Origin: Actinomycetota bacterium
GTDB taxonomy: Bacteria > Actinomycetota > Geothermincolia > Geothermincolales > RBG-13-55-18
Length of the DNA: 38,615 bases
Assembly: GCA_030019255.1 (NCBI GenBank)
Contig: JASEFK010000007.1
Coordinates: 155,601-194,215 of the forward strand
Direction: 5' to 3'
In this document: positions 1 through 38,615 of the stretch, one piece after another
Position numbering within the stretch: the first letter of the stretch is position 1
How the letters are laid out: every line of letters begins with the position of its first letter
Program-made: the position numbers and the translations under genes
The notes under the pieces: model-generated
What the model saw: only the letters and a program-made list of their open reading frames with translations
The model's database searches: none
Told to the model about the DNA's origin: nothing

Positions 1-56
1 TATCCAGCACCGCTTTCCTCCATGATCTCCAGTTCTCCCTTTCCCGCATGGTAAAA
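1..56. repeat. Direct repeat copy A (56 bp, perfect)
   Basis: These 56 bases are identical to positions 95-150. The copy matches the last 18 codons of the radical-SAM-linked gene at 94-681, up to but not including the final base of its stop codon, which would lie outside the window. The repeat begins exactly at base 1. It could be one end of a 94-bp tandem duplication, or an assembly artefact where a contig ends in a k-mer-length overlap. Confidence 0.95.
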
Positions 57-93
57 TCTGGACTCGCAGATATCGAGGTTTTTTCTACTCCTC

Positions 94-681
94 CTATCCA
101 GCACCGCTTTCCTCCATGATCTCCAGTTCTCCCTTTCCCGCATGGTAAAAATATGCTTTTTCGGGATTTTCCTCCAGGATCTCATCCCGGGAAGCGTAGA
201 TGCCCACCCTGGTCACCTTCTCGGCCTCTACGCCGAAACGCTCCTTCAGCCTCTGCAGGGCATCGCGCAACCTGCCTCCACCCTCACCGTCCACCCGCAG
301 GCAGAGATGGAAGACGCCGTCCCCGCCTTCCACCCGGTACAGCCCGTAGCGCGCCCAGCGGGAGAGCTTGGGCATGTACCCGGGTAGCACCTGGAGGGAG
401 ACCACTCCCAGCCCATCCGGAAGCGCCTCGTTCATCCTCCTGAGCATGTCCTCCAAGTCGGGCTCCCTCTCCACGGCCACCTCAAGGTATTCCGCCTCCG
501 CCGCCACTCCGAGGGGCAGGGCGGGGGCGAAGCTCACCTTCACCCTTGGGTGGAAACCGGAGGTGAAGACGAGATCCGCCCCGGAGCGGCGCAGGGCCCT
601 TTCCAGGGCCCGCATGGTCTCGCGGTGGGAGAGATAGGCGGCCTCGCCCTTTTTGTAATATTTTACCAGTATACGCTTCAA
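94..681 (-). CDS. Radical-SAM-linked protein, TIGR03936 / DUF2344 family
   Basis: A 195-residue protein of the family that accompanies, or is fused to, TIGR03960 radical SAM enzymes. Its molecular role is not established. The start KRILVKYYKKGEAAYLSHRE and the central GFHPRVKVSFAPALPLG stretch are the recognisable family signature. I chose a TTG start at 681 because it follows a GGGAGGGGG ribosome site, and because TTGA makes a 4-nt overlap with the TGA stop of the upstream radical SAM gene, a sign of translational coupling. In many bacteria this pair lies next to ribonuclease G and the L21/L27 ribosomal protein genes, which would fall beyond the left edge here. The last 18 codons are repeated at 1-56. 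Reading further upstream in this frame is only open-frame noise inside the neighbouring gene. Confidence 0.88.
   Translation of the reverse strand: MKRILVKYYKKGEAAYLSHRETMRALERALRRSGADLVFTSGFHPRVKVSFAPALPLGVAAEAEYLEVAVEREPDLEDMLRRMNEALPDGLGVVSLQVLPGYMPKLSRWARYGLYRVEGGDGVFHLCLRVDGEGGGRLRDALQRLKERFGVEAEKVTRVGIYASRDEILEENPEKAYFYHAGKGELEIMEESGAG
95..150. repeat. Direct repeat copy B (56 bp, inside gene 3' end)
   Basis: Second copy of the perfect 56-bp repeat found at 1-56. It lies inside the 3' end of the intact radical-SAM-linked gene. The two copies are offset by 94 bp. The 38 bp between them (57-94) hold a weak plus-strand hairpin (CTCG/CGAG) followed by six T, and nothing recognisably coding. 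Confidence 0.95.
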
Positions 682-2549
682 CTTCCCCCTCCCGCAAGCC
701 TGTTGACGACCTCTCTCCCATCGCACGCCCCGCAGTCCCGGCAATCGCCGTAACGGCAATCGGGCGTGGGTTCTCCCCTGAGGGCTTTCCGGTACTCTTC
801 CCACAGGAAGGACCTGTCGACCCCGGCGGAAAGATGTTCCCAGGGAAAGACTTCCTCCTCGCTCCTCTCCCTCTCCACGTACCACGCGGGGTCCAGGCCC
901 TGCTCCTCCATGGCCCGCCGCCAGCGCTCCCAGGAGAAGAACTCGCTCCAGTTGTCCAGGCAACCCTCGCGAGCCGCGGCCTCCACCACGGGCCCCAGGC
1001 GCCGGTCCCCACGGGCCAGTATCCCCTCTAGATAGCTCATCTCCCGGGTGTGCCACTTCCAGGTGACTCCCTTGATACGCAGCCCCTCCTTGAGAATGAA
1101 ATGGCGCCGGGCGGTCTCCGGCAGGGAGATCTGCCGCGCCCACTGGAAGGGGGTGTGCGGCTTGGGCACGAAGGTGGAAACGCTCACCGACAGGCGAAGC
1201 CCGCGGGGCGGCCTGCCGCCATCCCCTTCGCGCATGATGCGCCGCACCAGGGCGCAGATGGCCTCCACGTCCTCCTCTTCCTCGCCGGGGAGGCCGACCA
1301 TGAAATAGAGCTTTATCTTCCGCCATCCCTCCCGGTAGGCAGCGCCCACCGCCTCCAGGAGGTCCTCGTCGGTGACCTCCTTGTTGATGGCCGCCCGCAG
1401 GCGGGGCGAGGCGGCTTCGGGGGCCAGGGTGAGACCCGTCTTGCGTATCCTGCCCACCCTGGAAGCCAGTTCCACAGAGAAGGAATCCGTGCGCAGGGAG
1501 GGAAGGGAGACGGCTACCCCCTCCTTCTCCAGGTCCCTGGAAAGTTTTTCCGCCAGGGAGAGAATGCTCGAGTAGTCGGCGCTGCTCAGGGAGGAGAGAG
1601 AGAGTTCGTCACATCCCGTGGCGGAGATCATCTCCCGCCCCCAGGCGTAGAGGAGGTCCTCGCTCCTCTCCCTCACCGGTCGGTAGACCATCCCCGCCTG
1701 GCAGAAGCGGCAACCCCGTGTACAACCCCGGAATATCTCCAGGCTGCAGCGGTCGTGCACCGATTCGACCAGGGGCACCAGCGGCCTCCGAGGCCTGGTC
1801 GCTTTGTCGAGATCGGGGACCACGCGCTTGCGCACCGGCATGGGGGCGCCCTCCAGGGCCTCTATGCCGGAGAGGGCGCCGTCGGGACGGTAGTGTACGC
1901 GGTAGAGGGAGGGGACGTACACGCCGGGGATGGAGGCGCAGCGCCGCAGGAAACCCGGCCGGTCTTTCTTTCCCATGTTCTTCCATTCGCGCACCGCGTC
2001 CAGGATCTCGTGGATGACCTCCTCCCCTTCGCCCAGCACCAGGAAGTCGAAGAATTCCGCCACCGGTTCGGGGTTATAGGCTCCAGGTCCCCCGCCCACC
2101 ACCAGGGGATCGGAGTCCTCCCGGTCCACGGCGCGCAGGGGGATGCCGGCCAGGGAAAGTATCCGGAGCACGTTGGCGTAGGTCAGCTCGTGCTGGAGGG
2201 TTATGCCCACCAGGTCGAAGCGGCCGAGGGGGACCTTGCTCTCCAGACCAAAGAGGGGTATCCCCTTTCTCTCCATGAGCTCCTGCATGTCCACCCAGGG
2301 GAGGTAGGCGCGGTCGGCCATGGAATCCTCGCGGTCGTTTATCTCCTCGTAGAGGATGGCCAGTCCCAGGTGGGACATGCCGATCTCGTAAACGTCAGGG
2401 TAGACCAGAACGCAATTGGGCCCCCGCTCGGAAAGGGGCTTGCGCCGGGCGTTGACCTCGATTCCAAGGTAACGTCCCGGCTTGCTGACCAGCCCGATTT
2501 CCCGCTTAAAGAGGGAGCTCACGGGTTCCACGCCGTTCCCCTTCTCCAT
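678..2549 (-). CDS. B12-binding-like / radical SAM protein, TIGR03960 family
   Basis: A 623-residue protein with an N-terminal B12-binding-like Rossmann region (about residues 40-190, including VVGGGPGAYNPEPVAEF). A radical SAM core follows, with cysteines at 276, 280 and 283 (FRGCTRGCRFCQAG) that would hold the 4Fe-4S cluster. The C-terminus has a further cysteine cluster (CRYGDCRDCGACDG, about residues 600-613), as in other members of this family. The substrate is not known. The ATG at 2549 has GTGGAG ten bases upstream. The gene overlaps its partner by 4 nt, so the two are probably made together. Upstream lies about 530 bp of non-coding sequence containing the ftsZ terminator, so this pair is probably a separate transcription unit from the dcw operon; I could not find a convincing promoter for it. 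Confidence 0.9.
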   Translation of the reverse strand: MEKGNGVEPVSSLFKREIGLVSKPGRYLGIEVNARRKPLSERGPNCVLVYPDVYEIGMSHLGLAILYEEINDREDSMADRAYLPWVDMQELMERKGIPLFGLESKVPLGRFDLVGITLQHELTYANVLRILSLAGIPLRAVDREDSDPLVVGGGPGAYNPEPVAEFFDFLVLGEGEEVIHEILDAVREWKNMGKKDRPGFLRRCASIPGVYVPSLYRVHYRPDGALSGIEALEGAPMPVRKRVVPDLDKATRPRRPLVPLVESVHDRCSLEIFRGCTRGCRFCQAGMVYRPVRERSEDLLYAWGREMISATGCDELSLSSLSSADYSSILSLAEKLSRDLEKEGVAVSLPSLRTDSFSVELASRVGRIRKTGLTLAPEAASPRLRAAINKEVTDEDLLEAVGAAYREGWRKIKLYFMVGLPGEEEEDVEAICALVRRIMREGDGGRPPRGLRLSVSVSTFVPKPHTPFQWARQISLPETARRHFILKEGLRIKGVTWKWHTREMSYLEGILARGDRRLGPVVEAAAREGCLDNWSEFFSWERWRRAMEEQGLDPAWYVERERSEEEVFPWEHLSAGVDRSFLWEEYRKALRGEPTPDCRYGDCRDCGACDGREVVNRLAGGGS

Positions 2550-2999
2550 CCTTGTATTACTCCACGTGGCGTTGTCTCTACGCGTCCCACTTCATACATC
2601 TTTCCCGTTAGATCTTATGGCCGGCAAGTGTATTGCACACCCGCGCATCCCGTCGGCTCGACCCACGCATGCGAGCGACCACAACGTGCAAGCCGCTTCT
2701 TTCTCCGCTTTCCCACCTCCACCTTCCTGGAAAAGGATCCCGCATCCTCGACTCCCTTCCAGGGAGCACATTCGACGAGCGCCCTCCCCGCTTCTCCCGC
2801 CGGAGCCGACCAATACATATTAAGGAGGGGCGTTCCCGCTTGACAACGCCGCCCCCTCCGCCCTGCCGTTCCCGACGCCGCACCCACCCGGGAGGGCGCC
2901 AACCCTTCTCCCTCGGAAAGCTGAATCGCATCCCCCGTTTTTCCACTCCCCCTCTCTCCCGGTCCCGACGTCCGGCCGGACCTTCCTTCCCATCGCTCC

Positions 3000-3038
3000 G
3001 GAAAGAAGAAAAGCGAAGCGGACGAAAAGCCGCCTCGC
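3000..3038 (-). terminator. Rho-independent terminator after ftsZ
   Basis: Read on the minus strand, GCGAGGCGG pairs with CCGCTTCGC (9 bp with one G-U pair) around an 8-nt loop. It is followed directly by TTTTCTTCTTTCC. It lies about 45 nt past the ftsZ stop and marks the end of the dcw transcript. Confidence 0.8.
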
Positions 3039-3050
3039 GAAAACCTCCGG

Positions 3051-3074
3051 CCGCATACCGGAACCCGGATGCGG
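3051..3074 (-). terminator. GC-rich hairpin directly after ftsZ stop
   Basis: CCGCAT and CCGG pair with CCGG and ATGCGG around an AAC or GTT loop, giving a 10-bp stem with one bulged base. It starts 9 nt after the ftsZ stop and has no following T-run. It probably protects the 3' end or helps the stronger terminator that follows it. Confidence 0.5.
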
Positions 3075-3082
3075 GTGAACGC

Positions 3083-4144
3083 CTACTTGTTGCGCAGGAA
3101 GACGGGGATGTCCAACTCCTCGGACTCGAAGACCATGGTCTTCTCCGGCGGCGCCTCCGTCTTCAGGGCCTTGCGGCCCGGCCGGGAGGGAGCAGCGCCG
3201 AGCTCGAACCCGGTGGCGATTACCGTCACCTTCAGCTCATCCCCCAGGGAATCGTCGATCACCGCGCCGAAGATGATGTTGGCGTCCGGATCGGCCACGC
3301 TGGCGATGATCTCCGCCGCCTCGTTGACCTCGAAGAGGCCCAGGTCCGAGCCACCGGAGATGTTGAGGAGGATGCCCTTGGCTCCCTCGATGGAGGCCTC
3401 CAGGAGGGGGCTGGAGATGGCCGCCCGCGCGGCTTCCGAAGCCCGGTTCTCCCCCGAGGCCACGCCGATGCCCATGAGGGCCGAACCGGCGTTGGACATG
3501 ATGGTGCGCACGTCGGCAAAGTCCAGGTTGATAAGGCCCGGGACGGTGATGAGGTCGGTTATACCCTGCACCCCCTGGCGGAGGATGTCGTCGGCCATGC
3601 GGAAGGCGTTGAGAATGGAGGTCTTCTGTTCCGCCACCTCGAGGAGGCGGTCGTTGGGGATGATGATCAGGGTGTCCACCTTCTCCCGCAGCTTCTCGAT
3701 GCCCATCTCCGCCTGCTGGGCCCTCTTGCGCCCCTCGAAAGAGAAGGGCCGGGTGACCACCCCGATGGTCAGGGCACCTTGCTCCTTGGCGATCTCCGCC
3801 ACGATGGGAGAGGCGCCGGTACCCGTTCCTCCCCCCTTCCCGGCGGTGATGAAGACCATGTCCGCTCCCTTGATGGCCTCGGCGATGGCCTCCCGGTTCT
3901 CCAGGGCGGCCTGCTCCCCGATCTCGGGATTGGAACCGGCCCCCAGGCCCCTGGTTATGTTGCCCCCGATGTACACCTTCACGTCGGCATCGGACATAAG
4001 GAGGGCCTGGGCATCCGTGTTGATGGCCACGAACTCCACTCCCTTGAGCCCGGCATCGATCATGCGGTTTATGGCGTTGGTGCCGCCTCCCCCAACGCCC
4101 ACCACCTTGATAACCGCTAGGTAATTGGTCGCGGTCTCCGGCAT
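3083..4144 (-). CDS. ftsZ: Cell division protein FtsZ
   Basis: The tubulin-like GTPase that polymerises into the division ring; 353 residues. Visible signatures are [14 protein letters not shown] near the N-terminus, the tubulin motif GGGTGTG at 104-110, and the T7-loop NLDFADV near 205-211. The conserved C-terminal peptide [10 protein letters not shown] docks membrane anchors. The ATG at 4144 is preceded by AAGGAGGG at ideal spacing; the frame runs open for 19 more codons upstream but without support. It is the last gene of the dcw cluster. No ftsA precedes it and no sepF follows, so the membrane anchor must be encoded elsewhere. About 560 bp separate it from ftsQ, and this gap contains its own promoter. 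Confidence 0.98.
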
Positions 4145-4701
4145 TTCCAGTCCCTCCTTTATCCGTGCCCTCCCGAAACGATCTTCGCGAGGCGCTCGCA
4201 AACTCTATACCATTACTTTAATGTTTTTAACTTTCCTTTTTCTTCCTACCGTGCCAAACAATAACTACGACGGCCCCACGGCCGAATCCTTCCCCTCAAA
4301 ACCCTCCCCCGGGTCCAGCCCATCCGAGCTTTTCCCTGCTTCGTACCCGCCATGGAAGGGAAATTCATCCATCTCCCCGTTCACCATTCCGCAAGGCAAC
4401 TTCTTGCCCATAAGGCACCAGGGGGTTCATCCCTTCCGGCTCCCTTCCCGGCCCTGAGGTCTGGCACCCGTTCCCGGGATATTACCGATGTCAAGCAACA
4501 TGTACCTTTACGGAAAGATTATACTTCTTTTTTTCCTTAAATGTTAAGTCTCAATCAAAACCCGTGGAAGCGATCCAGGCGGGCTATACCTGGAAGAGGG
4601 GCTCGCGGCCCAAGGGAGGACAGACCTGCGTCACCGTAAGGACAGGGAAAACAGGCCTACATTCCCGTAAGGGGATGTCTCATCCCTTCCGGGAATATGG
4701 T
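4145..4701. other. ftsQ-ftsZ intergenic region (ftsZ leader)
   Basis: The gap is unusually long for this otherwise compact cluster. It contains a good promoter at 4518-4547 that would give ftsZ a leader of about 370 nt. A weaker -10-like TATAGA lies near 4205-4210, closer to the gene. Small hairpins (for example CCAGG/CCTGG near 4580-4600) are present but none looks like a clear terminator. I see no coding sequence. Confidence 0.55.
4518..4547 (-). promoter_or_regulatory. Candidate ftsZ promoter (TTAACA-18-TATAAT)
   Basis: On the minus strand a -35 TTAACA (4547-4542) and a perfect -10 TATAAT (4523-4518) are separated by 18 bp in a locally AT-rich patch. Transcription would start near 4511 and run into ftsZ, about 367 nt away. 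It would let FtsZ be made independently of the long upstream operon. Confidence 0.65.
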
Positions 4702-5991
4702 TCATCGGGGCTTTATCGCCGGGTGGTCAGGATAGGTGACGTCAACGTATTGCAGTCCCGGGTAACGCGGCGCTATCTCCCGCATAGCCGCCTGGGCAAT
4801 CTCCCCCTTACGCCGGAGGTCCGAACAATCACCGAAGATGACCCTGGTATTGTCAGCCAGGAGAAAATACCCTTCTCCTTCCGCGTATCCCACCTCCTCC
4901 GTCCGCTCGCGCAACTCCTCCGGTATCTCCTCGAGCAGTCCCACGATGCCCTGGAACCTAGGGTCCTCCAACCTGGCGCCGGGGTAAAGGAGAGGCATCC
5001 GCAGGCCGGTAATCTCGGGAACCTCCTCCCGGTCGGCATCAGCGCTTTCCACCACCAACCCCTCCCGGTCGACAAGGTGAAACCTGCCGTTTTGGACCAG
5101 GCACCCCACGGGAGTCCTCTCCGTTACCCTTATCATCACCGTATGGGGAAAACGCCTATGCACCTCCACCCGGAGCACGTAGGGCTCGGCGAGCAGCGCC
5201 TTCTCCACCGCGCCCACGTCCATCTTGAGCAGGTGGGTACGGGAGGTGATGCCGGAGATGGAACGGAGGTAATCCCCGCTCAACCTTTGGTTTCCATAGA
5301 TTTCCACCCGACGCACGTTCAGGACGTCGGTAAAAAGATAGACCCAGGCCAGGGCGGCCAGGGAAGCTATGAGCAGTGCCGCCAGGAGCGCCCGCACCCC
5401 CCCGCGGGAATCCCCTTTCCGGGCCCTGTGCCCCCTTTCCGGTCTTCCTTCAGGCGACGTTTCCCGCTTGCCTGAGCCCCCGTGCACCCCGGGCTTGACC
5501 CTTCGCGCCCCCCGCTTCTCCCGGCCCCACTCACGGGACGCCGCATCCTCGAGGAGGCCGGCCATCCTCTTTCCCATGGTGTGTCCCGCCTCCATCCCGG
5601 CCATCTCCCTTTCCCCCACCCTTGCCGCTTGCCTCCGCCTTCGCGGTCCGGCGGTCGACTTTCGACCCCGGCGGAGCATGGTACCGGAAGGCGCTCGCTC
5701 GTTCCGTCCCGCCGCATTCCGCGCGCCTTTCTTTTCCGGGACCGCCCGGCCTCTCCCCCTCCTGCCCACCGAAAAAGGTTTGGAACGTCCTTCCATCCCT
5801 CCCGCGCGACGGAGTTTCCCCTCCCGCTCCGCGGCGCTTTCCGGCGCGCGGTCTCCCTCAAGGCGTTCGCTTTTCCCTCCGGGCCCTTTCGCCCGGCGTT
5901 TTCCCGCAGTCGCCAATCCCGTTTCTCCTTCCGTAAGCACCGTGAATTCAAGGCGGTGAAGTGGGGGCCCGCTGGACCGCGGCACGGGCAC
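4702..5991 (-). CDS. ftsQ: Divisome protein FtsQ/DivIB with long basic N-terminus
   Basis: A bitopic membrane protein that scaffolds the FtsL/FtsB complex of the divisome. A transmembrane helix (LLAALLIASLAALAWVYLF, about residues 200-220) is followed by a POTRA domain starting VRRVEIYGNQRLS and then the FtsQ beta domain (RFHLVDREGLVVES). From a GTG at 5991 the protein has 429 residues, including an Arg/Lys/Gly-rich N-terminus of almost 200 residues that is probably disordered. Typical FtsQ has 250-300 residues. An in-frame ATG at 5577 has GGAGG 11 nt upstream and would give 291 residues, so the true start is uncertain. The GTG leaves 39 nt after ddl, closer to the tight spacing of this operon. 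The function call rests on the C-terminal half and on the position between ddl and ftsZ. Confidence 0.88.
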   Translation of the reverse strand: MPVPRSSGPPLHRLEFTVLTEGETGLATAGKRRAKGPGGKSERLEGDRAPESAAEREGKLRRAGGMEGRSKPFSVGRRGRGRAVPEKKGARNAAGRNERAPSGTMLRRGRKSTAGPRRRRQAARVGEREMAGMEAGHTMGKRMAGLLEDAASREWGREKRGARRVKPGVHGGSGKRETSPEGRPERGHRARKGDSRGGVRALLAALLIASLAALAWVYLFTDVLNVRRVEIYGNQRLSGDYLRSISGITSRTHLLKMDVGAVEKALLAEPYVLRVEVHRRFPHTVMIRVTERTPVGCLVQNGRFHLVDREGLVVESADADREEVPEITGLRMPLLYPGARLEDPRFQGIVGLLEEIPEELRERTEEVGYAEGEGYFLLADNTRVIFGDCSDLRRKGEIAQAAMREIAPRYPGLQYVDVTYPDHPAIKPR

Positions 5992-6030
5992 GGATCGAGA
6001 CGGCCTCTTGCCGGAAACGCGGTCTAGGGC

Positions 6031-7020
6031 TCACGAACCGTGCCCGTCTTCGGTGTCACTGCGGCGACCGACCTTGAGCCTTGCGGTGCGCAGTATCCTT
6101 TCCACCATGTCCCGGAAGGTGTATCCGGCCGCGGCGGCCGCCTTGGGGACCAGGCTCAGTTCGGTCATACCCGGGAGGGTATTCACCTCCAGGCAGTAGG
6201 CCCTTCCTCCCTCATCCACCATGAAATCCACCCGCGAGACCCCCTCACACCCCAGGGCCCGATGAGCCCTCACCGCTAGGCGTTGCAGCTCAGCGGCCAG
6301 GTTCTCCGGGATGGGCGCCGGAACCAGGTACTCGGTCATCCCCTGGGTGTACTTGCACTCGTAATCGTAGATCCCTTTGCTGGCCACCACCTCCAGTACT
6401 GGCAGGGCCTCCGGCTCCTCGCCCAGTAGCCCAACGGTCAGCTCGCGTCCCCGGATGTATTTCTCCACCAACACCACGTCGTCATGGCCGAAGGCCACCC
6501 GCAGGGCCTCCTCCAGCTCCTCGGTGTTGGAGGCCCTGGAGGACCCCAGGGTGGATCCCTCCCCGTTGGGCTTGACCATGCACGGGAAACCCAGGTCCAG
6601 CGCTATCCCTTCTGCCGTCCGCCTCAACCCGGCGGCCTCGACATCAGCGGCGTTGATCACCACGTCCTCGGCCACCGGAATCCCCTCGGCGCGGAAGATG
6701 CGTTTGGACATGCGCTTGTCCATGGCCAGGGCACTGGCCAGGACTCCCGAACCCGTGTAGGGCACCCCCAGCAGCTCGAGCACTCCCTGTACCGTTCCGT
6801 CCTCACCCAGGCGACCGTGCAGGGTCAGGAAAGCCACGTCCACCTCCGAGCGCAGGGAGGCCAGCTGTTCCACCGCCGAGGGTCCCAGGTCCACCTCGAG
6901 GACCCGGTATCCGAGTTCGCGCAGGGCGGCCGAGACCGCGGCTCCGGAACGCAGGGAAATCTCCCTCTCCCCGGAAACCCCGCCCATGAGTACCGCCACT
7001 CGTCGCAAATCCCGGCCCAA
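6031..7020 (-). CDS. ddl: D-alanine--D-alanine ligase
   Basis: An ATP-grasp enzyme of 329 residues that joins two D-alanines for the peptidoglycan stem peptide. Visible motifs are VLMGGVSGEREISLRSG at the N-terminus, KPNGEGSTLGSS in the ATP-binding region, YECKYTQGMTEYLVPAP in the omega-loop region, and EVNTLPGMTELSLVPKAA with the metal-binding Glu and Asn. The start is a TTG at 7020 behind a G-rich ribosome site that overlaps the end of murB; only 3 nt separate the two genes. The next in-frame alternatives (TTG, GTG) are within ten codons. The gene lies between murB and ftsQ, a common place in Gram-positive dcw clusters. Confidence 0.96.
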   Translation of the reverse strand: MGRDLRRVAVLMGGVSGEREISLRSGAAVSAALRELGYRVLEVDLGPSAVEQLASLRSEVDVAFLTLHGRLGEDGTVQGVLELLGVPYTGSGVLASALAMDKRMSKRIFRAEGIPVAEDVVINAADVEAAGLRRTAEGIALDLGFPCMVKPNGEGSTLGSSRASNTEELEEALRVAFGHDDVVLVEKYIRGRELTVGLLGEEPEALPVLEVVASKGIYDYECKYTQGMTEYLVPAPIPENLAAELQRLAVRAHRALGCEGVSRVDFMVDEGGRAYCLEVNTLPGMTELSLVPKAAAAAGYTFRDMVERILRTARLKVGRRSDTEDGHGS

Positions 7021-7023
7021 TCC

Positions 7024-7986
7024 CTATACCCCCCCGCTGAAGCCGACCAGCCTGATCTCCTCCTTCAACTCGATCCCCTCCCTACGGTGTACCTCTTCCT
7101 TTATCCTGTTCATGAGGCGCAGCACGTCTTCCGCGGTTGCCCTACCCAAGTTGATGATGAAATTGGCGTGCTTCGGCGACACCATCGCATCGCCCACCCT
7201 TATGCCCTTGAGACCGCACCTCTCTATAATCTCTCCCGCGCTGATGCCCGGCGGATTGAGGAAGACGCTTCCCGCCGACGGCCTGTCGAGGGGCTGTCTC
7301 TCCCGCCTCCAGGTCAGGAACTCCTCCCTCCTGGCCTTAATCCTTTCTTTATCATCAACATAAAGGTTAAGTTTAACTTCATATATTATCTCCAGGTCTC
7401 CGATCCCAAGGGCGCTGCGGTAAGCGAAGCCGGCCTCCCGCGCCGTGAGCGCCCTTTCGGTTATCTCCTCCCCCTCCAGGCGCAGGACCCTTACCAACTC
7501 CACCCGGTCGCCTACGCACCTGCCGTGGGCTCCCGCGTTCATGCGCACCGCTCCCCCCACGCTCCCCGGTATTCCGGAAAGCTCCTCCAAGCCCGCCAGG
7601 CCGTGCTCCAGGCACCAGACTATCAACCGGTTCAGTTCACATCCACTCTCAACATATACTTCACCTTCACTCTGAATATGGGCCCTCTTCAATCCCTGGG
7701 AAAGCAGCACCACCACCCCGCGAAAACCGGAGTCGGAAACCAGAACGTTGGTCCCCTTGCCCAGGACCAGGAAATCGCATCCCTCCTCCAGGAGCGCCTG
7801 GGAGAGTAGGACCAGCTCCTCCTGTCCCTTGGGTACCACCAGGAGGTCGGCGGGACCCCCGATGCGAAAGGATGTGTAACCTGAGAGGGGCACATCCTTC
7901 AGTACCTCACCCCTCAACCGGCCGTGAAGCTTACGGTAGAGATTCTCTATCCTACGCGTCGCATCCTTCCCGCGCACCACCATCAT
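7024..7986 (-). CDS. murB: UDP-N-acetylenolpyruvoylglucosamine reductase
   Basis: An FAD enzyme of 320 residues that reduces the enolpyruvyl group to give UDP-MurNAc, using NADPH in the cytoplasm. The PCMH-type FAD domain shows TSFRIGGPADLLVVP, LGKGTNVLVSD and IPGSVGGAVRMNAGAHG. The C-terminal substrate domain carries the catalytic serine in SAGSVFLNP and the segment SPKHANFIINLG. The start is one of two adjacent ATG codons (7986 or 7983) behind GGGAAAGGG. It lies inside the 3' end of murC, giving about 35 nt of overlap. Placement after murC matches many Gram-positive clusters. Confidence 0.96.
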   Translation of the reverse strand: MMVVRGKDATRRIENLYRKLHGRLRGEVLKDVPLSGYTSFRIGGPADLLVVPKGQEELVLLSQALLEEGCDFLVLGKGTNVLVSDSGFRGVVVLLSQGLKRAHIQSEGEVYVESGCELNRLIVWCLEHGLAGLEELSGIPGSVGGAVRMNAGAHGRCVGDRVELVRVLRLEGEEITERALTAREAGFAYRSALGIGDLEIIYEVKLNLYVDDKERIKARREEFLTWRRERQPLDRPSAGSVFLNPPGISAGEIIERCGLKGIRVGDAMVSPKHANFIINLGRATAEDVLRLMNRIKEEVHRREGIELKEEIRLVGFSGGV

Positions 7987-9364
7987 CCCTTTCCCGCAGC
8001 AGGGAGGAAATCTCACGGGCGCAGAGGGATATGTCCCCCGCCCCCATGGTTATGACCAGGTCGCCGGGACGGAGAAAGCGCACCGTCGCCTCCCCCAGGG
8101 CCGCGCGCCTGGGAACGTAGACCACCTGCTTGGAGGGTTCTTCCTCCAGCACCGCGTTGAGGATGAGCTTTCCGTCCACCCCGGGCATGGGATCCTCGCC
8201 CGCTGCGTACACGTCGGTGAGGACCAGCAGGTGGGCGCGCTTGAAGGCCGTGCCGAAATCCCGCCACAGCGCTGAGGTCCTCGAGTAGCGGTGGGGCTGG
8301 AAAAGGCATACTATGCGCTCCCTTTCCTCCAGCGAGGCGGCCTCCAGGGTGGAGCGCACTTCGGAGGGATGATGGGCATAGTCGTCGACGATCCTGATGC
8401 CGGCTATCTCGTCCACCACCTGGAAGCGCCGTCGCACCCCCTGGAAGGAGGACAGGGCCTCGGCGGCGGTGCGGAAATCCACCCCCATGGCGTGGGTGAG
8501 GGCCAGGGCGGCCAGGGCGTTGTAGGCGTTGTGCCGTCCCGGTATCCTCAAGCGCAGCTCGCCCAGCCGCCTTCCCCGGAAGGACACGGAAAAGGAGCTG
8601 CCGCCGCGGAAGACCCGCAGGTTGGAAAAACGGTAGTCGCAGTCCTCGCCCTCTCCGAAGGTATAGGTCCGGGCCGGGCCTCTTTTCTTGAGGGAGCGCG
8701 CCCCCGGGTCATCCCCTCCGACCACCAGGATCCCGTCCAGGGGGACCAGCCCGACGAAATGCTCGAAATGCTCCCTTATCCTCCCCGGCTCCCGGTAGTA
8801 ATCCAGGTGATCCTCCTCCACGTTGGTCACCACCGCCGCCCAGGGCTTGAGGAGCAGGAAGGACCCGTCGCTCTCGTCCGCCTCGGCCACCACGAATTCC
8901 CCGCTCCCCGCGTGGGCATTGCTTCCCACGTCGTTGAGCTCTCCCCCTACCACGTAGGTGGGGTCCAGGCCGGCTCGGGACAGGATCATGGCCACCATGG
9001 AGGTGGTGGTGGTCTTTCCGTGGGTCCCCGCCACGGCGATCCCCTTCCCCTCCTCCATGATGCGGGCCAGCATGGCGGCGCGGGGAAGGACGGGGATTCC
9101 CCTCCTGCGAGCCTCCTGCAGTTCTCGGTTCCTCTCCGGGACCGCCGAGGAGACCACCACCACCCCGGCGCCCTCCACGTTGCGGGGGTCATGGCCGATG
9201 AAGACCCGGGCCCCCATCTCCCGCAGCCGTTCCGTGTTCCGGGACTCCTTCAGGTCGGACCCGCTGACCTCCACTCCCCGGGCCAGCAGCACGGCGGCGA
9301 TGGCGCTCATGCCAGCGCCGCCTATGCCCACGAAGTGCACCCTTCCCTTGAAGTCCATCCTCAT
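7952..9364 (-). CDS. murC: UDP-N-acetylmuramate--L-alanine ligase
   Basis: The first Mur ligase of the stem peptide: it adds L-alanine to UDP-MurNAc with ATP. It has 470 residues. The N-terminal Rossmann motif HFVGIGGAGMSAIA, the P-loop VAGTHGKTTTTSMVA and the segment EADESDGSFL are typical, as is DDYAHHPSEV in the C-terminal domain. The ATG at 9364 overlaps the murG stop as ATGA; a second ATG two codons later (9358) is also possible. The frame is open far upstream inside murG, but only as antisense-type noise. Its 3' end overlaps murB. Confidence 0.97.
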   Translation of the reverse strand: MRMDFKGRVHFVGIGGAGMSAIAAVLLARGVEVSGSDLKESRNTERLREMGARVFIGHDPRNVEGAGVVVVSSAVPERNRELQEARRRGIPVLPRAAMLARIMEEGKGIAVAGTHGKTTTTSMVAMILSRAGLDPTYVVGGELNDVGSNAHAGSGEFVVAEADESDGSFLLLKPWAAVVTNVEEDHLDYYREPGRIREHFEHFVGLVPLDGILVVGGDDPGARSLKKRGPARTYTFGEGEDCDYRFSNLRVFRGGSSFSVSFRGRRLGELRLRIPGRHNAYNALAALALTHAMGVDFRTAAEALSSFQGVRRRFQVVDEIAGIRIVDDYAHHPSEVRSTLEAASLEERERIVCLFQPHRYSRTSALWRDFGTAFKRAHLLVLTDVYAAGEDPMPGVDGKLILNAVLEEEPSKQVVYVPRRAALGEATVRFLRPGDLVITMGAGDISLCAREISSLLRERDDGGAREGCDA

Positions 9365-10452
9365 CCACCCGCCAGCGACAACACCACTTCGGCCAGCCTG
9401 CGGGCCGCGTCCGGCCGGGCCACGCCCAGGGCGGCCCTGCCCATCTCCTCCAGCCTGCCTTCCTCGTTCAATAGCCTTTCCACCTCGCGTACAAGACGCT
9501 CCCCGTTCATCTCCCGGTCGGGAATCACCACCGCCGCCCCCGCCGCCCTCAGGACCTCTGCGTTGGCGTCCTGGTGACCCGCGGTGGCATAGGGGTAAGG
9601 AACCAGGACGGCCGCCTTGCCGGCCGCGGCCAGCTCGGCAACGGTAGAGGCGCCGGCCCGGCACACCACGAGGTCCGCCGCCCGGTACAGGAGGTCCATG
9701 CGCTCCACGAAATCCACCGGTCGGTACAGGAGATCTCCGCAATCCACTTTCGCCGCCACCTCCATGAATTCCTGGTACTTGTCCCGACCCACGGCATGCA
9801 CCACCTGCAGGTCTCCGCGGTCCTTCCAGGCCGGAAGCGCCTCCAGGACCGCCCGGTTCAGGCTGCCCGCCCCCTGGCTGCCTCCCACCACGGCCACCGT
9901 CCTGCGCCCGCGCTCCAGCCGGAAATGTAAATAGGGATCCTCGTCCCCTTCCCCCCTGGCGAGAAGGGGGTTTCCGGTCACCACCGCCTTCTCCGCCCAG
10001 GAGGGCATATGGTTCAGGGTCTCGGGAAAGGAAATGGCGATTGTCCGGGCGGCGGCGGCCAGCAGCCGATTGGCCGAACCGGGTATCACGTTCTGCTCGT
10101 GGATGGCCAGGGGCACGCGCAGGCTCAGGGCGGCCAGGGCACCGGGCAAGCAGGCGTACCCGCCGAAGGCCACCGCCACTCGCGGGATGTTCTCCTTCAT
10201 GTCCGAACGACAGCGGATAAAGGCGCCGGCGAGCGCGGCGGAAGCCCTCAGGTTGGTCGCGTCCGGCCGGCGGCTGAACCCGCTCACCCTCACGAAGACC
10301 GTCCGGAGTCCGGGGAGCGACGCCGGGGATTCCGCCTTCCCGCCCAGGTAGAGCGTGATCTCCACTCCCTCACGCGATGCGAGCTCGCCGGCCAGCGCCA
10401 GCAAGGGATGCAGGTGACCTCCCGTCCCTCCCCCGCAGATGGCTATCCTCAC
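9361..10452 (-). CDS. murG: Lipid II synthase MurG (GlcNAc transferase)
   Basis: A peripheral membrane GT-B glycosyltransferase (GT28) that transfers GlcNAc from UDP-GlcNAc to lipid I on the inner face of the membrane; 363 residues. The N-terminal GGGTGGHLHPLLALA loop, FGGYACLPGALAA, HEQNVIPGSANR, GGSQGAGSLN and CRAGASTVAELAAAGKAAVL are all family signatures. The GTG at 10452 is preceded by GGAGGAG. Its first 83 nt overlap the 3' end of ftsW, an unusually long overlap for this operon. Its stop is coupled to the start of murC. Confidence 0.97.
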   Translation of the reverse strand: MRIAICGGGTGGHLHPLLALAGELASREGVEITLYLGGKAESPASLPGLRTVFVRVSGFSRRPDATNLRASAALAGAFIRCRSDMKENIPRVAVAFGGYACLPGALAALSLRVPLAIHEQNVIPGSANRLLAAAARTIAISFPETLNHMPSWAEKAVVTGNPLLARGEGDEDPYLHFRLERGRRTVAVVGGSQGAGSLNRAVLEALPAWKDRGDLQVVHAVGRDKYQEFMEVAAKVDCGDLLYRPVDFVERMDLLYRAADLVVCRAGASTVAELAAAGKAAVLVPYPYATAGHQDANAEVLRAAGAAVVIPDREMNGERLVREVERLLNEEGRLEEMGRAALGVARPDAARRLAEVVLSLAGG

Positions 10453-11737
10453 GGCTCCTCCTCTTCTTCGTCCCAGCTGCCCGCCTCTCGCCCCCGCGGG
10501 AAACGCTTAAGAGTATACCGGTCATGCACAGGCATATCACCAGGGAGGAACCGCCGTAACTGAAAAAAGGAAGGGTGATGCCGGTAATCGGCAGCACCCC
10601 GGTGGCGGCCCCCATGTTCACCACCGCCTGCGCTCCCAGCATGCAGACGACCCCCCCGGCCAGCATCCTGCCCGTCCGGTCCGGGGCCCGACGGGCTATC
10701 CTCAGGCCCAGGTACACGAAGATGGAGAGGAGGAGCAGGACGGTGAGGGTTCCCACCAGGCCCAGCTCCTCGCCGATGATGGAGAAGATGAAATCGGTAT
10801 GGGCGTTGGGAAGGTAGAAGAACTTCTGCCGGCTCATGCCCAACCCCAGCCCGGTCGGGCCCCCCGATCCCAGGGCCAGCATGGACTGGATGACGTGAAA
10901 GCCGCCTTCCCTGGGAGCGCTCCAGGGATCCAGGAAGGCTAGGAAACGTGCCCTGCGGTAGGGGGAGATGACGATGAACAGCAGGGTGAGGCCTACGCCG
11001 CTCACGGCCAGGGAAACCACCTTTTCCCACGGCGCGCCGGCCAAGTAGAGGACCACGAAGGCCGAAAAGGCCACGATGAGCATACTTCCCAGGTCAGGTT
11101 CCAGGATGATGAGAAGGGAAGCCAGGGCGGTGACCACCAGGACGGGAACCGCTATCTCCTTCCAGGTCTTCGGGCTTTCGCGCCTCCTTCCGTAGTGGTA
11201 TACGGCGAAGAGGAGAAGGGAGAGCTTGGTCAGCTCGGAGGGTTGTATGACCAGGGGGCCGATGTTCAGCGAGCGGCGCGACCCGTAGACCACCTCCCCG
11301 AACAGCAGGACGGACACCAGCCCCGCCAGGGAGAGGACCACCAGAAGTGGGGAGAGCTGCACCAAGCGCCGGTAATCCATCCCCGCCAGCACCGCCAGGG
11401 CCGCTAGTCCCGCCGCGAACCAGAGGGCCTGACGGAGGAGGAAATAGTAGCTGGACCCGTAGTGGTCAAGGGCCGAGCCGGAGCTGGCGGAGAAGATCAT
11501 CACCATCCCGAAAAGGCACATGAGCAGTACCGCGGCCAGCAGGGTATAGGCGGTACCGTCAAGACGGGCCGGGGCCACCCCCGTACTTGTATCCTTCCCC
11601 CGGGGCAAGGCGTGCACGGAGGCGACTCCGCTCCCATCCCGGAATGCCGGGGACCGTCTTACGGGCGCCCCGGCGGCGCCACGCCGCCTCTCCGTAGCCG
11701 GGCGGCGAACCTCTCTTCCCGCGCGCCTATCTGCCAT
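10370..11737 (-). CDS. ftsW: SEDS-family lipid II polymerase FtsW
   Basis: A polytopic membrane glycosyltransferase that polymerises lipid II during division with its partner PBP. It has 455 residues and about ten hydrophobic helices (for example YTLLAAVLLMCLFGMVMIF). Conserved SEDS segments include the PSELTKLSLLLF segment, NAHTDFIFSIIGEELGL and LPFFSYGGSSL. A basic, probably cytoplasmic N-terminus of about 60 residues precedes the first helix. The ATG at 11737 has GGAGAAAAGGG upstream and overlaps the end of murD by 11 nt. The hydrophilic C-terminal tail continues into murG for 83 nt. RodA is the alternative, but the location between murD and murG argues for FtsW. Confidence 0.95.
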   Translation of the reverse strand: MADRRAGREVRRPATERRRGAAGAPVRRSPAFRDGSGVASVHALPRGKDTSTGVAPARLDGTAYTLLAAVLLMCLFGMVMIFSASSGSALDHYGSSYYFLLRQALWFAAGLAALAVLAGMDYRRLVQLSPLLVVLSLAGLVSVLLFGEVVYGSRRSLNIGPLVIQPSELTKLSLLLFAVYHYGRRRESPKTWKEIAVPVLVVTALASLLIILEPDLGSMLIVAFSAFVVLYLAGAPWEKVVSLAVSGVGLTLLFIVISPYRRARFLAFLDPWSAPREGGFHVIQSMLALGSGGPTGLGLGMSRQKFFYLPNAHTDFIFSIIGEELGLVGTLTVLLLLSIFVYLGLRIARRAPDRTGRMLAGGVVCMLGAQAVVNMGAATGVLPITGITLPFFSYGGSSLVICLCMTGILLSVSRGGERRAAGTKKRRSREDSHLRGRDGRSPASLAGAGRRARIA

Positions 11738-13166
11738 CCCTTTTCTCCATATATTCTTTTACCAATCTCTGGAAATGGTCTCCCCGCTCCCGGTAATCGC
11801 GGTAACGGTCGAAGGAAGCGCAGGCCGGGCTGAAGACCACCACGTCACCCCCTCTCGCGCTGCGGGGCAGATCCTCGAAGACCTCCTCCAGTCCCGGCAG
11901 GATCTTCCGAGGTACGGCGGGACCCTCCTCCTCCAGCGCGACCTCTATCTCCTCCGCCGCCTCTCCGATGAGGTAGACCATGCGTACGCCGCCCCGCTCG
12001 TTCCTCCTGGCTATCTCCGCAGCCAGTTCCCGGAAGGGAAGTCCCTTGTTGCGACCTCCCAGGATAAGCAGCATGGGGCCGGGAAAGGCGCTCAGGGCGC
12101 GTAGGGCGGCATGGGGATTGGTGGCCTTGGAATCATCGTAGAAAGAAACGCCGCCGCGTTCCCCCACCCACTGGAGGCGATGAGGAAGGCCCCGATATTC
12201 CCGCAGGGCCTCCCGCACCGCTTCCGGCGGGACCCCCATCAGCAGGGAGGCGGCGGAAGCGGCTAGGGCGTTCTCCAGGTTATGCTCCCCTCGTAGGACC
12301 AGCTCCTCCACCCTCATGATCTCTACCGTCCGTCCGCCCTCCGGGTCGCGGAAGCGGATTGCGTCCCCCTCGCGGAAGACACACGCCTCCCCCGCTCCCC
12401 GACGGCTGAAAAAGCACTTTCCGGCGGGTGCGGTACTCACAGCCTTTACGCATAAGGGGTCATCGAGGTTTATGACCGCCTGGTCCCCCGGGCCCTGGTT
12501 CATCCAGATGCGGCTCTTGGCCTCCAGGTATTCCCCAAGGTCACGGTGCCAGTCGAAATGGTCCTCGGAAACGTTCAGGAGCACGGCCACGCGCGGCCTG
12601 AAGTCGCGAATGTAGAAGAGCTGAAAGCTGGAGACCTCCACTACCAGTGGGTCCCCGGGTCCCATCTCCTCCACGGCGGTGACCATGGGAAAACCGATAT
12701 TGCCGACCGCCCTGGCCCGCATACCCGCCTTTTCCAGGATGGCCTCGATCATGCTCACCGTGGTGGTCTTTCCGTTGGTGCCGGTGACCGCCACCACCGG
12801 GCCGCGGGCGTACCTCCAGGCCAGTTCTATTTCACTCCACACGGGAATCCCCCGCGCCTCGGCTTCCCGCAGAAGGGGAAGGCGTGAACGCACCCCCGGG
12901 CTCACCACCACCAGTTCCACGCCCCGCAGCACTTCCTCCCGGTGGTGCCCGAGGACCACTTCCGCTCCCCGTTCCGCGAAGGAGCGCGCTGCGAGGCGCA
13001 TCTCCTCGGAATCCGAAAGGTCGTTGATGCGCACCTTTATGCCCTCCCGGAGGAGCTTATCCGCCGCGGCGCGCCCCGACACGCCCAGCCCGATGACCAG
13101 CACCAGCCCGGCCTCCGGGGTCGACCATCCCCGCGGTGTGTCCATGTTTCCGGCCCTTTTCTCCAC
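11727..13166 (-). CDS. murD: UDP-N-acetylmuramoyl-L-alanine--D-glutamate ligase
   Basis: A Mur ligase that adds D-glutamate to UDP-MurNAc-L-Ala; 479 residues with a GTG start at 13166, 5 nt after the mraY stop. The GGGAGGG at the end of mraY would be the ribosome site. An ATG at 13145 is the alternative and gives a protein 7 residues shorter. Motifs visible are VIGLGVSGRAAADKLL, the P-loop VTGTNGKTTTVSMIE, and NVSEDHFDWH. YDDSKATNPHAALRAL and LILGGRNKGLPF lie in the C-terminal domain. It sits between mraY and ftsW, as is standard. Confidence 0.96.
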   Translation of the reverse strand: MEKRAGNMDTPRGWSTPEAGLVLVIGLGVSGRAAADKLLREGIKVRINDLSDSEEMRLAARSFAERGAEVVLGHHREEVLRGVELVVVSPGVRSRLPLLREAEARGIPVWSEIELAWRYARGPVVAVTGTNGKTTTVSMIEAILEKAGMRARAVGNIGFPMVTAVEEMGPGDPLVVEVSSFQLFYIRDFRPRVAVLLNVSEDHFDWHRDLGEYLEAKSRIWMNQGPGDQAVINLDDPLCVKAVSTAPAGKCFFSRRGAGEACVFREGDAIRFRDPEGGRTVEIMRVEELVLRGEHNLENALAASAASLLMGVPPEAVREALREYRGLPHRLQWVGERGGVSFYDDSKATNPHAALRALSAFPGPMLLILGGRNKGLPFRELAAEIARRNERGGVRMVYLIGEAAEEIEVALEEEGPAVPRKILPGLEEVFEDLPRSARGGDVVVFSPACASFDRYRDYRERGDHFQRLVKEYMEKRDGR

Positions 13167-13171
13167 GATGC

Positions 13172-14191
13172 CTATTTCCCTCCCACGTAATTGATGTAAA
13201 AGAGCAGGAAGCCGATGCCCACGCAGAACCCGGCCACGATCCACAGGCGGATTAGGGTGGTCACCTCCGACCATCCCTTGAGCTCAAAGTGGTGGTGCAG
13301 GGGCGCCATGCGGAAGACCCGCCTGCGGGTAGCCTTGAAAACCGCCACCTGGATGACCACCGAGGCCGCCTCCATGACGTAAAGCCCCCCCAGAACCAGG
13401 AGGAGGAGCTCCGTTTTGGAGAGCATGGCCACCGTGGCCAGGCTCCCACCCAGGGCCAGGGAACCGGTATCCCCCATGAAGATCTTGGCCGGCGGTGCGT
13501 TCCACCACAGGAAACCCACGCAGCTACCCATCACGGCCCCGGAGAAGATGGCGATATCCAGGGACCCCTTCACGTGCGGGTAGAGGAACTGATGGTTGCG
13601 GAACTGGATGAAGGCGATGAGCACGTAGGCGGTCATCACCAGGATGGTGGCCCCCGAGGCTAGCCCATCCAGGCCGTCGGTGAGGTTCACGGCGTTGGAA
13701 AACCCTATGATCATCAAGTAGACCAGGAGGAAGTAGAAGGGCCCCAGGTCGCAGAGCACGGAATCGCTCCGGAAAAAGTAGAGCTTTGTGTCCACCCCGA
13801 AATGGTTGGTGGCCAGGTAAGCCAGGGCCACGGAGAGCAGGAGCTGCCAGAAGAGCTTGTGACGGGCCTTGAGTCCCAGCGAACGGGCGTAGCGCAGCTT
13901 GGTGTAATCGTCGGCAAAGCCCAGGAGTCCGCAGCCCAGCAGGGCCAGGCCCAGGGCGAATCCGGTCCCCGTGGTCAACCTGACCGCCATGAGCAAGAAC
14001 CCCGCCAGGGTGGAGAAGGCGATGAGCACCCCTCCCATGGTGGGCGTGCCCTCCTTGGCCAGGTGGGCCTGCGGGCCGTCCTCCCTTATGAACTGTCCTA
14101 TGCCTCTCCTGCGCAACCAGCTGATGAACAGGGGCATGCCGAAGATGCACACCACCAGGCTCACCAGCAGCGCTCCCATCACCCGGTACAA
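13172..14191 (-). CDS. mraY: Phospho-MurNAc-pentapeptide translocase (lipid I synthase)
   Basis: An integral membrane enzyme that transfers phospho-MurNAc-pentapeptide to undecaprenyl phosphate; 339 residues with about ten transmembrane helices. Diagnostic segments are GTPTMGGVLIA, FADDYTKL, NAVNLTDGLDGLASG, FMGDTGSLALGG and APLHHHFELKGWSE. The start is a TTG at 14191 with AAAGG and TAGG upstream; a GTG and an ATG lie four and five codons further in. An 85-bp gap separates it from murF. Confidence 0.96.
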   Translation of the reverse strand: MYRVMGALLVSLVVCIFGMPLFISWLRRRGIGQFIREDGPQAHLAKEGTPTMGGVLIAFSTLAGFLLMAVRLTTGTGFALGLALLGCGLLGFADDYTKLRYARSLGLKARHKLFWQLLLSVALAYLATNHFGVDTKLYFFRSDSVLCDLGPFYFLLVYLMIIGFSNAVNLTDGLDGLASGATILVMTAYVLIAFIQFRNHQFLYPHVKGSLDIAIFSGAVMGSCVGFLWWNAPPAKIFMGDTGSLALGGSLATVAMLSKTELLLLVLGGLYVMEAASVVIQVAVFKATRRRVFRMAPLHHHFELKGWSEVTTLIRLWIVAGFCVGIGFLLFYINYVGGK

Positions 14192-14276
14192 AGGAGCCTA
14201 CCTTTCCACGTGCTTCAGCGCCGCGCCATCCCTTCAACCCCGCCGCGGCTCAGCGTGTATATTACCCCTTCGGCCC

Positions 14277-15677
14277 TCAGGCCACCAGGTCCAAGAGCTT
14301 CTCCAGCCCCAGGAAGCGCGAGCCCTTGATGAGTACCACGTCTCCCGGCTCGATGATGGCCCGCAGGATCTCCGCCGCCCGGTCCACGCGCTCCACGGAG
14401 AATACGCTGCCCCGCGGCAGACCACTCTCCCTCGCCGCCTGGGCGATCTTGCGCGCCCTGCGGCCCACGGTGATGAGGATGTCCGCTCCGTACTCCACGA
14501 CCATCCTGCCCACCTCCAGGTGCGCCCTCTCCGAAACGGGGCCCAGCTCGGCCATGTCCCCCAGGACGGCTATGGCCCTCTTGCCCCTGGCCAGGTCCCC
14601 CAGGGCCATCAGGGCCGAGCGCATGGAGACGGGGTTGGCGTTGTAGGCGTCGTTGATGATGGTGATCTGGTCCGGTCTGGTAATCATTTCCATCCTCCAT
14701 CCGGTCACCTTCGCCTCCTGCAATCCGGCGACTATATCCTCCGTCCTCACCCCCAGGATCTCCCCCACCGCCGCGGCCGCCAGGGCGTTCTCCACGTTGT
14801 GGCGGCCGGGCAAAGGCAGCCTCACCTCACAACTATCACCTCCCTTGAGCCGCAACAGGAACCTCGCCCTGCCCCGGTCGTCCAGGGCTACCCTCTCCGC
14901 CCGTACCTCCGCTCCCCGGCCGGTCCCGAACTTCACCACGCGACAGGAAGCCATCTTCCGCAAGAAAGGCGTGAATTCGTCATCGGCGTTGAGCACCGCC
15001 GTGCCCTCCGGCGGGAGGGCCTGCAGGAGCTCTCCCTTGGTCTCGGCCAGCCCCTCGCGGGTGCGGAACCAGCGGAGGTGGGCATAGCCTATGTTGGTCA
15101 CCACGCCTATTCCGGGCCTGGAAAAGGCGCACAGGTCGCGGATGTGACCCTTTCCCCTGGCGCCCATCTCCAGGACCAGGAAGCGGGTATCTCGCCCCGC
15201 CTTCAAGATGGTCAGGGGTACGCCGATCTCGTTGTTGTAGCTCCCCGGGGGGGAGACGACCTCCCCAGCCCGGGAGAGGACCGCCGCCATGAAATCCTTG
15301 GTGAGCGTTTTGCCGGTGGAGCCAGTGATGCCCACCACCTCGCAGTCCAGCATCTCCCGCTGCCGTCCCGCCAGCCGGGCGAGGGCGCTCAGGGTGTTCC
15401 TCACCCGAAGCACGGCCGCGCCCGCGGCCTCCGACGACCTCAAGGTGGCGGGACCTATCCTGGAGACCACCAGTGCCGCCGCTCCCTTCTCCAGCGCCTG
15501 GGGCAGGAAGTCGTGGGCGTCGTAGTTGCGTCCGCGAAGGGCGAAGAAGAGCTCCCCTTTTCTCAGGGTCCTGGTGTCCGTGGAGACCCGGGATATGCGC
15601 CGGTTGCCCCTATCGCCGAGGTACACGACCTCCGCCCCCACGGCTTGCGCTATCTCCTCCACGGTCATGGGTATCAT
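14277..15677 (-). CDS. murF: UDP-MurNAc-tripeptide--D-alanyl-D-alanine ligase
   Basis: A Mur ligase of 466 residues that adds the D-Ala-D-Ala dipeptide made by Ddl. The N-terminal segment VSTDTRTLRKGELFFALRG, the P-loop ITGSTGKTLTKDFMAA, MGARGKGHI, and INDAYNANPVSMRSAL followed by VLGDMAELG are characteristic of MurF. The ATG at 15677 overlaps the murE stop as ATGA, with GGAGGAGG about 12 nt upstream. A second ATG three codons later is possible. Confidence 0.96.
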   Translation of the reverse strand: MIPMTVEEIAQAVGAEVVYLGDRGNRRISRVSTDTRTLRKGELFFALRGRNYDAHDFLPQALEKGAAALVVSRIGPATLRSSEAAGAAVLRVRNTLSALARLAGRQREMLDCEVVGITGSTGKTLTKDFMAAVLSRAGEVVSPPGSYNNEIGVPLTILKAGRDTRFLVLEMGARGKGHIRDLCAFSRPGIGVVTNIGYAHLRWFRTREGLAETKGELLQALPPEGTAVLNADDEFTPFLRKMASCRVVKFGTGRGAEVRAERVALDDRGRARFLLRLKGGDSCEVRLPLPGRHNVENALAAAAVGEILGVRTEDIVAGLQEAKVTGWRMEMITRPDQITIINDAYNANPVSMRSALMALGDLARGKRAIAVLGDMAELGPVSERAHLEVGRMVVEYGADILITVGRRARKIAQAARESGLPRGSVFSVERVDRAAEILRAIIEPGDVVLIKGSRFLGLEKLLDLVA

Positions 15678-17170
15678 GTCCTGCCCAGCCTCCTCCGCAG
15701 CGCCTTTCCGGCTTCCTCCACGTCGTCGAAGGGGACCACGCGGTCGGCGAAGATCTGCCCCCGCTCGTGGCCCTTCCCGGCGATGACCACCACGTCGCCG
15801 CTTTCGGCTTCCCCCACCGCCATCTCGATGGCCTCCCGGCGGTCCGGAACCACCCGCCAAGAACCGCCCTCGCCGGCCCGCCGGGCTCCCTTCTCGATCT
15901 CTTCGATGATAGACAGAGGATCCTCGCTCCGGGGGTTGTCGGAGGTGATGATGGCCAGGTCGGCCAGGCGCACGGCGATCTCCCCCATGAGGGGCCGCTT
16001 GCCCCGGTCCCGATCCCCCCCGCATCCGAAGACCACAATCAGCCTGCCCCGGCTGATGGCCCGTGCCGCCTCCAGGACCCGGCGCAGGGAATCCGGGGTA
16101 TGAGCGTAGTCCACCAGCACGGCGAAATCTTGACCCTCCTCCACGGCCTGGAAACGCCCAGGTACCCCGGGATGGGAGAGGATGCCCGCCAGGCTGGCGG
16201 AGGGGTCCAGCCCCAGGAGGATGCAGGCGGCCAGGGCAGCGAGGATGTTCTGGAGGTTGAAAATCCCGGTCAGCGCCGTCTCCCCTTCCTCCTCCCAGCC
16301 TTCGTATCGCACCCGTACCCGTGAGGACTTAAGGCCCGCCTCCAGGAGCCAGCCCCGCAGGCGGGCTTCCTCACCCGTCCCGAAGGTCAACACCTCGCCC
16401 TCCAGGCTCGCAGCCAGGCGGCGCCCGTAGGGATCGTCGGCGTTCACCGCCGCCGCGGCCGCCCCCAGGCCACCCATGGAGCGGGGCAGGAAAAGCATTT
16501 CCTTCGTCCTGTAATATTCTTCCATATGGCGGTGGAAATCCAGGTGATCCTGGCTGAGGTTGGTGAACACCGCCACCCGGAACTCGCAGCCCTCCACCCG
16601 GCGCAGGGCCAGGGCGTGGGAGGAGACTTCCATGGCCGCCACGCCGCACCCCGCCTCCACCATATCTGCCAGGATGCGCTGCAGGTCCGCCGACTCCGGG
16701 GTGGTGCGCTCCACCGGCAGCTCCCGCCCCGCCACCCGGTAGGTGACCGTCCCTATGAGTCCCGCCTTTATCCCGCAGCGCGTGGCCGCCGCCTCCACCA
16801 GGTGGGTGGTGGTGGTCTTGCCGTTGGTGCCAGTAACCCCCACCAGGGCCAGTTTCCCGCTGGGATGTCCCCAGAAGCGGTCGCTCAGAAGCGCCAGGGC
16901 CAGGCGGGTGTCGACCGCCCGCACCAGGGCTGTATCTGGAGGTAGCGGGAGGGGCACCTGGCGCCCTTCCTCCACCACCAGTCCCACGGCCCCCCTCTCC
17001 AGCGCCTCCTTAAGGTATAGATGTCCGTCGGTGCGGAAGCCGGGCACGGCCACGAAGAGGTCTCCCGGCCTCACCCGGGCGGAATGGTAGGCCAGGCCCC
17101 CGATCTCGACATCGGCTCCCCCCGAAAACCTCAGGCCCTCTAGCCCTTCTAGGAGACGGGAAAGCTTCAT
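15674..17170 (-). CDS. murE: UDP-MurNAc-tripeptide synthetase, meso-DAP type
   Basis: A Mur ligase of 498 residues that adds the third amino acid of the stem peptide. The P-loop GVTGTNGKTTTTHLVE and the sequence TTPESADLQ fit the family. The substrate-selecting motif at 411-414 is DNPR (in ITSDNPRSEDP), which in characterised MurE enzymes marks meso-diaminopimelate rather than L-lysine. This suggests A1-gamma-type peptidoglycan, as inference. The ATG at 17170 overlaps the ftsI stop as ATGA and the 3' end overlaps murF the same way. Confidence 0.97.
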   Translation of the reverse strand: MKLSRLLEGLEGLRFSGGADVEIGGLAYHSARVRPGDLFVAVPGFRTDGHLYLKEALERGAVGLVVEEGRQVPLPLPPDTALVRAVDTRLALALLSDRFWGHPSGKLALVGVTGTNGKTTTTHLVEAAATRCGIKAGLIGTVTYRVAGRELPVERTTPESADLQRILADMVEAGCGVAAMEVSSHALALRRVEGCEFRVAVFTNLSQDHLDFHRHMEEYYRTKEMLFLPRSMGGLGAAAAAVNADDPYGRRLAASLEGEVLTFGTGEEARLRGWLLEAGLKSSRVRVRYEGWEEEGETALTGIFNLQNILAALAACILLGLDPSASLAGILSHPGVPGRFQAVEEGQDFAVLVDYAHTPDSLRRVLEAARAISRGRLIVVFGCGGDRDRGKRPLMGEIAVRLADLAIITSDNPRSEDPLSIIEEIEKGARRAGEGGSWRVVPDRREAIEMAVGEAESGDVVVIAGKGHERGQIFADRVVPFDDVEEAGKALRRRLGRT

Positions 17171-18882
17171 TGCCGTACCACCCTGTCGCTGGTATTGCGT
17201 TTTTCCTGGCTGGGAGTAATTACCAGATGCTGCAGGGAGAATTCCATAACCCTCGAAAAGCAGGGGGCGGCGGCCAGCCCCCCGTATACCTGCGCCGGCT
17301 CGTCAAGGGTGATTACCGCCACCAGGCGGGGGTCCTCTGCCGGGGCGAAGCCGGCGAAGCTGGCGATGTAAGCCTCTCGGTAGCCGCCCCTGGGGTCGGG
17401 TTTCATGGCCGTGCCCGTCTTGCCCCCGCAGTTGTAAAGGCTCATGGAGGCGCGGGTCCCGGTCCCCACCCGCACTACCTCCCCCAGGATATGGCGGAGA
17501 GAGGCGGCGGTGTTCTCGGAGATCACCCGCTGCTCACCCTCCACCCGGTTTTCCTCCCGGGTTCCATCGGGATGGATCACGCAGCGCAGGAAATGCGGCC
17601 GGACCATCGTCCCCCCGTTGGCCACCGCGGCCATCACCACCGCCAGCTGGAGGGGGGTCACGGCTATACCCTGCCCGATGGCCACGGTGGGAAGGGTGGT
17701 GGCCGTCCAGGCCTCCGGGTCCGGCACCTTACCTGCCGCCTCCCCGGGGAAATCCACCCCGGTGGGGGTTCCCAGGCCGCACCGGCGCAGGTATTCCACC
17801 ATGGCCTCCTTCCCCAGGCTCATGGCCGTCTTGATGGTTCCCAGGTTGGAGGAATGGGCAATCACCTCGGTGAAGGTCAAGTCGCTCCTGGGCATGGGGT
17901 GATCGTCCTTGAACTCGTATTTCCCCACCTGGATGGAGGGTGGTATGTGGATCACCGAACCCGGCGTGACCACCTGTTCCTCCAGGGCGGCCATGGCCGT
18001 CACCACCTTGAGCACCGACCCGGGCTCGAAGGCGTCGGTGACGGCGCGGTTGCGGGTCAGAGCGGGATCCGTCTCCGGGTAGGCGTTGACGTCGAAGTGC
18101 GGAAAGGTGGCCATGGCCAGTATCTCCCCCGTGCGGCAATCCATGACCAGGCCCGTGCCGCCCTTGGCGCCGCTGCCCTCGACAAACAACTTAAGCTGCT
18201 CCTGGAGCTTGAACTGTATCTCGGAATCGATGCTTAACTGGATGTCGCAGCCATCCACGGGCTTCTTTATCATCCTGGTCACCCCGGGAATGGGATCGCC
18301 CCTGGGATCCACTTCCAGCTCCGCCTGGCCCTCCTCGCCGGCCAGGAGCCCCTCATACTGGAGCTCCACCCCGGCCAGGCCCACGTTGTCCGTGCCCACG
18401 TATCCCAGGACCTGGCAAGCCAGCTCCTTCTGGGGGTAGAACCTCTTGCTCTCCTTCTCCAGGCCGATGCCCTGGATCCCTAGGGCCTCCACCTTCTCCG
18501 CCGTATCCGGATCCGTCTTTCTAGCCAGGTAAACGAAACCGGAGCCGGAGCGAAGCTTCTCCTCTATCTCCTGCCTGGGTTTTCCCAGCACCAGAGAGAG
18601 GTCGGCGGCCGCGGCGCCGGCGTCCTCTATCAGGTAGGGAATGGCATAAATGGAATAAGCTTCCTGGCTGATGGCTAACACCTCACCGTCGCGGTCTAGG
18701 ATGGAGCCGCGCCGAGGCTTGAGGTCCGCGAAATGCTGCCTCTGCTCCCTGGCCAGGGCTTCGTAGCGGTCGGTCTTAAGGACCTGGAGGTAAACCAAAC
18801 GGTAGGCGATGAAGCCGAAAGCGGCCATCAGGAGCAGGGCTGCCAAGTTTATCCTGGCATCCCTGTTTTTTCCTTTCGACAC
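17167..18882 (-). CDS. ftsI: Division transpeptidase FtsI / class B PBP
   Basis: A bitopic class B penicillin-binding protein that cross-links septal peptidoglycan; 571 residues. One N-terminal helix (about 11-32) is followed by the dimerisation region (RRGSILDRDGEVLAISQE). The transpeptidase domain has the three active-site motifs: SVLK with the nucleophile Ser289 and Lys292, SSN at 344-346, and KTG at 488-490. No PASTA repeats follow. The GTG at 18882 lies five bases after a perfect AAGGAGG. A 98-bp gap separates it from ftsL and a 4-nt overlap joins it to murE. Confidence 0.96.
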   Translation of the reverse strand: MSKGKNRDARINLAALLLMAAFGFIAYRLVYLQVLKTDRYEALAREQRQHFADLKPRRGSILDRDGEVLAISQEAYSIYAIPYLIEDAGAAAADLSLVLGKPRQEIEEKLRSGSGFVYLARKTDPDTAEKVEALGIQGIGLEKESKRFYPQKELACQVLGYVGTDNVGLAGVELQYEGLLAGEEGQAELEVDPRGDPIPGVTRMIKKPVDGCDIQLSIDSEIQFKLQEQLKLFVEGSGAKGGTGLVMDCRTGEILAMATFPHFDVNAYPETDPALTRNRAVTDAFEPGSVLKVVTAMAALEEQVVTPGSVIHIPPSIQVGKYEFKDDHPMPRSDLTFTEVIAHSSNLGTIKTAMSLGKEAMVEYLRRCGLGTPTGVDFPGEAAGKVPDPEAWTATTLPTVAIGQGIAVTPLQLAVVMAAVANGGTMVRPHFLRCVIHPDGTREENRVEGEQRVISENTAASLRHILGEVVRVGTGTRASMSLYNCGGKTGTAMKPDPRGGYREAYIASFAGFAPAEDPRLVAVITLDEPAQVYGGLAAAPCFSRVMEFSLQHLVITPSQEKRNTSDRVVRQ

Positions 18883-18980
18883 CTCGTCCTCCTTGGATGC
18901 CCGAGCCGCGCGGCATGGCGGCCATATGATGAATTTCGCCAGTAGGCGCGCTCAACCCTTCAAGCTCGTACTGCTTCGGT

Positions 18981-19478
18981 TCAGATACCTCCTTCTTCCG
19001 GTCCGTCCACCCTGGCCTGGACCTCCGGAACCGCCGCCTCCCGCTCCCGAAGCTTCCTCTCCACGGCTGCGCGGTAGGCGGGGGTCTGCAGGTACTCCGC
19101 TCTTTCCACGTGGACCATCCCCAGCCTGCTCACGGCCTCCCTCTCTATCCTTCCCGGGGACTCAAGGGAAGCGATCTCCAGGCGCAAGGCGTCCTGCCGA
19201 CGCCTTTCCAGTTCGATCTCCCTCTGGGACTCCCGCAGGCGCACCTCGTTCTGCACCACGCCTACGTGCAGGACGACGGTCAACAGCAGTATCCCGCTGG
19301 CCAGGAGGGCCACTGCCAGAAAGGCCGTGAAGATCAGCCTGGACCTCCTGGCTCTTTCCATTTCCTTCCTGACGGCCTCTTCCCGGCGCCGCCTTTCCTC
19401 CAAGCGCCGCCTTTCCTCTCCCAGCGCGGGGTCGGACAGACACTTCCACTCCAGGGCCAGGGACAACTCGTTCCTCAC
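18981..19478 (-). CDS. ftsL: FtsL-like divisome protein
   Basis: A small bitopic protein of 165 residues. It has a charged, coiled N-terminus (EERRRLEERRRREEAVRKEM), one transmembrane helix at about 50-72 (FTAFLAVALLASGILLLTVVL), and a periplasm-side coiled coil (NEVRLRESQREIELERRR). A region with ESPGRIEREAVSRLGMV follows, as in FtsL/DivIC proteins. Sequence conservation in this family is low; the call rests on topology and on the place between rsmH and ftsI. The GTG at 19478 overlaps the rsmH stop as GTGA. The cytoplasmic part is longer than in many FtsL proteins. Confidence 0.85.
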   Translation of the reverse strand: MRNELSLALEWKCLSDPALGEERRRLEERRRREEAVRKEMERARRSRLIFTAFLAVALLASGILLLTVVLHVGVVQNEVRLRESQREIELERRRQDALRLEIASLESPGRIEREAVSRLGMVHVERAEYLQTPAYRAAVERKLREREAAVPEVQARVDGPEEGGI

Positions 19479-20416
19479 CTCTTTTCCGCCGCCCGCAGCT
19501 TGGCGCTCCTCGAACGGGGGTTGGCCTCCCTCTCCTCTGGGCCTGGCCTGACCGGTCCGGGTGTGAGCAGGCGCAGCTCCTCTTCCCTGCCGCAGTCACA
19601 TTCCCGGTCCATCGCGCAGGCGCACCTCGAGCCCCGTTCGGCCATGAATCTCTTCACCATCCTGTCTTCCAGGGAGTGGTAGGAGATGACCACCAGCCTT
19701 CCACCCCTCCTCAGGACCCGCACCGCCTGTGGCAGCACCGCCTGCAGGTTGTGGAGCTCACCGTTGACCTCTATGCGCAAGGCCTGAAAGGTCCTGCGCG
19801 CCGGATGTCCGCCCCGCCGGCGCGCCGCGGCGGGAATGGAATCCCTCACAATCTCAGCCAGTCGATCCGTGGTGTCGATGGGTGCGCGCTCTCTCTGGAC
19901 AGCGATGCTCCGAGCGATACGGGAAGCCCAATGCTCCTCGCCGTACTCGCGGATAATACGCGCCAGCTCTCTCTCCTCATACTCGTTCACCACCTTCCAG
20001 GCATCCAGATCCTGGTCTGGGTCCATGCGCATGTCCAGGCGCCCGCTCAGCCGGTATGAGAACCCCCTCTCCGGGGAATCGAGCTGCAGGGAGGATACCC
20101 CCAGGTCCAGGAGCACGCCGTCCACGCTTCCCACCCCCAGTTCCTCCAGCACTTCCTGCAGGGAAGCGAAGTTGGCGCGTCGCAGGACGAGGGCGGAGGA
20201 GAATTCCCGCAGGCGCTCCCGCGCCCTCGCCAGGGCCTCCCCGTCCACGTCCAGGCCGATCAGGCAACCCTTTCCCCCCATCTCCCGCAGGAGGGCCAGG
20301 GCGTGCCCCCCCTCCCCGATGGTGGCGTCCACCAGGACGCTCCCGGAGCGGGGGCGCAGGAAGCCCACCACCTCCTGGCTGAGTACCGGAACATGGCTCA
20401 AATCACCTTCGCCCAT
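19475..20416 (-). CDS. rsmH: 16S rRNA (cytosine-1402 N4) methyltransferase
   Basis: A SAM-dependent methyltransferase of 313 residues (formerly MraW) that modifies C1402 in the ribosomal P site. The SAM-binding motif DATIGEGGHA (31-40), LLDLGVSSLQLDSPERGFSY, the segment ARRTFQALRIEVN and ISYHSLEDRMVKRF are diagnostic. The ATG at 20416 has only a weak GGA upstream; an in-frame TTG a few codons later has a better GAAGGTGA. It follows mraZ after 118 bp and is coupled to ftsL. Confidence 0.97.
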   Translation of the reverse strand: MGEGDLSHVPVLSQEVVGFLRPRSGSVLVDATIGEGGHALALLREMGGKGCLIGLDVDGEALARARERLREFSSALVLRRANFASLQEVLEELGVGSVDGVLLDLGVSSLQLDSPERGFSYRLSGRLDMRMDPDQDLDAWKVVNEYEERELARIIREYGEEHWASRIARSIAVQRERAPIDTTDRLAEIVRDSIPAAARRRGGHPARRTFQALRIEVNGELHNLQAVLPQAVRVLRRGGRLVVISYHSLEDRMVKRFMAERGSRCACAMDRECDCGREEELRLLTPGPVRPGPEEREANPRSRSAKLRAAEKR

Positions 20417-20535
20417 TTATTTCCAGTAAACGGCGAAGGCAGCGGGAAGTGCCTCCTTCCCTGCGCGTCCACTGCCTCCGGCTGGTGGTGATTATCTCCA
20501 TCATGGTCCAGTCCCCCCTCCGAGGCTCCGGCGGC

Positions 20536-20967
20536 TCAGAATCCGAACTCCGCCAGCCTCTCCCCGCTCTGCTCCAGCTTCTCGATGCCCCCGCGCATGG
20601 ATTCCTCCCACCGCTCTCGGTTCCAGATCTCCACGCGGTTCATCACCCCAACTACGACCACCTCCCTGTCCAGGCCGGCCATCTGGCGGAGCCTGGGAGG
20701 GATGGTCAGCCTTCCCTGGCGGTCGGGGACCGCCTCCCCGGCGTTGCCGAAGAGCACCCGGGCCATCTGCCGCCTCTCGCGGCTTCCCTCCGGGAGGGCC
20801 TCCATCTTGGCCATCAACTTCTCAAACTCCTGGCGGGGAAAGACGGCCAGGCATTCCTCGAACCAGAAGACCATGACCGCCCCTTCCTCCAGCCTGGAAC
20901 GGAAGCGGGCGGGCATGATCACCCTTCCCTTCTCATCGATGCTGTGCTCATAGGTCCCCAGGAACAT
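20536..20967 (-). CDS. mraZ: Transcriptional regulator MraZ
   Basis: A 143-residue regulator with two SpoVT-AbrB domains, one at each end (GTYEHSIDEKGRVIMPARFR and EAVPDRQGRLTIPPRLR). Members form ring-like oligomers that bind tandem repeats upstream of their own gene and usually repress the dcw operon. The repeats are visible here at 21070-21107, over and just downstream of the predicted -10. The ATG at 20967 follows GAGGGAACGGATAAGG. It is the first gene of the cluster. Confidence 0.96.
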   Translation of the reverse strand: MFLGTYEHSIDEKGRVIMPARFRSRLEEGAVMVFWFEECLAVFPRQEFEKLMAKMEALPEGSRERRQMARVLFGNAGEAVPDRQGRLTIPPRLRQMAGLDREVVVVGVMNRVEIWNRERWEESMRGGIEKLEQSGERLAEFGF

Positions 20968-21069
20968 CGCCTTATCCGTTCCCTCTCCACCTCAGGTCAT
21001 CCGGGCCTCAGCCGCCGACCCTTTCCCACCACCAGGGCTCCCCCGGCCTGCAAAGCCCTCCAAAATCTA

Positions 21070-21107
21070 CCCTTTTCCTCCACTTCTCTCCACTTTACTA
21101 CCATTTT
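21070..21107 (-). promoter_or_regulatory. MraZ operator: four phased A/G-rich boxes
   Basis: On the minus strand the boxes AAAATGG, AAAGTGG, AGAAGTGG and AAAAGGG follow one another at steps of 11, 10 and 10 bp (plus-strand box starts at 21101, 21090, 21080, 21070). They therefore lie on one face of the helix. AAAGTGG-like repeats next to mraZ are the known type of MraZ binding site. The first box overlaps the predicted -10, as expected for repression. Confidence 0.75.
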
Positions 21108-21131
21108 CGACCCCGGAGAGGAAAAAATCAA
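21103..21131 (-). promoter_or_regulatory. Candidate mraZ / dcw promoter
   Basis: A -35 TTGATT (21131-21126) and a -10 GAAAAT (21108-21103) lie 17 bp apart on the minus strand. Transcription would start near 21096, inside the MraZ boxes, giving a leader of about 130 nt before mraZ. The -10 matches the consensus at four of six bases. Confidence 0.55.
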
Positions 21132-21311
21132 CCCCTCGGGACCAAATTTCCTGAAAATACCACATGTGGAAGCATAGAAGGAGGTAAGAATACAATATAT
21201 GGAAACTTTGGACATGTGCCAACTACGAGGTAAATTCCTGGGGCTACCCTTATGCGAAGGTATCCTTTCCCCGGGCTCCCCTCCTACGACCGAGAGTCCT
21301 CCCCCCGGGCC

Positions 21312-22616
21312 TCAGGAGACGGGCAGGAGGCCTTGCGGCTCGCCGCCGACCGCGGAGGCCTTGGCCTTAAGCCACTTTTCCACCAGGTAGGGCTTCAGGA
21401 GCTCGAACGCCTCCGCCTGGCGTTCCACCATCTGCTCCGCCTCCAGGTTGGACATGTTGCGGGTCCGCAGGGCGAAGTCGGCGGTGCGGGCGCAGTAGAT
21501 GGGTATCAGGGCCTCCACCACCTCCCGGCTGGAGAGGCCGCAGTCGAAGTTGTAGGCCACCGCAAAATCATAGACCGCCCGGGCCCAGACGCCCTCGGGA
21601 AGGGAGAAGTCCTCCTCCCGAGCTCGGGCGGCGAGGGCCAGCTCCATGAAAACGGCTGGATCGAGGACCCTCTCCCATACCTCCCGGTACTCGGCGAAGC
21701 CGGCCTGGAAGTGATCGATGAGGTTCTCCACGTTGATCTCCATGCTGGCCGGCTCCGCGTAGCGCGGGTCCCCGAAGATGCGCGTGGCGGTGGAGCCCCG
21801 GACCTGCATCCATTTCACCTCGTGTTCCCCCATGAGATAGAAGATGGTCGAAGCCACCTGGGTGAACATGGAGCCCAGGTCACTCCCCGGGTCCTTCACG
21901 TTGTGCACCTTGACTCCCATGGCCGATTGGCAGACGCGGAAACCCTCGGTGATGGCCGTGGTGGTCATCCATATATCGATGCCGAACTTGGCGATGTCTG
22001 ACTGCCAGACTTTCATGTGGGAGTAAATGAGGGCCAGGGAACCGGTGAAGCCGAAATCCCCCCCGATGGGCTGGCGGATGCGCCTCCCGTACAAGGTCCT
22101 GGTGAGGGGATAGGCCAGGTTGTTGGTGATGGTCCCGTCATATTTGTGGCGTATGTAGTAGGGAGCCACGAACCCATAGCTCCCCTTCCATACCGGTTCG
22201 CCGAGGAGCCTTATCCATTCCGGGGTGATGCTGCGCAGGTCCGAGTCCACCACCACGCAGATGCGGGCGCCCAGGCGGACGGCGATCTCGAAGATGGCGT
22301 GAAAGGCGGAACCCTTGCCCGGCAAGCCCCGGTAGGGGGTGACGATCTTCTCCACCCCTGGAGGCACGGGCGTATCCAGGACCACCTGCACCGTGTCGTC
22401 GGTGGAACCGCCGTCGGAATTGACCAGCACCGGTTTCAAGCCGGGGAAATAGCGCACCATGCCCTCGGCTGCGGTGCGCACCACGTGGGCTATGGTCTCC
22501 GCGTTGCGGAAACTGGGAATCCCCACCAGTATGTCGGCGCGCCCTATCTCCCGGCAGCGCGCGATTACCTGGGGGTCGAGCACCGATCGCGAGTCGTCAA
22601 GCTCCATGATCTCCAC
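21312..22616 (-). CDS. GT-A glycosyltransferase, GT81-like (glucosyl-(phospho)glycerate synthase type)
   Basis: A 434-residue glycosyltransferase with a GT-A fold. VGIPSFRNAETIAHVV starts the nucleotide-binding domain. The PGKGSAF loop, the metal-binding DSDLRS, QPIGGDFGF and FGIDIWMTTTAI match the order of motifs in GT81 glucosyl-3-phosphoglycerate synthases (PGKGEA, DSDL, QPLSGEY, YGVEIGL). Those enzymes make glucosylglycerate precursors used as compatible solutes or for polysaccharides. The C-terminal 150 residues are helical and longer than in mycobacterial GpgS. The start is a GTG at 22616; an ATG at 22607 directly behind GTGGAG is an alternative. The acceptor (3-phosphoglycerate, glycerate or another) cannot be told from sequence alone. 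It follows another glycosyltransferase after 47 bp. Confidence 0.65.
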   Translation of the reverse strand: MEIMELDDSRSVLDPQVIARCREIGRADILVGIPSFRNAETIAHVVRTAAEGMVRYFPGLKPVLVNSDGGSTDDTVQVVLDTPVPPGVEKIVTPYRGLPGKGSAFHAIFEIAVRLGARICVVVDSDLRSITPEWIRLLGEPVWKGSYGFVAPYYIRHKYDGTITNNLAYPLTRTLYGRRIRQPIGGDFGFTGSLALIYSHMKVWQSDIAKFGIDIWMTTTAITEGFRVCQSAMGVKVHNVKDPGSDLGSMFTQVASTIFYLMGEHEVKWMQVRGSTATRIFGDPRYAEPASMEINVENLIDHFQAGFAEYREVWERVLDPAVFMELALAARAREEDFSLPEGVWARAVYDFAVAYNFDCGLSSREVVEALIPIYCARTADFALRTRNMSNLEAEQMVERQAEAFELLKPYLVEKWLKAKASAVGGEPQGLLPVS

Positions 22617-22663
22617 TTTCAGGGACTATAACCGCCGCGATCGCCTGGAGGCAATGCGAACTC

Positions 22664-23905
22664 TCATCCCCGCCCCCCGGCGTCGAACAGGGCCTCCATG
22701 AACTCCCGCAACTCTCGGGCGGAAGCCAGGAAGTCCATAAGCTTCTCCCATCGCTCCCTCCATGCAAGGTACCACCGGAAGGGCGAGGCGGGAAAGCGGC
22801 TCAAATCCTTGGACCGCATCAGATTGGCCATGCTCTCCCGGTAGCCCTCCCGGTCGTCCCTGGAAAGATAATCCATGCCCATGAGCACGCAGGTCCGGTA
22901 AACGAGCTCCTCCAGGTCCTCCCGGAGGAAGCGTCCCGGGTAGGGCTCCAGTTCCTCCACCTCCACCCTACGGCAGCCCGCCGCCGGCTCCTGGGAACGC
23001 AGCTTTTCCCTGGTGTAGAGAAAGCGGTCCAAGTCCTCCCGGAAGCGACGCCAGAGGGGTGCGGTCTTGGGAGGCGGGAGATGGCGTATCCAGAGGGTAT
23101 TGTCCAGGAAAAAGCGGTACCCGAAGAAGGCAGCGTTTATGAGGTAATCTATATCCTCCCCCCTCGGAACGTGGGGATCGAAGGCCACCTTCATGTACAG
23201 CTCGCGGTGTACCACCATGTTCCCGCCGAAGACCCAGGAGGTCGGCCGGAGGCGATCCGGACCCTCGATGATCTCGAAGGCCCGGTTCATGTACTCCACC
23301 GCGGGCCACTCCGCGAGCACCGGTTCGACGTTGGGGGGAAGGCGGTAACCGCCGTCACGGTTCACGTAGTAACCGGCCAGGCCACCGACGAAGCTGCCCC
23401 CGTACACACCGCCGATGTTCTCGGCCACCTTTTCCAGGTAATGGGGGTCCTCGTAGACCTCATCGTCGTCGAAGAGCACCGCGGCATCCGCTCCGCTGAG
23501 GCAGGCCACCACCAGGCACAGGTTGCGTATGTTGGAATAGCCCCGCAGGGAGATCATCCCGGCCGTCTCCGACCCCTGCGCCTTCTCCACCTTCGCCCGC
23601 AACTCCCTTTCCTGGCGGTGGGTAAAAAGGGCGAGAGGAAAATGCTTCCGGTAAGGAGACACCAGCGCCTCCAGCTTCTCCTCCACCTCGCTCTCCAATT
23701 CGGGGTGGGTCGCCGCACCCAGCACCACCACCCGGAAATCCGGGTAGCGGAGCAGGCGGATGCTCTCCAGGGCACGGGCCAGGGTCCCTTCGGTGTCCAC
23801 CGGCGTGGGGTGGTCGTAAACGGCGTCCTCGGGATGGAAGGGCTCACCCCTCTTCCTCCCCCAGTAGCTGGGGATGACCAGGGTAAAGGACTTGGTTCCG
23901 GGCAT
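22664..23905 (-). CDS. GT2-like glycosyltransferase of unknown acceptor
   Basis: A 413-residue soluble protein with a GT-A type nucleotide-sugar domain. SFTLVIPSYWGRK opens the first strand, followed by LVVACLSGADAAVLFDDDEVYEDP, which holds the DxD metal site. Later come FGGNMVVHRELY and PRGEDIDYLINAAFFGYRF, where the acidic residues could serve as catalytic base. A helical C-terminus of about 120 residues follows. The ATG at 23905 has AAGGAGG about 15 nt upstream; the frame is open for about 100 more codons but these are low-complexity noise. A strong hairpin lies just before the ribosome site. It is probably cotranscribed with the GT81-like gene. I do not recognise a specific function. Confidence 0.7.
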   Translation of the reverse strand: MPGTKSFTLVIPSYWGRKRGEPFHPEDAVYDHPTPVDTEGTLARALESIRLLRYPDFRVVVLGAATHPELESEVEEKLEALVSPYRKHFPLALFTHRQERELRAKVEKAQGSETAGMISLRGYSNIRNLCLVVACLSGADAAVLFDDDEVYEDPHYLEKVAENIGGVYGGSFVGGLAGYYVNRDGGYRLPPNVEPVLAEWPAVEYMNRAFEIIEGPDRLRPTSWVFGGNMVVHRELYMKVAFDPHVPRGEDIDYLINAAFFGYRFFLDNTLWIRHLPPPKTAPLWRRFREDLDRFLYTREKLRSQEPAAGCRRVEVEELEPYPGRFLREDLEELVYRTCVLMGMDYLSRDDREGYRESMANLMRSKDLSRFPASPFRWYLAWRERWEKLMDFLASARELREFMEALFDAGGRG

Positions 23906-23934
23906 CTTTACTCGTATCCCCCTCCTTCTCCATG

Positions 23935-23961
23935 CCCGTGGGACCGTCCGGCCCCCACGGG
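23935..23961 (-). promoter_or_regulatory. Strong hairpin just upstream of the GT2-like ribosome site
   Basis: CCCGTGGG and CCCACGGG pair perfectly over 8 bp around an 11-nt loop. The hairpin ends about 10 nt before the GGAGAAGGAGG ribosome site of the glycosyltransferase. There is no T-run, so it is not a standard terminator. It could be a leader structure, an RNA processing site, or the boundary between two transcripts. The 289-bp gap in which it lies holds no gene. Confidence 0.45.
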
Positions 23962-24194
23962 AAATTCCGCTTTCACCCCCGGGGGGCGCGGGTCCTGTAC
24001 CGGTCGCACCGCCCACCTCCCGGACCCGGCGCCTACCCTTCACCGCCGGGGATAAAAATGTAATCGACCGCCCACGGGGCGTTCTTGACCGCGTCCCCCG
24101 CGTGCCCGCACGACTTCCACCTTCTGGGGACTGGAAGGCTGACCGCGTGGGGGAAGGTGGGAAGGATGTCCCGTCCTCCCTCCTCCCCGGCCTT

Positions 24195-25241
24195 TCACGG
24201 CTCCGCAAGCGGATCGGTACCGCGACGCCCCAGCGCCTCGGGGTTCATCACGTTGCGGGGCTCTCCCCGGTAAAAGGAGACCACGTTCTCCACGGCCATG
24301 GCCGTCATGCAGTCCTTGGCTTCCCTGGTGTTGAAAGCGATGTGTGGAGTGAGGACCACGTTCTCCATGGCCGCCAGCTCGCCCAGGTCGGGGTGAGGTT
24401 CGCCGGGGTAGTTGTCCAGCCCCGCGCCGAAAAGCCTCCCCTCCCTCAGGGCAGCGGCCAGGGCCTGCAGGTCCAGGACCTCTCCCCGGCTGGTGTTCAC
24501 CAGTATGGAGCCTGGTTTCATGAGGGCGAGCTCCCTCTCCCCGATGAGGTTGCGGGTCTCCGGCGTGTAGGCCACGTGCAGGCTTACGATGTCGCACCGG
24601 GACAACAGCTCGTCGAGCTCCAGGTAGGTCGTCGTGTTCTCCATTTCCGGCTGCCGCCGGGGATCGTAATAGAAGACCCGCATGCCCAGGGAGCTGCAGA
24701 GACGGGCCATCTCCCGGCCCACCGCCCCCAATCCCACTAGCCCGATGCTGCGGCCCGAAACCTGTACGCCTTCCCTCTCCGCCGAGGTCCAGCGTCCCGC
24801 CCGGAGGTCGCGGTCTCCCCGGGCGATGTTGCGGGCCACGGCGAGGATGAGTCCCAGGGCGTGCTCGGCCACCGAACGGTTGCCGTAATTCGGGGTATTG
24901 GTCACCACGATGCCCCGCCGGGTGGCCTCGGGGATGTCCACGAAGCTGGCCGCCCCCACTCCGATATAGGAAATTATTTCCAGTTGGGGGCAGGAGGCCA
25001 GCACCCCGGCGTCCAGCCTGGACCAGTCCAGGAATACGGCATGGGCGTCGCGGACGCGCTCCAGGAGCAGGTGGCTCTCCTCCAGGCGGTTCTTGTAATA
25101 ACGGTAGGATCCGAACTCGAGCAAGGGCTCCAGGACCCTCTCGAACCCCTCTTCCCCGGCGATGAACTCCAACCCGTCCAGGAAGACGAAGGTGCGGTCC
25201 GCTCCGGGACCCCTTCCGGCGCGCTCTCCCAGCAGGGGCAT
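24195..25241 (-). CDS. D-isomer-specific 2-hydroxyacid dehydrogenase
   Basis: An NAD-dependent dehydrogenase of 348 residues that interconverts a 2-keto acid and a D-2-hydroxy acid. The Rossmann motif GLGAVG is at 170-175, and Asp193 at the end of the next strand favours NAD over NADP. The catalytic triad is visible as Arg252 (NTSRGEV), Glu281 (LDNYPGEP) and His300 (LTPHIAF). Members include phosphoglycerate, hydroxypyruvate/glyoxylate and D-lactate dehydrogenases; the sequence does not decide between them. There is no C-terminal ACT domain, so it is not a regulated SerA. The ATG at 25241 has GAGG 7 nt upstream and lies 9 nt after hisC. Confidence 0.88.
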   Translation of the reverse strand: MPLLGERAGRGPGADRTFVFLDGLEFIAGEEGFERVLEPLLEFGSYRYYKNRLEESHLLLERVRDAHAVFLDWSRLDAGVLASCPQLEIISYIGVGAASFVDIPEATRRGIVVTNTPNYGNRSVAEHALGLILAVARNIARGDRDLRAGRWTSAEREGVQVSGRSIGLVGLGAVGREMARLCSSLGMRVFYYDPRRQPEMENTTTYLELDELLSRCDIVSLHVAYTPETRNLIGERELALMKPGSILVNTSRGEVLDLQALAAALREGRLFGAGLDNYPGEPHPDLGELAAMENVVLTPHIAFNTREAKDCMTAMAVENVVSFYRGEPRNVMNPEALGRRGTDPLAEP

Positions 25242-25250
25242 GAGTCGGCC

Positions 25251-26354
25251 TCAACCTCCCCCGGAGATCTCCCGGAGAGCCGCCTCCAGCCTCCGGTTCT
25301 GCTCCTCGTCGCCGATGGTGATGCGCACGTGGCCCGGAATCCCCAGCGCCGCCCCGTCCCTGACGATTATCCCCCGCCGCAACAGTTCCATGAACAGGTC
25401 GGGGTGCTCACCGTTCTCCACCAGGATGAAGTTGGCCTGGGTGGGGACGTAGCGGAAACCACATTCTTCCAGTACACGGTAGAGGTGGAGCTTGCCCTTC
25501 CGGTTCATCTCCCGCGACCTTTCCAGGTGCTCCGTGTCCCGCAGCGCCGCCTCTGCCGCCGCCTGAGCCAGGCGGTTGACGTTGAAGGGGAGCTTGACCC
25601 TCTCCAGGGCTTCCCGTACGGGAGGCGAGCATAAAGCATAACCCACGCGCAGGCCGGCCAGCCCGTAGATCTTGGAGAAGGTGCGGGTGATCACCAGGCG
25701 TGGATCGGCGGTGAAATATCGCAGGGAGTCCGGGTGTTCGGGATCGTCCACGTATTCCAGGTAGGCCTCGTCCAGGACCAGGAGCACTTCTTGGGGCAGT
25801 CCGGAGAGGGCCTCCTCCAGCTCCGCTTCGCTGACCGTGGTGCCGGTGGGGTTCAGGGGCGAGCAGAGGATCATCATCTTGGTGCTCTCGTTCACCGCCT
25901 GCAGCATGGCCCGGACGTCCTGGCGGTATTCCCGCAGGGGCACCCTGACCACCTCGGCCCCCATGGTCCTGGCGGCCAGCTCGTAGGAGGAGAAGGTGGG
26001 GTCCCCCACCACCACCCGGTCCCCGCGGTCGAGGAAGGCGTAGGCCAGGAGGTCGAAGGCCTCGTCCGCCCCGTGGGTGACCAGTACACGGTCGGTACCC
26101 ACTCCAAGGTGGTCGGAGAGGGCCTCGCGGAGGCGGACGCACGCCGAATCCGGGTAGAGGTGCGCCGTGGAAAGAGCCTCCCTCACCGCCTCCATGGCCA
26201 GGGGGCTGGGTCCCAGGGGGTTCTCGTTGGAGGCCATCTTCACGCAGTCGGTAACGCCCAGCTCCCGGGCCACCTCCTCGGGGGACTTGCCCGGGCTGTA
26301 GACGGGGAGGTCCCTCACCTCCTCGCGAAGCAGCCGTTCCACGTCAAAACTCAT
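25251..26354 (-). CDS. hisC: Histidinol-phosphate aminotransferase
   Basis: A PLP-dependent class I/II aminotransferase of 367 residues that makes L-histidinol phosphate in histidine biosynthesis. Family motifs are MASNENPLGPSP near the N-terminus, CSPLNPTGTTVS, DEAYLEYV and the PLP lysine Lys228 in TRTFSKIYGLAGLRVGYAL. The C-terminus NFILVE and RDGAALGIPGHVRITIG is typical. The ATG at 26354 overlaps the stop of the phosphoesterase gene as ATGA. Some HisC-like enzymes act on aromatic amino acids instead; hisG four genes upstream supports the histidine role. Confidence 0.92.
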   Translation of the reverse strand: MSFDVERLLREEVRDLPVYSPGKSPEEVARELGVTDCVKMASNENPLGPSPLAMEAVREALSTAHLYPDSACVRLREALSDHLGVGTDRVLVTHGADEAFDLLAYAFLDRGDRVVVGDPTFSSYELAARTMGAEVVRVPLREYRQDVRAMLQAVNESTKMMILCSPLNPTGTTVSEAELEEALSGLPQEVLLVLDEAYLEYVDDPEHPDSLRYFTADPRLVITRTFSKIYGLAGLRVGYALCSPPVREALERVKLPFNVNRLAQAAAEAALRDTEHLERSREMNRKGKLHLYRVLEECGFRYVPTQANFILVENGEHPDLFMELLRRGIIVRDGAALGIPGHVRITIGDEEQNRRLEAALREISGGG

Positions 26355-27121
26355 CGGTGGAGGTGCACGTATCCTTCCCGCTTGTAATAGGCCACGTTGA
26401 TGACCCTGGTCTCCCCTATACGTAACTCCCGCTGCGCCGGCTGGTGGACGTGTCCGTGGTAGAGGTAGGCGGGCGCGTTTTCTTCCAGGTAATGCAGCAG
26501 GGTGGCGCTCCCCTCCACCGGCCTTCCCGCCACCACGTCGAAGAGGGCTTCCTCCACCCGAGGCGGTATGTGGGTGCAGAGCACCTCCACGGCTCCCAGC
26601 TCCTCGAGCCGGGCGCCGAATTCCCGGTCCTCCATCTCCGCTGGCATGCGGAAGGGAGAATACACGGCCCCGGGAACGAACCCGAAGACGCTGCCGCCTA
26701 TCTCCACCCTCCCCTCGGCCAGCAGCGCGTTCTCCACCCCCCGCAGGGCCTCGGCGAGAAGTTCCGGCAGGTCGCCGTTGCCGTAGATCACGTAAGCCCG
26801 ACATCCGGTCCGACGCAGGGCGGCGGCGAATTCCCCGTACTGCTCCCAGGCGCGCTCCAGTATTGCGTGGTAATACTTACCATGTGGGGATATAATCTCC
26901 TCGCGGAGCTCGATCGCCGCTTCCGGCCCCTTCTTCATCGTCGCGAGCAGTTTTTCCACCAGCCTATCCCGGCCCACCACCTCGGGAAGGATACCGCTCA
27001 AGTCCGCCCAGTCGACGAGATCCAGGATGTCGCCCAGCACCAGGAGGACGTCCTCATCTTTCACCTCGTCCCGCAGATCGGAGTACCGGCCGTGCAGGTC
27101 GGCTACCAGCTTCACCGCCAT
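26351..27121 (-). CDS. Calcineurin-like metallophosphoesterase
   Basis: A 256-residue metallophosphoesterase. The metal-binding motifs appear in order: ADLHG (DxH), VLGDILD (GD), YGNGD (the GNH[D/E] site, with Gly in place of the usual catalytic His), CTHIPP (H) and YHGHVHQP (GHxH). The substitution in the third motif recalls YfcE-like GNCD enzymes and may indicate phosphodiesterase activity. A helical insert of about 60 residues separates the GD and GN motifs. The ATG at 27121 follows the upstream stop by one base and the 3' end overlaps hisC. The substrate is unknown; a role as histidinol-phosphate phosphatase is possible from context only. Confidence 0.85.
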   Translation of the reverse strand: MAVKLVADLHGRYSDLRDEVKDEDVLLVLGDILDLVDWADLSGILPEVVGRDRLVEKLLATMKKGPEAAIELREEIISPHGKYYHAILERAWEQYGEFAAALRRTGCRAYVIYGNGDLPELLAEALRGVENALLAEGRVEIGGSVFGFVPGAVYSPFRMPAEMEDREFGARLEELGAVEVLCTHIPPRVEEALFDVVAGRPVEGSATLLHYLEENAPAYLYHGHVHQPAQRELRIGETRVINVAYYKREGYVHLHR

Positions 27122-27122
27122 C

Positions 27123-28073
27123 TCAGGACGTCCCCCCGCTCTCCGCGCCGCGGTATACGGCTATCTCCCCGCAAGCCAGGGACCTGGCGTCGCGCAGCGC
27201 CTCCACGGCACAGGTGTACAGCCTCTCCGGAAAACGCACCTTGTCGGGGAAGGAAGCCAGCCCCCAGTAAAGCTCCGGGCTCTCTCCGCCCGGTACCCTC
27301 GGTGGCAGCTCCTTTTCCAGGTAGCGGCAGAGCCTTTCGGCCATCACCTTTCCGCCCCGCCACCCCGTTTCGGGAAGCAGAATGGCGAAGCTGGCCTCCC
27401 CCATGCGGGCGATGACGTCGCAGTCGCGGGTCAGGCGCGAGATCACCGAAGCGATGTAGCGCAGGGTCTCGTCGGCACTCTCCTTTCCCAGTCTTCCCAC
27501 CAACCGGTGATAGTTCCCCACCTCGCAGAGGACCAGGGTTATCTCGTGCCTGTAGCGCACCGAGCGCCGGAGCTCCTCCATCATGCGGCCGTGAAAGTAA
27601 TTCTGGTTATAGAGTCCGGTCACTGGGTCACGTAGGGGGTTCTCCATGATCTCCCTTGAGCTCTGGTAATGATAGGCGGCGGCGGCGGCCTGCAGCAGGT
27701 TGTCGAAGGAGGCATTTATCTTCTTCTCCAGTTGGAAATCCACCACCCGCTTCATGTCCACGGACTGGTGGAAGAGGTTCCAAAACTCGTTGCGCAGGAT
27801 GACGTGCTCCTGCACCAGCTCCTCCACCGAGAACCCCTGCCGGAAGCGCAGCTTTCCCATCTCTCCGGCCAGGCGGTACATCTCTCCCCCCGGTTGGAAG
27901 GACGCGACCTCCTCCTCGTTCTCCACCATGGCCAGAAACGCGGAAGCCAGCCTTTCCAGGTGCTCACCCGCCTCCCCGTTCACCAGCTGTATGTGCGCGG
28001 GCACCGGGAGGCGCTGAATCTCCTCCCTCCAGCGTTCCAGGAGCTCCCGTGCCCGGTCACGCAAGCTCGTCAT
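27123..28073 (-). CDS. RsbRD-like sensor with degenerate GGDEF domain
   Basis: A 316-residue soluble protein. Residues 1-135 are helical and resemble the RsbRD/RsbU-type N-terminal sensor domain (FRQGFSVEELVQEHVILRNEFW). Residues 148-310 are a GGDEF fold starting at DPVTGLYNQNYF. The active-site motif is GEASF (225-229) instead of GGDEF, and the usual metal-binding Asp positions of the DxDxFK strand read CEVGNYHR, so cyclase activity is very unlikely. The product-binding I-site RxxD is kept as RDCD (216-219), exactly five residues before the motif. The ATG at 28073 has AGGAGGAG upstream; the gene lies 9 nt after hisG and 1 nt before the phosphoesterase. A c-di-GMP receptor role is inferred, not shown. 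Confidence 0.85.
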   Translation of the reverse strand: MTSLRDRARELLERWREEIQRLPVPAHIQLVNGEAGEHLERLASAFLAMVENEEEVASFQPGGEMYRLAGEMGKLRFRQGFSVEELVQEHVILRNEFWNLFHQSVDMKRVVDFQLEKKINASFDNLLQAAAAAYHYQSSREIMENPLRDPVTGLYNQNYFHGRMMEELRRSVRYRHEITLVLCEVGNYHRLVGRLGKESADETLRYIASVISRLTRDCDVIARMGEASFAILLPETGWRGGKVMAERLCRYLEKELPPRVPGGESPELYWGLASFPDKVRFPERLYTCAVEALRDARSLACGEIAVYRGAESGGTS

Positions 28074-28082
28074 ATCTCCTCC

Positions 28083-28961
28083 TCAGGGGATAATCTTGGT
28101 TATGGGTACTTCCACGATATCCTCGGCGCCCCGCCTGGCCAGCTCGGGGATGAGGAGGTTGATGCCCTTCTTCTCCACCACGCTCTCCACGGCGTAAAAG
28201 TCCTTCTGGAAAAGCCTGGAAAGCGTGGGTGCCTTCATGGAGGGGAGCACCTCCATGACCGCTTCCAGGTCCTTCTCGGCCACGTTGAACTTTATGAGCA
28301 CCTTGCCCCTGGCGTTCAGGGCCCCGAGGATGAGCAGCTTTATCTCCTCCATGAGCCGCCTCTTCTCGGGGTCGGCGTAGCTCTCGCGGTTGGCGATCAG
28401 CCGGGTGGTGGACTCAAGCACCGTGTCGATGATGCGCAGCCCGTGCTTGCGCAGGGTCCCCCCGGTCTCGGTGAGCTCCACCACCGCGTCGGCCATCTCC
28501 GGCACCTTGGCCTCCGTGGCTCCGTAGGAGAGGTAGACGGCGGCGTGCTTGCCCAGCCTCCGGAAATACTCCTCCACCAGGTTGGGATACTCGGTGGACA
28601 CGCGCACCCCGTCCGGGAGGTCCTCGGGGCGTTGGTAGGGGGAGTCGCCGGCCACCGCCAGCACCACCCGGACCACGGTTCCCACGGCGGTCTTGGTGTA
28701 GGGGAGGTCTGCCAGCTCGACCACCTGGGCCCCCGTCTCCCTTATCCAGTCGTAGCCGGTGATGCCCAGGTCAAAGAAGCCCTCCTCCACATACTTGGGT
28801 ATCTCCTGAGGGCGTAGGATGCGCACCTGCTCTATACGGGGATCGTCGATGCGGGCGTGGTACTCGCGATCCCCGCTGCGCCTGACGGTCAAGTCGGCGT
28901 CGTCCAGTATCTCCATGGTGGTGCTTTCCAGGCTGCCCTTGGGGATGACGAATTTCAGCAT
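28083..28961 (-). CDS. hisG: ATP phosphoribosyltransferase, long form
   Basis: The first enzyme of histidine biosynthesis, joining ATP and PRPP; 292 residues. LKFVIPKGSLESTTMEIL opens the catalytic domain, with the segment DLGITGYDWI and the PRPP-binding region AVVELTETGGTLRKHGL. The C-terminal about 75 residues (KVLIKFNVAEKDLEAVMEVL onward) are the regulatory HisG_C domain that binds histidine, so this is the hexameric long form that does not need HisZ. The ATG at 28961 has AGAGGAG upstream; the frame is open beyond it without support. Histidine feedback at the protein level is expected from the family. Confidence 0.96.
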   Translation of the reverse strand: MLKFVIPKGSLESTTMEILDDADLTVRRSGDREYHARIDDPRIEQVRILRPQEIPKYVEEGFFDLGITGYDWIRETGAQVVELADLPYTKTAVGTVVRVVLAVAGDSPYQRPEDLPDGVRVSTEYPNLVEEYFRRLGKHAAVYLSYGATEAKVPEMADAVVELTETGGTLRKHGLRIIDTVLESTTRLIANRESYADPEKRRLMEEIKLLILGALNARGKVLIKFNVAEKDLEAVMEVLPSMKAPTLSRLFQKDFYAVESVVEKKGINLLIPELARRGAEDIVEVPITKIIP

Positions 28962-28984
28962 TTCGCTCCTCTCTCCTCCGTTCC

Positions 28985-29350
28985 TCAAAGCCCCGGCTCC
29001 TCCCTCTCCTCCAGCTCCCTTCCGTAGGCGTCGGTGATGCGGTAGGTGTCGTCCTCGCTGGTGAAGCCGATGTCTATCTCCAGGACCCTGCCCCTTCCAC
29101 GCAGGGCTTTTATCTTGTGCCTTTTCTCGGCGGGAATCATGAACTCCTCGCCCTCGACGGGACGGAAGGTCTCCTCCCCGATGGTGACCTCCAGCCCGCC
29201 ATCCAGGATTATCCATACGTCGTCGCGCAGCTTGTGGTAATGAAGGCTGGTCTCCTGGCCGGGGTTGATGGTGATGAGTTTCACCGTGCAGGGCTGGTTC
29301 AGGGCGTAGGCCCGGATGGTACCCCAGGGCTTCTCCAGGATCACCTTCAT
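28985..29350 (-). CDS. Cupin protein, mannose-6-phosphate isomerase type II-like
   Basis: A 121-residue single-domain cupin that resembles the C-terminal isomerase part of type II phosphomannose isomerases. WGTIRAYALNQPCTVKLI precedes the first cupin motif PGQETSLHYHKLRDDVWIIL, where the HxH is present and Asp replaces the usual Glu. The second motif EFMIPAEKRHKIKAL supplies the last histidine. The ATG at 29350 has GAGGAG 8 nt upstream; a GTG directly before it is the alternative. Whether it isomerises sugars or only binds a metal is uncertain. It lies 23 nt before hisG and about 84 nt after the hydrolase. Confidence 0.8.
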   Translation of the reverse strand: MKVILEKPWGTIRAYALNQPCTVKLITINPGQETSLHYHKLRDDVWIILDGGLEVTIGEETFRPVEGEEFMIPAEKRHKIKALRGRGRVLEIDIGFTSEDDTYRITDAYGRELEEREEPGL

Positions 29351-29434
29351 CACCTCCTCTCCTCGCCCACCGCGGCCGTAGGCGCGACCTCTCGCCGCTC
29401 GGACAATGCTCCCTCGCGGCCGCCCCTCGAACGG

Positions 29435-30334
29435 TTATATACTACCAAGGTCACGAGGAAGTTCGCCATCGTGGTGCCGGCCGCGCGCCTCAGCCTTGTC
29501 CTCCAGCCAGCGCAGCAGGTCCCGCTCGCGCCCGGCCAACTCGGTGTGGGCGGCTCCGTACAGAACCCAGAGTTCCGGCTTTCCCTTCGCCAGTTCCAGC
29601 ATCCGCTCCAGGTCCTCCCGGCGGTAGAAGACCTCCCTTTCCCCGTGCACGATGAGGAGGGGTATCTCGGGCAGGCGACCCGCCACCCCCAGGGGCACCG
29701 GTCCGGCCGGTCCCCGGGGACGGAAACGCGCTCCCAGAAAGCGCAAGAACAGGGACCACAGGGGAAGCCATCTCCGGTACCGTTCCACGTCCGGAAAGGC
29801 CGGAGGGGCGCTGACCGCAACCACGGCATCCAGGTCCCCATGGAGAGCGACCCGCACCAGGGCCGCCATGCCCCCGAGGGAGAAACCCACCACCCCGACC
29901 CAGTTATGGCCACGGGAGCGCGCGTACTCCGTTGCCGCCCCCAGGTCCTCCACCGGTCCCTCCAGGCTTATCTCCAGGTGACCGCCACTCGCGCCGTGCC
30001 CTCGGAAATCGAAGGTATAAACGGTGAAGCGTTCGGCGAGGAGTTCCGCGAGTCCCACCAGGGGAGTGTAGCGTTGCCCGGTTACCGCCGGGTGGGCGAC
30101 GATGACCGCCTCCCGTCGATGGTCCCCGATTCGACGTGCGCAAAGGGGAGTGCCGTCCCCGGAGGTCAACATGAGCTCCTCGAAGGGAAGCCGGGGATCG
30201 CGGCGCGGCATCAACCGGTCCCTCCACCGGCGTAGAAGGGCGAGTAGGGACAAGGCGGCGGTCGCCGCCACGAAGGCCGTGATGGCGGCCATCCACCCGC
30301 GAGCGGGTTCCACCTTCTCCTCTTGTGTGACCAT
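29435..30334 (-). CDS. Membrane-anchored alpha/beta hydrolase
   Basis: A 299-residue hydrolase with an N-terminal membrane helix (WMAAITAFVAATAALSLLALL, about 14-34) followed by positive residues, so the domain probably faces the cytoplasm. The fold shows VIVAHPAVTGQRYTPL, FDFRGHGASGG and the nucleophile Ser152 in GFSLGGMAAL. Glu234 in HGEREVF lies where Asp is usual, and His263 is in GAAHTEL. The substrate is unknown. The ATG at 30334 has no ribosome site, but a -10-like TATGAT ends 6 nt before it, as in leaderless actinobacterial genes. It is probably the first gene of the his-containing block. Confidence 0.85.
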   Translation of the reverse strand: MVTQEEKVEPARGWMAAITAFVAATAALSLLALLRRWRDRLMPRRDPRLPFEELMLTSGDGTPLCARRIGDHRREAVIVAHPAVTGQRYTPLVGLAELLAERFTVYTFDFRGHGASGGHLEISLEGPVEDLGAATEYARSRGHNWVGVVGFSLGGMAALVRVALHGDLDAVVAVSAPPAFPDVERYRRWLPLWSLFLRFLGARFRPRGPAGPVPLGVAGRLPEIPLLIVHGEREVFYRREDLERMLELAKGKPELWVLYGAAHTELAGRERDLLRWLEDKAEARGRHHDGELPRDLGSI

Positions 30335-30340
30335 AATAAG

Positions 30341-30346
30341 ATCATA
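30341..30346 (-). promoter_or_regulatory. -10 element for a leaderless start
   Basis: TATGAT on the minus strand is separated by 6 nt from the ATG of the hydrolase, so transcription would begin at or next to the A of the start codon. There is no clear -35 and no ribosome site. Both facts fit leaderless promoters known from Actinomycetota. Confidence 0.5.
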
Positions 30347-30940
30347 CCCGCCCCCCGACGGCGGGTGACCATGGATCATTGGACTGACCCCGCTACCCGC
30401 ATCCAAACACCCGTCGCAGGGTATCGGGACCCTTTGGTCCCCCGCACCCTCCGTCCCGTGGACCCGCTCTCGTGGACGTCGGGCTTGCCTCGCCTCCGTC
30501 CGCAATGCGGCGAACTTATGGTAATTATTTCCTCAAAGGCGGCCATGCGTCGCGAACCGCCGCCTTACTCCAAAGGGAACCGGCCCCGCCTGCCGGAGCG
30601 TACGGGCTCTCCCGGTCTTTCTCGGTCCCTCCACGCCCCGGAAACCCCGATCGCCCGACCCATTTTAGCCCTCTTGCCCGGGGCCGGGAACGTTGACGGC
30701 GGGAAGGCGTTTCGCGCCAGGAGGAGCGGGGGCGCACCCCTCCGGCCTCGCGGCATCCTCTCGGGGGTGGGACGGTGCGAGCATGGAGGCGGGCGTCGTT
30801 CCCAGTTTCTTCCACTTGCGAAGATACCTCATTGTTTTTCGTGGGGCGGCGCGAGCGCGGAGGCGGGCGTTCTTTCAGGCCCGGAAGAGCCGCGGGCCGC
30901 CCGCGGGGGAGGCGGGCGGCCGTATCGGCGGGAAGCGGCA
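30347..30940. other. Intergenic region between mutase and hydrolase genes
   Basis: About 600 bp without a convincing gene. It contains a GC-rich hairpin 20 nt after the small mutase subunit (30896-30920) and the -10 element of the hydrolase at its left border. The open frames are arginine- and proline-rich, lack ribosome sites, and occur on both strands, as expected from GC-rich non-coding DNA. No tRNA-like or riboswitch-like element is recognisable by eye. Confidence 0.6.
30896..30920 (-). terminator. GC-rich hairpin after the mutase operon
   Basis: GCCGCCCGC pairs perfectly with GCGGGCGGC (9 bp) around a 7-nt loop, 20 nt past the stop of the small subunit. No T-run follows on the minus strand. 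Such hairpins are common at gene ends in GC-rich actinobacteria, but termination is not certain. Confidence 0.4.
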
Positions 30941-31354
30941 TCAGGAGGATCGGGACCCGGCCAGGGAACGGACGAAATCGATGATCTCATCCAGGTCGCT
31001 CCCCGGCCCGAATACCCCCTTGATGCCCATCCTCTTGAGCTCCTCGGCGTCGGAGGGAGGGACGATGCCTCCCACGACAAGGGGTAGGTCGCGGGTGGCC
31101 TCGTTCTCCTGCATGGCCCGGTAGATCTTGGGGATGATGGTCATGAGCCCGCCGGAGAAGATGCTGATGCCCACCACGTCCACGTCCTCCTGGATGGACA
31201 TCTCCACCACCTCCCGGGGGGTTATGCGCAGCCCTCCGTAGACAACCTCCATCCCCGCATCCCGCAGGGCTTTACCCACCAGCTGTATACCCCGGTTGTG
31301 GCCGTCCAGCCCGGCCTTGGCCAGGAGAACCCGGATCGGCCTTTTCTCGCCCAT
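30941..31354 (-). CDS. B12-binding small subunit of acyl-CoA mutase
   Basis: A 137-residue cobalamin-binding protein equivalent to the C-terminal domain of methylmalonyl-CoA mutase. The base-off, His-on motif DxHxxG is present as Asp17-Gly-His19-Asn-Arg-Gly22 (KAGLDGHNRG), with GISIFSGGLMTIIP and VVGGIVPPSDAEEL completing the binding site. His19 would replace the dimethylbenzimidazole ligand of adenosylcobalamin. The ATG at 31354 has GGGGGTGAG upstream. It lies 31 nt after the large subunit, and the two must form one enzyme. No MeaB/ArgK-type chaperone gene is in the window. Confidence 0.93.
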   Translation of the reverse strand: MGEKRPIRVLLAKAGLDGHNRGIQLVGKALRDAGMEVVYGGLRITPREVVEMSIQEDVDVVGISIFSGGLMTIIPKIYRAMQENEATRDLPLVVGGIVPPSDAEELKRMGIKGVFGPGSDLDEIIDFVRSLAGSRSS

Positions 31355-31385
31355 GGCTCACCCCCCCACCTGAACCGTGTCCCCT

Positions 31386-33074
<1,689 letters not shown>

Positions 33075-33127
33075 GACCATCCCCCTTCCCCGACTGAATT
33101 TCCGACCTCCGGAGACAACCTCTGCTT

Positions 33128-33157
33128 ATTTTAGTCATGGTGAACTTTTAATGTCAA
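33128..33157 (-). promoter_or_regulatory. Mutase promoter (TTGACA-18-TAAAAT)
   Basis: A perfect -35 TTGACA (33157-33152) and a near-consensus -10 TAAAAT (33133-33128) lie 18 bp apart on the minus strand. Transcription would start near 33121, giving a leader of about 45 nt before the mutase ATG. It is the best promoter in the window. Confidence 0.75.
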
Positions 33158-33170
33158 GCACAATGTTTAG

Positions 33171-33183
33171 TAATAGTGTATTA
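33171..33183. promoter_or_regulatory. Inverted repeat TAATA-GTG-TATTA upstream of the mutase promoter
   Basis: A perfect 5-bp inverted repeat with a 3-nt centre lies 14 bp upstream of the -35 element. The sequence TTTAGT followed by AT-rich bases occurs both here (about 33166) and over the -10 (about 33130). Together these look like a regulator binding region, but no regulator gene is adjacent. Confidence 0.35.
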
Positions 33184-33594
33184 ATTTTTGGCTTGCATGA
33201 ACGGTTTTTAATCCTCATCCCGCCCCTTCTCTCCCCCTCGGCGAGCCTCCGGAACGCAGGGCATTTCATCCCTTACCTTCCCCTCAACCGGGTTCTTCCT
33301 CGGTCGCGGATTCCGACGCGGTCGCCTCCATGCCTTATTCCCAGCGACAACGGCACCTTCGAGGCGTCCGGTCCCCGCAGCCTCGCTTCGGCATCCCTCA
33401 AGGTGAAGATTCCCGCCCATTAACGCCGCTTTCCTCCCGAGGCTCTTTCAGGGTACCGCGCACGGGCGAACCTGACGGCAATTTCCGCCGTTCAACGCGC
33501 TTTTTCCCTTGTTGTGTTATCCTGGAACCGGAAATGGGAAACGCGGTCTTTTCTTTTATCGTCAAGCCGCATCGGCAAGGGGGAGGTCGAGAAA

Positions 33595-35706
33595 ATGCCC
33601 GGTGAGAGGAATGGCGGAGATCGATCCGGTCGCAAGGGAGGCGGAAGCGGCACACCCTCCTGGGAGTCCGTTTTGCGTGCGGAGGGAGAGGAAAGGGAAC
33701 GTGTCATCCGCGAGCTGGTGAAGGGGATGGCTCTTCGCCGGAAGGTGAACCAGATGGCCGGGCGCATGCGCCTCTGGGAAATGCTGGTATCCCTTTTCCG
33801 CTACAACTTCCGCCCCTTCCGCGCCGGCGAAGACCGGCGGCTGGGCATCCCGCCCCTGCGCTTCACCGACGGTCCGCGGGGAGTGGCCCTCAACCACTCC
33901 ACCTGCTTCCCGGTCTCCATGGCCCGCGGGGCCACCTGGGACGTGGAGCTGGAGGAACGGGTGGCCGAGGCCATGGCCGTGGAGGCCCGCTCCCAGGGGG
34001 CCGACTTCTTCGGCGGCGTGTGCATCAACCTCCTGCGCCACCCGGGGTGGGGAAGGGCGCAGGAGACCTTCGGGGAGGACCCCTACCTGCTGGGGGAGAT
34101 GGGGGCGGCCATGGTCCGCGGCGCCCAGAAGCACCTCATGGCCTGCGTTAAGCACTTTGCCTGCAACAGCATCGAGGAATCCCGCTTCTACGTGGACGTG
34201 CGGGTGGACGAGCGCACCCTGCGCGAGGTCTACCTTCCCCACTTCCGTCGCTGCGTGGAGGAGGGGGCGGCCGCGGTGATGAGCGCCTACAACCGGGTCA
34301 ACGGGGAATATTGCGCGCATAACGCTCACCTCCTGCGGGACATCCTCAAGGGCGAGTGGGGTTTCCGCGGCCTGGTGATGTCCGACTTCATCTTCGGGAC
34401 CCGGGACACGGTGAGGGCCGCCCGAGGCGGCCTGGACGTGGAGATGCCCCACGCCGTCTTCTTCGGGAGAAGGCTGGTCCGGGCGGTGCGGCGGGGAGAG
34501 ATCCCCGAGTCCCTGGTGGACGAGGCGGTGACGCGCATCCTGCGCCAGAAGGCCAGGTTCGCCGGCGCCGGCACGGGGGACTACGGACCCCACCGGGTGG
34601 CCTGCCCGGAACACGTCGAACTAGCCCTCGAAGCGGCCCGCAAGGGTATCGTGCTCCTGAAGAACGAGGGCGCCATTCTTCCCCTCGACCCCGGTAAAAT
34701 TAGGAAACTGGCGGTCGTCGGGAGGCTGGCCGACCTCCCCAACATCGGCGACCGGGGCTCCAGCCGGGTACGCCCGCCGCACGTAGTGACCGTCCTGCAG
34801 GGGCTGCGTGACCTGGCCGGCCCCGGGATGGAGATAATCTACCGCGACGGCTCGGACCTCCGCGAGGCGGTGGAGGCGGCGCGCTCCGCCGATGCCTGCG
34901 TGGCGGTGGTGGGCCTCAGCGCCCGGGACGAGGGGGAAGCCATGCCCGGGCCGGTCAAACTAGGAGGAGACCGGGAGGACCTCTCCCTCCGTCCCGGGGA
35001 CGTGCGCTTGTTGGAAGAGATTGCCAGGGCGAATCCACGCTGTATCGTGGTCCTCGAGGGCGGATCCGCCGTGCTCACCGCCGGGTGGCGGGAAAGGGTG
35101 GCGGCCGTCCTCGTGGCCTGGTATCCCGGGATGGAAGGGGGAAGGGCGGTGGCCGAGGTCATCTTCGGGCTGGTCAACCCCTCCGGCAAGCTCCCGGTCA
35201 CCTTCCCGGAGAGCAACGACCAGCTCCCGCCCTTCGACAAGAAGGCCCGGAGCGTGGAATACGGCTATTACCACGGCTACCGCCTCTTCGACAAGAAGGG
35301 GATGCGCCCCGCTTTCCCCTTCGGCTTCGGCCTCTCCTACACCACCTTCGAGTACCGGGACCTTCGCCTGAGCGGGGCCGAGATTCCCGCGGAGGGTTCG
35401 CTCACCGTGGAGGCGGAGATCGCCAACACCGGCCGTCGCGCCGGCGAGGAGGTGGTCCAGCTTTACGTGGGCTATCCCGCATCCGCGGTGGACCGGCCGG
35501 TGAAGGAGCTCAAGGGCTTCGCCCGCGTGAACCTGGAACCCGGGGAGAGCAAGCGCGTCTCCTTCACCCTGCGGGCCGCGGACCTGGCCTACTACGATGC
35601 CACGGCCGGCAAGTGGGTGGTGGAGAGAACGGATTACGAGGTCTACGTGGGAGCCTCCTCGGCCCCGGAGGACCTGCACCTCAGGGGATCCTTCCGCGTG
35701 GCTTAG
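33595..35706 (+). CDS. GH3 family beta-glucosidase-like hydrolase
   Basis: The only plus-strand gene; 703 residues with no signal peptide, so probably cytoplasmic. Domain order is GH3 N-terminal TIM barrel (about 75-320), GH3 C-terminal domain (about 350-570) and a fibronectin III-like domain (about 600-690). LGIPPLRFTDGPRGVA, GRAQETFGEDPYL, CVKHFACNS and GLVMSDF are family motifs; Asp264 in MSDF is the catalytic nucleophile. The ATG at 33595 has GGGAGG 8 nt upstream; a GTG at 33514 in frame lacks one. The sugar specificity (glucoside, xyloside or other) is open; the neighbouring pentose genes make a xyloside possible. Its stop codon is 3 nt from the stop of the convergent isomerase gene. Confidence 0.92.
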   Translation: MPGERNGGDRSGRKGGGSGTPSWESVLRAEGEERERVIRELVKGMALRRKVNQMAGRMRLWEMLVSLFRYNFRPFRAGEDRRLGIPPLRFTDGPRGVALNHSTCFPVSMARGATWDVELEERVAEAMAVEARSQGADFFGGVCINLLRHPGWGRAQETFGEDPYLLGEMGAAMVRGAQKHLMACVKHFACNSIEESRFYVDVRVDERTLREVYLPHFRRCVEEGAAAVMSAYNRVNGEYCAHNAHLLRDILKGEWGFRGLVMSDFIFGTRDTVRAARGGLDVEMPHAVFFGRRLVRAVRRGEIPESLVDEAVTRILRQKARFAGAGTGDYGPHRVACPEHVELALEAARKGIVLLKNEGAILPLDPGKIRKLAVVGRLADLPNIGDRGSSRVRPPHVVTVLQGLRDLAGPGMEIIYRDGSDLREAVEAARSADACVAVVGLSARDEGEAMPGPVKLGGDREDLSLRPGDVRLLEEIARANPRCIVVLEGGSAVLTAGWRERVAAVLVAWYPGMEGGRAVAEVIFGLVNPSGKLPVTFPESNDQLPPFDKKARSVEYGYYHGYRLFDKKGMRPAFPFGFGLSYTTFEYRDLRLSGAEIPAEGSLTVEAEIANTGRRAGEEVVQLYVGYPASAVDRPVKELKGFARVNLEPGESKRVSFTLRAADLAYYDATAGKWVVERTDYEVYVGASSAPEDLHLRGSFRVA

Positions 35707-35709
35707 GAC

Positions 35710-36846
35710 TCAACCCCGGTACATGGCGTCGAATTTCCGGTAGGCCTCCACCACCGCCTCGCGGATGAGGTCCTCCGCACGGGCCGTTTCCCGGCGGGCC
35801 AGGAGCTCGCGCAACAGGGCATGGTCCATCTCCCTCTCCGTGCGGGCGCAGGCCTCCCAGCTGAGGATGGAACGCACCACGCGGTCCAGGGCCCGTTCCC
35901 GGTCATCGTAGGGGCGGGGCTGCATGTCGTGTCCCTTCCAGCGGGCGAAACCCGCCTCCCTGGCCAGCGCGGCCACGGCCAGGTTCATCCCGTTGATGCG
36001 CACTCCGTGGTCGATGTCGAACTTCCCCGGCCCGCCCAGAACGATGCCGTCGCTTAAGCCCTGGCTGTTGACGTGCATGTGCACCAGCATGCCGTGGTCC
36101 ACTTCCTCCACCGTGTCGTAAACGTGGTCCAGCCCGATCATTTCCGAGTGACCGAATTCCTTGTTCACCCCCTTGCGACGCAGGGATATCCCGTAATCTT
36201 CCGCCAATTTCTTCCAGAAGAGGATGGCGCTGGCCACGGTGGGCAGGAGCATGGCCGGGTGCCCCTCGTTGGGCTTAGGCTCCAGGGCCACGAAGAGCTC
36301 CCCTCCCCTCTCCTCCTCGTAGCGGCACAAGGAGGCCACGCTCTCCTTGAGGTTCCGGTACATGTCGGCCAGGGCCGGGGAGGCCAGGTCGTAACCCCAG
36401 GAGCCGTTCCACAGCACCAGGGTGGGATATTTCTCCGGGTCCGGGTGCCAGGCCCGGCGCAGGGGTCCGTAGGCCAGGTCCACGGTTCGCCGGGCGAACT
36501 CCTCCGCCCTCCTCCTCTCCCCCGGATCCAGCGAGGCCACCCCCCCGTAGGCGAAATGGCGGTGAGCTCCGGGGGTGACCAGGGCCAGGTACATGCCGTT
36601 CTCCACCAGGGCCTCGGCGACCTCGGCGGCGTTTTCCTCGTTCACCTCGTAGTCGTAGTGGAACTCCATTCCCAGCCGGACGTGGTCCGGCAGGCGGGGG
36701 GCTATCTCCCGGGCCACCATCTCCACCGCCCCCGGGGTGGTCAACCGATCTGGGCTCCACTCCGGGATGGAGTCCGCGGGCACGAAGCCCCCCTTCCCGG
36801 CGTGAAAAGTCCACCGGCAAACGCTGTGCAAGGCAATTACTTCCAT
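35710..36846 (-). CDS. Xylose isomerase-like protein, divergent
   Basis: A TIM-barrel sugar isomerase of 378 residues. Aligned with xylose isomerases, the catalytic pair is His63/Asp65 (EFHYDYE) and the metal sites are Glu189 (ALEPKPNEG, with Lys191), Glu230 and His233 (VNKEFGHSEM), Asp277/Asp279 (KFDID) and Asp307 (GHDMQP). The Asp of HIDLN in classical enzymes is His258 here (HMHVN), so one metal ligand has changed type. Overall similarity is moderate, so another ketose/aldose pair is possible. The ATG at 36846 follows AGGGAAGGG. The kinase gene lies 59 nt upstream and is probably cotranscribed. Confidence 0.85.
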   Translation of the reverse strand: MEVIALHSVCRWTFHAGKGGFVPADSIPEWSPDRLTTPGAVEMVAREIAPRLPDHVRLGMEFHYDYEVNEENAAEVAEALVENGMYLALVTPGAHRHFAYGGVASLDPGERRRAEEFARRTVDLAYGPLRRAWHPDPEKYPTLVLWNGSWGYDLASPALADMYRNLKESVASLCRYEEERGGELFVALEPKPNEGHPAMLLPTVASAILFWKKLAEDYGISLRRKGVNKEFGHSEMIGLDHVYDTVEEVDHGMLVHMHVNSQGLSDGIVLGGPGKFDIDHGVRINGMNLAVAALAREAGFARWKGHDMQPRPYDDRERALDRVVRSILSWEACARTEREMDHALLRELLARRETARAEDLIREAVVEAYRKFDAMYRG

Positions 36847-36905
36847 CTTCCCTTCCCTCGCGAGCTCCCGCCCGTCTCCCTTTTCCGCGGAGAAGAACGA
36901 GTCCC

Positions 36906-38405
36906 TTAAATGCGCCCGAGGACTCCCTCCAGGGTCCTGCGCCAGCGGGCATAGGACTCCCGGTAGGCGTCTCGGGTGCCTTCGTCGCTCCAAACCTCGG
37001 CGACCCTGGACAGCCCCCCGAAGGCCTCCTCCACGACCCGGTAAATCCCCGCCCCCAGCCCGGCTCCCCGGGCCGCCCCCAGGGCCCCGTCGGTGTCGTA
37101 GAGCTCCAGCTTCACGCCGGACACGGCGGCGAAGGCCTCTTGGAAGACGGGGCTCAGGAACAGGTTGGTCCGCCCGGCCCTCACCCTCTCCAGGCGGAAG
37201 CCCACCTCCTCCATCAACTCCATGCCCAAACCCAGGGCGAAGGCTATCCCCTCCTGGGCGGCGCGCAGGACGTGTTCCCTCCGGTGCAGGTTGAGGTCCA
37301 AGCCGTGCAGCGAGGCTCCCGGGTCGCGGTTTCCCAGGGTGCGCTCCGCCCCGTTGCCGTAAGGAAGGAACACCAGTCCCTGCGCGCCCACCGGGGCCGA
37401 GGCGGCCAGCCGGTTCATGACCCGGTAATCCCACTCCCCTCCTCCCCCCATGTTCCTTTTCAGCCACCGGTAAAGGATGCCCGTCCCGTTGACGCACAAA
37501 AGGATCCCGTAGCGGGGCCGCCCCGGGGCATGGTTAACGTGGAGGAACAGGTTGACCCGCGACCCCGGGTCGCAGAGCCGCTCGTCGGTCACCCCGTAGA
37601 CCACCCCCGAGGTGCCGGCGGTGGCCGCCGCCTCCCCCGGCTCGAGGACCCGCAGGGAAAAGGCGTTGTTGGGTTGGTCGCCGGCACGGTAAGAAACGGG
37701 TATTCCCGGGCGGAGACCCAGTTCCTCGGCCGCCTCCCCGCGGAGCTCACCCTGAACGGAGAAGGTGGGCACCGCCGGGGGAAGCAGGCGGTCCTCTATA
37801 CCAAGTTTTTCCAATACCTCGAGGGCGGGCCTGTCTTCCAGGAAATCCCAGAGAATCATCTCCGAGAGCCCGGGGTCCGTGGTGGTCGCCTCCCCGGTCA
37901 TGCGCGCCGCCAGCCAGTCGCCGGGAAGCATCATCCACCGCGTCCCGCGATAGACCTGCGGCTCGTTCTCCCTCAACCACCCCATGCGAGAGGCGGTGAA
38001 GTTGCCCGGGGAGTTCAGCAGCCGCGACAGGCACCTCTCCTCGCCCAGCGCGCGGAAGGCCCTCTCGCCCACGGGAACCGCCCGGGAGTCACACCAGATG
38101 ATCGCCGGCCGCAGCGGTTCCAGCGACGCGTTGGTGACCACCAGCCCGTGCATCTGGTAGGAGATGCCTATGGCCTCCACTTCCCTCAGCGCCGCTCTAT
38201 TTTCCCGGGCCAATAGGGCGGTGGCCCGCCTCAGGTGCTCCCACCACACCAGGGGATCCTGCTCCGCCCAGCCCGGGCGGGGAGCGGAGATGGGCATCTC
38301 CTCCTCCGGCGAGGAGGCCGAGGCCACCGGCCTGCCCGTCTCCGCGTCCAGGAGGGCCGCCTTCACCGTGGAACTGCCCGCGTCGTAACCGAGAAGATAC
38401 GCCAC
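36906..38405 (-). CDS. xylB: FGGY-family carbohydrate kinase (xylulokinase-like)
   Basis: A 499-residue sugar kinase, the usual length for xylulokinases. The N-terminal phosphate-binding loop LLGYDAGSSTVKAALLD and GISYQMHGLVV, IIWCDSRA and GDQPNNAF (with the catalytic Asp) are FGGY motifs. GTSGVVYGV is the ATP-side motif. The GTG at 38405 has AAAGGTG six bases upstream; the frame runs open further without support. With the isomerase it would convert a pentose or related sugar to a ketose 5-phosphate. Xylulose is the most likely substrate, but the divergence of the isomerase leaves room for another. Confidence 0.85.
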   Translation of the reverse strand: MAYLLGYDAGSSTVKAALLDAETGRPVASASSPEEEMPISAPRPGWAEQDPLVWWEHLRRATALLARENRAALREVEAIGISYQMHGLVVTNASLEPLRPAIIWCDSRAVPVGERAFRALGEERCLSRLLNSPGNFTASRMGWLRENEPQVYRGTRWMMLPGDWLAARMTGEATTTDPGLSEMILWDFLEDRPALEVLEKLGIEDRLLPPAVPTFSVQGELRGEAAEELGLRPGIPVSYRAGDQPNNAFSLRVLEPGEAAATAGTSGVVYGVTDERLCDPGSRVNLFLHVNHAPGRPRYGILLCVNGTGILYRWLKRNMGGGGEWDYRVMNRLAASAPVGAQGLVFLPYGNGAERTLGNRDPGASLHGLDLNLHRREHVLRAAQEGIAFALGLGMELMEEVGFRLERVRAGRTNLFLSPVFQEAFAAVSGVKLELYDTDGALGAARGAGLGAGIYRVVEEAFGGLSRVAEVWSDEGTRDAYRESYARWRRTLEGVLGRI

Positions 38406-38410
38406 GCTTC

Positions 38411-38469
38411 GCACCTTTAAATACCTGGTCGGAGCCCGACGAAACAATCCGGAGCACCTTTGATAAAGG
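38411..38469 (-). promoter_or_regulatory. Repeat elements upstream of the kinase gene
   Basis: GCACCTTT occurs twice (38411-38418 and 38454-38461). The second copy forms part of a perfect inverted repeat CCTTT-GAT-AAAGG (38457-38469). They lie just upstream of the kinase start, and the first copy overlaps its ribosome site. They could be operator half-sites. The rest of the end of the window (to 38615) shows no gene; a clear promoter is not visible. Confidence 0.3.
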
Positions 38470-38615
38470 ATATACCACACGCGGCATCTCGGCGGAAAGG
38501 CACGTCGTAAGGGCCGCCCACGCTTCACCGGAAAAATGGGTTATCATCAGTCTGGGTGTCCCGGTAGCGTATACGAAATTGTGTCACCAAATCCATAGAC
38601 ATTATGGAGAGCAAT

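Follow-up and report, generated by a model that had tools for sequence, protein, structure and literature searches.

We identified that X, a 316-aa protein encoded on the minus strand of an Actinomycetota contig, is probably a soluble receptor for c-di-GMP that derives from a diguanylate cyclase and is catalytically dead. Its gene (27123..28073) lies in the window, by which we mean the whole stretch of 38,615 nt that was analyzed (contig JASEFK010000007.1 of GCA_030019255.1, positions 155,601-194,215). We infer binding of c-di-GMP from the alignment of X with its homologues: the I-site is frozen, the catalytic positions evolve fast, and the relatives outside the class are mostly canonical, and it is this combination that makes a receptor the probable identity of X. 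A preliminary description of the same DNA had read X as a c-di-GMP receptor evolved from a cyclase, and the comparison supports that reading, with the I-site kept in 26 of 26 homologues next to a degenerate catalytic site. The apparent loss of the catalytic site, the constraint on the I-site, a single origin in the class, and a conserved gene order are each supported by sequence comparison.

The open reading frame of X has an ATG start preceded by a GGAGGAG ribosome-binding site. The Pfam scan returned RsbRD_N and GGDEF only, namely an RsbRD_N-like helical N-terminal domain at residues 3-94 (27792..28067, minus strand; PF14361, E 3e-8, 34.7 bits against a gathering cut-off of 24.3) and a catalytically degenerate GGDEF domain at residues 148-297 (27183..27632, minus strand; PF00990, E 4.4e-22, 79 bits against a cut-off of 23.8). 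The AlphaFold model (pLDDT 86.9, pTM 0.82) has an all-helical N-terminal part with a GGDEF fold behind it, and in Foldseek it superposed on the c-di-GMP-bound GGDEF structure 3ign with an rmsd of 2.0 and a TM-score of 0.88 of the target. The N-terminal domain matched that of RsbR (2bnl) weakly, with an E-value of 0.012, and taken alone this part of X suggests a sensor or dimerization module. X thereby shares an RsbRD_N-type helical N-domain (PF14361, and weakly 2bnl) with the RsbR-type stressosome sensors but differs from them in having no STAS domain, and because the STAS domain is absent, neither the partner-switching input once proposed for X nor a partner-switching output is supported.

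In place of the active-site motif GG[DE]EF, X carries GEASF (residues 225-229; 27387..27401, minus strand). Only F229 of this motif is invariant among the 26 homologues, whereas the first four columns vary (rate ranks 99-131 of 155), the homologues having GEASF, GEGSF, SDGGF, ENGKF, SQAEF, and others at this position. In PleD numbering, which we presume to apply and which is consistent with the printed motif, X has A for E370, V for N335, and E for G369, and across the X family the residues for guanine contact and the second metal ligand (E370) have either been lost or show no conservation. D201 of the window's X happens to match PleD D344, a position that is unconserved among the homologues and is the fastest-evolving site of the GGDEF domain (155 sites, 26 homologues). 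Over the eight catalytic positions the mean rate was 1.73, compared with 0.95 for the rest of the domain and 0.14 for the I-site. The preliminary description had stated that the active motif and the metal-binding aspartates were lost; the motif is indeed replaced and the second metal ligand gone, but X has Glu (E184) at the first metal Asp (PleD D327), as do 17 of 17 homologues of the window's taxonomic order, which by alignment is a conservative change. X does not combine the GG[DE]EF motif, the metal Asp/Glu, and the guanine-contact Asn/Asp that mark an active diguanylate cyclase.

In contrast to the catalytic positions, the I-site is intact. The primary I-site RxxD of X is RDCD, R216-D219 (27417..27428, minus strand; PleD R359-D362), and exactly five residues (VIARM) stand between it and GEASF, the arrangement already recognized in the preliminary description. 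The secondary I-site arginines lie in the R170-R173 segment (27555..27566, minus strand), where R170 and R173 are the equivalents of PleD R313 and WspR R198, and at R247 (27333..27335, minus strand), the equivalent of PleD R390. PleD R313, R359, D362, and R390, whose numbering we take to be correct, and WspR R198, read from the alignment, map without gaps to R170, R216, D219, R247, and R173 of X, respectively. Homologues without a conserved RxxD had been named as the finding that would count against a receptor; R216 and D219, and also R170, R173, and R247, are kept in all 26, whose tree covers 11.5 substitutions per site. These five residues rank 4-10 of 155 by site rate in the GGDEF domain and differ from the rest of the domain with a Mann-Whitney p of 1.3e-4, in a test that treats sites as independent and is descriptive rather than blind, the I-site set having been chosen from the known structures of PleD and WspR when the invariance of the columns was already visible. 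X thus presents the sequence features of a degenerate-GGDEF I-site receptor, that is, a degenerate motif (26 of 26 homologues), the RxxD spacing, and the secondary arginines. R213 is a sixth invariant arginine, found at that position in just 1 of 22 canonical domains, and P146-D149 and T236 are likewise invariant among the homologues. RxxD was present in 22 of 22 canonical GGDEF domains sampled from these organisms, so the RxxD of X is inherited; the evidential weight lies in its retention after the putative loss of catalysis and not in its presence, and the invariance of the I-site could partly reflect fold constraints.

Of 31 genomes searched from the class Candidatus Geothermincolia, 26 encode a single X homologue each and 5 have none. 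Relatives with named records belong to Candidatus Solincola, whose NCBI class is Candidatus Geothermincolia, and to other Actinomycetota MAGs. In a midpoint-rooted tree, the 26 homologues form one clade (support 99/99) against the RsbRD_N-GGDEF proteins of other classes. Those proteins of other Actinomycetota classes are the closest relatives of X, with the same architecture and with RxxD in nearly all, but the nearest full-length ones mostly keep DIDxF (DxDxF) together with GGDEF, AGDEF, or GxDEF-like motifs, and the examined ones do not lie beside hisC or dcw genes. One of them, the diverged L042, departs from this pattern and lacks RxxD. Given the single clade and the mostly canonical-like relatives outside it, a single loss of catalysis at the root of the Geothermincolia clade is the most likely history.

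The genome that carries the window encodes at least 2 canonical GGEEF cyclases, gave 7 HD-GYP-type hits, and contains no EAL domain. An EAL phosphodiesterase was therefore ruled out as a partner of X, HD-GYP-type domains being present instead, and the canonical cyclases and HD-GYP-type domains suggest that a c-di-GMP pool exists and that c-di-GMP is probably both made and degraded in the source organism.

The genes around X in the window are on the minus strand. Upstream are hisG (28083..28961; TIGR00070, HisG_C), the only copy in the genome, and a mannose-6-phosphate isomerase-like cupin (28985..29353; PF01050), which synteny marks as a conserved upstream neighbor. Downstream are a calcineurin-like metallophosphoesterase (26351..27121; PF00149), hisC (25251..26354; TIGR01141, 332 bits against a cut-off of 277), of which the genome has no other copy over the cut-off, a PGDH-like 2-hydroxyacid dehydrogenase (24195..25241; PF02826/PF00389), and the glycosyltransferases GT (22664..23905) and GT2b (21312..22616). 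The run on this strand continues through an mraZ-like ORF (20536..20967), identified as the first dcw gene by its sequence and its position before rsmH, into a complete dcw cluster (6031..20416; Pfam) of the order rsmH(mraW)-ftsL-ftsI-murE-murF-mraY-murD-ftsW-murG-murC-murB-ddl. The close spacing reported for these genes was confirmed, with 9 nt between the end of hisG (28083) and the start of X (28073), 1 nt between the end of X (27123) and the start of the phosphoesterase (27121), and a 4-nt overlap between the phosphoesterase, which ends at 26351, and hisC, which starts at 26354. No other his genes were seen in the window's hisG-hisC block. The phosphoesterase was considered as the missing histidinol phosphatase, a role weakened by a PHP-type HisJ-family protein over cut-off elsewhere in the genome. 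Four promoter-like sites were detected in the window against 1.1 expected, and terminators were near chance level; on the minus strand, promoter-like sites occur only before mraZ (21222-21194) and before GT2b (22654-22625) and are too weak to delimit transcription units.

GT is a soluble glycosyltransferase of the GT-A fold with a DDD motif, assigned from the alignment, weak GT2 Pfam hits, and AlphaFold and Foldseek. It has many invariant columns among homologues and a model of pLDDT 90.9; searches by sequence, profile included, gave no PDB relative, no Pfam family scored above cut-off, and the Foldseek matches of the model were generic GT-A structures with modest TM-scores. GT is an uncharacterized family of its own. 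GT2b is distant kin of glucosyl-3-phosphoglycerate synthase (NF010496, E 1.8e-12, below cut-off).

Across the class, the genes around X have 2 arrangements. In the window's taxonomic order (17 loci), they run cupin-hisG-X-phosphoesterase-hisC-PGDH-GT-GT2b where the assembly permits, with a hisG-X gap of 9-65 nt and a conserved X-phosphoesterase gap; 1 of these genomes (G012) has no hisC downstream of X. At the 9 loci of the other branch, X is followed by hisC after 4-22 nt, usually with the cupin upstream and with GT-GT2b downstream, and hisG and the phosphoesterase are absent from the X locus. The X-linked hisC was the sole over-cut-off copy in 6 checked X-bearing genomes of this branch. The preliminary description had placed X in a histidine operon, which is partly supported, in that hisG and hisC are genuine, each the sole over-cut-off copy, and hisC neighbors X, directly or past the phosphoesterase, in 24 of 26 loci, with one more split by a contig break. 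However, adjacency to hisG and the phosphoesterase is limited to the window's order, and the wider conserved block, cupin-X-hisC-GT-GT, runs on into mraZ and the dcw cluster in the window and at most assembled loci of its order. The run-on to rsmH was seen at most loci of the window's order for which the assembly and the fetched sequence reach far enough, and at 2 loci of the other branch (G022 and G028), with hisC followed by rsmH and no glycosyltransferases between them in G022.

Further, several genomes carry related loci without X. In G015, which belongs to the window's order (L198, G015:C74), the genes run hisG-phosphoesterase-hisC-mraZ, and X, PGDH, GT, and GT2b are all missing, a gene set that suggests joint loss or the ancestral state. 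G021 and G030 have cupin-hisC-GT-GT2b and G018 has hisC-GT, all without X. Since X-less genomes keep these hisC or hisC-GT loci, X is an add-on regulator that is dispensable for those hisC/GT pathways rather than a required part. In the window, mraZ and the dcw cluster are immediately preceded by the 2 glycosyltransferase genes, and the run hisC-GT-GT2b-mraZ recurs in the class, including the X-less G030. Five loci of the other branch (L140, L141, L143, L144, and L146) have an extra GT2b-like gene, 38-39% identical to GT2b, after GT2b, giving 3 glycosyltransferase genes in a row.

We weighed c-di-GMP reception by X against 3 other functions of its GGDEF domain. X may be a dead scaffold, in which the GGDEF fold is a protein-protein module for RsbRD_N and binds no c-di-GMP; the lost active site, the inheritance of RxxD from canonical relatives, and the invariance of several other residues are all in line with this, but it is unlikely given that 5 scattered I-site residues are all invariant while neighboring functional residues changed freely. 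Reception of another nucleotide, such as (p)ppGpp or GTP, at the remnant of the A-site or at the I-site has precedents in the PleD structures 9g85 and 9g86, which hold c-di-GMP plus ppGpp or pppGpp, and in CC3396, whose degenerate GGDEF domain binds GTP (PMC7288161), and E184 stays Glu throughout the order. We nevertheless find it improbable, as few parts of the domain are as poorly conserved as the guanine-contact positions N335 and D344 and the GG loop. Most improbable is a diguanylate cyclase still active with an unusual motif: the AGDEF protein VCA0965 was reported active (PMC3974145), whereas X has lost the equivalents of E370, N335, and G369 altogether, its D344 position lacks conservation, and the motif differs even within the class.

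For X as a c-di-GMP receptor, the following mechanism can be proposed. Canonical cyclases elsewhere in the cell would supply c-di-GMP, which, following the pattern of PleD, WspR, and PelD, would dock at the RxxD I-site in the form of an intercalated dimer and bridge 2 GGDEF domains, or GGDEF and RsbRD_N. Dimerization and/or a second signal may come from the RsbRD_N module, and ligand-bound X would then act through protein contact on co-translated partners. Because its gene heads a conserved histidine, sugar-transfer, and cell-wall block, X probably lets c-di-GMP control those activities of the block. The choice of any single output partner is speculative, a matter of guilt by association, and tentative at best, with the glycosyltransferases and the envelope pathway (PelD-like control of glycan or the cell envelope) as the first candidates and HisC after them.

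One sub-case of the receptor reading, with which its probability overlaps, is that X targets histidine biosynthesis by binding HisC (or HisG) and tuning flux. The position of hisC after X, or after X and the phosphoesterase, in 24 of 26 loci and at 1 split contig, the gaps of 4-22 nt in one branch and of 9-65 nt from hisG upstream in the window's order, and the status of hisG and hisC as the genome's only over-cut-off his copies favor such a target. We regard it as rather doubtful, since hisG is adjacent in one taxonomic order only and the locus also contains glycosyltransferases and often dcw genes, since G015, G018, G021, and G030 retain a hisC locus without X, and since c-di-GMP control of His enzymes was not found in the literature searched. 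The histidine enzymes are no more likely to be the output than the glycosyltransferases or envelope synthesis, and with glycosyltransferase genes after hisC and envelope genes downstream, a PelD-like envelope output is the most attractive. The farthest-reaching version, in which a class-wide RsbRD_N and dead-GGDEF receptor heading a hisC-glycosyltransferase-dcw supercluster would tie cell-wall or division functions directly to c-di-GMP, seems to us unlikely as a whole.

Effectors of c-di-GMP are hard to predict from sequence. A degenerate GGDEF domain with a retained I-site is already known from PelD, PopA, and BcsE. PelD, in which RxxD and one additional arginine bind dimeric c-di-GMP and which has a glycosyltransferase complex under its control (PMC7112168, PMC8461298), resembles X in its dead GGDEF domain, intact RxxD, extra arginine, and operon with glycosyltransferase genes. 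In Bacillus cereus, PelD binds c-di-GMP with a KD of about 100 nM despite its degenerate GGDEF domain, and R363A, D366A, and R395A abolish this binding (PMC7112168). Unlike X with its RsbRD_N domain, PelD has transmembrane helices and a GAF domain and is encoded with pel genes, of which the X locus has none, containing instead hisG, the phosphoesterase, hisC, 2 GT-A enzymes, and dcw genes. PopA, a cell-cycle effector of Caulobacter, shares a PleD-like degenerate GGDEF domain and binds c-di-GMP at RxxD (PMC12564702), but PopA is of the response-regulator type, sends CtrA to proteolysis, and lacks the RsbRD_N domain of X. BcsE, a c-di-GMP receptor in cellulose synthesis (PMC8461298), is soluble like X and has a dead GGDEF-like domain with a conserved I-site, but differs in its N-terminal part and in its cellulose operon.

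The combination of RsbRD_N with a dead GGDEF domain, its class-wide fixation, and its hisC-GT-dcw setting were undescribed in the open-licence literature searched, which is weak evidence, and that literature yielded no relevant papers on RsbRD with GGDEF, Candidatus Solincola, or the dcw cluster with hisC. The X family would represent a clean switch from enzyme to apparent receptor inside one class, with the catalytic site relaxed and the binding site frozen, in a lineage of Actinomycetota that has no cultured model species. Its candidate outputs, HisC, 2 uncharacterized glycosyltransferases, and the cell-wall and division cluster, were not described as controlled by c-di-GMP in any of the literature searched; if true, X would extend the action of c-di-GMP on envelope synthesis in Actinomycetota beyond the known Streptomyces regulators.

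Other altered GGDEF domains were also observed. Three families of the phylum, f24, f50, and f69 (L186-L193, L196, and L197), comprise RsbRD_N-GGDEF proteins in which the glycines are altered (GEDEF, GYDEF, STDEF, GLDEF, GVDEF, and AGDEF) but DEF and RxxD are intact, and which may be cyclases in the course of losing their activity. The genome of the window encodes a second degenerate GGDEF domain (L069, G000:C3:184467-184943), whose active motif is replaced by YQGHTF while its REVD I-site is intact, making it another candidate c-di-GMP receptor.
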